A program made the position numbers and the translations under genes. Under the pieces are notes generated by a model. The model was not told the origin of the DNA, searched no databases, and saw only the letters and a program-made list of their open reading frames with translations. Shown here in pieces: positions 1 to 64,000 of a stretch of DNA of 64,000 bases (within the stretch, counting starts at the first letter, position 1; every line of letters begins with the position of its first letter). Origin of the DNA: Nelumbo lutea (lineage: Eukaryota; Streptophyta; Magnoliopsida; Proteales; Nelumbonaceae); NCBI GenBank assembly GCA_022828595.1, contig JAKGHH010000004.1, positions 52,316,922 to 52,380,921 on the forward strand. Direction: 5' to 3'.

Positions 1-690
1 TCACAGTTTTGGGTTGATTAACAACTACGTGCCACTTGAATTCTTTATGGGTGATGCCTCGCTTGGCTGCAGTGAGCCGGATGGACTCCCCTTCCTTCTG
101 AACTATGCCAAGGAGGCTCTCTTGAGTTCTTGGGTATCTCTTGCTGGTGACAAAATGGGAAACGAAGACTTGCATGAACTACGCCCAGCTTCTTATCGAT
201 CTGAGCGCAAGGTTTCGGTACTATGTGCGGGCTACCCTTTTGAAGGTGGTGGAGAAAGCCACGCACATACAGGATTCGTTGGCCCTTGCCAGGTGCATCT
301 GGGACTGGAAGGCATCCACATGGTCATTCGGGTTGAATGATCCATCATACTTATCCAGTGGGGGATGCTTGAAGTCCTTCGGCATAGGAACAATAAGAAG
401 TTCTGGCGATAGAGGAGAAGGAACCGAAAGAAGTGGAGTAACTTTTACTTGCCCGAGCTTACCTCTTCCTTGCCCTAGAGCTTGGGCAGATCGTGAGTGG
501 GAGCTCGGTGGCGCCTCCGCTGCTTCCTTGTTGGGTCAGCGTTGGTTCTACTGGCTTCAATATTACCGAGCTCGATGGGCCCAAGGAGGGGCTCGGATTG
601 CTTTTGGTAGCTACGAACTGAGGGGCATTGACTCAAGTCTGCGGCAAACACCTCGAACTGGTTTTCAGCAAGTGAGAGCTTGAACTACAA
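1..690 (-). pseudogene. Ty3/Gypsy gag fragment, frameshifted
   Basis: Read on the minus strand, positions about 390 down to 300 give a Gypsy gag start of the form PKDFKHPPLDKYDG then NPNDHVDAF, as in the retrotransposon gag (Retrotrans_gag) family. The conserved block that should end in a WY-type motif follows at 245-170, and FVSHFVTSKRYP near 165-130. Two in-frame stops and a frameshift break it, and it runs off the left edge, so the pol part would lie outside the window. Plus-strand open frames here are antisense shadows of it. The stretch 690-800 may be the element's leader. It is a dead gag copy of a Gypsy element; the lineage is not determined. Confidence 0.7.
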
Positions 691-799
691 ATGCTGAGGT
701 GACACGGGCCTAACTAGCTAGGAGGCCCCCGACCTAACTGCAGGCTGTGAGGCAGGGGTAGCTGGTCTCTCTTTCCCACCGCTGACCCCAGTTTTTTAT

Positions 800-2264
800 T
801 TGTTTTAAAATTTTAATATAATTTAATATATTAAAAACAAAATGGGAGGATGTTTCAGGACATTTGAAACGTCCATTACTCCCACTCACACATGTAAAAT
901 CCGGACTCTCTTATTCTAGTTATGTTACATTGTTACCTCTTCCTTCCCTATCAACACTCTATTTTCTCTCTTTCTTATCCCTTTTTCCCCTTTTTCTTTA
1001 TTTCTTATTTCTTAATTTATTTCTTTCAAATAATTTTTGTCACAACTCCCCAATTCCCAAGAAAAAAAGTTTCAGCAAAAAACTCAATGCTCAATGGTGA
1101 AACAGGGGAAGTTTCGATCTACTACGATCTAAGACTAATACCGGAATAGAGGTGATCCTCATGGTTTGCAACCAAGAGAATGGTGAGAAGAAATGACTCC
1201 TTGGGTGTGAGTTTCATCCAAGTTGAGAAGAATGATAGCCCAGATGATGGCTACTATCTATGCAACTCTACTCGGCCAATGATAGTGGTGAGGAGTATTG
1301 AGAATTATGGCTGGCAATCTTGATCCCAACCCATTTGAGCCACCCACCTTGGAATCCACCCATACCCACCCAATCTATTGGTGAGTCAATATGGGTCGAG
1401 TAATGGAAAAGGGTTAGGGTGGGTTCGGTCAAGGGTACCCATTAAGGTCAAGATCAGTTGGGGCATGCGGGTCAAGATGTATCCAACTCCAAGATGATGC
1501 CGTGTTGATGCTACATCATTGCACTACTTATAGCAGCATGCTGTTTTCTAAGAAAACATATTGAATTTGGCATTTCTTCATACCACACTTTCCTGATTTC
1601 CAAGGCGTGGTCTGGAACAATGTTTTTTTCTGGAAAAACAGTACCCAACAAGAGGACATTTTCTGAAGCACCGATTTTTCTGATGTGGCACCTATATGGC
1701 ATCGTTTTCTCAAAAAATAACATCAATGCCAAACCCCGCCCAAAACTATGGAGAAAAACAGGGTTGGCACCACCACTAGGTTACTAGTTCTCATTGGGGA
1801 AGATGATGAACAATGTCCACAAATGGTCCATTAGTAACTTTTGAAAATGACAATGTGGAAAGGAAAAGAGAGGGAGATGGAGAGAAAAGATGGGAGAAAA
1901 CGATGAGAGATGAGGGGATCAAAAGGTGAAAAGGATTGTGTCAAGAGAGAAAAGAAGACAAATAGTGACTTGAGCAAATTAGTCTCTATTGAAAACTTTA
2001 GGTTTGAATTTATATGTAGAGTATAATGGCAATTTCATAAATTTTAAGATGTTCATGGGCATTTTGATAATTTTCAAAATTTTGGGGGTAGTTCAGTCAT
2101 TTCCAATTCAAGAAGGGTTAAACAAATATACCAAGTGGGTGGCTAGGATTTCGGGTTAAAGAAAGAAGGGCCGAGATGGGTCTGAACATAAACATTGGTT
2201 TTGGGTGTACAAGTGAGATTGGTTGAAATATAAACTTTTTAGATGAATGGGAAATTAGGGGTAT
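800..2264. other. intergenic, no gene seen
   Basis: AT-rich sequence with short unrelated open frames and no recognisable protein. A pyrimidine-rich stretch lies at about 940-1020. Around 1305-1480 repeated 'accca/gggt' words resemble a decayed hAT-type MITE, but no clear ends were found. Confidence 0.5.
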
Positions 2265-2680
2265 TTATGGCTAAAATTTAGTAAGGTGGGATTTTTGAGC
2301 ATTTTGGATTCAATGGTGGTGTCATATTGGCCCAAATAGGCCCAGATCAAGCAGATCTAAAAGATGTTTGATTTGGTCAATTTAGAGCTTTAAAATGGAA
2401 TCTTAATGCGATAGAGGGCAAACAAAAGTAATTTTAGTTGAAATTTGGTAGGGTGAGGTTTTTGAGAAATCTCGGTTGATGGTAGGGTTAGATTGTCCCA
2501 ATTAGACCTGGATTAGGCATATCTAGAAGGAGCTTGGTCTAATCAATCTAGAGCTTTGAAATGGTATCTTGGTGTGATGGAGGGGCAATCAGGGGTGTCT
2601 TGGGATAACATTTTACAGGTGGGGGTTTGATGAGGTTTGGGATATCATGGTTATGTCTAATTGTGCCTGTGAGGCGCCCA
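2265..2680. repeat. degenerate tandem repeat, about 167-bp unit
   Basis: About 2.5 diverged copies. Matching blocks start at about 2281 (gtaaggtgggatttttgag), 2448 (gtagggtgaggtttttgag) and 2616 (gtgggggtttgatgag), and each of the first two continues with a 'tctag/aatttagagctttgaaatgg' block. The spacing is about 167 bp. It is non-coding. Confidence 0.6.
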
Positions 2681-3585
2681 TTTGTGAGAAGCAGATCCTG
2701 CTTCTTCTAATATGTGCTGTGAGATGCTGTGAGGGGCTGATTTGATCTCCTCTCCTCTCTTATAAACTTTTTTCCTTTCTCCCTTATTCCTTTCTAACTC
2801 TTCCACTCACTCTCTCTCTCTCTCTCCTTCCCTTTCCTATTTAAGCCTCCCAACAGGCCACGATAGCTAGTTATTATTCTATAAATGGCCGCCAGCTGAA
2901 ATAGTTCTCTTCACTGTACACAGGGGTGGAGATCCAACTTTTTCCACACGGTTCACAAAGTTCATAATTTTATCACCCGAAATCCTCAAATGCTATGGCT
3001 TTCACTCGTTTGGGAATTTCAAGTTGAACAGGGAATAGCACCGACTTCCTCACAACCACCAAGTTTTATCACGCACCATTTTTAGCCAACTTTTCTATAG
3101 ATAATGATCGTCCGCGTCGTTCATGCAAGTGAGCACTTTTTCCTCTGCCAAAAACCTCCCAAAATCAGCCACTGTTTCACTACTGTGATCGTTGCGTCGT
3201 ACAACTACGAAGAAAATCGGGTCAAGAAGAAGGTCAAATGTAGTCAAACTTTGGATATTCCGACCCAGACCCGGTTCTACATCCTTTTTTTTCTATAATT
3301 TCAACTTTATTCATTATTATTTTATCATTTATTTCATTAAATCAAATAACTAAAATTAATCTATTTCACTTAAATAAATTTGGTCTTAAATAATTTTCAT
3401 TATTTAATACCTTTTGGAAAATTAATAAAAGTTCAAAATTTTTAACCATTTATTTGTGTAATTTGAAAAAATATATAAATATATGTATGCAGTAACTTAA
3501 TAAATAAATTATTAAGTATTTCATTAGCTCAATAATATTTATTGAATTAACGTGTGCAATTATTTTTTTAAAAAAAAAATATTTC
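2681..3585. other. intergenic, no gene; CT microsatellite
   Basis: No coding region is recognised. A (CT)n run lies at about 2808-2827. From about 3300 the sequence becomes strongly AT-rich. Confidence 0.5.
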
Positions 3586-4076
3586 CTTTGCGTAAAACAA
3601 ATAGTTAAAAATAATTTAACTTAATTTGTGTAATCCAAACAAATAATTTCAGGAAATTAAATTTTGAAAACTAATAATTATAGCTTATTAAAAATAACTC
3701 AAAATTTCCCGAAGATCGTAATTCATTACGTTAATTAAATTTAGAAAACTAATAATTATTACTTAATTTCATTTTTTATTAAATCAAATAAATAAAAATA
3801 ATTTAAGTTACTTAATTTTGGTGTAATTAAAACTAATAATGTGTGTTATTTGATAATTTCAAAAGAAAATAATAAATTCCTTTAAATTAACTTAAAATTT
3901 CCTCAACATTTTAATTAATTACATTAATTAATATATCATTAATTTTGGAGAAAATAATATCCCTTAATTAAAACAGATAATAATTACCAGTCATTTAATT
4001 TTGATATAATTAAAAGGAACAATTTCAGTAATTTGATAGTTTTAGGAAATTAATAATTATCAGTTATTAAAAATAA

Positions 4077-4143
4077 GGTAATTGTCCAAAACCCACCATC
4101 ACTTTTTTTGAATTCTGTTAAACCCACCACAACTTTTCAAAAC
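4077..4143. repeat. left terminal inverted repeat of the Pack-type element
   Basis: It begins GGTAATTGTCCAAAACCCAC and pairs with the reverse complement of 5854-5921, which begins GGGAAATTGACGAAAACCCA. Mismatches are few over 67 bp. Confidence 0.75.
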
Positions 4144-4439
4144 ATCTACCATGTCAGTGAGATTTTACTTTCTAAAACTCACCATCCATTACAACACCGT
4201 TAAAATTGAATGACCCAAGTTGTCCACGTCAACCTAAATGCATATTTAATGACTAAACTTCCCCTGAATGGTGAGTCGGACTGTTAAACAATGTTTCTTG
4301 ACCGAACTCTTGGATTTTGGATAAGTTTGGAAGCAGCACTGAAACAACAAACCTTGCGTCATCTGAATCCCAATATAAGATCTTTGACGGTAGTTCTTTG
4401 GCTTCTTAATCTCAATGGTGGTCTTTCCCTGGAAAAATA

Positions 4440-4680
4440 GAGGAAGCAGGGAAGAAAGAATTGGTGTTTTCTGAATCCAGGTTTGGAGGTCTTCCTATTG
4501 AAGTGGAAGATTTCAGTGTTCAGGGGATGAGGTTGTAGAAACAGAGTTTTCTTTCTGAGCAAAGCAAGAGGTTGCAGGAAAAGAAGAGTGAGAGCATACC
4601 TAATAATACGACTGGTGAGCCAGTTATTTCCCCAAGAAAGGTCATGGAAAGCCTAGAATAACTAGTCCCCCAAGAAGACA
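4440..4680 (+). other. possible second captured fragment, unrecognised
   Basis: Upstream of the LAX exon one plus frame reads fairly openly. It gives FGGLPIEVEDFSVQGMRL, then after one stop SFLSEQSKRLQEKKSESI. The composition is gene-like and hydrophilic. I do not recognise a family. It may be a second host fragment carried by the TIR element, or chance. Confidence 0.25.
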
Positions 4681-4853
4681 AACCCATCACTGGCGCACGG
4701 CTGGCGTGACGCTGTCGTTATCTTGATGCTCATTCATTAGGTCCGTTCCCGTCGGCGCGCCTGTTTTCATTTTATTTGGGCGTACTTAGCCTTGTTGAAT
4801 GATTGAATTTACAATGCTCTGCCATTTTGGATTTTTTTGTTCACCGTGGGCAG

Positions 4854-5111
4854 TTCATAACATTTGGGTTCGCATGTACGCCGTTGTATTTCGTATGGGG
4901 GAAGGTGATTGGGATGCACAATACCAAGAGTATATGCTTGAGGGCACTGGCCAGGCTGCCGGTGGTCATCCCCATTTGGTTCTTGTCCATTATTTTTCCT
5001 TTCTTCAGTCCCATCAACTCCGTCGTCGGTGCTCTCCTGGTCAACTTCACCGTATACATCATACCTGCCATGGCTCATATGCTCACTTACAGAAAGGCCT
5101 CTGCTTTCCAA
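4854..5111 (+). pseudogene. captured AUX1/LAX auxin influx carrier exon
   Basis: The stretch encodes 86 codons matching one internal exon of plant AUX1/LAX proteins, the amino-acid/auxin permease family that imports auxin at the plasma membrane. Readable family blocks are FITFGFACTPLYFVW, KVIGMHNTKSICLRALARLP, VVIPIWFLSIIFPFF and FTVYIIPAMAHMLTYRKASA. These cover the later transmembrane segments. The exon is preceded by a 3' splice-site-like 'cag' and followed by 'gtaacc', and intron-like sequence lies on both sides, so genomic DNA and not cDNA was captured. The frame is open across the exon with a few substitutions (for example G in place of the family's E in FVWEK). No other LAX exon is visible, so no functional carrier can be made. 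It lies inside the TIR element 4077-5921. Confidence 0.9.
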
Positions 5112-5853
5112 GTAACCTACTCTCTCTTCCTCTGCATTGCCCATTAATTTGCTCTGTCTTCTCTCTATCTGTTTTTTCTCTCAAGTTTTCAGTGCATCTA
5201 CAATATCGTAATTGTCTTCTATTGCCCATTAATTTCCTGCAACCTCCTGCAATGTCGTAATTGTCTTCTATTAGGAGTTCTAGGAAGACAGATTTTCATG
5301 TTGGTTCATTGATGAAGATGGTAGACAATTGTGGCTTTGGTAGTTCTCTAAAGCACAATGTTATCGAGTTGGGTTTGTCAGATGAAGGAAAAATCCTGTG
5401 AAGGAACATTAATGGTGTATGTGTCTATGCATAAACATGAGCAGCAATATTTCAAATGTTTCTATTATTAGACAATGAGAGAGGCAATAATCGACCATTC
5501 TTCTTCTCAGACGATGAGGAGAAGCAGCGGTGGTGAGAAGTTGCGGACTGTACTCTGACTGCTCCTCTTCTCAGACGATGGGAACAGTCTTCAGGAGGAT
5601 CCGACAGATGTTCTTCTTCTCAGGCTGTTCTTCTCATACGCATCCTATTCTTCTTCAAGTTCTCAAATGAAGGGGAAGCAGCGACCGATGGGAAAAGAAA
5701 GTAGCGGCTAATGCTTGGGTTTTGGGCTGAAGCTTGATGGGGTAATTTTGGTATATTGTAAAATAGACCGAATACAATGAAGGGTAAAATGGTAAATTGA
5801 CGTTGCACGTTAGTCAAGTTACCATTATCTCACTTACATGGTGAGTTTTGGAC

Positions 5854-5921
5854 GTTTTGAAAATTTGTGGTGGGTTTAAGAGAATTCAAAAAAAGTGATG
5901 GTGGGTTTTCGTCAATTTCCC
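5854..5921. repeat. right terminal inverted repeat of the Pack-type element
   Basis: Reverse complement of the left end (4077-4143), including the block 'tcaaaaaaagtgatggtggg'. Confidence 0.75.
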
Positions 5922-6345
5922 TTTATTTATCTGATAATTTCCCGAAATTGTAATTAACTGCACTAATTAATATTTTGTTTTCAGAGAAAATAATTTACCT
6001 TAATTTATTTTGGTGTAATTAAAATAGATTGTTTTAGGTATTTGTAATAATTTCCCGAAATTGTAATTAATTACATTAATTAATATTTTGTTATTTTTTG
6101 AGAAAATAATATTCCTTAAATAAAACAAATAATAATTATCAGTTATTTAACTTTGGTGTAATTAAAAATAATTTCAGTTATTTGATAATTTCAGGAAATT
6201 AATTTAAAATAACTCAAAATTTTCTGAAAATTGTAATTAATTACATTAATTAATATTTGGTTTATTTTAGAAAATAAATTCCATCAATTAAAACAAATAA
6301 TAATTATTAGTTAGTTAATTAATAATTTCAATGGAAAATTAATTC

Positions 6346-6875
6346 TCAATAATTTTTTATAATTGTGAATTACTGAAAATTATCAAAAGTTAGTGTAATT
6401 TATTGTTATTTAATTAGTATATATTATTATCTACTTTACTTTTATTCAATTAACAAAAATTAATGTTATTTTTGTTTGTTGTAACTTTTATTGTTATTAA
6501 TTTTTATTGTAGTTTACAATTATTTTTTTATTTATAACCATTATTTATTGAAAATGATCAGAAATTAGTGTAATTTATAACTATTCAAATTGTCACTTGG
6601 TCAATATTGCTGGTCCAGTTTGCATGAAACCAGCCATCTAGTAAAAAACCATCCAACTTGGTGGTTGAACCATTAACATATTCGACCCGACCATTAAGTC
6701 ACGGATTGCACACTCAATGTATGTGCAAAATTCTAGAGGCCATAACTTTGCGCTTAGATGTCAAATTCAGGTGATCTTTTTTATTCCTTTGATTTTGGGT
6801 AACTTTTTGAGGTCTATGTATCCCAAGCCATCAAACAACCCACTATTTTTGCCAAAAAAAAAACCTCTTTAGGGA
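6346..6875. other. intergenic, no gene seen
   Basis: AT-rich sequence without recognisable coding or repeat structure. Confidence 0.5.
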
Positions 6876-8047
6876 TCTGATGAAGCGTGATCTGGTAGCT
6901 CCCTGTTGGTTGATGACTCGGATGCCGAGTTGAAGAATTCCTTGTTGGAAAGTTACTCGGATGTCGAGCTGAGTAAGGCCAAGCTAGGAGGTAGCTGGAT
7001 GTCGAGCTAAGTTAATCGACGTACTGTGTAGTTCTCCGAGGAGACCTGTAGGGAAATAGTATTAGAGTGCCCAGGTTGCTTTTACCCGGGGCGGGCATTC
7101 TGATACTTAAGCCAGTGAGTTGGAAGTTTTTAGAGGGAATTAGAATGCTAAAAGATTAGAGTATGCGAGATCTGAACCGTGCATACCTTCTCTCAAGAAA
7201 ATGATGCCTTTATATAGGTGTAAGGGACTAGAGGCCCCTTGTAGCGATTCCAAGATTCTCGGGGAGCCACTCCTGCTAAGTTCAGAGAGAATATCTCCAC
7301 CAGTTACGTGATTCACGTAGAGGGCTAAGGTCCATTCAATCAACTCTACTGTGGACTAGAAGAGAGTGAAGGAGAAAGAGCAAAAGGAGAAGAAGAAGAA
7401 GAAGAAGTCGAACTCGGTAACCTAAACCCTACCAGTCGACCATAATATGGATTAGGGATTTTAATTTAAGTACAATGACTAAACTGCTCCCACTTAAGTA
7501 TGGAACAGGAAGTCTAATTAGAACTGCCACATAAACACATAACTTAAGCTTATTGAAAAGACTAATCTACCCCTCATTCAACTAACTCTAACACGAATGA
7601 TGCGTGTAGGTGGTCTTAACAGTCAAGCATTGTTACCTTGGAGAATTCGGTGCCGATAACAGATCTATGGAATTAGTCAACAAGAATGTCTCGTAGGTCG
7701 CTACTTGTACCTAGTTAGCTCGACAGGTCCTCGAAGGAGGTCGCTCCTCACACTGAGGTCCCTTAGGCCGGTAGGGCCGAGGTACTATAGGTCAGCCCAA
7801 GATTAGGTGTTGCTAGTCGCTCTGCCAATGTGATATGCTTAATCATTGCTGAGGTGTCATCTAGTTGTTCATGGATGCCACGTGTCATGATGTCATTTGG
7901 AGGACCAAATTACCCCTCACCAATTGCCCCCACTCCTGAGTCGACATTATTTCGGTGAGGGGAGTAGCTCAGTCGCCTTCCGCAGTCTGGTAATTTGTCC
8001 AGCCGGTCCATAAATTGCTCGGCTCGCTTGCCCAACTTGGCTCAAAG
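6876..8047. repeat. repeat-like GC-richer block, possibly a Gypsy LTR remnant
   Basis: The base composition differs sharply from the AT-rich surroundings. The block has repeated 'actcggatgtcgagct' words (6917-7005) and a 'cacgtgtcatgatgtcat' and 'ttgcccccactcc' style region near 7880-7935, as seen in many plant Gypsy LTRs. No protein is recognised. The LTR assignment is inference. Confidence 0.3.
7350..7593 (-). repeat. possible solo LTR of a small copia element
   Basis: A 244-bp block starts TG and ends CA. Read on the minus strand it runs from TGTTAGAGTTAGTTGAATG through a pyrimidine-rich CTT tract to TAGTCCACA, resembling the copia LTRs elsewhere in this window. The 5-bp flanks (tctac, cgaat) do not match, so a target duplication is not supported. 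Confidence 0.3.
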
Positions 8048-8636
8048 TGTTAGAAAGCGTATACTCTTAGCTCCAATCAAATTGATGTACTTTTGACATT
8101 TATTGTAAATGAATAATAGTACATAGTTGATTCATGTTATATGTGGTATGTTTCTATGTAATTATCCTTAAACTAGACACTTATGAAACTCGTGTTAGTT
8201 TAGAATATTCATAGTCGTTGGATAGACCCAGGGAGGTTTATCCCGCCAAGGCTGACACTAATGTGTTGCCAAGTCGATTGGGGTGGCTTGTCTCAGCTAC
8301 CAGGGTGAGACCCAAAGCACATGTAGTGTGGGTTTGTTTGAATTTTAACCGGACCAGTTTCTAGTTGTGCCCTGGACCTTAGAGACAGATGGGCAAAACT
8401 GGATAGTTAAACCTAACCCCTGGACTCAATTATGGTATACACTAGGTGATGGATTGGGTTGTCCTTGATATGCTAATCAGTGAGAACCTTAGTGGGGGTC
8501 AAAACTTGGGTATGTTGAGGCGGTCGGAGAATTCACTTGAGTGGGTGATCATAATAACAAAATCAGCCCCTTTGTTGGACAAACTGAATGCTCATGGACA
8601 ACACTCTCTCTGATGGAAACCTAAACTACCAGTAGT
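8048..8636 (+). repeat. repeat D, truncated copy (5' part of a long LTR)
   Basis: It begins TGTTAGA and follows the other two D copies (26483-28443 on minus, 45890-47789 on plus). Shared blocks include the 'cttagctccaatcaaattgatgtac' region, 'aaggctgacact', 'ggggtggcttgtctcagct' and 'gtgggtgatcat'. Similarity stops near 8636, about 590 bp into a ~1.9 kb unit. Confidence 0.8.
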
Positions 8637-8649
8637 GTTTTTGTGTATT

Positions 8650-9061
8650 TCTTATATTTCTAAATTTGTATTATTTATTTATGACATCATGAAATTATCC
8701 ATTTGACCCAAAATGGTTGAAGTACTTACCTACGATCTAGATGGAAAATATGATTTTATTTCTAGGTTTATTTTAAAAAAATAAAATTTCATTCTATTAA
8801 TAATTATTGTGTATGGATTTATTAGTGAAATTTAATGATGATAAACAAAAGTATTTTTTATATTTCTAAATTTGTATTATTTATTTATGACATCATGAAG
8901 TTATCCATTTTACCCAAATGGTTGAACTACTTACCCACCACCTAGATGAAAAATATGATTTCATTTCTATGTTTATTTTAAAAATATAAAATTTCATTCT
9001 ATTAATAATTATTGTTTATGGATTTATTAGTGGAATTTAATGATGAGAAACAAAAGTATAA
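8650..9061. repeat. tandem duplication, 206-bp unit, two copies
   Basis: Copies at 8650-8855 and 8856-9061 share long blocks such as 'atatttctaaatttgtatta' and 'aaaatttcattctattaata'. They differ by scattered substitutions. Non-coding. Confidence 0.8.
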
Positions 9062-10560
9062 ATGTTGGATTCAATGAGAGAGAATGCGATTTATTTAATG
9101 ACTTAAATGTGAAACTTAATGATAGGTAATTGAATGTACTTAATGGTATTCTTTTAATTACATATTCTACCCTTTCAATGGAGATGAACTAAATTCAAGA
9201 AGAGAGGTATTTCAATAAAGAAAAATTCCAAAAGCCAATAGCTCATCATTCACACTTTTATAAGTAGTATAGATTACTTGTTTATTCTATTGATTTAAGA
9301 AAGGTTTTTCATGAAGCCTTCAATCCATAAGATTGCTATTGTAATGATCAGGCTAAACAGGGAATTCAAATCTAACAATAGTTATTGCTTGAATTGGACC
9401 ATAGGATTTTGGTTCATAGATGGTCTAGGGGTGGAAAATAGACGACTGTAGGGTGTAAGCTATTAATTAACGATGATTGTAGTGGTGTTCAGCGGTTGGC
9501 TAGGTTAATAGAGATGATAGAACACATTGGGGCCAATGTTCAAAGTATCGGAAATGCAATGCATATTGGAGAGGCAATTTTAAGAGATATATATTAAGAT
9601 ATGCTTTGGATAGTATGAATATGAACAAAAAATTTAAGAAACACATGGATTCTCTAAGAAACTCATATGAATTTTAAAAGACTATATTAATAATGATAAA
9701 TATGAGATGTATATGGCTATACATAAGTAATTTAAACATAAAAAACATACTTTAATGGTCTATATAAAGTGTGAAATATCGGGACACAATTGGGAATCAT
9801 TGAAAAATGATGGAAGAACTAAAATGTATATACACACACCTTGGTTTTAACAAATCAATATAATTTGTATAAATATTTATTATTAAAATTTAGTTTTTAT
9901 TGATAGCCATCCACTAAAAAGTGAGTTTAATTAAAATTAAAATACATATTAATATGACAATAAGCATTTAGGGTATGTCATGGTGGTGGACTTGTAGTCA
10001 TTACAAATTACTGACTAGGGTTTAAATCCCTTTACTCGTACTTGTGATTTTTAATAGAAAATTTACTCATGTGTCAAATTCAAACTTGAATTTGAACATT
10101 ACGTTAAATATAGTCTTAAATGTAGTATTTAATTTGCCTTTTAATGACAGCCATTAAATTTGACATTTAATTAAGAGTGATATACATTAAATTTGAATTA
10201 GAAAAGTTACCAAAATTGAGTGAGAAAGAGGGAAAAGAATTGGGCTGATTCTAATGACAAGAATTAGGCACTAGACAAAATGCAATGTATTGATCTGTAT
10301 TGGTTGATACGTTGCAAAATTTCAAACCTTGCTTGGGCCAACAAAGATGATGTTTGAAGCTCAGCTTGATCCCTATAAAGAGGTTAGCCAGTTTGGTGAA
10401 GAGGTGGAACTAGCCATTGTTGCTTTGAAGCTCAATGGGTTCAACTAGATGGGGTCACTTGTATGTTGGTTCAGTTATGCTCTGATCAAGTTTGAACAAA
10501 ATATGTAAGCTGAAGGAAGGGAGAGTGTTGGACAAAAGTAGTCATTACAAAAGCTACAAA
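9062..10560. other. intergenic, no gene seen
   Basis: AT-rich; no protein family recognised in any frame. Confidence 0.5.
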
Positions 10561-11065
10561 TAAGAATGGCAACGGGGAAGGTTCAAGGCAGGGAACCCTC
10601 CACATCCCTGCCCCATAGACAAAAATCCCCTACCTTGTTGTCACCCTATCCCTAGTGGTAAGGTGGGAACCCCTCCTCATCAAGGATAGGGAATCCCCAA
10701 ATTTTTTCCCACTCAAAGAAACCACCTTATATACATCAAATTTAGGGGGCATTTTTTAAAATGGGGTTATATGAATTTTGGACATATTTTAGAAGTAGTA
10801 TTATGAGATCATAGGCTTTAGGGAATCTAAGGGAAACTTAACAGTATTTTAGAAATTAATAATAAACTTATGGGTATTTTAATAATTTATCACTAGGTTT
10901 GGGTAATTATATACAAACCTCGTCACTACCTCATCCCCAGTTTGGAGCAAAAAAAATTTTCCCATCTCCATCTTGTTCTCATTTAAGATTGGGGAAAACT
11001 TGCCCCATTCAAGGTGGGATAGCATGGGGCCCCGATTTAATAGGGAAAATTGCCATCCCTATTTA
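10561..11065. mobile_element. MITE-like element (hAT-type ends)
   Basis: The ends are inverted: left 'taagaatggcaac', right '..attgccatccctattta', with a body rich in 'cccc' and 'gggg' words near both ends. This is the look of a common hAT-derived plant MITE. The 8-bp flanks do not match, so the limits are approximate. Confidence 0.4.
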
Positions 11066-11913
11066 GAAAGTGAAGTGGTAAAGGCATTGATCTTTGGATT
11101 TTCCATCAATATGTTTGCAAGGTTTAATTGATTTTAAAGATTTTCTTACTTTAGGCATCTTTAAAAGAGAAATGAGAAGTTAGGGGAATTTTAGATAATG
11201 ACCCCACTAATAAAATAGTATGATTTAATTTTTGGGTTAACTGTTGATAGGTACTTTCTACATTGGGGGTAATCTCATTTTTAGGACTTGAGCTTTCAAA
11301 TGTGCTACTTTAGTACTTGAACTTCTAGAAATATATATTTTAGTCCAATTATGTTAAACTAACATTACAATAAGGGGTAAAATTACAAAAGTGCCTATGT
11401 TTCAACTCTCTTTTTTTTTTCACTGGTCATCTTTTTTCTACCTTTGGACTTTAGTCGCAAGCTAATGGTGGCAAGGTGAGCTTACTTTGTTGCTACTGAT
11501 TTGTGTCCAAAGTGTAAAGGTAGAAGAAAGATGAGAAGAATAGAAAGAGAGTTAGAATATGGGCATTTTAATAATTTACTCCTCACCATAATGTTAGTTT
11601 AATGGAGTTGGACTTAAATGTATATTTTTGAAATTAAAGTCCAGGTACTAAAGTGGCATTTCTTGGTATGCATAGAAGCCAAGGCAAGCATCGACATTTC
11701 CTATATAACATAGATGCAGCATTTGGTTGTCTTTTCACATGTCTTTTTAAGCTTTGGCAAGCTCATAGAGTTGATTTTTGGTCTTATTTCGTTTGTTAAC
11801 AAAAACAAAAAAGATTGAAGATGTGGACTTGGAAAAAAAAAGCAAAAAAGATCAAAACCATTGAATTTTATAAGCTTCAAATGAAACTGTTGGGTCTTTT
11901 GTGCGATAAATAA
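11066..11913. other. intergenic, no gene seen
   Basis: No recognisable coding region or repeat. Confidence 0.4.
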
Positions 11914-12250
11914 AGGCCCGTTTGGCAAGCCTTTTTGAGAAGATGTTCTTGTAGGCTTGTAGCTCTAACAGTCAAAAGACGCATTGAGCTTTTGACATAA
12001 GATGTAGGCAGCCCAAAGACTGCTTAGGAGATGCATGTCTTTCCACGCGAGCATAAAACGCAAAAGACACGAAAAGCTCCATTTGGAGCTTCCCGAAATT
12101 AGCACAAAATGGGTTTTTCGCATCTTTTCGACATTCTGTCTTTTGGCAGCTAGATCTTCTGCACGCCAAATAGAAATAGACCAAAATTCGGTATACTCGG
12201 CTTGTAAACAACCAAAATACCGCATGGAAAGATGCACCAAACACCCCCTA
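11914..12250. mobile_element. possible hAT-type MITE
   Basis: The left end reads 'aggcccgtttggcaag' and the right end 'ggtgcaccaaacaccccct' approximately, giving an imperfect inverted pair of the 'GGGGTGTTTGG' class. Open frames on both strands (about 90 codons) look like chance frames of the element. No target duplication was confirmed. Confidence 0.3.
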
Positions 12251-13653
12251 AGTCTTTAAATGCATTTTTTAAAACTTAGTGGACCAATCAGTTTATCAAA
12301 CAAGATAGGATTAACTACTGAACACAATAATTGTTTAGCAGGTTGTGGAATTAATGGTAATGCCCCACAATACAACTATAGCATTAAAGCAAATCCAGTT
12401 ATCTGAATTCTTACCAAACTGTCTAGATCAAGATCAGGTTCAGCACAAATGGTGCTCACATTGTACTCAAAGTAGCGTGCAAGTGTGCATTGGAAATATC
12501 TCCCTATGAATAAAAATATACAAGTATAGAGATATTCTCATTACACAATTGTAAGTGGTTGTGAGTACAATGTGTAGGAGGGGTAAGGCTGGGGTGAGGA
12601 GTGGTCTCTTTGAAAGACAGAGAAGGGTCTTGTGGACAAAGAAGTGAGGATCTTTGGGTTGAAGATGTAGGAAATAGGAATAACTCGGGGGTACTAGGTA
12701 ATAGATTGCTTGGAATCAGATGATTGTGATACGAGGAGGATCCCTATTTATGGAAGGGATCCCAAGATCCTAAAAGGTAGGAGATGAGGATATTCGCTCC
12801 GTATCGAAAAAGGGAATATTTGATTCGTTGTCAATTATTGGATGCGCTACTGGGGTATCGCCACATGTTTCATGGGGATCCTCTCAGGGATTGGCTTTTC
12901 TTATCATCGAGATCCCTCATTATTCACGTGTGCTATTGCTTTTTTGCGCGTTATAACTAATCTTATGTGGCAATGGTAATGTCATTGTTTTGGTGGTTGA
13001 TACTTTGTTGATTCCACGTGGTGGCTCACAGGGTTCTTTGCTATCGTGGGTTCGTATGCTTTTGGGCACACACGGGCCTCGCCATGGGCTCGGCCTGCTG
13101 TCCCTTCTAACCTGTCGTCAAGAGTGGGTTTGCAGGCTGTGAGTTCATCGCACGTTGTAGCAGGTGTAGCTTCATTGCACGCTCAGGTGGGCTTGGGTCC
13201 TTTGGACGGGTCCCTATGGGGTTTTTTAGGTTCGGGCACTGATTGGGCTCGGTGGACCGCAAATTTATCATGGTTTTGTTTCATGTATTGTGAATTTATC
13301 ACAGAGGTGACAGTGTGTCTCAAGTTGATCGCAACATGGGGGTCGATTGCAGGTTGCTCGCATATGCTTCTGTGGTGTTAGTCTTGATGTTTGAGTGTTC
13401 TTTAAAGGTCTGAGTAAACGGTATATACCTACACAATGTAAACATTGTTTTGTGAGGATTGAACTCGAATTCATTTTGATCTTAATCCCATAAGTTCATT
13501 ACCTCTTTTGGCCAAAAGGGCACTTACTTTTCCACTTTTGGAAACACACAACTTGGCTCAGCCCTCTCGTAAGAAGACAAACAGACGAGACATTGAGATC
13601 AGATTTGGTCCTCATAGAAGCATGTTTACACTATCCTCGTATAAATTGGGATT
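12251..13653. other. intergenic, no gene seen
   Basis: Mixed composition with GC-richer parts at 12780-13380, perhaps old LTR material. No protein was recognised and no clear ends were seen. Confidence 0.4.
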
Positions 13654-14053
13654 TGCTCCTTAGAACAATCTCACAGCCACGTTCCACCGTATATTGAAAA
13701 TATTTCTCCATAGATAATAAATACAAATACCGGGAGATGTTTTAAATATGCAAAAAGGACATTCCGTGAAATCAATGTATGGAGCTTTGCTCCTTAGACC
13801 AATCTCACAGCCACGTTCCACCGTATATTGAAAATATTTCTCCATAGATAATAAATACAAATACCGGGAGATGTTTTAAATATGCAAAAAGGACATTCCG
13901 TGAAATCAATGTATGGAGCTTTGCTCCTTAGACCAATCTCACAGCCACGTTCCACCGTATATTGAAAATATTTCTCCATAGATAATAAATATAAATACCG
14001 GGAGATGTTTTAAATATGCAAAAAGGACATTCCGTGAAATCAATGTATGGAGC
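13654..14053. repeat. tandem repeat, 134-bp unit, three copies
   Basis: The word 'tcacagccacg' recurs at 13671, 13805 and 13939, a period of exactly 134 bp. The three units are almost identical: one substitution marks unit 1 ('gaacaatc' against 'gaccaatc') and one marks unit 3 ('aaatataaatacc'). The third is followed by unique DNA after 'atggagc'. The short minus-strand frames inside are by-products. It ends about 200 bp before the putative TATA box of the DUF639 gene. Confidence 0.9.
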
Positions 14054-14251
14054 GCTCCGTAATGTATAGTTCCTGTCCCTCCTCATTTTTGGAACTCGAT
14101 GTGATGTGAGATATTCCCAATGTACAGAGGCAGGACAAAATCTGAACTCCGAGGCATGAGGGCTATAGGCTGTGCTTGTTTCCCTACCTTTCCTCTACTT
14201 TCCCTACCTTTCCCTTCTTTCGACCCAAACACAGCATTAGAGAGAGAAACC

Positions 14252-14259
14252 TATAAATA
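14252..14259 (+). promoter_or_regulatory. putative TATA box of the DUF639 gene
   Basis: TATAAATA, 228 bp before the chosen ATG. It is the best TATA-like word upstream of exon 1 and would put transcription start near 14285. Inference only. Confidence 0.4.
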
Positions 14260-14315
14260 ATTCCAGTGACTTCGTTGAGCTTGAACGAACTATAGAGTTA
14301 AAAAGTAATCAGAAT

Positions 14316-14342
14316 ATGCATATGGCGGGGATCACCCCATGA
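14316..14342 (+). promoter_or_regulatory. upstream ORF 1 in the putative 5' leader
   Basis: Eight codons and a stop (MHMAGITP). It is present in the mRNA only if transcription starts near the TATA box at 14252, and would then affect initiation at 14480. Confidence 0.3.
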
Positions 14343-14368
14343 TTAATCCATCCAAATATATTCCTTCC

Positions 14369-14416
14369 ATGTTCATACTTTGCTTCGCCTGCACTGCGAG
14401 TAAGAAGAAGCTTTGA
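14369..14416 (+). promoter_or_regulatory. upstream ORF 2 in the putative 5' leader
   Basis: Fifteen codons and a stop, ending 63 bp before the main ATG. Same condition as upstream ORF 1. Confidence 0.3.
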
Positions 14417-14479
14417 CTGCGTTTCAGGAAACCAGGGTTCTAACCTCTATATCTTCCTCCGCTCCTCGGTTCTCTCCAA

Positions 14480-14643
14480 ATGGAGAATGGGATCGGGATA
14501 ATTGAGGGTTTCATAAGGCAAAAGTCCATTACGTCCCTCTTCCGCAGTGGTCGAAAGTCGGAAGAAGAGACGAGCGATGACTTTTCCAAGCCCATCCCTC
14601 AACTATCTCCTATCGCTAATTCCGTCGTCAGTCGTTGTTCCAA
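14480..14643 (+). CDS. DUF639 gene exon 1
   Basis: Starts at the first ATG that opens the conserved N-terminus (MENGIGIIEGFIRQKSITSL) and ends at a 'ccaa|gtaaca' donor in phase 2. It encodes residues 1-54 plus two bases, with the PIANSVVSRCSK block at its end. The start fits the family's usual N-terminal length. Confidence 0.9.
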
Positions 14644-17600
14644 GTAACATTCGTTCTCTTCTCTCGTATCAAATTCATTTGTGCATAAGGAACTAGGGTT
14701 TATTTGTGCTTACTTACGTGGTTTACGGCGAAGATGGAGTTGTAGGTTGTCTTAGCTTGACCTCATTAAATGGTGACTAGGATTATCTAGGTCTACCCAG
14801 ATACTGAAGAATTCAGATACCAGTAATTTGATCAATGTAAAAGCAGATGAATTTAATATCTTTTTTTGTAGCCTGTTGGGTACCATGTGAAATGACATGG
14901 CTATATTCTGGGATTTCCTTTTGAGTTTATTTAAGGATGAGCTCAATTTCAAGTTTTGAAGAATACACCCAGTTAGAGGTTTTCTTTACAACCAGAAGTG
15001 AATCTGTTTTAGACAAGAGTAAATGACCGTATGGGTTCAATACCATGGAACAGGAGAATGAAATCTTTCTTCCAAGTGGAATCCCAAAAGCCCATTAATT
15101 TGACCATCTTTAGGCGGAGAATGCCTCTACTATAGGTTATACAGGAGTCCAATACTTAGTTTTGGCAAGCTGACTTACAGAATAAAACTGAGCCTATGCC
15201 TTTTTTCGAGAAGCATGGATTTCTGCTTCTTTTCTTGACTCTTTTGTTCCCTTCTGTTTTCTTTTCTGTTTGGTATGACTCTTTAGACCATTAAGATAAA
15301 TTTTTTGTTACTTTTCAAGAAAAAAAACACAATAAGTCCCTAAGACCCCTTCCAGGAAATAAAAAATAATATCTGCTTGCAGTAGAATTGCCACAGTTGC
15401 GTTGCTGAGCATGGACCTTGGTGCAATGGTTGGGTTGCTCCATTGCAACCTGGGTGACTCAAATCTTGGAAACAGCCTCTCTGTATGCACAGGGTAAAGC
15501 TGCGTAGATCTGTTCCTCCCCAGACCCACATTTGTGGGAGCCTCGTGCACTGGGCTGCCCTTTTTTATCTGCTTGCAGTAGAATCCAGTGTTTCGGAATC
15601 TTGTTTGTAGTATGAGAGAAACCCAATGTTTCATATGGATGCAGACATGCAAATTAAAATCAATCTGTGGAGTGTTGGAATCTAATGTGAGTCCAGCATG
15701 GATACTTTGTCCACTTATGTGAGTCCATGTAATACTGGCAAAATACAAAACAATATGCATAAAAAATGACGTGGTTCTCACTTTACTTCTCTGCTTTGCC
15801 TTCCTGTAAGATTCCTTGTACTATCACAGGATTCTTCAAATTCCAACAGAAGAATTGCAACATTGCTTCGAGACTCAGCTGCCTGAGCATGCTCAGCATG
15901 TTTCTACTTATGCTCGAAATTTGCTAGAATTCTGCTCATATCAAGCACTCAATGTGTTGACTCAACGCCCAGATTATTTGAGTGATAAAGAATTCAGCTT
16001 ATTGACATATGATATGATGCTTGCATGGGAAGACCCTGGTGTTAAGAGCGAGCCTGAGCCCTTACACAAAGTAAGACAATCATCATTATTGGATATTTTT
16101 AAGAAGCGTTGAAGATTGATCTTTTTTCTGATCATTGAAATACTGAAGATTAATGTTATCTATCTATCCGTAGATAGATTTTTTTTGAACAGCAGGACTC
16201 TTACTAATGTGAGGCTTCTATACACACTTTTATTTTATGTCATAGGGAGATGAATCTTGCAATGTTCAGGAAAATGAGAATGAGGATGGATGGTCATTTT
16301 TTTATTCAAATTCAACAAACATGGCTGTTCAGGTTCCTCCACACATCCTAAATATTCTCTGTTTCTCTACAAATTGGTAAATCATTTAATACATAATGTA
16401 AGGTGGTGGAAAGCTGCAATCATATTACTTTACACAGAATGTTTCTTTGCAAATTGCTAAACCATTTAATGCATAATGTAAGGTGGTGGCAAGCCACAAT
16501 TCTATCACTTACAGTGTTCATACATGTAGAGATATTGGGCCAGATGAGCCTTAGTTTAGTTTAGTGTTATATTTATTATTTTTATTTTTTTGTGTTAATG
16601 GGCCAGTTAACCTTTTTTCTTTAAGTTTATAAGCATCTGCCCTGTACAAGGGTATCTACATAATTAGCTCTAAATTTTTTTTTGATTTAATTAATAAAAG
16701 TTTGGAACTGGAGAGAGAGAGTTCAATATTCTCCTCTCCTCCTTTGTTTCTCTTCTCTTCTCTTCTCTTCCTCTCCTGCTCTCATACTTTTTTTATCTTT
16801 CTTGATGCATTTTCTAATTATGGGAAGAAATAAGTGCAGGTTATTTTTCTTCTTGGTATTAGAGCATATAACCATCTTTTTTTCTTTTCTCTTTAATCCC
16901 ATACACATTGTGTATGGAGAATTGAATGGATAATTGATTAAAGAAGATAATCAGCCCAGTTGGTAGAGGATTTCAGGAGAAAAGAGGCGATCAGATTGGT
17001 GCTCAAGACAGTTTTTGGAGTTCTTGCCCAAAACCCTAGAAACTGGAGGTTTTTGAATTAAGGGTCCTAGAGGGGTTTCCAACTTGGAGCTCAGGGCTTG
17101 AAGGGATCCTTTTTAATCGCTATAGAGATTGGTTCAAGTAGAACTGATTTTTGGAAGGCCTACAAGGGGCAGTTGGGTTTTTTCTTGTTTTCTCTTGGGT
17201 TTCTGGGTATGGTGAAATCACAAACTGGGGATCCTGTTGAGGTCAGTTTTAGTTATCTTTTCCAATGATTCTTATTTGCTGTTTGAATATTGGTTCTTGA
17301 ATTTTTAGAAACAATGAAGCACTCTGAAGTAGAAATCAAGCATAGCTCAGAGTTTGGATGGGCTCCAAGAGCCTCTGTTGACCCTCTCTAGCCATGACCA
17401 TAGTGAAGCTTGATGGAACCAATTGTTTGGCTTGGTCATTGTCAGTCAGAATATATGTTTATAGTAGAGGAAAGTGGGGGTATATTTCTGGTAGTAAGAA
17501 GGAACCTTAGGAAGATGATCCCTCCCACGAGACGTGGATGAAGGAAAATTATATTGTTATTGGTTGGTTGGTGAATTCAATGCAACCTCATATCAGCCAA

Positions 17601-20600
17601 CGTTACTTGTGGATAAATTTTGCAGAGGAATTTGGGATATTGTTGCAGAGACGTACTCCCAGAAATTGAATGTGGCTAGAGCATATAAGCTAAAAAGTGA
17701 TGTGAATAATTTATGACAATGGGAAAAACCATTAACCGTTTATTATTCAATGCTGAAATCTTTGTGGCAAGAAATTGATTTTGATGGAGGCGATTGCTTG
17801 GGAGAGTAAAAAAGATGTTGAAACATATAGAAAACTTGTGGAAAGAAACAGGGAGTTTGAATTTCTTATAGGGCTGAATCCAAAATATGACATTACCAAT
17901 CAAAATATATTAGTAAAGGATGATGTTACCCTCTCTCATGCTGATTCTATGGTGAGTAGTGAGGAAAGTAGAAGGAAAGTACAGGTTCAGGGGTAATTCC
18001 GGTTGACCACTTTGCTAATGTAGGGGTGAAACTTTAGGTAGTTTGGGGAAGGAAAGATATTATATGTGAGTATTGCAAGAAGCCAAAACATACAAAGGAT
18101 ACTTGCTGGAAGTTACACTTAGAACTTTTGTTGGTTCGGTTCAAGAATGCTAATAACAGTAAGAAAGATGGAAATGGAAAAGACTGGGAATGCTAATGCA
18201 ACTATGGTTCTAGGCAGTGACAAGGGTTCTAATGAAAAGACTACTATTGAGCAACTAGTAGAAGTGAAGGTGAATTTGAGAAGTATGGGAGGATGGTTAA
18301 TCACCTTAAGAGCATAGTCGCATAAGCTTTTAATCCTTCAGGAAATTCAACTTGCACTACTTTTGCACATTTAGGTATACATGTAGTTGCCAATCATGCA
18401 ACTATTGCAGATAAGCGTAGAATCCCATGGATCATAGATTCTGAAGCCTCTAATCATATAATTAATTTTTCTACCTTATTTAATTCCTATAACATGCTTT
18501 CTGGTCGTGACAAAATAACCCTAGATGATGACTGTCTTGCTCCTATTTCTGGCAAGGGAGACATCAAGGCCACAAATTTCCTCAACCTCACCTTTGTCCT
18601 TCATGACTCGGAACTGCACACCAACCTTTCGTTTGTAAGTAGCCTGACTAAATCATTAAATTGTCGTATAATATTTTTCCCTTATTGCATTTTTAAGGAT
18701 CTACATTCTCAGAAGGTGATTGTAAGTGGCGATCAAATGGAATATACTTGCTTGATGTACCCAAGAAAAAGCCAAGGACAACCCTTGAAAGTTGCTTTTC
18801 TATTAGTCGTGTCATGTTATGCCATTTTTGGCTAGGTCATTTTTCTTTTTTAGCTTCGAGCCACTTATTTTCGAAATTGTTTAAAGAAGTCAAATTGTCA
18901 AGTTTTCATAGTCATTTGAGTTTTCAAGGCATTGTAGAAACACTTATCCTTTGAGTAATAAAAGATCTACTTTTCCTTTCCATATTGTGCACTTTGATGT
19001 GTGGGAGCCTTACCATTTACCCTCCTTGGGTGGCTATTGATACTTTATTTTGTTTATTGATGACTTTTCTTAGTACACTTGGATATATTTGATGTGTTCA
19101 TGTGATGAAGTCCTAAAGATTATGAAATAGTTTCATGAATTTATCCTTACCCAATTTGATACTTGTATCAAGATATTTCAGTAAGATAAAGTAAAAGAAT
19201 ATTTTGAGAAGAGTCATGTTTCTTATCTTTATACTTTTGGAGTTATTCACCAAAGCTCTTGATTATGCACAATACAACAAGATGCAGTTTTCGTAGGGGG
19301 TTAAGGGATGAGGAAATTAATTCCTTATCTAATCTATTCCATCTCTTGAATAAAGTTTGTTTGGAACCGTCTAAGCCGGACAATAGGATTTGGGTTCCTC
19401 AGCCCAAAGGGACCTTTTCTTGTTCTTCTTTTTCTAGTCCCTTTGTCAGTTTCCCTCTCAACAGGTTTTCTCTTCAAAGGAAATTTGGTGTAGGCCAGTT
19501 CCCCCAAAGATAATGGCTTTTTGTTGGGAAGTGTACCATGGGAAAGTGAACACTTTAGATAATCTACAAAAGAGAAGATTTTTCCTTTGTATTTCACCCA
19601 ACTGGTGTATTCTCTGTAGAGCTCACGAGGAGGATTGTTATCACCTACTAATGTCCTGTCCTTTCTCTGTAGAGCTCACAAGGAGGGTTGTTATCACCTA
19701 CTAATCCCCTGTCCTTAGCTGTAATGTTCATCTTTTCCTTTTCCTTTTAAGTTTCTTTGTAATCAGTAGGGAGAGGCTGCAGCTTGCACCTCTCCACGGG
19801 CTACTGTATGAGGTCTTCTTTTTCTTTTGAAGTAATAAACTATCCTTATTCATAAAAAAAAAAAAACAAAATGGAGTTGTTGAATGAAAAAATTGTCATA
19901 TTGTTGAGGCAGCCAGAAGCATGTTATTTGCCTCACATGGTCCTACCAAAATTTGGGGGGATGTTGTTATTAAAACAACTTATCTTATCAATCGTATTAG
20001 CTTGTTGTTTCTAAAGGCTCGTAGATGTATATTCCTTGGTTATGCCTCCACATAGAAGGGTTATTGTTTTTTTGATCTAGTTAGTGTTACTCGTGTTTTG
20101 TCTCCACAGATGTCACTTTTGTGAAGTTCATTCCCTTTTATGGTCATTTTCCTAAGGGGGAGAGTTCCTTTATGTTATTTGATGTTCCTCTTCTTGTTTT
20201 TATTGAGTCCAGCGGTGAGCTTCTTGTTGACTCACCTCCTTTTGTGTCCCCTCCTCCTATTAAGTTATCTCCTAGTTCTCCCATTTCGGTTCCTTCACCA
20301 CTGCCTCCACATCCTTCTTCATTTATGCCTACTATCTTTTAGAGGTGGTACAAGCGGCAAAGGTTCAGGAATGAGCAGGTTATTTCCACTCCTACAATTA
20401 AGCCTCCTATACTCCCAGTCGCAGAAGAGGCAGTAGGTACTGAGCCCATACCTTTGTAGCCCCCTTTCCAGAAGAAAGGGTAAGAGAAAGGGCACTGCAC
20501 ATTGTATCTCAAAGTATCTCTTCTATTTCTTTCCTCATCATATTATTCCTTCTTAGCCTTTATTTCTTCTAGGCCTATCCCTAAGTCTATATTAGAAGCA

Positions 20601-23600
20601 CTTTCAAAACCAGAATGGAAGCATGATATGAAAACTGAGATAGAAGTGTTGCATAAGAATGATTCTTGGGATGTGGTTGATTTACCTGAAGGCAAGGAGG
20701 CTGTTGGGTGCAAATGATTTTATACTATAAAATGCCATGCATCCATTGAACGGTACAAGGCTTGTTTGATTACTAAGGGGTATACATAGACATATGGGAT
20801 AAACTACTTGGAGACATTTGCCTTGTTTCTAAAATGACATTTGTAAGAGTCTTGTTATCTTTGACAACTAATTTTGATTGGCCATTCTATCAGTTTGGTG
20901 TAAAGAATGATTTTTTGAATGGGGAGTTGCATGAATAAGTGCATATGTAATGTAGGGTAAGGTATGTAAATTGAAGAAGGCACGCTATGGCCTTAAGCAG
21001 TCACCAAGAGGTTGGGAGCTTGGTTTGAGTGGTTTAGGGCTGCCCTTGTTCACTTTGGATACACATAGATGTAGTCAGACCATACCCTCTTTGTGAAGAG
21101 GAGAGGTGCTCTAGTTATTATCTTCTTAATTGTCTATGTAGATTACATTGTAGTTACTGGTGACGATGTGCAAGAAATTGATAGCCTCAAACACTTTCTT
21201 AATGCTGAATTTGAAACTAAAGATTTGGGAGAATTGAGATACTTCTTGGGGATTGAAGTTGCTAGGTCCAAAGATGGCATCTTCAATCTCCTAATGTAAG
21301 TACGTGCTTGACTTGCTTATTGAAATAGGCAAACTTGGGGTCAAACCTGCTATCACACTGATTGGTCAGAAAGCTCTTTGCTTCTGATGAAGAGTTACTT
21401 GAGGATAGGGGAGTGTTCTAGAGGTTGCTTGGGTAGTTGTTGTACCTATGCATGACTCACCCTGACATTTCTTATGTTGTTAGTGTCATTAGCCAGTTTA
21501 TGCATGCCCCCAGAGATACACATATGGCTGTAATAGAGAGAATTTTGAGTTACTTAAAGGGTATGCTAAGAAAAGGTATACTTTTTGGAAAGCATGGTTA
21601 CAGGAAACTGGAAGCATATATAGATGTAGACTAGGTAGGATGTATTGATGATAGGAGGTCTACATCTGGGTATTGTAGTATGGTTGCTGGAAATTTGGTT
21701 TCTTGGAAGAGCAAGAAGTAGTTAGTGGTAGCTAGGTCTTTAGCTGAGGCAGAATATAGAGCCATGGCACATGGTGTATCTGAGCTTTTATGGTTACAGT
21801 CTCTGATGGAGGAGATGGGTGAACCCTTGATGTTGTATTGTGACAATCAAGCGTCCATTAATGTAGCACATAATCCTATCCAACATGATCAAACGAAGCA
21901 TATTGAGGTGGATAGGCATTTCATTAAAGAGAGAGAGAGAGAGTGGAACTGGGAGAAGTTTGCCTACCCTTTATTGCATCTGAAGAGCAACTGGCTTATG
22001 TACTTACCATGGGAGTTCCTAAAGCTAAATTGTAGCAATATGTATGCAAGTTGGGCATGATTGACATCTATGCTCAACTTGAGGGCGAGTGTAGAGATAT
22101 TGGGCCGGATGGGCCTTAGTTTACTTTAGTCTTATATTTTTTATTTATTTTTTGTGTTAATAGGCCTTTATCTCATGGGCTTGTTAACCATTTTTATCTA
22201 AGTTTATATGCATCAGCCCTATACAAGGGTATCTATGTAATTATCTCTAAATTTCTTTTGATCAAATTTATTAAACAAAGAAGATAGAGGTTGAAGAGAG
22301 AAGGAAGAAGAGAGAAGAGGGGAGAGAGAGGAGAGAAGAGAGTTGAGAGCCAAAAAAGTCTAGCTGACGGCGCCAACTCTCATATTTATATTAGGGCGAT
22401 CATAATATAATTAGGAAATGCAATAGTACCCTATGGTACTAATATTGACATAACACATACATAAGCAACCTTTTAACACTCCCCCTCAAGTTGGGACATA
22501 GAGGTCAATCATGCCCAACTTGTCACATAAATCATTATGTCGCGAGTGATGTAAGCCCTTTGTGAATATATCTGCAAGTTGCTCTTCAGATTTGATATGG
22601 GGTGTACTACTGATCGAAAACAAATATATGGGTAACTTTGGAACATGCAAAACATTAGAAAGATTAAGGCCAAAGGGAAGGGATATGGTTCCTTGACCAG
22701 CAATGGTGGAGAATGAGCCATTGGCTAGTGTCACTTTATCCCTCCCAAAGAGGAGATGATAAGACTGAAAATAACTTGACTTACCAGTCATATGGTCTGA
22801 TGCTCCAAAATCAATTATCTAAGGAGAGTCAGGGGAATGAGAAGAGATATGGAAAGCTGTGGCAGAGTTACCTAATGTAAATGTAAATGAGGTTGAGGGA
22901 GAAGGGGCAGAGCCCATCAGACGAATTGAGGATTGTTGTCAGTTGTTTATGTATTCAGGTTTAGTACCATAAGGGTACTGTTGTAATTTCTCCTTTGTTT
23001 ACATTGTTCGGCTGTACTAGTATAAATGATAATAGATCATTCTTTCGCCCCCTAAGTTCAGAAGGGGCTTTCAGTCCTCTCGGCTCTCCTCTCCTCTCTC
23101 CCTCTCTTCTCTCCTCTTGTCTCTTCACTTGCTCTTGCTCTTGCTCAACATGGTATCAGAGCAAGTTGTCCATGCCTGAAGGGTGGTGTCAAGCAAACCT
23201 GTTGTTCAATGTCGAGCAGATAGTCTTTTCATCTCCCAGGGCTGTATCCATTGAACTGCTAATCAGTTGTATTCAGTTCGACCCAGAAGTTATAGAGACT
23301 TTTCATCTTCCAGCCCAGAAGTGGTATTCATTGTCTATTCGACTGTAGAGAGGCTATCATTTGAGGTTCGTAGAGGGAGTTCTGGTTTACAAAGAGGCTA
23401 TCATCTGAAGTTAAAAGAGGTACTGTTCATTTACTGTTCGGCTGCCTTTCGGATTGACTGTTCAGCCAATTGATGGACTATTGAGGGACTTTATTTCTTT
23501 AACAAAGCAGTTGTATTCAATATTTTTTTGTATTTCTTTACCCCTTTGATGGACTGTTGATGTCCTAAAGCAGATATTGTATTGATCTCAGTCATTGACT

Positions 23601-26600
23601 GTTCGGCTACCAGACCTGCCGATTAGGGGTGTGGTGAGCTTCACCCGTTTTTTCTATTCTGTTGGAGGGTCATATGACCTCTGTACAACTGTAGGTCATA
23701 CAAACCTGATTGTGTACTGCAACTGCAATGTTCTTTTCTTGGATTCCTACAAGACCGTAGGTTATACAGACAAGGGGGAAGTACTGCCATAGTAGTGTAC
23801 TGCCACAACAGTGTTCAGTCTTTGCTCCCAGTGAAACCGTAGGTCAGAAGGACCTGTTTCTATAATAGCCTTGTACGGAAGTGCTCCTTTGGTTGCTGTT
23901 TTTTTTTTTTTTTAAAACCAGAAATCATGAGTAGTGAAGATTCAGCCTCATCTGGAGTTTCCTCAATGCTGAATGGAATGGGTGGGGGTGACCTATCCTT
24001 TCTTATGGCTGTTGACCCTCTTGATGGTTTAAATTACCTAGAGTGGTCAAGAGGGATCAAGTTATACATCACTGCAAGGGGGAAGATAGGCTATATTAAT
24101 GGGAGGATAAAAGAACCATCCTCCGGGAGTGCTGAATTTGACAGATGGAATCAGGAGAACAATATTGTTATGTCCTGGCTCTTGGTTTCCATGCAACCTC
24201 AAATCAGGAAGAATTTCATGTGGGCTGAAACTGCGAATGAAATTTGGGAACAAGCAAAGTCTACATATTCAGAATTGAGACACTATGCCAAAATTTATCA
24301 ACTGTAGGCAACATCTTCCACTTGTAGACAAGGGGAGAGGTGTTTATCGGTCTATTACTCTGACTTAACATCTGCCTGGAAGGAGTTGGATCACTACCAG
24401 AGTGTGGATTGGAAGTGTGATGAGGATGCTAAGAAGTACAAACAGATTGTCTCCCAGCAAAGGGCGTTTGCATTCTTACATGGTCTGAATCCTATGTATG
24501 AATCTATCAGAGTTCAGATTCTCAGCTCTAAGGATCTCCCTTTTGTTCAGGAAGTCTATGCTCCTGTACAATCTGAAGAAAGCAGGAGAAATTTGATGAA
24601 CAACCCTGATGGGGATGCTGTTGTGTTAGTTGCAAAAGGGGGTGTATCTACTGGTGGGGGGATCTTCTTCCCGGAAAGGAGATCTCCAGAAAAAAACAGA
24701 AGATAAGGAAAAATTGTGGTGCACTCATTGCCAGAAACCCCGACACACCAAAGATACGTGTTGGGATCTTCATGGGAAACCAAAATGGGCTCAAGATCTG
24801 ACTAAGAAGCAAGGTTCAGAGGTGAATAAGAAGTACGGGCAGCAAAATACAAAGAAACATCACATGACCAACATGGCTACTCGGGAGCATCAGCCCACCA
24901 TTTCTACTGTGACTCAGACACATCTCACTGGACCTGACCCGAGGGAGGACATTATGAATTCCTTCCGTGACCATTTAAAGCTCTATGGTAGAGCAATTCG
25001 TCAGATGAATACTCCTCCCTCAACCTCATTTGCATCTACGTCAGGTAACCTTGCCACTGCTTTCCATGTTGTTTCTCACACCCATGACTCTCCATGGATC
25101 ATTGATTCTGGAGCATCAAAACATATGACTGGTACGTCCTCTTACTTTCAAACCTATCACCCTCTTTCTGGAAGAGACAAGGTGAGACTAGCCGATGGAT
25201 CATACTCTTCCATAGCTGGTCAAGGAACTCTCTCTCTTCCTCTTGGCCTTACCCTCTCTGATGTTCTTCATGTTCCAAACTTTCCCATTAATTTGTTCTC
25301 TGTTAGTAGTGTTACTAATTCCTTGAATTGCTCAGTGACTTTTTTCCCTTCTCATTGTGTGATTCAGGATCTGGCCTTGGGGAGGATGATTGGTAGGGGT
25401 CGTATGGTTGATGGACTTTACATGCTGGAGAATAAGGCTGGTCTTCATGTTACAGAGTCTATGAGTCAGTCCTGTAAGAAAAAAGTCTATTTATGGCATT
25501 GTCGTCTTGGTCATTTGTCTTTTGAGTCTTTGAAAGTTGTATTCCCAGAACTGTTTAAGTCAATGTTTGTCTCTGACTTTTCTTGTCAAACGTGTCAGTT
25601 GAGTAAACATTGTAGAACTCATTTTCTTCAAAGACATAGTAAATCTGAATCTCCATTTCACATTGTTCATTCTGATGTGTGGGGTTACTTTACCATCTGA
25701 GAGTGGCTACAAGTATTTCATTACCCTCGTTGATGATTATTTTAGATTTACGTGGGTATACCCGATGCGAACCAGGGAAGAAGTACCAAAAATCATTCAA
25801 GATTTCCAGCGGATGGTCTTCACTCAATTTCAAACTGAAATCCAAAATTTTCAATCAGATAATGCAAAGGAATTTTTTCATAGTGACCTCACGGAATTTT
25901 TTGCTTCGCATGGTTCCCTTCTCCGTAGCTCTTGTGCGCACACACCACAACAAAATGGTGTGGCCGAACGGAAGAACCGACATCTCCTTGAAGTGGCTCG
26001 AAGTTTACTACTTCATATGAATGTTCCCAAACGGTTTTGGCTTGAAGCTGTTCTTTGTTCCACTTACCTTATAAATCGTATGCCCTCTCGTTGGTTAGAG
26101 TACAAAGCCCCACATCAACTTCTCTTTCCTAAGGCTCCCCTTCTTTTTATTCCTCTTCGTGTCTTTAGTTGTCGGTGTTTTGTTCAAAATCTGTCTCCCA
26201 CCCGTGGGAAATTGGACTCTCGTGCTATACCTTGCATATTTCTTGGTTACTCCTTCACTCAAAAGGGCTACCGTGTTTTTGATCCTGTTTCTCGTAAATT
26301 CTATGTCTCCATGGAGGTTTCTTTCTTTGAAGATAAGCCTTTCTATCCTGTTTCTCCTCAGGGGGAGTGTAGACATGAGGAGAAACTAGTTCAGCTTCCC
26401 TCTCTCCTTGACCCTCCACCTTTTCGTGTTTTTTCTCATCGCCGCAAAGGCCAGCCAAATCCAAGAGCTCAAATCCAAGAGTTGTAGATGAAAGAATGGT
26501 AGGATCCATCTAATGGACGCCATAAAGGTTGCGGAATGGGTGGGCGAATTTCAAAAATTTCCTACCTTCTCTCAATTGGGAATCATATTCCCTAAATTTA

Positions 26601-27764
26601 GAATACAATATTCAAGGATCCTACTTGAACCATAATCAAACCAGATCTGTACCAAAAGATAAATGGGAGGAATATACCTGATCCGGAGAAGCAGTCTCTC
26701 CCAAAGTTGGTGTTCACGCCCAAAGGATGCTCCAAGATCCGTTCCTGCTGAAGATGACACAGCTGTGAATGGAACAGAACCAGCAGGGTGCGTCCTACAC
26801 ACTGGATCCTTCACAAGAATCCTTTGGAAGTACTAAACACTGAATCCTTTTCAGTCTTTCTTGCAAGACTGATGTCAAGAACAGATTTCTTGACTTTCTT
26901 TTCCGCAAAGATCTAATCTTGCAATGGCAGATGGCGGCGGCAGGAGGAGATCTCCAAAACGAAAAAGGCTGAACTTCTTTTTCTGTTTTTCTGGAGAGTA
27001 TGAATGAGAGCCCCTCTCAATTCGCAGGAGATATCCTATACCTCTTCAAGGTGGTTCGAAATCTCCTCCTTTCTTCTTGATTAAGAAACCTCCTTTTTAG
27101 GAGTTATCCCAATCCAAATCAGTATTTGGATAGAGGATAATCTTAATCCTTTCTGCAGATAGAGTTAGCTTACTCCTGATCTTATCAGGAGGTTACCAGA
27201 TTCAAATCTAATTTGAATTTGGTCTCTGAGAGTGGATAAGGCTAAGGCCCAATCCTTTTACTAACTTTAATCTCAAATTCGCCCCATGGATGGGTGATCA
27301 TATCAGCCCACCTCGAAATGGGCTTTTGGCCCATTAAGTGTTCAGTGTCTAATTACTTTCCAATCTGCTGCCCAGTTGGGCTTCTTTGTATGGCGTGGGA
27401 CCCAAGCATTGATCTACACACCAGCCACATGGGTTCGGCCCAACCTCTAAAACAAGGCCCAGCCGAATTCACTGAAAAACTCAATGAACCCCTTGAGTCC
27501 ATCATATGGACCCTATGGGCCCAACACTTACATTAAGTGGTCCCTGGGCCAAGCCATCTTATAAAAACCCAGGGACTGTGGGCAGGTGCAAGATTAGCCC
27601 ATCAGGTATTTATCCTCAATGGTCTTACACTTAACCTCTCAGCCCTTAATGATCAAGCACTGCCCGACAAGAGAGGACCTCTCCCTCGGCTGCAAGGAAC
27701 AGTGCCACACTCTCCTCTCACATGGATCCCGGGAATTAAAACCATTTGCAAACAATTCGAAACC

Positions 27765-27815
<51 letters not shown>

Positions 27816-30800
27816 TATTAATTTTGCAAAACAAAATTCCAACGATTGAAATCAACTGCCGGCAGTTTGGTTTCCATCAGAGAGAGTGCATTCCCGATCA
27901 TTACCCTTTGTCCGACAAAGTGGCTGATTCTGTCACTATGATCACCCACTCAGATGAATTCTCAAACTGCCCCAACATACCCAGGTTTTGATCCCCGCTA
28001 AGGATCTCACTGAATGGCATATCAAAGGCAGCCTGATCCAACACCTAGTGAAATGTCATAATCGAGTCTAGGGGTCAGGTGTAACTTTCCAGTTTTGCCC
28101 ATCTATCTCCAAGGTCCAGGGCAATACTGGAAATCTGGTCCGGTTCAAGGATTCAAGTAATCCCATACTGCATGTGCCTCGGGTCTTACCCTGATGGCTG
28201 AGACAGGCCATCCCAACACTTGGTAGCACACCAGTATCAGCCTTGGCAGGATAAATCTCCCCAGACTTATCCAACGGCTGTGAACATTTAAAACTAACAT
28301 GAGTCTATAAATGTCCAGTTTTAGGGTTTTACACAGAATTAAACCAAACAACATGAATCAAACATGCACTTTATTTATTTCCACTAAATAATAAAAGTAC
28401 ATCAAATCAGATTGAAGCTAAGGGCATACAAAACTGTCTAACAGTAGAGAATCTGGAAGCTGTACCTCTAGTGCCACCAGACTCCTCGAGGGAGGATCAT
28501 ACTCACTCAGGTATTTTAGCTCCCAATGATGCCTTTGAATCTATTGAAAATGATTCCTCTACTGCTAATGATCTTGACCGTCCTATTGCTCACAGGAAGG
28601 GTGTTAGATTGTGCACCACAAAACATCCCATTTCCAACTTTGTCTCCTAAGAGAACATTTCACCCTCATTCCGTGCATTCCTTACCTCTATTGACAGTGT
28701 CCCTATTCCTAAGAATGTGGCAGAAGCTCTTTCAGTTCCTGAATGGACAAATGCCATGAGGGAAGAAGTTAACGCCCTTCACAAAAATGGCACATGGGAA
28801 CTTGTTGATTTTCCTAAGGGAAAGGTTCCAGTTGGATGTAAATGGGTGTTCACAGTCAAGCATAAGGCTGATGGAACAGTGGAAAGGTATAAAGCTCGCT
28901 TAGTGGCAAAGGGATTTACTCAAGTGAGTGTATGGAGTTGATTATGTAGAAACTTTTGCCCCTGTTGCCAAGATGAATTCCATTAGAGTCATTTTCTCTC
29001 TTGCAGCCAATCTGGATTGGGTTTTACACCAGCTAGACATCAAGAATGCATTCTTGAATGGTGACCTTGAAGAGGAAGTGTACATGATTCAATGTCCTGG
29101 GTTTCTAGCCCAAGGCAATGAACAGAAAGTGTGCAAGTTGAAGAAGTCCTTATACGGGCTGAAACAATCACCAAGAGCTTGGTTCAGTAGATTCCATGTG
29201 GCAGTTCAGCAGAAAGGATACAGGCAATGTCAATCAGATCACACACTGTTCGTGAAAAAAGGAGAAGGTAAAATTGCTGCTCTAATTGTTTATGTGGATG
29301 ACATAATTGTTACTGGTGATTGGGAGGATGAAATTCAGAAATTGAAAATTTTCCTTGCAACTCAGTTTGAAGTAAAGGATCTAGGACCTGGCAGATACTT
29401 CATTGGAATTGAAGTTGCCCGATCAAAGAATGGTATCTTCATTTCTCAAAGGAAATATGTCCTAGATTTACTTCAGGACACTAGAAAGATGGGGGTGAAG
29501 CCAGTTGACTCTCCCATCGACCCCAACCATAAATTAGGTGACAACTGTGGTGAGTCACTCAAGAATGTGAAACAGTTTCAGAGGCTTGTAGGGAGATTGT
29601 TATACCTTTCTATGACTTGCCCAGGCATTGCATATGCTGTTGGCGTCCTCAGTCAATTCATGCATGCTCCTAGGTCTTCTCATCTTGAAGCAGTAGAGAG
29701 AATCCTTCGATATTTGAAGAAGTATTTGGGTACTGGTTTGTTGTTTCAAAAGCACGGACATTTGAAAGTTGAGGTTTATACAGATGCAGATTGGGCTGGA
29801 TCCCAAAGTGACAGAAAGTCTACTAGTGGCTACTGCACCTTTATAGGAGGGAACCTTGTTACATGGAGGAGTAAAAAGCAAAATGTGGTAGCTAGATCTA
29901 GTGCTGAAGTTGAATATCGTGCTATGGTCCACGGGGTTGCTGAAGGCATGTGGATAAAGAATTTGTTGGGGGAGTTGGGTTTCCCAGTGACCAAACCTAT
30001 AACTCTATTTTGTGATAACAAAACAGCTATTAGCATTGCTGCCAATCCGGTGCTACATGATAGAACAAAATACATCGAAGTTGAGAAGCATTTTATCAGA
30101 GAGAAAGTTATCACAGGCGAAGTGTGTACCCCCTATGTCACTTCTGAGAACCAGCTTGCAGACATCTTTACAAAGGGTTTAAACCTTTCCAGACATCATG
30201 ATCTTTGTGACAAGTTGGGCATGATTGATATCTATGCTCCAACTTGAGGGGGAGTGTTGTCAGTTGTTTATGTATTCAGGTTTAGTACCATAAGGGTATT
30301 GTTGTAATTTTTCCTTTGTTTACATTGTTCGGCTGTACTAGTATAAATAATAATAGATCATTCTTTCACCCCCTAAGTTCAGAAGGGGCTTTCAGTCCTC
30401 TCGGCTCTCCTCTCCTCTCTCCCTCTCTTCTCTCCTCTTGTCTCTTCAGTTGCTCTTGCTCTTGCTCAACAAGGATCAAAACCATAGGGGTGCGTCAGAG
30501 TCACAGTAGTAGAGGACTGAGTCTCCTGAGAGGCCATGTTTGCTGCATTGGACTTCCTTGGACCTTGTTGTCCTTGCTTCTTATTCTGATATGAACTCTG
30601 TTTCTTGTTCAACTCCTGAGCCCACTTCGGCTTCCCATGAAGTTTCCTAGCAAGTATCACGTGTGTGCCAAGGCTTCTGCCAATGAGTACACCATAGTTT
30701 GTCCTTATCGTCCACCCTTTTTTGAGAGTCTTCCTACTTAAAGGAATTTCCCCTACCTGTAATAATATTCCCTTTTGCTGCCAAAGCAACTGAATCCCCT

Positions 30801-33800
30801 TCAGAACTATTCATCAAGTTTCTTTTGCTTTCCTCTGACTGTATTAGGCAATATTCCTCTTGGACAGATGGGAGATCCTTGCTTCCTAGGATTTGTACCC
30901 TAATGGATTCATAAATAGGATTTAAACCTATAAGGAAGGCAAAAGCTCTCTGCTGTGAAACAAGTGCCTTGTAAGCTTTCGCATCTTCATCACACTTCTA
31001 GTTCACATTCTAGTAATGCCGTAATGGTCCAACTCCTTTTAGATGGAAGTCAAGTCCGAGTAGTGCATGGAGAGGCTTCTCTCCCGCTGTTTACAAGTGG
31101 ATGACTCTGCTTGTAACTGGTAAATCTTTGCATAGTGACGCAGTTCAGAGTATGTTGACTTTGCTTGTTCCTAGATCTCATAAACCATTTCAGCCCACAT
31201 AAAATTTCTTCTCACTTCAGGTTGCATAGACACTAGGAGCCATGACATTATCTTGCTGTTTTCTTGGTTCCACTTGACATGCTCTGCATTCCTGGAATTG
31301 GGTTCTTTAATTTTCCCATTTATGTACCCTATTTTCCTCTCGTACAGTCTGATCCCCTTTGACCATTCTAGATAATTAAGTCCATCCAGAGGTATAACAG
31401 CGATAGGGAAGGATAAATCTATACCCCCACTCATCCCATTCTGCATTGAGGAAATGCCAGATGTGGCAGAGTGTTCAATACTCATGATGGCTGCTTCAGA
31501 TCACTCCTAAATAGCCACAAGACTAAAGGGCAGAGCAGTCCAACACTACAACAGATTTATTATTATTATTATTTTTCACAGTCCACAGTATCTCCCTTTC
31601 TCACAATGTACTGCTGCTGGGAGTAATAAAAAACTGCACTAAGAAACTGAGAAACTCCAAACTTTTGGACCCAACGAAGCCCTACAACATTCAGATATTA
31701 TCCTACTGCTGTTGCAGTACACACAGGTCATCATAGACCTACAATCTCATCACATGGTTTCTTTACAGCACACACAGGTCATCATCGACCTACAAACATA
31801 TCACAAGGATCACATGATCCACACAGAGGGGAAACTACAGGTGCTGATCACAACCAAGAAATATCACAAGGATCACATCAGTCAGTCGAACCTGTTACAG
31901 GTTCTGTCTTGGTACACAACCAAGAAATAAAGAAAAAAAGGAAGAAAAAAGCTTCTCAGATCAGTCCGGTGCTGTTCTCTTGGTTCTCCAAAAAAAAGAA
32001 AAAAAAATAAAAGAGCTGATGAGGAAGGAAAAACTTGATCAATCTCCCTTTCACTCTGATACCATATTAAACGGAGAAGATAGAGGCTGAAGAGAGAAGA
32101 GGGAAGAGAGAGGAGAGAAGAGAGTTGAGAGCCAAAAAGGTCAAGCTGGCGGCACCAACTCTCATATTTATATTAGGGCGATCATAGTATAATCAGGAAA
32201 TTACAATAGTACCCCTATGGTACTAATACTGACATAACACATACATAAACAACCTTTTAACACAATTAATAAAAGTTTGGGGCTGGAGAGAGTTCGATTT
32301 TCTCCTCTCCTTCTCCTTTGTTTTTCTTCTCTGTTCTTCCTCTCCTACTCTCGTACTTTTATCTTTCTTCCTGTATTTTCTGATTAAAGGAAGAAATAAG
32401 TGCTGGTTATTTTTCTTCACAAGATATTATCAAAGTTACTGTAGTGTAGCTTAATAAACCATTGGTCTCTTGAAGTTATTATCATTTATGTAGTTTCTCA
32501 TTCTTTTTGTTTTCTTTTCTTTGGTTTCTGGACCAGGTTGATGACAAAAAAACTGTCGGACCAGAGGCTTTTGCACGAATTGCTCCTGCTTGTGCTGCTG
32601 TAGCGGATATAATTACAGTGCACAATCTTTTTGAGGCACTCACAAGCTCTTCAGGTGGCCAGCTTCATTTTTTCATATATAACAAGTACCTTGGAAGCCT
32701 TGACAAGTATGCTTTAGCTCTTGAGTTGCACCTATTGTGCAAAATGAAGTTCTTTTTAATCAGATTGTACTGTTATAATCATGTTAGTAGTGTTTTCTAC
32801 ATTTTTTTATCGGTAGTGTTTTCTACTATGTTCTTTTATATTCATCTCTGTCCTATATATTTTAGGTCATGCTTATTTCTAAAGACACATGCCATGACAA
32901 TTGGCATATGTTCTATCTCAGTTTTGCCCAATTCAGTTGAAGTTAGTTTACATGAGATGTATATTGATAAATCTGGGGGCAACTTGCTTCTGCTTGGAGC
33001 AAAATCCCCTCTTAGTTTCATTTTTTTTTTATAGACCACATGCCTATAGGAATACAAGGCTCTCTCACTATTCAGCAGATATTCCCTTACCATCTGTAAG
33101 TTCCCTTCAATGAGCAGCTTGCTCAAATTTATTTCACTAGCATACTGTACTACTTGTAACACAGCCATTAACTCTGCTATTAGGGACTCACCAACACCAA
33201 TGAGGTCCTTCCATTACTTGTCCCTTCTCATCTCTAATTACTCCTTTGATTCCTGATGGTCCTAGGTTTTTCTTTTTTCATACTAAATTAGAATTCGTTG
33301 AAAATAAAAAAGAAATTACAAGGGGAAGGTGATTAGGAATCACCCAAGAGAGAAAAGGAAAATCCCAACATCAAAATCAATACTCCATCAACCTACATGA
33401 AAGCGCAAACAGGGTGAAACAACAATACTCAACAGCACTACAAAAGGCAAATCCAATAGACTCAAAAACAAAATTATTCCTCAAGATCCTCTTCCAAACC
33501 TTCTCCCTTGACCCACATTTCCCTTCCTTTTTTTTGAAGGATAAATTATTTTTTTTAAAGAAAAAAGAATAAATACATCAGAAAGGTGATAAGGCATCAC
33601 CAGGAGAAGAACAGCCACAAGGCCCCCAAAAAGACCCGCTAACTGCTGTTATTGATCAAAAAAAAAAAAAAAAGACCCGCTAACCTCTCAATTTACAAAC
33701 ATGAGGTTACCCCACCCATTCCAAGCAAAGATCAAGGCAAAGCCCCAAATAAACCCAATAATACATAGACCACCAACCCAACAGCTGGCTAGAAGCAGAA

Positions 33801-36800
33801 ACCCCTCCTCGCAGCCCAACCAAGTCTTCAGTCTTCATCTGTGAGTGAATCTTCTTGGGTTGAAAAGTCCTCATCCCATGATTTGTTTCCTTCCTAACAG
33901 GTTTTCTTCAACTTCTATTCCTTTCTTTTTCTTTCGAATTCCTCAAAATCCCTTCTGGCACCTCTCCTTGCTTCTTTTCTTGAATTATTTAAAAGCTTTT
34001 CTAGAAATTGCTTCTCTACCAAAGAAAAATAACCCCAAAGCTTTACCAGCCTCAACATCTCTATCTGCAAGCCTCTTCACATCCAGGCTGCCTTCAGAGT
34101 CTACCTCTGGGACTGCAATTAGATTGCCATCTCTCTTTGAGACTTCGCAATCCTCCTTATCCTTTTTCTTTTTTCTTGAATTCTTCCAACCTCTCAAACT
34201 CTGCTTTGTGAATACTCACCACAGAAACATTAAGATTGTCAACACCATCCCCACCAAGAATCTTCTGGTTAATGACTTTCTTGCTTGCTCCTCTTCTTCT
34301 ATACACCCTTTTATGTTACTGCAAGGACCAGTTCTGATCAAGCCCTTCGTAGCATGCACCAGATGGGATTTACTAGCACCCCTAAGTTTCTTTGCATCCA
34401 CTACTCCATCTAAGACCATGGGAACTGGATAAACCTTATTTCTACCCAAATCAACTCCAATCTTACCCACTATCACTTCTTCAACTATCAAAATTTTTTT
34501 GTCTAACTTCTTTGAGAAATCACACAATCCTCCTCAACACCAATATGACCAGGCTCATAAATGTCATTAGATGCTTCCAAAACTTGTGGTACCACTGCTT
34601 GAGAAGAAGTCAATGTTGCTTTATGTTGAGTGGGCCGACTTGTGTTTAGTTTATTTTCTTTTAAATTAAGATGTTGTTGGGCCTTGGGCCCATTAGTTTT
34701 TATTTTTTAAAGAGCTGTAATTACTTAGTTTGAGTTGCTGCCCTACTAAGGGCATCCTTGTAATATCTCATACTTAAGATAATTATAAATAGAATGAGGG
34801 GCTGGCGGCTAGGGTTAAGTAAATCTATCCTAGTCGACCTTCTTCTCTTTTCTCCCCTTTCCTCTCTTGCTGAAATCCCCAACTTACTACTCTTCGTTTC
34901 ACAAGAAGCTTGGCTGAAATCAGCATATAAGGTTTTCTACTTGGTATCAGAGCAGGTTGAAGGTTCTTGAAGAGATTTATTCCTGCAGTCCTAGATCGGC
35001 CGACTGCATGGAGTTTTAAGAGGTTGATCGAAGCTTTCAGGTAAGCCCAGTTTTTGGATTTTCTTGTTGGATCTGTATGCCTTGTAGCTGGTCTAGGGTT
35101 TCTCATCAGAATCAGGAAAAACTAGAGAAAGGGGAAGAGTCCTGATTTTGTTGGACTCTTTAATTTTGACCTAGGTAGTGGTGCCCTATTTTTCTAGGGT
35201 TCCTCTGGGTTTTTTGTAAGGGGCGATTCAAGTTCCATGTGGTTTGGAGGCCTCTAGAGAGGGCAGTTGCTTCTTCTCTCTCTTCTTCCACCGAAAAGGA
35301 ATCTTTCGTGGGAAGAAAGTCCAGGACACCAAAGGAGTGTCGTCGGTTCCAGAAGGTATTCTGTTTATTCTTGTTGCATTTTTTAGTTGTTTTTTGGACC
35401 TCTTTGAGACACATGGAGGGACATAGAGTTGAATATAAGCCCGGGAATGAAATGAGACTAGTGAGAGGAGGTGCTGGAAACCCCTTCGAAGCCGGAACCA
35501 TTACTACAGTTAGGTTGGATGGTACAAATTACTTAGAATGGTCCCAATCTGCAAAGATGGCCATTGGGGCTCGTGGAAAACTGGGGTATATTACTGGTGA
35601 AGAGGTAAAACCCGAAACTGGCAACTCCCGGTGGGTGCAAGAAAATTATATGGTAATGACATTGTTGTGTAATTCTATGTTGCCACATATAAGTAAAAAC
35701 TTTTTATGGGCAAACACTGCTAAGGAGATATGGGATGGGGTTGTAGAGACCTATTCACAGAAGAAGAATGTTGCTAGGGCTTATCAACTGAGAAATCAGA
35801 TTATTGCTACTAGGCAGGGAGATAGATCTGTTGCAGCTTATTTTTCAGTCCTTAAGGTCCTATGGCAGGAGATTGACCATCTAGAGACCTTTGCTTGGGA
35901 AACCACCAAGGATGCAGCTACCTATCAAAAACACTTAGAGAAGTACAGGGTGTTCGAAATTCCTTGCTAGCCTTAACCCTGAGTATGACATTGCACGACA
36001 ACATCTTCTTTCCAGGGATAGTGTCACTCTCTCCCAAGCATATGCATTCGTCTCAGGAGAGGAGTGCAAGAGGGATGTAATGATGAAGAATCTCATGTCT
36101 GATCAGTCTGCTATGGTAAGTGCTGTGAAACCTAAACAGAATGGCAATGAGAACAAGAAGGAAGACAAAAGGGACTTAGTCTGTGACTACTGTAAGAAAC
36201 CAAAGCATACAAGAGATACTTGCTGGAAGCTTCACCCACATCTTGTGCCGACCAGATTGAAGAATAAGAGAGGAAATGCACATATGGCAGTTACTGGTGA
36301 CACTCCGACCCCCCTACTACAACTGCCTTGGAGTCTGTTGCAGCTGCTGCAGTAAGGTTCGAGCTTGAGAGGTTTGGGTTACTTCTGAATCAGAGGGATA
36401 CAGCTAGTTCCAATTCAGCCGCAACCGGACAACAAGGTACAGGTAGCACATGTGGAACTCACTCTACCTCCCTTGCCCACACAGGTAGTCCACATGTCAC
36501 TGCAAACTATGTTTCTGCTTTAGGTAAGGAGAGATCTCCTTGGATTATAGACTTTGGAGCCTCAGAGCACATGACCCATTGTTCCACCATTTTCTCCTCT
36601 TACCAGCTCAGTTCTGGTAGAGATAGGGTATTCACAGCTGATGGATCCCATGTTCCTATTGCTAGGAAGGGATTTGTCAAGATTAATGATTCCATTTGTT
36701 TACCCTCTGTCCTCCACGTTCCTAGATTGAGCACCAACTTATTATCTGTTAGTAGTTTGACTAAGAATCTGAACTGCTCAGTAATTTTTCTTCCTGGACA

Positions 36801-39800
36801 TTGTATTTTGCAGGATTTGGATTCAAAGAGGACGATTGAGAGTGGTCGTGAAGTGAATGGAATCTACCTCCTGGATACTCTTCCAATTCACCAAAGTCAT
36901 CATGTTTGCAAGGACAGTGAGTCAAAACTTGTGGATCGGATTATACTTTGGCATAATCGTCTGGGTCATTTGTCTTTTTTTTTTTAGTTCTTTGTTTCCA
37001 AAACTGTTTGAGTCTGTGAGTCTATCAAGGTTAAAGTGTGAAGGTTGTGAACTTGGAAAGCATTGTAGACACTCTTTTAAACCGAGTAATAAAAGATGTT
37101 TTTCTCTTTTTGATGTTATTCATTCGGATGTGTGGGGCCCTTATCATGTTCCCTCTATGGGAGGCTATCGCTATTTTATTCTGTTTGTGGATGATTTCTC
37201 TCGATATTCCTGGATTTACTTGATGAAATCACGTGATGAGGTACCATCCTTGGTGAGGCAATTCCATCAGATGGTATTAACACAGTTTGGAACTAGAACC
37301 AAGATGTTTAGATTTGACAATGCTAGAGAATATTTTGAGAGACATCTTGCCTCATATCTGTTGGAGTATGGTGTTGTCCATCAGAGTAGCTGCTCCTACA
37401 GTCCACAGCAGAATGGTGTTGCAGAGAGAAAGAACAGACACATTGTTGAGACGGCAAGAAGCATGATGATCACAGCGACAGTTCCGGTTCGGTTTTGGGG
37501 TGATGCTGTTCTCACAGCAGTATATCTGATTAACAGGATGCCTTCTCGTATACTTGGATTCAGCCCCCATTCAACCTTCTTTTTCCTCAGGGGGAGATGT
37601 TTCATATTCCCCTAAGGGTGTTTGGGTGTATCTACTTTGCACATATTCTTGGTCCTTACCGTTCGAAGCTTGATCCCAAGGCAAAGAAATGTGTCTTCCT
37701 TGGATATGTAGAGAATCAGAAAGGATACCGCTGCTATGATCCAGTTTCTGGGAACCGGTTTGTTACTATGGACGTCACCTTTTTTGAATCTACATACTTC
37801 TTCTCAAGGAATCCTTCTTAGGGGGAGTGTTTTGGGGAAGTAAGTCAGCAGTCTATCCCTCTCCCAATTCTAGTTCCTGTGTCTACTACTGTGCTTGACA
37901 ACCATCGGATGTCACCTACCTTGCCACCCCCTGTGCGTTCCGTCTCACAGTGTTACTCACGGCAGAGACTTCATAAGGAGGTTGATTCCACTACGGCAGA
38001 ACTCACATCACTTCCTGTCGATCCCTTGGAGACTCCAGATTCGGCTGATACATATCCAAGTATTCCTCTTGATCCCTCTACTATTTCAGTTCCCATTGGA
38101 CCCACTAACACTGTTACAGATAACCTTGATCTCCCTATTGCTCTTAGAAAAGGGAAGAGGAAGTGCACTGCTCATTGCATATCACAATACTTATCCTATA
38201 GTGGACTTTCTCCTTCCTACCGTGCTTTTCTCTCTTCTCTTGATTCCGTGTCTATACCCAAGGGTGTTAGTGAGGCTCTCTCCAAACCTGAGTGGAAGGC
38301 AGCTATGCAAGAAGAGATGGAAGCTTTGATTAAGAATCAGACATGGGAGATTGTGGACCTACCAGAAGGCAAGGAGACAGTTGGATGCAGATGGGTTTAC
38401 ATAGTAAAGTATAAGGCAGATGGAAGCATAGAGAGGTACAAGGCAAGACTTGTTGCAAAAGGATACACACAGACTTATGGCATTAATTATCTAGAGACCT
38501 TTGCACTAGTCACAAAGATGACCTATGTTCGGATACTCCTTTCTCTTGCTGCCTCATACTCTTGGCCCTTGTTTCAACTGGATGTGAAGAATGCTTTCCT
38601 AAATGGGGATCTACAAGAAGAGGTGTATATGGATCTTCCAGCTGGTTTTTATGATAATGCTAAAGAGGGAAAGGTATGCAAGCTGAAGAAGTCACTATAT
38701 GGCTTGAAACAATCCCCCAGAGCATGGTTCGACAGATTCAGAAAGGCCCTGATTGTTTTTGGCTACACTCAAACTCAATCTGATCACACCTTGTTTGTGA
38801 AGTGCAGGGGATCTTTGGTGTCAATCATAATTGTTTATGTGGATGATATTGTTGTCACTGGGAATGATTTGAGTGAGATTGATAGTCTGAAGAGGAACCT
38901 GCATAAGGAATTTGAGATTAAGGACCTTGGAGAACTGAGATACTTCTTAGGCATTGAAGTTGCAAGATCGAAACATGGAATTTTTATCTCTCAAAGGAAG
39001 TATGTCTTGGACATTCTCCAAGAAACAGGGAAACTTGGAACAAAGGCAGCTAGCACCCCCATTGATCAGAACCATAGAATCAATGCATCAGAAGGTGAAC
39101 CAGTAAAGGACCTCGGGAGGTACCAAAGACTTGTGGGTCGGCTACTATACTTGTGCATGACATGACCGGACATCTCCTATGCAATAAGTGTAGTGAGCCA
39201 ATACATGCATGCTCCACAAGACCAGCACTGGAAGGCAGTTGACAGGATCCTTGTTTATCTGAAGGGACATCCAGGTAGAGGCATATTGTTTACTGATCAT
39301 GGGCAGCTCAAGCTAGAGACCTATATAGATGCGGACTAGGCAGGATGCCTCGATGACAGAAGATCAACTTCAGGAGTGTGCACCCTAGTTGGGGGTAACC
39401 TAGTCTCATGGAAGAGTAAAAAACAAACAATTGTGGCAAGATCAAGTGTAGAAGCTGAATATAGGGCCATGGCACATGGAGTTTCAGAACTTCTCTGGAT
39501 CCATTATTTGTTGGAAGAAATCGGTGTTCAGGCAGAAGAACCTATGATGCTATACTGCGATAACCAGGCAACAATTAATATTGCTCATAATCCAATCCAG
39601 CATGACCGAACTAAGCACATTGAAGTAGATAGACATTTTATCAGAGAAAGGGTGACTTCTGGAGATGTTTGTCTTCCATACATTTCTTCTGATCTGCAGC
39701 TTGCTGATGTCCTCACAAAAGGCGTTGCAAAGAATAAGCTGGAGCATGATCTACGCAAGTTGGGGATGTATGACATCTACTCCCAACTTGAGGGGGAGTG

Positions 39801-42800
39801 TTGAGTGGGCCGACTTGTGTTTAGTTTATTTTCTTTTAAATTAAGATGTTGGGCCTTGGGCCCATTAGTTTTTATTTTTTAAAGAGCTGTAATTACTTAG
39901 TTTGAGTTGCCGCCCTACTAAGGGCATCCTTGTAATATCTCATACTTAAGATAATTATAAATAGAATGAGGGGCTGGCGGCTAGGGTTAAGTAAATCTAT
40001 CCTAGTCGACCTTCTTCTCTTTTCTCCCCTTTCCTCTCTTGCTGAAATCCCCAACTTTCTACTCTTCGTTTCACAAGAAGCTTGGCTGAAATCAGCACAT
40101 AAGTTTTCTACTCTTTAGGATACAAGGTCATGAGAGCCATAAAGCCAACTTTAGACTTGGGTTCATCTGAAAATCAATCAACATTCAAATTTGCTTCACT
40201 TGAAACTTTCTGGACCTCCTCATTTGACTTTTCATTCGATCCTTCACCATCACCTTCCCCTGTAGAATCTCCCACAATACGATCATTTGACGATTGCTCA
40301 TCACTTCCACCTTCCACCAGCTTGACAGTCTTTGGATGAGTCCTTGAAAATTTTCTAGGCTTCTCTCTTGACATCTTCAATTGTTTACTAGCCCTATTCC
40401 TTTTGGTTGAGGCCCCCAACTTCTTTGGGCCTTTTTTGAAATTTCCTAAAGATCCACTTTCTTTAAAAATCTTTAGCTTACCCCACCAAACTATAGACTT
40501 AGTCTTTAGACTTGATGGTCCCAGGTTTTCTAGGCTGCACCCATTAAAGTTAAGTTTAATAAAGCCTTCCTTTGGTGGTTTTCATTCTTTTTGGACCATG
40601 GGCTTCTTGAAGGAAGAACCAACTACTATTCCCCAATTCCTTATTATGTCCTTTGTTGAAAAAAGTGTGAAAGCCTCCAAAGGCTTTACCCAATGAACCT
40701 TTCTAACTGTAATGCACTCTTTTAATATTTCCTTATACCATCTGTTTGGGAAAATGAGGGTACACTTAGTATTGGAAACCAAGAAATAACTAAATGTGAC
40801 ATTTTTCAGTACCTTGGTTCAATAATTCAGAACAAGAGAGAGATTGAGGAGGATATCGCTCATAGAATTAGAGTAGGATGGGTAAAATGGAGGGATGCAT
40901 CTAGAGTTTTATGTGATAGGTAGGTAGCACTTAGGTTAAAAGAAATGTTCTTTCAAAGAGGCTGTGTTTGCTATGGATAGATCCAAAGCCCTAGGTCTTG
41001 ATGGTTTTACGGTGGCTTTTTATCAAGACTGCTGGGGAATTTTAAAGGATGACTTGCAGAAAGTGTTTAATGAATTTTTTTGGGAGAGGCATTATCAATC
41101 TGGGGCTTAACTTCACCTTTATTACCCTCATCCCCAAGAAGTCTGAAGCATTGCATCCGAAGGACTTTAGGTCTATCAGTCTAATCAATAGCCTGTATAA
41201 AATCATTGCCAAGGTGTTATCTAGGACAATTAGGGTTGTGCTTCCTTCTTTGATTCCTCCAACACAAGGAGCCTTTGTTCAGGATAAGAAAATTGTTGAT
41301 CAAATCTTAATTGCTAATGAATGTGCTGAGGACATAAGGAAGGAAGGGGTTGGTTTACAAGTTGGACCTCGAGAAGGCTTATGACTTGGTTGATTGGGGT
41401 TTTTTGTTGGAAGGAATGAAGAACTTTGGTTTACAAGTTGGACCTCGAGAAGGCTTAAGTCTTGTCATTATTCAATTTTGGTTAATGGAGCTGTAGTGGA
41501 TCACTTTCTAGCTATTAGGGGAATTAAACAGGGTGACCCCTTATCCCCCTTTCTTTTCACTTTGATTGCGGATGTGCTTGGGAGACTGATTACGAGGGTT
41601 AATGACAAAGGTCTAATGAAAGGTTGGAGAATTGGTACTGAGGAGATCCCTGCCATTCATCTTCAGTTTGTGGATGACACAATTTTGTTTAGTGATGGGA
41701 GTGATAGGAGATATGTGATAAGCTTAAAGTGGATTGTCATCTTATTTAAGAAAATGTCGAATTTGAAAGTGAATTGGGATAAGAGTTGTCTTGTGGGTTT
41801 GAACATGGAGGATAACCAAGTGTCTGAATGAGCTGATTTGTTGGGTTGTAAGGTGGATTACTTGCCTATGAGCTACTTGGGCTTGCCTTTAGGGGATAAT
41901 GCAAAGGGGTATAACTTCTGGAACCCAGTGGTTGAGAAGTTCACTAAGCATCTAGCTTCTTGGAAGAAGAGCTATTTATTCTTGGGGGGTAGGACCACCC
42001 TCATTAAGTCCACCCTTGCTAACTTGCCGATTTATTTCATGTCAGTTTTCAGAATTCTTGTTGAGATCAGCAAGAAGCTTGAAAAGTTGATGAGAGATTT
42101 TTTATGGAAGCCAGGGGAAGAAAAGAAAGATCATAGAGTTTGCTGGGATATTGTCAGAAGAAGCAAGAGGTTTGGTGGGCTTGGTTTGGGGAATATTCAG
42201 GAAAGAATTAGGGCTCTGTTGGCTAAGTGGTTATGGAGATTGCCTACTGAGAAGGACAAGGCGTGGGCTAAGGTGATAGTCAGTATTCACGGGCTTGCGG
42301 CTGATGGTTGGGATGCTGGCGTGCTGGCTAGGGCAACAAGAGCTTCTCGTTGGAAGTCTATCCATGCTATCTTGTCTTTATTCCCCGACCACATCAGGTA
42401 TAACCCTTGCTCTAATAATTCTATCAAAATTTGGGAGCATATTTGGTTGGATAACACCTCCCTCAAAGAGCTATACCCTTCTGTTTATGCTATCTCTAAT
42501 TGTAGGGGTGAACCTATCGCTTCATTTTTGCCTCCTTCTAATTCTACCTCCGGTTTTGGGTGGGCCTTAGAAGAGATCTCCATGACTGTGAGGTTGATAG
42601 AGCATTGAAGTTGATTCAAAACCTTGAGAATGTTTATTTAGATCCCTCTTGCATTGACTCTCGGGTCTGGATTCTCTCTCCATTGGGCATCTTGTTCCTT
42701 TTCTTTTTATCTTTATTGAATCCTACTATCCTAGTGACTTTGGGGGCCATCTGTTTCCGACGAAAGAAATCTGGAGTAAACCTATTCCACATAAGATTTG

Positions 42801-45800
42801 GGGCTTCTGCTAGGAGGATTTTTGGGATAGAATTAGTACTTATGAGCTTCTTCAAAGGAAAAGACCTAGTTGCTGCTTGTAAGGTTAATGGTGAGTGTAC
42901 TCATCACCTACTGATATCCTGTCCCCTTACACTGTCAATTTGGGAATGGTTTTCTTCCTTATTTGGGTGGAGGTGGATCCCCCTGCCAAATGTTCAAAGG
43001 CTGTTTGGCCCTACCTTTGTTAGCTGGAAAAAGAAGAGGGGAAAAACATTATGGAGATGTTTAAAGGCTGCAGTTTGTTGGACTATTTGGGAACAGAGAA
43101 ATCAAAGGCTGTTTGAAGGCAAAGAAAGAAGTTTGGATGGTCTAATTGAAGTCATTACAGTTAGGGTGATCCATTGGGTGAAAACTTTAAATCCTTTCGA
43201 TGGTATTTGCATGGTAGATTTGAGGAGGAAGTGGAGAGAAGTGGCTGAATCTGAGCCATCAAAATAGTTGTACTTACTTGGTCTCCCCCTACTAATGGTT
43301 TCATTAAGCTGAAATTTGATGGTAGCAGTGAAGGAAATCCTGGACCTTCAGGTATTGAGGTGCTTTTAGGGATGAAGATGGCAAAATTGTGGCTCTTTTC
43401 TCTGCTCTCGTTTTTGTTGGGGACTCATTAAGAGCAGAAATCCTTGCTGTGTTGGAAGGAGCCAAGAGAGCCAAAGAACTTAACTTGACTAAGATATTAA
43501 TTGAAGGGGATTCTAAGCTGGTTATTGGCTGGCTTCAAAAAGAGGAGGAGAGGGGATGGTGGGCTTTCATGAATGAGAAAAGGAATTTTAGATACTTGAC
43601 ACAAGGAATGAAGGTCAAGCTGAATTGGGTTAAGAGAGATTCCAACTCCATGGCTGATGCTTTAGCTAAACAAGAGGTGGGAAGAAACTCTAATTTTTGG
43701 GCTATATTGTAATTCATTTTATGGCTTCTATCTGGGGGAGTTAAGAGAGTTTATCTCCTCCTTGTGTCCTCCTTTGGCTTGATAATTAATGAAATTCAGT
43801 TTATTGATAAAAAATGTTCTTTAAAACAATTGTAAGACCAGCTACACTGTATGAAGCAGAGTGTTGGGAAACAACATGTCCAGAAAATGAATGTGGCAGA
43901 AATGTTTGTGCTGAGATGTGTGAGTGGAAAACCTAGAAAGGATAGGATGAGAAATGAAGTCATTTTCAGTAATTTAGGGGTGGCTTCAATTGTGATAAAT
44001 AGGGGTGCAACTTCGGTGGGCTCAGGTTGGGATTTTTAAAAAATTTCAATGCAATGTAAAATCTTCAAATCGGGCACTCAACTTCCCTCCCTAGTGATAA
44101 AATGAAAGAAAGTGGACAAAAATGTTTTGGTCATGCGCATTGAAGACCATCAGCAACACCTATAAGAAGAAGTGATTTGTTACAAGTTGAAGGGGCTAGA
44201 AGACCAAGGGGTAGACCAAAAGGACATGGGCGGAAGTAGAAATAAATGATTTAAGCACCAATAATTTAACAATGAATATGTCATTAAATAGAACGGACTG
44301 GCAAAACAGGGTTCATATAACTGACCACATATAGTTGGGATAAGGCTTGGGATGATGATGATGATGATCTGTTTGGGCAAACAAAAGAAATAATTGTTCC
44401 CTGTCATTCAATAGGTCTACCTACAAATTCCTATTATTTTTGCTAATAATTCCTACAATACCCAAAAGCTTCTATTATATTAACATCAAGGTTAGGACTC
44501 CATCTTGGCACTTGCTTTATTTCAAGTCAAACTTAACTAGAACTTTTGCTTTCTCACCTCCAGTTTCAGTACGTTTATATTTATGATATTTGGTCTATCT
44601 CCTTTGTTTACGTTTATCATTTTCTTTTAGGAGTACTTGATGACTGAACTCTTTTTTTTTTTCTTTTGATAACTAAATTACTTTTGTTGAGATTATGTAT
44701 TGTGGGTAGGAGCATTATTGTCTTACTATTTTATTTGTATTTTGGGTGTCCATTCAGGGGCATGGATGTAATTTTCATTATTAAGTTAAACATGAACTTT
44801 TTAGGTGTAAACGGTAACACACCCTATTCTCATGAAGCTTTCTTCTCTTTCTCTTCTTCTTCTTCTTCTTCTTCTTCTTCTTCTTCTTCTTCCACACTTT
44901 TCATTTACAATTTGGTATCACAGTGGGTTAGGATCTTGGAAGAGCTTCCTTTGCTGACCCTTGAACCTAGGAAGACCTGCAGATGTTGGACCACCACCGG
45001 ATGACGTTAGTAGTCCGTACAAGTGCTAGTGGAGCGGCAACCCTTGAATCTGGTTCAGTTTAGTGCTCCCTATTTTCAGGAAGATTTTGGTATGGGTCTC
45101 ATCTCCATTTGATGCTTCCATGCTTTTTCTTGGCTTTTTCAATAAAAAATTACAGAAAAATGCAGGTTCGACATTTGGGATTTTCTATTCCCATCTGAGG
45201 ATGGTTCTTGCTTGAGACCTGTTGCGCTCAGGTTGTTTTACTTTTTTGGAGGTATGAGAAGTGGTTCCACATTTGTCTGAACCCTAGTTATTCTTTGGGA
45301 GATTTTATTCCCCTCCCTTTCTGTTGTAAAACTCTTTTTTCTGCTTCTTGTTGGCTCCCAACCGAGTGTTGACCTGTTCTGGTTGGTCTATTGTGTGCTG
45401 ATTGGTTGGTTATTGGAGTTCTGTAGGGTTGTCAAATTGCTAGTCCAAGTCTAATGGATTCGCCTAAGGAAGTATAAATGGTTTTTGGAGTGTTCTTAGG
45501 CAATGTTGATGCTTCTAGTGGTATGATAACCACTATAAAACATGATGGAACCAACTTCCTATAGTGGTCTCAATTAGTCAAGCTTACCATTGGAGGAAGG
45601 GGTGAGCTATTCATTGCAGGCAAGGAGGTGAAGTTGAAATCTGATGACCCCAAGTTTGCCAAGTAGGAACATGATAATTTATTGGTTATGTCATGGATGG
45701 TCTGTTCGATGCAGCCACATATTGCTTGCAACTACATGTTCCTCTCCATCGGAAATGATGCTTGGGATCGTGTTACTGCCACATAACTCCCATGTTAGAA

Positions 45801-48800
45801 ATGCAATTCAAGTCTACCAACTCCAAAGGGAAGCCTACAATATGGCCTAAAAGGCTAATCTCAGACATTGAGAGAGATTTAGAATTTAGTGTTAGACAGT
45901 TTTGTATGCCCTTAGCTTCAATCAAGATGATGTACTTTATGAGTTTATTGTAAATGAATAAAAGTACATATTTGATTCATGTTCCCTTGGTATGTTTTTG
46001 TATCATACCCTTAAACTGGACACTTAATGAGACTCGTGTTAGTTTAGAACGTTCACAGCCAGTGGGCCGGTCTGGGGAGACCTGTCCTGACAAGGCTGAC
46101 ACTATGGTGCCACCAAGTCGGTTGGGGTGGCTTGTCTCAGCTGCCGGGGTGAGACCCTAGGCACTTACAGTGTAGGATTAATTGAATCTTTGAATTGGAC
46201 CAGATTTTCAGTATTGCCCTGGACCTTGGAGATTGATGGGCAAAACTAGAAAGTTACACCCGACCCCTAGACTTGATTATGATACTGCACTAGGTGTCGG
46301 ATTGGACTGTCTTTGATATACCAATTAGTGAGATCCTTAGCGGGGGTTAAAACCTGGGTACGTTGGGACAGTCTGAGAATTCATCTGAGTGGGTGATCAT
46401 AGTGACAGGATCAGCCCCTTTGTCGGACAAAGGCAATGATCGGGGATGCACTCTCACTGATGGAAACCAAGACTGCCGGTAGCCGATTTCAATCGTTGAG
46501 ATTTGTTTTGCAAAATATATTTTATATGAGATATAAAAGTATATATATTATGGTTTCTAAAAGGTTTGCAAAAGGTTTTAATTCCCGAGATCCATATAAG
46601 AGAGAGTGCAACACTGTTCCTTGCAGCCGAGTGAAATGTCATTTTTTGTCAGGCAGTGTATGATCATTATGTGCTGAGAGGTTAAGTGTAAGACCATTGA
46701 GGATAATACCTGATGGGTTAATCTTGCATCTGCCCACAGTCCCTGGGTGTTACAAGGTGGCTTGGCCCAGGGACCACTTAGGGTAAGTGTTGGGCCCATA
46801 GAGACCATGAGATGGTTTTTAGGGGGTGCACTGTCCATAACAGTGTATTCGGCCAGGCCTTGTAACAAAGGCTGGGCCGAACCCATGTGGCTGATGTGTA
46901 GATCAATGTTAGGGTCCCACGCCATACAAGGAAGCCCAACTGGACAACAGTTTGGAAGGTTAAATGAATACGTAACTTTAATGGGCCTTAAGCCCATTTC
47001 AAACTGGATCAGCTGATAAGTTTGGGCCCAGCTGATAAGTTTGGGCCCAGACCCTATCCACTTAGAGAGTCCAAGATCTAAATAAGATTTAGATCTGGAA
47101 GCCTCTTGATTAGATTAGGAGATGGCTGATCTAATCTGCAGATAAGATAAGGGTTATCCCTTATCACTTAAAGGGACTTCTAGTCCAAATATGATTTGGG
47201 TTAGCTACTCCTAATGGGATTAGGAGATAATCCCTTTGAGGTTATAAAAGGAGGAGGGGGCGGCAGCCTTTAGACATGCAACCAACACATTCTTGTCTTT
47301 AGAGCTGAGATTACAAGAAGAGAGAATTTTGCACCCTGCAAATACTCTTTTTCCGCCTGCTTCCTTCAGCAGCCGCCTCCAGTAGTTCGATCTCCAGTTT
47401 TTGGGAGAAATCAAGATTTGATCTTGATACTGATCTTTTGGAGAAAAGATTGGTTGGAGTTGTATTCACAATCCATCCAGTTGATTCTTGCGAAGGCTCA
47501 AGTTCTTTTGGAAGAACACTGCTGATTCTGCTCCACCCTGCACTGCGCCATATTCAGTGGGAGCAGATTTTGGATCATTCCTTTGGCGTGAAGACCTCCA
47601 TTGGGAGATACTATTTCTCCGTATCAGGTATAATCCCTCCCTACTCCTTTTGGTTCAGATCTGGTTCAGTTTATGGTTCAAGAATGATAATTAAAAATAT
47701 GATTTTCTAAATAGGGAATTCGATTCCTAGTTGAAGGGAGAGAAAAATTTTTGAAATTCGCACCCTTTATTCCGCAATCTTTGGGCGTCCATGTGATAGA
47801 TATCCTAAAGGAGCTAATCAAAGAATTTGAAAGTATTTCTAATTTGAGAATAAATTTGGAAAAGAGCTGTATGGTGGGTATAAATTTGGAGGTAGGGGAG
47901 GTCAAGGCTATTGTGGAGTGTCTTGAGTGTTCAACCTCTGCTTGGCCTATGTCATAATTAGGGCTTCCTTTAGGGGAAAATCATAGGGAGAATAGATTTT
48001 GGACCCCTGGTAGAAAAGTTTGAGAAGAGATTAGCCTCATTAAAGAGGTATTATGGCTCTTTAGGAGGGAGAATTACCCTAATAAGAGCTACCTTGGCTA
48101 ACTTACCTGCCTATTTTTTGTCTGTATTTAGGATACCAGTTAGGGAAGTTAGGAAACTGCAGAAGTTGATGAGAGATTTCTTATGGGAGCTGGGACAAGA
48201 AAAAAAGGATCACTTGGTTAATTGGGAAATTGTGTGCAGAAGTAAAGAAGAGGGGGGTTTGGGACTTGGGAGGGTAAGTGGAAAAAATCAAGCTCTGTTA
48301 GGGAAATGGTTGTGGTGATGACCATTGAAAAGAGATAGATTATGGCATGAGGTGGTGGGAAGCATTCATGGGATGTCAGAGAATGGATGGGATGCTAGTG
48401 TATCAAGGCAGGCTAACCTAGCAGCATCTTTGAAGGCCATTCACAACACCCTTCCTCAATTCCTCAATTTTATTAGGTATGAAGTTTGTTCTGGCAACGT
48501 TGTTCATTTTTGGGAGGATATTAGGGTAGGAGACACACCTTTAAAGGATTTGTTCCCATTGTTATTTTCTGTTTCTTTGTACAAAAAAGAGGTGGTCTCA
48601 AAATTTGTCTCACCTTTGGGAACACCCTTAGATCCTACTTGGGATTTTGGGTTTCGTAGAGGACTTAGGGATGATGAAATTGATATCTCTTTCTGTCTTG
48701 CTTGGTTGTCTTAATCAGGTTTGTTTGGATCCCTCCAAGCCAGATAAGAGGGTATGAACTCCTAGATCCAATGGAACCTTCACTTGTGCTTCTTTCTTCA

Positions 48801-51800
48801 AGTCTATCTCTCAACTTTCTACTCACCAACCCTTTCCGTCAAAAGAAATTTGGTGCAGGCCAGTTCCCCCAAAAATTATGGCGTTTTGTTGGGAAGTATT
48901 CCATGGGAAAGTATACATTCTAGATAACCTACAAAAGAGAAGACCTTTCCTCTGTATTTCTCCTAATTGGTGTATCCTTTGTAGAGCTCACAGTGAGGAT
49001 TGTTACCACCTACTAATATCCTGTCCCTTTTCTGCAGAACTTTGGGCTTGGCTACTTTCGTTGTTTAGGAGTAGTTGGAGTCTACTAGCAGAAGTTCACA
49101 TGCTCTTCAACCATTCTACCTTTTATTGGCCTACAAAAATAGGGAGAATTATGTGGAGATGTGCTCGTGATGCCTTGATTTGGACTCTTTGGGAAGAAAG
49201 GAATGCTAGAATTTTTCAAGAAAAGGAAAGGAGCAGTCAGGAATTGAAAGACTGTGTGCTGAATAGGGCAATACCTTGGCTGAAGACCTTGGAAATCTTT
49301 CATCAATTCTCCTTTAATGACCTTGGGAGAAATTGGTTAGTAGTAACGAGGTGTTCATCCCTAAAGGACAAATCAATTACAAGCTGGTCTCCTCCATCCG
49401 AAGGCTCATTGAAGTTGAACTTTGATGGAAGTAGCTTGGGTAATCCAGGATTATCCGTAATGGGGGGTGCTTTGAGAAATGAGAAGGGAGAGATTTTGTT
49501 GCTCTACTCAGGTCCCTTAGGGATTGGGGACTCCATCAGGGCAGAACTATTAGCTGTTGTACAAGGGGTGCAATTTGCAAACCAGTTGGGGGTATAACAC
49601 CTAACATTCGAGGGGGATTCCAAAGTGGTGGTGGGTTGGTTGAAAAATCCTGAAGAGGCTATGTGGCGTTACAAGAATGAAATGAAGAAATTTAGTTGGT
49701 TGACAAGGAATATGTTGGTCACTGTACAGTGGGTGGGGAGATCAGCAAATACTTCGTTATATGTGTTAGCCAAGCAAGGGGAGGCTCAGTTGTGATTCTT
49801 GCTTTTCTTTCCTAGTTTACTTGTAAGATTCAAGGAGGGGCTGCAGCTTGTGCCTCTCCCTAGGATGTTGTATGAACTCACTCTAAATCTTTTTCTGAAT
49901 TAATAAATTTATTATCATTGATAAAAAAATATGCACCAAGGAGAGAGGATTGTGGATATGTACTTCTCTTCCTTACAATCTGGGAAAAATGGACCATCTA
50001 GAGGCCTTGGAATGGAAAAATCTTGAGGATGGTGAATAGTACTGAAAATATGTTGAGAAGAACAGAGTGTTTGATTTCTTGGCTGTAGAGGGACTGGGCT
50101 GAATGGACCCTATTACTCTTTTATTTTTGTTTTCTTTTATTAGTTATGTTTATGTTAATGGGCCTGTTAACTTTTTTTTATTCCTTATATGCTATGTTTG
50201 AGTTTGTTGCCCCATTAAGGGCATCATTGTAATTATGTTCATTAAAATTAAGTTTGTAAAAAGTGACTAGGAGAAAGGAGAGAGAACTGATAGTACTCTC
50301 ATCTCCTCCATTCTTCTTCTCTCATCTTCTTCCTCTTCTTCTCTTGCCTGGGTCTCCTTTCTTTTGAAACTTTGAAGTGTTTGTTTCCAGACCTGTTTAA
50401 GTCAGTCTCTTGATTGACATTACAGTGTCAAACATTTCAGTTGAGTGAGTATTGTAGAACATTATTTCCTCTAACTAATAAAAGAACATCTTTTCCTTCT
50501 TAAATTGTTCACTCTGATGTTGGGGGTCTTCCTCTATGACTTTTGAGAATGGCTACAACTATTTTATTAGTTTTGTTGATGGCTTCTCACGATACACATG
50601 GTTATATCCTCTGCATTCATGAGAGAAAGTACCTATTAGGGACTTTCATTGCATGGTGTTCACTGTTCATGCAATTTCATGTTGAAACTCAAATCTTCCA
50701 ATCTGACAATGTGAAAGAGTACTTCAAAAATTTTGATAAAAAAGTGTACTTCAAAAATATTGATAAAAAAAGAGTACTTCAAAACTGATTTTAATGAGTT
50801 CTTTGTCACTTGTAGATCATTCCATAGAAGTTCCTGTTCCAAAACTCCTTAGCTGAATGGAGTTGCTGGAAATTGCTCAAGGTTTAATGATCAACATTCA
50901 TGTTCCCAAGAGATTTTGGATGATTGCAGTTCTGTTAACAATAGCATACTTAATTACCAGAATGCCATCTTGAGTTTTACATTCTAAGGCTCCTTACTAG
51001 TTACTCTTCCTAATCTCCTTTGTTCTCCATTCCTTTACGTGTCTTTGGGTGTTGTTTCTTTGTCCATAATTTATCTCCATCATGTGGTAAACTAGATCCT
51101 AAGTCCATTCCTTCCATGTTCTTGGGTTACCCTTTTACTTAAAAGGGTTATAAGTGTGTTGACCCTTTATCCAGGAAATTCTTTGTTTCCGTGGATGTAT
51201 CATTCTTTGAGAGTCAACCCTATACCCCTGCCTCTCCGTAGGGGGAGAAGTGTAATGGTTTGGAGGAGAGACAAATCCTTCTTCCATCCCTACTAGACCT
51301 TAACTCCACTTTGTGTATTCCCATGTAAACGTCCTCGTATGGATCAACCACATTTAGATAGTATGAAGGGATCAAAGGCTATGTAACCAACACCATCATT
51401 GGATTACCTAGAGGGAAAATTGGAAGCTAGTACACCTCCTAGTACCTCCCTCTCAGTCAGGTAACCTTGTCCTTGTTAATTCTTCTGATATTGTTGATAT
51501 TATTCCTGTATATAACCTTGATATTTCTATTGCAAAATGTAAAGGTGTGCAAACCTATACTACCAAGTATCCCATAGCCAACTTTACTTCATGTGAAAAC
51601 CTTTCATCTTCCTTGCATGCTTTTTTGTCTGCTATCTCTAATGCCTTTATTTCCAAGGTTGATGCAAAAACCTTAACTACCAGAATGGATAGATGCTATG
51701 AGGCAAAAGATGGATGCCCTTCAAAAGAACAAAACTTGGGAACCTATGGATTTCCCTGTGGGAAAGGAACTAGTAGGGTGTTCTTAGTGAAACATCGAGT

Positions 51801-54800
51801 TGATGGTTCTATTTAAAGATATAAGGCGAGATTGGTGGTAAAAGGGTTTACTCAAGTGTATGGAGTGGACTATGCTAAGGCATTTGCATTAGTTGCTAAG
51901 GTGAATTCTATATGTGTACTCCTCTCTTTAGATACAAACTTTGATTGGGGTCTCCATCATCTAGACATTAAAAATGCCTTCCTCAATGGAAACTTAGAGC
52001 AAGAGGTGTACGTTATCGAACCCTTGGGTTTCCTTGAAGAGGGAAGTGAGCACAAAGTGCGTAGGTTGAAGAAATCCTTGTATGGGCTAAAACAATCCCC
52101 TAGGGCTTGGCTCAACAGATTTAACAAGGTTGTACACAAATGTGGTTCAAGCAATGCCAGTCAAACCACACATTATTTGTAAAAACTAAAAACAGAATGT
52201 GAGAAGATTGTTGTCCTCATTCTGTATTCTGATGATATAGTGGTCACTAGGGGTGTCAATTGGACTGGATTTGGTCCAATCCGATCCAGTCCAATGTGAG
52301 TCCATTATAAATGGACCGGGTCCAATCCAATCCAATGAATGTTCTGGAACAATTTGGACCGGTCCAATTCAATGTCTGGACCGTCCACTCTGTTAAAATT
52401 AATTTTGATTTAGATTGGTTTCAACCCAAACCCGGTCCATTGACACATATATTGTTATCTTATATCAATGGACCAGATATTAGCTTAATCCAATCCAATC
52501 CAATATAAATTTGTTACAGATGGACTAGGTCCAATCCAATTTAATAAATATTTTGGACGGGATTGGTCCAATCCAATATGTCTTGTTGGTCTGTCCAATC
52601 CGTCCAAATTGATTTTGGACTGGATGGGGTCCAATCCAAAACTGGTCCATTGACACCCTTAGTGCTCACAAGCAATTGGGAGTCGCAAATTCAGAGGCTA
52701 AAGAAGTTCTTAACTTCTAATTTTCAAGTAAAGGATTTTGGTCTTCTTCGGTACTTCCTTGGAATTGAAGTTGCTTGCTTAGAGAAGGGCATCTTTAATT
52801 CTTTTGATCAATAACAACATTTCATTACTTAATTACAAAAGTAATTACAGAGAGGAAGATAAACCTTCTTATCTTCCAAAAGGAGCTTAACACTCCCCAA
52901 GAACAAAAAGGGAAAATTACACTTGTTCCCAAAACATTGACTCCCTCTCGACTCCTTGCTTAGCTAATCCATCCGCAAAGGAGTTGACTGATCTATTCAC
53001 CCAGCTAACCTTAACTTCCATCTCTTGAACCAGCCACCTAAACTTCCTCCTCTCGTTACTGTACATCCATAAACTGCTGTTTTCTTTATTCAGCCACCCT
53101 ACCACCACCTCTGAATCCCCTTTAATGATGAGTTTTCTTATATTCATTTCCTTGGCTCTTTGAACTCCTTCCATAACTGCAAAGATTTCAGCCCTGAGAG
53201 AGTCACCCACTCCAATTGGGCCGGAGAACATGGCTGAGACAAGCCCGTTTTCATCCCTAAACACACCTCCAATCCCCGATTGTCCAGGATTCCCCCGACT
53301 ACTCCCATCAAAGTTCAGTTTTAAGAAGCCAGCCGGTGGGGGAGCCCAGGACACACACAAGATTGCTTTGGCCTGGTTGCAGTTAGCAATCTCACCCCAT
53401 TTCCTCAACAAATCAACCACTGTGAAATCTGTAAACAGCTCTGAAGATTTCAGCCACTGAATAACCCTAATATGAATCAATTTTCTCAGTTCTTCATTAC
53501 TTTTTCCTACTTCAGAAAAGATTTTGGAGTTCCTTTCCTCCCATAGGGCCCAACAAACTGCAGCCCTCGAACATCTCCACATGGTCCTTTCTCTTCGGCA
53601 CCTGAAGAAAGAAGGGGAAAAAAGGCTTTGCAAATTTGAAGGAGGATTCCAACTACACCCAAAAAGGGAAAGAGCCCACAGAAGGGCATCTTTAATTCTT
53701 AGAGAAAAAAATGTCTTTAATCTCCTACAGGATATTGGAAAGCTGGAAGCTAAATCAGCAGCCACACCAATAGAGCAGAAGCACAGATAGGGAAACAATG
53801 AAGGAGATCCCCTTGAGGGTGTGAAGCAATTCTAGAAACTTATTGGAAGGTTGTTATATCTTTCTATGACATGCCCATTCATTTCTTATTGCTACTGGTG
53901 TTCTTGGTCAGTATGTGCATGCTCCTAAAACCTCCCATCTTGCAGTTGTAGAAAGGGTTCTTTGGTACTTGAAGAAATACCCTGGAAGGGGACTTTTGCC
54001 TGCAAAGCATGATCGTTGAAGAGTTGAAGCCTTTAATGATGCCGACTGGGCAGGCTCTGTGGATGAGAGGAAGTCATCTAGTGGCTACTATACACTTGGA
54101 GGAGTAGAAATAAAGAGGTGGTTGCTAGGTCAAGTGTAGAGTCTTGAGTATAGAGCCATGTCACATGGTCTGACAGAAGTGTTGTGGATTAAAGTCTCCT
54201 GGGAGAGGCAGAGAGCATGGTTTCACAGCAAGTGGCCCCATAATATTGTATTGTTAAAGGCAACTATCAATATAGCTGCTAACCTATACTCCATGACCAA
54301 ACCAAGCACATTGAAATTGGTAAGCACTTCGTCTGAGAGAAGATTGAAAGGGAAAAGTGTGTACCCCATATGTTGGAGCAACTTGCAGATGTATTCACAA
54401 AGGGTGTTAACTCCTTGTGGCATAGTGAATTATGTAACAAGTTGGGTATGATTGACATCTATAGCCTAACTTGAGAGGGAGCATTGTAACATGTACTAGA
54501 CTGCTGCGGGGGTAGTTTAATCCTTTTATTTATTATGTAATCTCTTGTCACTCTAACATAAATAATAGAAAAGGCACCACCAGCCCAACTTTTTGGCCCT
54601 TTCGAACTTTCCCTCCTCTCTTATCTTGCCTCTCCTCTTTCTCTCCTTTCTCCTTGTTTCCCCTCTATCCTCTTGATTATAATGACTACTGTTTATGTGT
54701 CTCCTTGCTTTTCTCTCTTTGCAAAATTTTCTATTATCAACAAAAACAGAGAAACACACCTAAGTAATTAATGAGAAGTACAAAGTATCAAATAAAATGC

Positions 54801-57800
54801 TGATGAAAATATCAACTGTTTATTATTAAATTTATTATATTCACCTGCCCCTTCTCCACTGGTTGATTATTCTTTTTACTGCAGTAAAGGCAACCCTGAG
54901 ATGGTGCATTTGTCTGAATGCTTCTTTAATTGCGTTATCTAGTACCTAAATGTAATTTCAGTTATTGGATCATACATTTTACTGCAGGGTGATAAAAAAT
55001 GCAAAAATTACTTCAGGGTTGCTTTTAACTTCCAGCCTTACACTGAGATGGTGCATTTGTCTGAATGCTTCATTAGTTGTGTTATCTAGTACCTAAATGT
55101 AATTTCAGTTATTGGATCATACATTTTATTGCAGGATGATCAAAAATGCAAAAAGTGCCTCAGGGTTGCCTTTAGCTTCCAGCCTTACACTTGCTGAAGG
55201 AGAGGTCATCCTAGATGTTGATGGTAGTGTTCCCACTCAACCAGTTCTGCAACATACTGGCATCTCTGCATGGCCTGGTGAGGCATTTGTTTCTCCTGGA
55301 TCTGGGATGTCTCTTTCTTTCTGACTCCATAACGCTCAGTTTGGAAAGAGTACAAATACAAATATGTACAGTGTAAATACATATAAAATAATACAAAATA
55401 TAAGGTTTTGCACTCTACATATTTGCATTTGTACTCCTTCCAAACTCAGCCTAAAGATCTTTCCACTAAACTGTTTTCTCCACTTGTTTAGCTTTCTTTC
55501 CTTAAGGTAGCTTTCTTGGATAACTGAAGTATGATTTGGCTTGATCTGTTAGATCATTTTGATTGGTCTAATCTATCTTGGCTTCCCTTGTCCAATTTCC
55601 ACTTGGATCCATGTTTTTTAAAATTGGTATTTCTTCACAATTTATTGATAATTAAAAAAATGGAAAATGTACAAAGATTTGTGCTGTGAACACCTATATC
55701 CTTGGCAGCCTATTGATGTAGGACCACTTGCTTTGATACCAATTGATGTAAGACTTGAATGACCAAAGGATGAGCTTATGAGGGTTAGGATGGATTTAGG
55801 ATAAAAGACAAAAATTGGTTAAGTTGGAAAAGTTTTAGGTTGTTGAACACAAAAATTATATATTTATCTTAATAAGGTGAAAAAACTTTAAAATAGAAAA
55901 AAATAGGTCTATGATGCAATTTTTCTGTGAAATTTCATAGGTAGGGATGTAGGGTTAGAATGGATAGTTGTGAAATGCAATTGAATTTGGTTAGGTTGGA
56001 GTATGTTTGGCACATAAGGATGAAAATTTTAGACTTGGCATAAAGCTAAATAATTAAGTAATCCTGTGTTCTATGTGGGATTTTGTATGATATTTAAAGG
56101 GATGGAAGGATGTAATGATATATGGGGCATCTAAATTTGGTTGGGATTGGAGACAGTTTGGAAAAAAAGATGGAAACAACTAGAATGGGAAGATTTCAAG
56201 TTTTAATGAAAATTAAAGGAAAATACACCTAATAGTTCCAATCCCTTGAAATGTTGAATGAATGTCTTTTGATGAAAAACTTACAGTTGTTGACGGAAAT
56301 GTTTTAAAACTTGGAGGCATGATGCAAGGTGTTTCACTGCCTAGAGGCATAATTCTCACAAACTCAAGGAGGTGTAAGCCTCCTTAAGAGGAGGGGGATG
56401 AGGTGGAAGATGAGGAGGAAGAAGAGGAAGGGGAATCTCCCCTTTTTTTTGTTTTTTTGTTTTTAATTTTATGAAAGATGCTTTGTATTAAGAAGAATGA
56501 AGATGCATAATACTAGCTGAAAGATGTCTTGTTCCTTCCCTTCCCTTCCCTTTTCTTTTTTCATTTTTTCCTTATTTTCTTTCTTTTTGCTTTTTTGTAT
56601 GATCCATGCATGAGGCGTGTGAGGCGCATACCTCATGCAAAAGGCGTATGAGGGTGTGCCTCAGAGGCATTAGTGTTTCTGGCATATGCCTTGGGGTATT
56701 TGAGGGGTGTCTTACCTGGAGGCATGCCTCCAGGCATATGCCTCTCATGCCTTTTAAAACACTGGTTGATGGTTGTAATGGCTCTTGAAGGATTAATAAG
56801 AAAATAGAGAGAAAAAAAGTGGGAGAAAATCTGGAATGATTCATCGGGGTGCCTAGAATCACTTGAGGGCACACTTACAATATAATCTGTGAAATCTCAA
56901 ATAAACTTCATCCATTCATCTTATCTATGCTTTTGCACTTTTACAAACGCACACACATAGGGGTGGGCAGCCCTACTAGGACTGGAATCAAATTACAGAA
57001 TTGCTACTGTCATAAGAAAATAAATTAACTCTTGAATTACTTAAACCAATGACTCAGAAATTTAGGCACAACTAAAATATGACTAAACAAATCAAACTAC
57101 TAGGTCAGACCCCACAGGCAACATATAAAATGGACAAGATCTCCCTACTGTCTAAAAATACAAAAATATATGAAATTTTCAAAAAGTTACTGTATAATGG
57201 CTCTTTGGCTCCTGCATCACCTATGCCATCTTTATTAATTATTCATAGGATCTATTTTTCATTGGTGGGACACTCCCGCACTGGGCTGCCCATTTATCAT
57301 CTATCTTTCATTGGGTTTATTTAGGTCTGCAGTCTACCAATGCTTAGACAGACTTGGTTAATACCATGTGATTTATGTTGAGGTAGGGTAACATTGTACT
57401 GTGTTTGCAAACTGGGTAACAATGTAATGAGTTAAATTGTCTTCATCCTTATATAAATTTTATTTGCGGCAGGGCGCTTGACACTGACCAATTATGCTTT
57501 GTACTTTGAATCACTGGGAGTTGGTTTGTATGAAAAGGCTGTTAGATATGATTTAGCAACAGACCTGAAGCAGATCGTAAAGCCTGAATTGACTGGACCT
57601 TTGGGTGCTCGTCTCTTTGATAAAGCTCTGATGTATAAATCAACAGCTATGTAAGTTTCAGTTGCTAATGGTTGTTGGACATATATATAATTATAGACCT
57701 TGTGATCAAAATTTAGCTGTGCTATTTTACAGACCAGAACCTGTTTACTTGGAGTTTCCAGAATTCAAAGGTAGTTCACGGAGGGATTATTGGTTGGAAA

Positions 57801-58336
57801 TTAGTCTTGAGATTCTATATGCTCACAAATTTATTAGGAAATACAAACTCAAACATACTCAGCAAGCAGAAGCACTTGCAAAGGCCATCCTAGGCATCTA
57901 TCGATACCATGCTGTGAGAGATGCTTTCCATATTTGCCCGTCCCATTATAAGACTTTACTTGCATACAACTTAGCAGAAAAGCTTCCAGGGGGAGATACC
58001 ATTCTGGAAACTTTATCAAGACACTTAGAAATACTGAATTCTGGGATGTCTCAAGATGATGCAATTGAGAGTTCATCAGTTGACATGAATCGGCAGCCTT
58101 CATTGTCCCTGGTGTCATTTATTACACTCACTAGACTTGGCTTCATGTTACCAAAACTGTTAGATGTGGAGGTAGAAGCAAAGTTCCTGGAGAGGGATAT
58201 TTGGGTTGGTAAAATAAATCCTTTGGAATTGGCTGTGAAGCAATTGAAATGTAGCACTGGAAGAGCTGAGGCAGCACAGGAAACCGTGAATCAAGTGAAA
58301 GTGGAGGGAATTGATACAAACATAGCTGTGATGAAG
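14480..58336 (+). CDS. DUF639 family protein, split gene (seven exons seen, 3' end outside)
   Basis: Joined exons 14480-14643, 15830-16070, 16246-16332, 32537-32706, 55135-55277, 57473-57650 and 57733-58336 give 529 codons with no stop and consistent intron phases (2,0,0,2,1,2,0). The product matches the plant-specific DUF639 family (Arabidopsis At5g23390 type) along its length. Landmarks are PQLSPIANSVVSRCSK, FARIAPACAAVADIITVHNL, ALTSSSGG, VLQHTGISAWPG, KPELTGPLGARLFDKA, LPGGD and QVKVEGIDTN. Molecular function is unknown. In the family a C-terminal membrane-spanning region of roughly 150-170 residues follows, so the remaining exon(s) should lie beyond 64000. Introns 3, 4 and 7 are 16.2, 22.4 and over 5.6 kb, filled with retroelements. 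Conserved splice sites and an intact frame argue that the gene is still used. Confidence 0.9.
15830..16070 (+). CDS. DUF639 gene exon 2
   Basis: Acceptor 'ctatcacag|gatt', donor 'cacaaa|gtaaga'. It encodes residues 55-135, including ILQIPTEELQ, STYARNLLEFCSYQAL and MMLAWEDPGV. The methionine in the intron before it is not a start. Intron 1 is 1186 bp. Confidence 0.92.
16246..16332 (+). CDS. DUF639 gene exon 3 (87 bp)
   Basis: A 29-codon exon between 'gtcatag|ggag' and 'gttcag|gttcct'. It reads GDESCNVQENENEDGWSFFY, then SNSTNMAVQ, matching the acidic linker and DGWS.FY..PTNMA block of the family. Intron 2 is only 175 bp. It is too short to show up as a free-standing ORF. Confidence 0.88.
16355..16512. 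repeat. 80-bp tandem duplication in intron 3
   Basis: Two units of about 80 bp share 'catttaatrcataatgtaag' and 'gtggtggmaagc'. They sit right after the exon 3 donor and before Copia-A. Confidence 0.7.
16525..16853 (+). repeat. Copia-A 5' LTR
   Basis: Starts TGTAGAGATATTGGGCC, carries a pyrimidine-rich tract near its 3' end, and ends just before the primer site. Confidence 0.85.
17392..22068 (+). pseudogene. Copia-A gag-pol, heavily decayed, split by a LINE
   Basis: In order: gag from the ATG at 17392 (IVKLDGTNCLAW, then GKWGYISGSKKEP), zinc knuckle CEYCKKPKHTKDTC at 18065, protease remnant PWIIDSEASNH near 18430 (the family's DSGAS is changed), and integrase (IVHFDVWEP, FILFIDDFS) to 19280. 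A LINE fragment then interrupts at 19281-19867. Integrase resumes at 19868 with QNGVVE, followed by reverse transcriptase (about 20560-21300, including YVDYIVVTGDDV where YVDDIVVTG is usual) and RNase H (about 21640-22060, LAEAEYRAMAHGVSELLWLQ). Many frameshifts and stops, several being TGG to TAG or CAG to TAG. Not functional. Confidence 0.85.
19281..19867 (+). mobile_element. L1-type LINE 3' fragment inside Copia-A integrase
   Basis: Starts at 'ttcgtagggggttaaggg', equivalent to the L1 copy at 48650. It keeps the zinc-binding region before RNase H (PPKIMAFCWEVYHGKV, ISPNWCILCRAHEEDCYHLL) and then jumps to the 3' UTR. A 55-60 bp piece around 'gtagagctcac..ggaggrttgttatcacctactaat' is duplicated in tandem (19616-19704). 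It ends in A13. Copia-A integrase continues directly on both sides (CTIQQ / QNGVVE). Confidence 0.85.
22090..22272 (+). repeat. Copia-A 3' LTR, left part
   Basis: Begins TGTAGAGATATTGGGCC like the 5' LTR and is cut after 'aaatttatt' by Copia-B. The rest of this LTR is at 32263-32419. Confidence 0.85.
22273..22478 (-). repeat. Copia-B 3' LTR
   Basis: On minus it begins TGTTAAAAGGTTGCTTATG and ends in a GA/CT-rich tract and CTTTGTTT. It pairs with 32069-32262. Confidence 0.85.
22486..22933 (-). pseudogene. Copia-B protease joined to RNase H tail
   Basis: On minus the protease region (IIDFGASDHMTG, then YHLLFGRDKVTLANGSFSTI and LSNVLHVPKLPIYLFSIS) runs without a break into TPHIKSEEQLADIFTKGLHH and DLCDKLGMIDLYVPT, the C-terminus of copia RNase H. 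The join is near 22615. Integrase and reverse transcriptase are absent, so the element depended on others to move. A stop replaces the W of PWIIDSGAS. Confidence 0.85.
22934..23150 (+). repeat. Copia-C 5' LTR
   Basis: 217 bp, TG to CA, followed immediately by TGGTATCAGAGCA. Carries a TATAAAT at about 23021 as a likely promoter word. Confidence 0.95.
26483..28443 (-). repeat. repeat D, complete copy: likely long solo LTR inside Copia-C
   Basis: On minus it runs TGTTAGACAGTTTTGTATGCC to CATCTACA, 1961 bp, with no coding region. The TG..CA ends, the 'agaaaattttTGAAATTC'-like 3' end and the length recall long LTRs of Angela/BARE-type copia elements; that link is from memory of the family and tentative. 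Copia-C integrase sequence stops and resumes at its borders. A candidate short target repeat is 'agag' (26478-26481 and 28446-28449). It contains an (AT)n microsatellite at about 27767-27811. Confidence 0.75.
27767..27811. repeat. (AT)n microsatellite
   Basis: An uninterrupted run of alternating a and t within repeat D. It is missing in the D copies at 8048 and 45890. Confidence 0.9.
30255..30471 (+). repeat. Copia-C 3' LTR
   Basis: 217 bp, same ends as the 5' LTR, preceded by the purine tract and followed by the AGGAT target repeat. Confidence 0.95.
30477..31485 (-). pseudogene. Copia-B gag
   Basis: Starts on minus at the ATG at 31485 (MSIEHSATSGISSMQNGMSG), with LDGLNYLEWSKGIRL and NQENSKIMSWLLVSMQPE. 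It breaks at 31171, and further pieces to 30480 include the damaged zinc knuckle region and HGKPKWAQELNKKQ. It is closely related to Copia-C gag. Copia-C cuts it at the AGGAT target site. Confidence 0.8.
32069..32262 (-). repeat. Copia-B 5' LTR
   Basis: On minus it begins TGTTAAAAGGTTGTTTATG. It is followed on minus by the primer site. Confidence 0.85.
32263..32419 (+). repeat. Copia-A 3' LTR, right part
   Basis: Resumes as 'aattaataaaagtttgggg', matching 5' LTR positions from about 16690, and runs to 'gttatttttcttca'. Confidence 0.85.
32537..32706 (+). CDS. DUF639 gene exon 4
   Basis: Acceptor 'ggaccag|gttgat', donor 'gacaa|gtatgc' in phase 2. It encodes VDDKKTVGPEAFARIAPA, ITVHNLFEALTSSSGG and IYNKYLGSLDK. 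It is separated from exon 3 by 16.2 kb of nested retroelements and from exon 5 by 22.4 kb. Confidence 0.93.
32707..33019. other. intron 4 start, no element recognised
   Basis: Plain intron sequence. The long open frame that begins in exon 4 simply reads through the donor. Confidence 0.5.
33628..33684 (+). mobile_element. ultra-short L1 insertion with target repeats
   Basis: AAAAAGACCCGCTAAC occurs at 33628-33643 and 33669-33684. Between them lie only TGCTGTTATTGATC plus poly(A), 25 bp in all. TGTTGTTATTGATCAA is the 3' end of the L1 at 52804-53679, so this is an L1 insertion truncated to its last 14 bases. Confidence 0.75.
34624..34941 (+). repeat. Copia-E 5' LTR
   Basis: Starts TGTTGAGTGGGCCGAC, has TATAAATA at about 34785, and ends TTTTCTACT before the primer site. 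Confidence 0.95.
35413..39804 (+). pseudogene. Copia-E gag-pol with a few frameshifts and stops
   Basis: Gag ATG at 35413 (MEGHRVEYKPGNEMRLVRGG), zinc knuckle CDYCKKPKHTRDTC near 36184, protease PWIIDFGASEHMT near 36540, LWHNRLGHLSF, integrase 36990-37820, reverse transcriptase with YVDDIVVTGND (about 38840) and SLYGLKQSPRAWF, RNase H to 39804. Frame changes occur near 35958 (one extra a), 36310 (C run), 36980 (T10) and 37566 (C5). Stops are TAG at 37819 (for CAG), TGA at 39163 (for CGA) and TAG near 39338 (for TGG). The protease motif DSG reads DFG. A recently mobile copy just past coding ability. Confidence 0.93.
39799..40112 (+). repeat. Copia-E 3' LTR
   Basis: 314 bp with the same ends as the 5' LTR, followed by CTTTA. 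Confidence 0.95.
40954..43811 (+). mobile_element. L1-p, 5'-truncated L1 LINE
   Basis: Target repeat AAATGTTCTTT (11 bp) at 40943-40953 and 43812-43822. It starts within the reverse transcriptase and ends '..cagtttattgat' plus A run. It interrupts the RTE element with the RTE reading continuing on both sides. Confidence 0.93.
40960..43712 (+). pseudogene. L1-p ORF2 remnant: RT, zinc region, RNase H
   Basis: Reverse transcriptase from KALGLDGFTVAFYQ, with LNFTFITLIPKK, GIKQGDPLSPFLFTLIADVL, and FVDD in place of the usual Y/FADD box (41669-41680), then SYLGLPLG. The zf-RVT region lies at about 42740-43000 and has lost part of its cysteine pattern (CKVNGECTHHLLISCPL). The C-terminal RNase H runs 43290-43712 (FDGSSEGNPGPSGI, then DSLRAEILAVLEGAKRAKEL and WVKRDSNSMADALAKQ). 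There are several frame changes and stops. The RNase H domain marks the plant L1 group that carries one. Confidence 0.88.
44370..44684. other. intron sequence, nothing recognised
   Basis: AT-rich sequence between the RTE LINE and Copia-F. Confidence 0.5.
44685..44909 (+). repeat. Copia-F 5' LTR
   Basis: 225 bp, TGTTGAGATTATG to TTTACA, with a (CTT)n run at about 44855-44892. Shares 'tttgtattttgggtg' and 'aaacggtaacacacc'-like blocks with the Copia-G LTR. Confidence 0.75.
45890..47789 (+). repeat. repeat D, near-complete copy inside L1-q
   Basis: Begins TGTTAGACAGTTTTGTATGCC and follows the 26483-28443 copy throughout in opposite orientation, to 'gcgtccatg'. It lacks about the last 30 bp. 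No coding region; the open frames are shadows. Confidence 0.8.
47795..49794 (+). pseudogene. L1-q ORF2 C-terminal part
   Basis: Starts in the palm region (SNLRINLEKSCMVGINLEVG), then NLPAYFLSVFRIPVREVRKL, LMRDFLWELGQEKKDH, WIRYEVCSGN-type region, zf-RVT (ISPNWCILCRAHSEDCYHLL), then RNase H from SWSPPSEGSLKLNFDGSSLG to VLAKQGEAQ. A few stops and frameshifts; 48878-49597 is open for 239 codons. Same subfamily as the LINE fragment at 19281. Confidence 0.85.
50084..50365 (+). repeat. LTR-like block joining Copia-F gag to Copia-H pol
   Basis: Begins TGTAGAGGGACTGGGC and shares order of words with the Copia-A LTR ('ttatgttaatgggcc', 'ccccattaagggcatc'-type block, CT-rich end). It ends where Copia-H pol begins. 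It may be a solo LTR or a deletion product; no target repeat is seen. Confidence 0.6.
52248..52661. mobile_element. hAT-type MITE in Copia-H reverse transcriptase
   Basis: 414 bp. Ends TAGGGGTGTCAATTGGAC and (reverse complement) TAAGGGTGTCAATGGACC. 8-bp target repeat GTGGTCAC (52240-52247) and GTGCTCAC (52662-52669), one mismatch. The body repeats GGTCCAATCCAATCC-like words many times. No coding capacity. Confidence 0.88.
52804..53679 (-). mobile_element. L1-h, 5'-truncated antisense L1 fragment
   Basis: A perfect 21-bp target repeat lies at 52783-52803 and 53680-53700. On minus the fragment is open from its truncation point to the natural stop at 52917, ends '..gttgttattgatcaa', and has almost no poly(A). 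The perfect target repeat and open frame make it one of the more recent insertions. Confidence 0.95.
52917..53679 (-). pseudogene. L1-h ORF2 C-terminus with RNase H
   Basis: About 254 codons: LFGCSWNPPSNLQSLF, then WRCSRAAVCWALWEERNSKI, VIQWLKSSEL, and RNase H from WAPPPAGFLKLNFDGSSRGN (acidic residue of the DG.S motif present) through DSLRAEIFAVMEGVQRAKEM to SVNSFADGLAKQGVE. The D, E, D and final D positions of RNase H type 1 can be matched. No reverse transcriptase remains. Confidence 0.9.
54485..54742 (+). repeat. Copia-H 3' LTR
   Basis: TGTAACATGTACTAG to ..TATCAACA, after the purine tract. No partner 5' LTR is present in the window. Confidence 0.65.
54897..55190 (+). repeat. 147-bp tandem duplication across the exon 5 acceptor
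   Basis: Units 54897-55043 and 55044-55190 both run from 'tgagatggtgcatttgtctg' through 'tacattttaytgcag' into the first 56 bp of exon 5, ending at 'ccagccttacac'. The first unit's exon part (from 54988) has mismatches and is cut off. It keeps a usable-looking acceptor but no donor of its own nearby. Confidence 0.92.
55135..55277 (+). CDS. DUF639 gene exon 5
   Basis: Acceptor 'tattgcag|gatg', donor 'gcctg|gtgagg' in phase 1. It encodes MIKNAKSASGLPLASSLTLA, EGEVILDVDGSVPTQPVLQH and TGISAWPG. The second of two duplicated acceptors is chosen because it alone continues into the conserved exon. Confidence 0.9.
55278..56296. other. intron 5, left part, no element recognised
   Basis: AT-rich intron with small duplications ('tacaaatacaaatatgtaca' type words near 55350). 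No coding. Confidence 0.5.
56297..56764. mobile_element. hAT-type MITE in intron 5
   Basis: 468 bp. Inverted ends AAATGTTTTAAAAC and (reverse complement) CAGTGTTTTAAAAGG. 8-bp target repeat GTTGACGG (56289-56296) and GTTGATGG (56765-56772), one mismatch. The right part is rich in 'gaggcatatgcct' palindromic words. The frames of 80-100 codons on minus are chance. Confidence 0.85.
56765..57472. other. intron 5, right part, no element recognised
   Basis: Plain AT-rich intron. Confidence 0.5.
57473..57650 (+). CDS. DUF639 gene exon 6
   Basis: Acceptor 'gcggcag|ggcg', donor 'agctat|gtaagt'. It encodes RLTLTNYALYFESLGVGLYE, then DLKQIVKPELTGPLGARLFD and KALMYKSTA, a core block of the family. Intron 5 (2195 bp) holds a MITE; intron 6 is 82 bp. 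Confidence 0.93.
57733..58336 (+). CDS. DUF639 gene exon 7
   Basis: Acceptor 'attttacag|acca', donor 'atgaag|gtgtgt' in phase 0. It encodes 201 codons with PEPVYLEFPEFKG, RRDYWLEISLEILYAHKFIR, AILGIYRYHAVRDAF, LAEKLPGGD, a linker, then NPLELAVKQL and VNQVKVEGIDTNIAVMK. In Arabidopsis the next exon starts with the hydrophobic ELLLPF region, which should lie after Copia-G outside the window. Confidence 0.93.
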
Positions 58337-59352
58337 GTGTGTTGTGAATTTTGTGCTCTTTACTGGACTTTGTTTCATGTTCTTATTACTAAATTAACTT
58401 TTAAAAATAGCTATTGCAATATCTATTTTTAAAACTTATAAGGAGAACTAAGAGTTCTTAGATAAGAACAGCATTTGAATTTACAAGAAAAGAAAAATTA
58501 CATGTCCTGTAATTAATAGAGAAATAATTATAAAAAAATTAGTAGAGGAGAAATGATGACATGTATCATTCAGTAAGCAGTACCCTTCTGGGCAATTTTG
58601 ATAAGAACTAAAGTTACATAGTTTTGTTAAGGTGTATAGGCAACTCTAGATGATAGTGGAGTGGCTAGTTGCACAAATTTCTAAAGAAGAAATACCTTAT
58701 CTAAGCTAATTTCCCAGTTCTGTATATCAGCCAACATGTATATAAAGTGAAAATTAGTTATTCTATCCAATAATAACAACGGATTTTATATTGAAACATG
58801 CAAAGTCATTATATTACAAATACAATAGCATTTTAAATCAATTCTTTCGATATTTCAAATAGAACATTATTATATAAGAAGTTGATAGGTTACTGCCTAT
58901 CACAGAGCTCTCTTCGAGGGAGAGCTAACCACCTCAAAATGGTGGGGGTGGGGAAATCGAGAGAAAGGAGGAAGATTGGATCTAACTTCTTTGCCTTCTC
59001 TTCCCTGGGCTAGATATTTATAATCATCTCTCTCCTCAATATATTCTGTTACATCAAATCATGCATTTTATTCCTTCTAACCATCTTAGGCATGTGGCTT
59101 CCTACTGTAGATTTGAGCGAAGAGTCTGGAAGTGGCTCAAGCTGAGATACCTTCCCACATGGACCTTCCTGAAAATGTTGGCCTATCAGAATTATTTCAT
59201 AGAAATTACAAGTCAAAAAACTAGTAGCAAATAAAGCAGGCTATATTTTTATACTAATAAAAGATTTAAGAGAGAGATAAGGAGAGAGTATTGAGGAGAA
59301 AAACAAGGTACCAAGCCCATGTTATATTTAATTCATAGTTGTCAACTAGTAT
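58337..59352. other. intron 7, left part, no element recognised
   Basis: AT-rich intron; a GC-richer patch near 58890-59040 could be old repeat material. No coding. Confidence 0.45.
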
Positions 59353-59579
59353 TGTAAATCTAGGGTTTATATGAGAAAGGAAGAAAGAAAGAGGGAAAGG
59401 AGAAGAAGAGAGGAATGTGTCGAATGGTGTGTTCTTGTTACTGTTCACACCCTCAGAAAGCATTTTATATTTTGAAACAAGAAATTACAAAGAGGTCCTT
59501 ACTTGGGCACCCAAATACAAAAAGAGTACAAAGAGAAGAAGTAAAGACTAAAAACACCCTTGCCTAAACTTTCTCAACA
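59353..59579 (-). repeat. Copia-G 3' LTR
   Basis: 227 bp on minus from TGTTGAGAAAGTTTAGG to TAGATTTACA, nearly the same length as the Copia-F LTR and similar in order of words. Confidence 0.8.
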
Positions 59580-62500
59580 CTCTCCCTCAAGCTGAGCATA
59601 TATGTTAATCATGCCCAACTTGGCAAGGTTCTTAGCAAACTTTGGGTGGTGAACACTTTTAGTGAGGCAATCGGCTAGTTGGTCTTCCGATCTTACAGAA
59701 GGAAGGCAAATTTCTCCACTAGCAATTTTTTCTTTAATAAAGTGTCTGTCCACCTCAATATGCTTTGTACGATCATGTTGAACAGGATTGTGGGCAGTGT
59801 TTATGGCTGCTTGATTGTCACAATACAGTCTCATTGTTATCCGCTTGGATGCCCATCTCAGCCAATAAGGTCTTCAACTAGAGTAGTTTAGACACTCCAT
59901 GAGCCATTGCCCTGTATTTTGCCTTAGCACTAGAACGAGTAACCACAGATTGTTTCTTACTTCTCCATTTAACCACATTGCCTCCGACTAATGTACAATA
60001 ACCAGATGTTGATTTTCTATCATCAATGGACCCTGCCCAATCTGCATTTGTGTAAGCCTCAATCTTTAGATGGTTGTGGTTGGAATACAACATCCCTTTA
60101 CTAGGGCATCCTTTCAAATAGGCTAAAATTCTATTAACTGCCTGCATATGAGAGGTCCTAGGTTCATGCATATATTGGCTAACCACTCCAACAACATAGG
60201 ATATGTCAAGTCTAGTCAAACAGAGATACAGAAGGTGGCCCGCCAATCTCTGATATACCCCTTTGTCTGGAAGAACTTCTCCTTCAGTAGCACTCAACTT
60301 GTGGTTGGGATCAATTGGAGTTTCTACAGGTTTACATCCTAATTTTCCAACTTTATAGCAAGTCAAGTACATATTTCCTTTGCGACAGAAAAATTCCCTT
60401 CTTAGATCTTGCAACTTCAATGCCAAGAAAGTATCGGAGATCACCAAGGTCTTTAATCTCAAATTCAGAAGCAAGGAAGGACTTTAACTGGGAGATACCT
60501 GTTATATCGTCACCTGTCACAACAATGTCATCAACATATACTATCAGCATTGTTACTCTTCTATCAACTCTTCTAATGAATAAAGTGTAGTCTGCCTGAG
60601 ATTGAGAAAACCCAATCTTTAAGATAGCATTTCTGAACTTGTCAAGCCAAGCTCTAGGAGATTGTTTGAGCCCATACAAGGACTTCTTTAAGCGACAAAC
60701 TTTTCCTTCACTGTTAGGAAAGGTCACCCCAGGTGGTAAGTCCATATACACTTCCTCTTGTAAGTCCCCATTGAGGAAGGCATTCTTCACATCCATTTGA
60801 TATAAAGACCAAGAGTAATGGGCAGCAAGAGAAATGATCACATGAATAAAGTTCATTTTAGGAACTGGAGCAAAGGTTTTTAGATAATCAATGCCATAAG
60901 TTTGTGTGTATCCTTTGGCTACAAGTCGAGCTTTGTACCTCTCAATTGAGTCATTGACCTTGTGCTTAATAGTGTAGACCCACTTACACTCAACAGGAGT
61001 CTTATCCTTAGGACAAGGAACAACCTCCCAAGTTTGGTTCTTTATCAGGGCCTCCATCTCTTGGTTCATGGCTTCCTTCCAATGAGGGGACTGCGCTACC
61101 TCTGTAATACTGCGAGGGATGGAAACAGAAGAGATGGTAGAAATATAGGCACAATAGGAAGGTGAGAGAGCATCATAAGACACATAGTTAGTAATAGGGT
61201 ACTTGCTGCATGCCCTCTTCCCTTTTTGAGTGGCAATAGGAAGATCAAGGTCAGGATTAGTAATAGAATTATCAGGAGGTTCAAGATTACTTGAGTCTGG
61301 GAGATCAAATTCTGATGGGCATTCTACTGTAGGAGCCACCCTCTTACTGCACCTGATGAAAAATTGCTGCCAGGACCGAGGCCGATACATAGGAGGAGGA
61401 GGAGGAGGAGAAGGAATACCATCGTTGCAGGGAAGAGAGGGAGGAGGAGGAACAGAAGAGACAGGGGCAGGAAGGCAAAAGGGAGTCCAATGTTCACTTG
61501 CATTCTCCCCCTGAAGAGAAGGATGGGATGACTGGAAAAAGGAAGAGGACTCCAAAAAGGTAGCATCCTTAGAGACATATTTCTTGCTAGAGAGAGCATC
61601 AAAGCATCTATAGCCTTTCTGGACAGGAGAGTAACTAAGGAAGACACATTTAACTGACTTAGGATCAAACTTACACCGGGAAGGACTCATATCATGAACA
61701 AAACAAACACAACCAAAGATTTTAAGGGGGAGATTGGAAAGAGGTTCATCAGGAATGAGAAGTTGATGAGGAGATTGAAGATTAAGGGTCCTTGAAGGAA
61801 GTCTATTGATGAGATACACAGATGTCTCAACAACATCACCCCAGAAACGGGTGGGAACATGAGTCTGAAATAGTAAACCTCGAGCAACTTCAACCACATG
61901 CCTATTCTTCCTTTCAGCTACCCCATTTTGTTGTGGAGTATGACTACATGAACTCTAGTGAATAATGCGCCGATCTTCAAGAGGTCTATGCAAATGATGT
62001 TCAAAGTATTCCTTGGCATTGTCAGATCTTATTATCTTAACTCTTTTCTCAAACTGTGTCTCTACCATATTCATGAAGTTTTGAACCACCATAGGAACTT
62101 CATCTCTACTTTTCATCAAGTAGAGCCATGTATACCGACTGTAGTCATCAATGAAGAGGATGAAGTATTTATACCCACCCATGCAAGGGATAGCATATGG
62201 GCCCCAAACATCAATATGAATCAAATGAAAAGCAACATTATTTCTTTTACTATTAGCAAAATATGTAGTTCTATACTATTTTGATAGATGACAAACTTCA
62301 CATTCAAAGTTCAACTTTGACACAGAGTAAAATAAGTTCGGAAACAAAAGTTTTACAGAATTGAAAGACATACGAACAAGAAGAAGATGCCATAATTTCA
62401 ACACTCATTTTCTCATTTGAACAAAACTCAGTCTGGCTTGATAATCCATGCTCTGAAGGTCCATCAAAGAGGTAGACTCCATCAGTTTCATGCCCACTTC

Positions 62501-63862
62501 CAATCATTTTCCCTGTGCTCAGGTCCTAAAAAACACAATGGGTAGGAAAAAAGGTCACTTAGCAATTACAGGATTTAGTAAGAGAACTAATAGACAACAA
62601 ACTTTTATGTAATTGAGGCACATGAAGAACCAATTCAAGAGAAAGATTATGAGTGAGTTTGACTTCACCCTGACCCGAAATAGGGGTCTGAGATCCATTA
62701 GCAACAGTTATCTTGCCCTTCCTTGGGGTTAACTTATATGAGGTAAAATGTGAAGGCATACTAGTCATATGGGCACTAGCCCGGAGTCTACAATCCGAGG
62801 ACTTAAAAATGTGGAACAAGCAAGTGCAGTACCTGTCTTGGCATATGAACTAGATGGATTACTAAGTCCAGAACCAGATGAGGAGGATGTACCACCCTTT
62901 TCCATTTTCAGCAGTAAATTCCTGAGTTTGTCTATTACATCAGAGGAGTCATGAACATTAGAAGGTTGAACATTATTACCAACTGTAGCCAAGTGAGCAT
63001 TTCCCTTCCTCCCGGTTTTGTACTTTTCTGGTTTTAAGTGAGGATTGAGCTTCCAACACTTTTCCTTAGTAGTATGTCTTGGCTTCTTGCAATAATCCGA
63101 AACCACATCCTCAGCCTTCTCAATAACATGGTGCTTACTAGTATTTTGCTTGGATTGAGATGACATAAAGGCAGAGTGATCAATCGTAGGAGGTTGCATC
63201 ATGGCTGCCTTTCTACTCTATTTCCCTTGTACAAGGGAGTAAATGGAAGCAAGAGTGACAATGCCGACACTAAGAATATGTTGCCTAATAAAATCAAATT
63301 CTAGATTCAAGCCAGCCAAGAAATCAAAGATTCTATTCTCCTCTATATACTTTCGATATTGCTCACCATCTTCAGGGTCCTTTCATACAAGAGTCTTCAT
63401 GTGATCCATTTCTTCTCAGAGAGATTGTAGAGAAGAGAAATACATAGCCATAGATCTCTCCCCCTGATGCATACTACAAGCTTCTCGCCGAAGCTGGTAT
63501 GCTTTAGCAGTATTGTTAACTTGGGAATAAGTGGCAACAACTCTATCCCAAATATCTTTGGCCATTGGAAGAAACATGTAGTTTCGGGCAATATGATGTT
63601 GCATTGAGCAAATCAACCATGACATTACAAGAGAGTTATCCTGTTCCCACTTCACATATTTTGGATCTTCCAGATTTGGCTTCACCTCCTTTCCTGTGAT
63701 GAATCCCAGTTTACCTCTCCCAGTGATGGTAAGTTTAGCAGATTGGAACCATTATAAAAAGTTGGTTCCATCAAGTTTAACAATGGTTATCATACCACTG
63801 GAAATGTCTGCACTTCCCGGGAACACACTGGAAACCATCTGTACATCCTTAGATGATTCCAT
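59574..63862 (-). pseudogene. Copia-G gag-pol, moderately preserved
   Basis: Gag ATG at 63862 (MESSKDVQMVSSVFPGSADI) with TAA at codon 37 (63754-63752). Gag resumes at 63685 (YVKWEQDNSLVMSW, IARNYMFL). Zinc knuckle about 63094-63050 has one extra residue (CKKPRHTTKEKC). Protease near 62815 is frameshifted around DSG. Integrase 62224-61955 (MIHIDVWGPYAIPCMGGYKY, IIRSDNAKEYF) ends in a stop at 61955. The long frame 61897-60353 (514 codons) covers the integrase end and reverse transcriptase (YVDDIVVTGDD, DVKNAFLNGDLQEEVYMDLP). After a frame change near 60370, RNase H is at 60350-59878 and, after a stop, 59834-59574. Not translatable as one protein. Confidence 0.92.
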
Positions 63863-64000
63863 AATCTATCAAAACACTTTCGCGTCAACCAAAAGGGGCC
63901 CCAAATACTTAACCACAGCTAAGGACCCAGGAAACTAGGCCACCACATGGTTAAGAAGCAAAAAAGGGCCAAAAAACTAAGTTGGTGCCAAAATAGAGGG

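Follow-up and report, generated by a model that had tools for sequence, protein, structure and literature searches.

A Pack-MULE of Nelumbo lutea with fragments of two host genes and patchwork filler at the joints of the second

Pack-MULEs are non-autonomous Mutator-like elements (MULEs) that carry captured fragments of host genes. MULE insertions are associated with target-site duplications (TSDs) of 9-11 bp (PMC3310237). Among putative genes derived from MULEs, 5-10% trace back to two or more parents in most Oryza species, and neutral evolution is reported for the majority (PMC4858842). The way in which Pack-MULEs acquire genes has been called not yet understood (PMC3310237) and perplexing (PMC8277862), and two models are in print (PMC8277862, PMC8903248). 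For the Pack-TIRs of animals, gap filling with template switching has been argued (PMC8277862). For Pack-TYPE elements, the argument is for fusion of neighboring insertions (PMC8903248). In the passages of PMC3310237 that use the term, "filler DNA" denotes a stuffer that makes up the size of an element rather than filler at a junction. A literature search on Pack-MULEs together with gap repair, template switching or filler DNA did not find templated junction filler, and we make no claim that it is unreported. No paper was found that combines gene capture, AUX1 and transposable elements.

Here we analyze an element in a window of Nelumbo lutea DNA, i.e., the whole 64,000-nt stretch at positions 52,316,922 to 52,380,921 of contig JAKGHH010000004.1 (assembly GCA_022828595.1). 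This element is a non-autonomous Mutator-like element, that is, a Pack-MULE, and has taken up fragments of two unrelated host genes, the second being an auxin-importer (LAX) gene. Its kind is already known, and it is an ordinary gene-capturing transposon. With a donor gene, copies that lack the second fragment, copies that carry it and scarred joints, the predictions of the models can be checked at this family.

The element and its family

The features of the element are collected in Table 1. Alignments of its two ends give inverted repeats of ~70-95 bp. The sequence-only reading had proposed inverted ends of ~67 bp, and an ungapped pairing indeed yields 61 identical positions out of 67, while a gapped pairing reaches 84% over 94 columns, and an inverted-repeat search delimits 79-nt arms (4068-4146 and 5851-5929) that are 89% alike. 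In the 843.7 Mb assembly covered by our genome searches, a 27-nt core of the terminal inverted repeat (TIR) occurs 158 times with at most 3 mismatches (73 forward, 85 reverse), versus 0 times for a reversed control pattern; the inverted ends are thus not a product of chance. No stop-to-stop frame of at least 170 aa was found in 4077-5921 on either strand. The lack of a transposase, also proposed from sequence, therefore holds for frames of this length.

Table 1. Positions of the element and its parts in the window
Feature	Position	Strand	Evidence or remark
Whole non-autonomous Mutator-like element (Pack-MULE)	4077..5921	+	TIRs, many family copies, 9-bp TSDs around sister copies
Left terminal inverted repeat	4077..4163	+	Start here GGTAATTGTCC; commonest family start GGGTAATTGTCC
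Left part of captured fragment 1, from a CIP7-like (COP1-interacting protein 7) exon	4317..4654	+	92% to C8:1.356 Mb gene
Source sequence for the inverted copy in the right junction filler	4564..4581	+	Inverted-repeat pair, 94%
Left junction filler	4655..4696	+	11-nt inverted and 11-nt direct self-copy, then ~20 nt not traced to a source
LAX capture, tail of upstream LAX exon	4697..4740	+	Donor tail GWRDAAVILMLIHQ; last codon TAG here
LAX capture, complete donor intron	4741..4853	+	Differs from L009 at 13/109 sites
LAX capture, whole exon of 86 open codons	4854..5111	+	Pfam, structures, donor comparison
LAX capture, start of next donor intron	5112..5223	+	Donor comparison
Right junction filler	5224..5272	+	12-nt intron piece copy, inverted 4564-4581, captured-intron-end copy
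Right part of captured fragment 1, continuing the CIP7-like exon	5273..5385	+	91% to C8:1.356 Mb gene
Right terminal inverted repeat	5827..5921	-	Inverted-repeat alignment and family copies

Searching the genome with the whole element gave at least 117 matches, a lower bound, with 40 of 1316 candidates scored. Fifteen family copies were examined for TSDs. A perfect 9-bp TSD flanks eight of these (L011, L012, L013, L017, L018, L020, L021 and L028), including four of the eight that bear the LAX fragment. It is lacking in the window copy (L001), L016 (7/9 matches at the boundary), L019, L022, L025, L026 and L027. For the window copy, the two likely boundaries match at 4/9 and 3/9, and a scan of lengths 5-12 around both ends gave a best 9-mer of 7/9 that lies off the family boundary; i.e., there is no convincing TSD. 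The element is surrounded by AT-rich degenerate repeats (3600-4076 and 5921-6400), many of them about 113-193 nt apart, and these flanks may have obscured the duplication.

A 10.2 kb member of the family, at C1:144,560,035-144,570,265 (L062/L063), is flanked by the perfect 9-bp TSD AACAATTTA, and its ends are about 76-86% like those of the window element. This member encodes a MuDR-type transposase in broken frames, one stretch of which matches Pfam PF03108 (E 3.9e-10); a second stretch has no Pfam match. The 9-bp TSDs and this MuDR-type relative identify the family as Mutator-like. Stretches with MULE domains are abundant in the genome (150 of 326 candidates scored). Two further long TIR pairs were set aside: one of 5.9 kb (L059) has no frame of at least 120 aa, and one of 13.9 kb (L060/L061) has Copia-type frames, as judged by eye.

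All 13 candidates were scored in a search with the captured LAX sequence, which returned 14 matches: eight element copies, the gene L009, two exons of its paralogue L010 (C2:55.6 Mb), and three further loci at 75-79% that we take as LAX genes by their exon. Five loci among these candidates are thereby taken as LAX genes. Among the element copies, L016, L018 and L022 have left flanks in common (C3:94.69-94.85 Mb), as do L017 and L021 in their flanks (C8:27.48-27.52 Mb), so the C3 trio and the C8 pair look like local duplicates. We judge the eight LAX-bearing copies to represent five independent sites: the window, C3, C8, L019 (C1), which has lost its right end, and L020 (C6). Three LAX-bearing insertions have the distinct TSDs TTTAAAAAA, TATCCTAAA and TTTTATTTA; the window copy and L019 are counted as separate by place and flanks alone.

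Some observations on individual copies stand apart from this count. L016 and L018 (C3:94.85 and 94.84 Mb) are 0.8% apart in the LAX segment and 7.3% apart in the CIP7 parts, which makes them a mosaic, perhaps produced by gene conversion. L025, a member of about 3 kb, has at about 1675-2560 a short-period coding-like repeat whose frames are rich in GGELPGDELLGDELP; this may be one more captured gene. A candidate third captured gene in L012 (1638-1916 and a reverse-strand frame) has no Pfam match.

A plain LAX gene relic, with TIR-like sequence present by chance or through a later insertion, would fit the missing TSD of the window copy. The sequence-only reading had named this outcome for the case that the TIRs were absent elsewhere and the exon ran on into further LAX exons here. 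The TIRs are found at many places in the genome, and LAX is carried within the element by seven further copies. A search of the window with the donor's 353-aa partial protein found, beyond the exon, just 4697-4740 and one match at chance level (E 0.2), i.e., no other LAX exon. We regard such a relic as next to impossible, and the locus as a Pack-MULE.

Elsewhere in the window, three tandem copies of a 134-bp unit, matching at 99%, lie at 13652-14053. Copia-type retroelement frames occupy 24630-30247, 35179-39165 and 59878-61954, with RVT_2 recognized by Pfam in 28928-30247 and 60353-61954 and the others by eye. At 48758-49597 there is a non-LTR retroelement remnant (zf-RVT and RVT_3), which 41832-42608 resembles by eye, with no Pfam match. 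A frame at 57632-58432 has a sub-threshold match to the plant domain DUF639 (E 2.7e-6; 27.4 bits, cut-off 37.1). Scanned against Rfam, the window shows no match.

Two captures and their joints

The exon in the second fragment consists of 258 nt, or 86 open codons, preceded by AG and followed by GT. It matches Pfam Aa_trans (E 2.1e-16) and, among solved AUX1 structures, residues 322-407 of 9jdr_A (E 3.6e-47); LAX proteins of many flowering plants match at up to 94% among the 120 of 525 matches listed. The AUX1/LAX exon capture, splice borders and intron flanks proposed in the sequence-only reading are thus borne out, but the capture is larger, in that 527 nt (4697-5223) match the LAX gene L009 at C2:18,470,236-18,470,772. 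That is, the piece was taken from two exons and two introns of a gene on another chromosome, at whose locus further LAX exons are visible.

The distance between L009 and the captured segment is 0.172 for L022 and 0.096-0.120 for the other seven copies. In the introns, the copies differ from L009 by 0.11-0.17, with 0.302 for the second intron of L022. L010 differs from L009 by 0.231 and from the element copies by 0.25-0.30, and it was rejected as donor, given that its introns differ from those of L009 by 0.425 and 0.500. Among the loci found, the intron match is exclusive to L009, which makes it the donor that the earlier reading had proposed looking for. At 17 sites, all five lineages have a base in common that differs from L009, which points to one capture. 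L010 agrees with the elements at three of these sites, so it was the donor that changed there.

Beyond what the sequence-only reading described, a second host gene supplies sequence on both sides of the LAX piece. Element stretches 241-581 and 1192-1309 match, at 92% and 91%, a gene at C8:1.356 Mb (L015/L029). This locus was rejected as another element copy because its CIP7-like frame is open for 603 codons, counted from the start of the stretch examined. Its protein has 72 matches, two of them with a COP1-interacting-protein name; the best-scoring CIP7-like match with a species name is from Nelumbo, at 68% over 37% of the query. On the strength of these two match names, we take the gene as putatively CIP7.

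Three copies (L011-L013) carry the CIP7 piece without LAX and keep CIP7 sequence where the other copies have LAX, which argues for a staged capture, with CIP7 first and LAX second. The replaced middle of the CIP7 piece measures 106-120 nt in these three copies and 286 nt in the gene, and either may be the ancestral state; its replacement, fillers included, is 619 nt long in the window copy. Relative to the gene, L011-L013 have an internal deletion of 166 nt between two AACTC repeats. The same deletion is found in L014/L030, in which a longer CIP7-like stretch is joined to the right part of the element (L030 4769-6485) and the left TIR is absent from the ~5.4 kb examined on that side. We read L014/L030 as a damaged family member whose CIP7-like stretch may be a vestige of the first capture. 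The tree built from the CIP7 parts has an almost star-like shape, with backbone supports of 19-63, and places L020 weakly (36) with a copy that lacks LAX. The tree being nearly unresolved, the proposed order rests on structure, not on the tree.

Both joints of the LAX piece hold patchwork filler from the element itself and from the captured intron. The left filler begins with an inverted and then a direct 11-nt copy of adjacent element sequence, which are exact in L020 and decayed in the window copy. Among 20,000 shuffles, none had two separate 10-mer copies and 58 had one. At the right joint, a 12-nt piece of the captured intron recurs, followed by an inverted copy of the left part of the element, a second copy of the captured intron end, and then CIP7. 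This filler is longest in L020 and shorter in the other copies; its inverted copy in L020 is 24 nt long and exact against L020 itself, and 21-31 nt long at 90-100% against other copies. None of 5,000 shuffles had an inverted copy of at least a 15-mer. We infer that the patchwork is the trace of repair synthesis with repeated template switching.

The same structure might be sought in fusion, in which two MULEs flanked a LAX fragment, were mobilized jointly, and later lost their inner ends. Beyond the argument made for Pack-TYPE elements, neighboring copies do exist at C3 and C8, though they look like segmental duplicates. Fusion does not predict inverted self-copies at the joints. Moreover, the LAX piece lies between two halves of one CIP7 fragment with no TIR remnant adjoining it, and element sequence is absent, at E 1e-3, from the 9.9 kb around the LAX donor. 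We thus consider fusion highly improbable, and template-switching repair the preferred account of the joints.

Fate of the captured exon

As proposed from sequence, the window copy has an open exon frame, and so do L016/L018. In L017/L021 the last codon is a stop; L020 carries both a deletion and a stop, L022 carries indels, and L019 is truncated. Joined by the would-be splice, exon tail and exon are open for 131 codons in L016 and for 108 in L017. After 12 changes, a copy evolving neutrally would have a probability of 0.69 of containing no stop.

We counted changes from the majority ancestor in the five lineages, leaving out L022, L018 and L021 as duplicates. The total is 152, divided among the exon (73/1249), the two introns (31/545 and 27/586) and the exon tail (21/207). 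C to T or G to A accounts for 89 of the 152. Among the 73 exon changes, 43 are nonsynonymous or create a stop; the substitution pattern seen in the data would predict 48.2 (P 0.125), and purifying selection on the frame is thus not detected by this test. NG86 Ka/Ks values between element copies are 0.24-0.75 over ten pairs, i.e., below 1. Because NG86 ignores a strong transition bias (120 of the 152 changes), we prefer the pattern-based test, itself not a strong one.

These data bear on the idea that the element-borne exon has been domesticated, as a translated sequence or as a putative regulatory one, e.g., a source of small RNAs against LAX genes. The frames still open, the GT and AG borders that are kept, the sense orientation of both gene pieces, the 131 codons of L016 and the Ka/Ks values are what domestication would have in its favor. 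Against these, the exon evolves as fast as the introns, its share of amino-acid changes is indistinguishable from neutral, the frame is broken or stopped in five copies, and no frame in the window copy joins the CIP7 part to the exon. We hold domestication to be doubtful in the extreme. Given the intron-like rate and the near-neutral amino-acid share, the open frame is roughly what one would expect after neutral drift and means little; the captured exon is most likely without function and decaying. A transposon-borne exon can be open without having a function.

Proposed origin and comparison with known elements

The reading that we prefer, with a probability of about 0.9, is that of a Pack-MULE that captured CIP7 first and LAX second, gained LAX through template-switching repair, was later mobilized, and carries an exon without function. 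In this sequence of events, a piece of the CIP7-like exon would have entered a Mutator-like element, and a break or gap inside the loaded element, or perhaps an excision, would then have started repair synthesis. This synthesis would have snapped back onto the element itself and crossed to the LAX gene; it would next have returned to the element, copied the LAX intron again, and rejoined the element. A transposase from MuDR-type relatives with similar ends may then have moved the loaded element, with the captured exon most likely decaying, functionless, ever since. With L022 excluded, the captured segment diverges by 0.086-0.121 between copies at different sites. Plant rates are 5e-9 to 1.3e-8 per site and year, at which this divergence would correspond to roughly 4-12 million years, a figure for scale only, as the rate may not be that of the host.

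The balance tips somewhat towards a more general proposition, namely that Pack-MULEs already carrying a captured piece can acquire a further one through serial template switching within the element, not by fusion, with snap-back self-copies left at both joints. If other joints in the family are alike, repair with repeated switching would be the general route of exon shuffling for such elements.

The animal Pack-TIRs attributed to gap filling resemble this element in their internal replacement, in template switching and, in multicopy cases, in a distant donor (PMC8277862). They differ in that, as the account in that paper has it, microhomology and nearby donors are stressed, whereas here we find inverted and direct self-copies, in a plant host. 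Pack-TYPE fusion elements are alike in the stepwise addition of gene pieces to the element interior (PMC8903248). In contrast to the elements described there, no second element or TIR lies beside the captured piece here, and filler is present. With Pack-MULEs the likeness is closest: it includes long TIRs, family TSDs of 9 bp, the capture of both exon and intron sequence, and donors that are still present (PMC3310237, PMC4858842), as well as more than one donor gene and mostly neutral decay (PMC4858842). The difference is just that the donor, the copies without the second capture and the templated joints are here all visible for one event.
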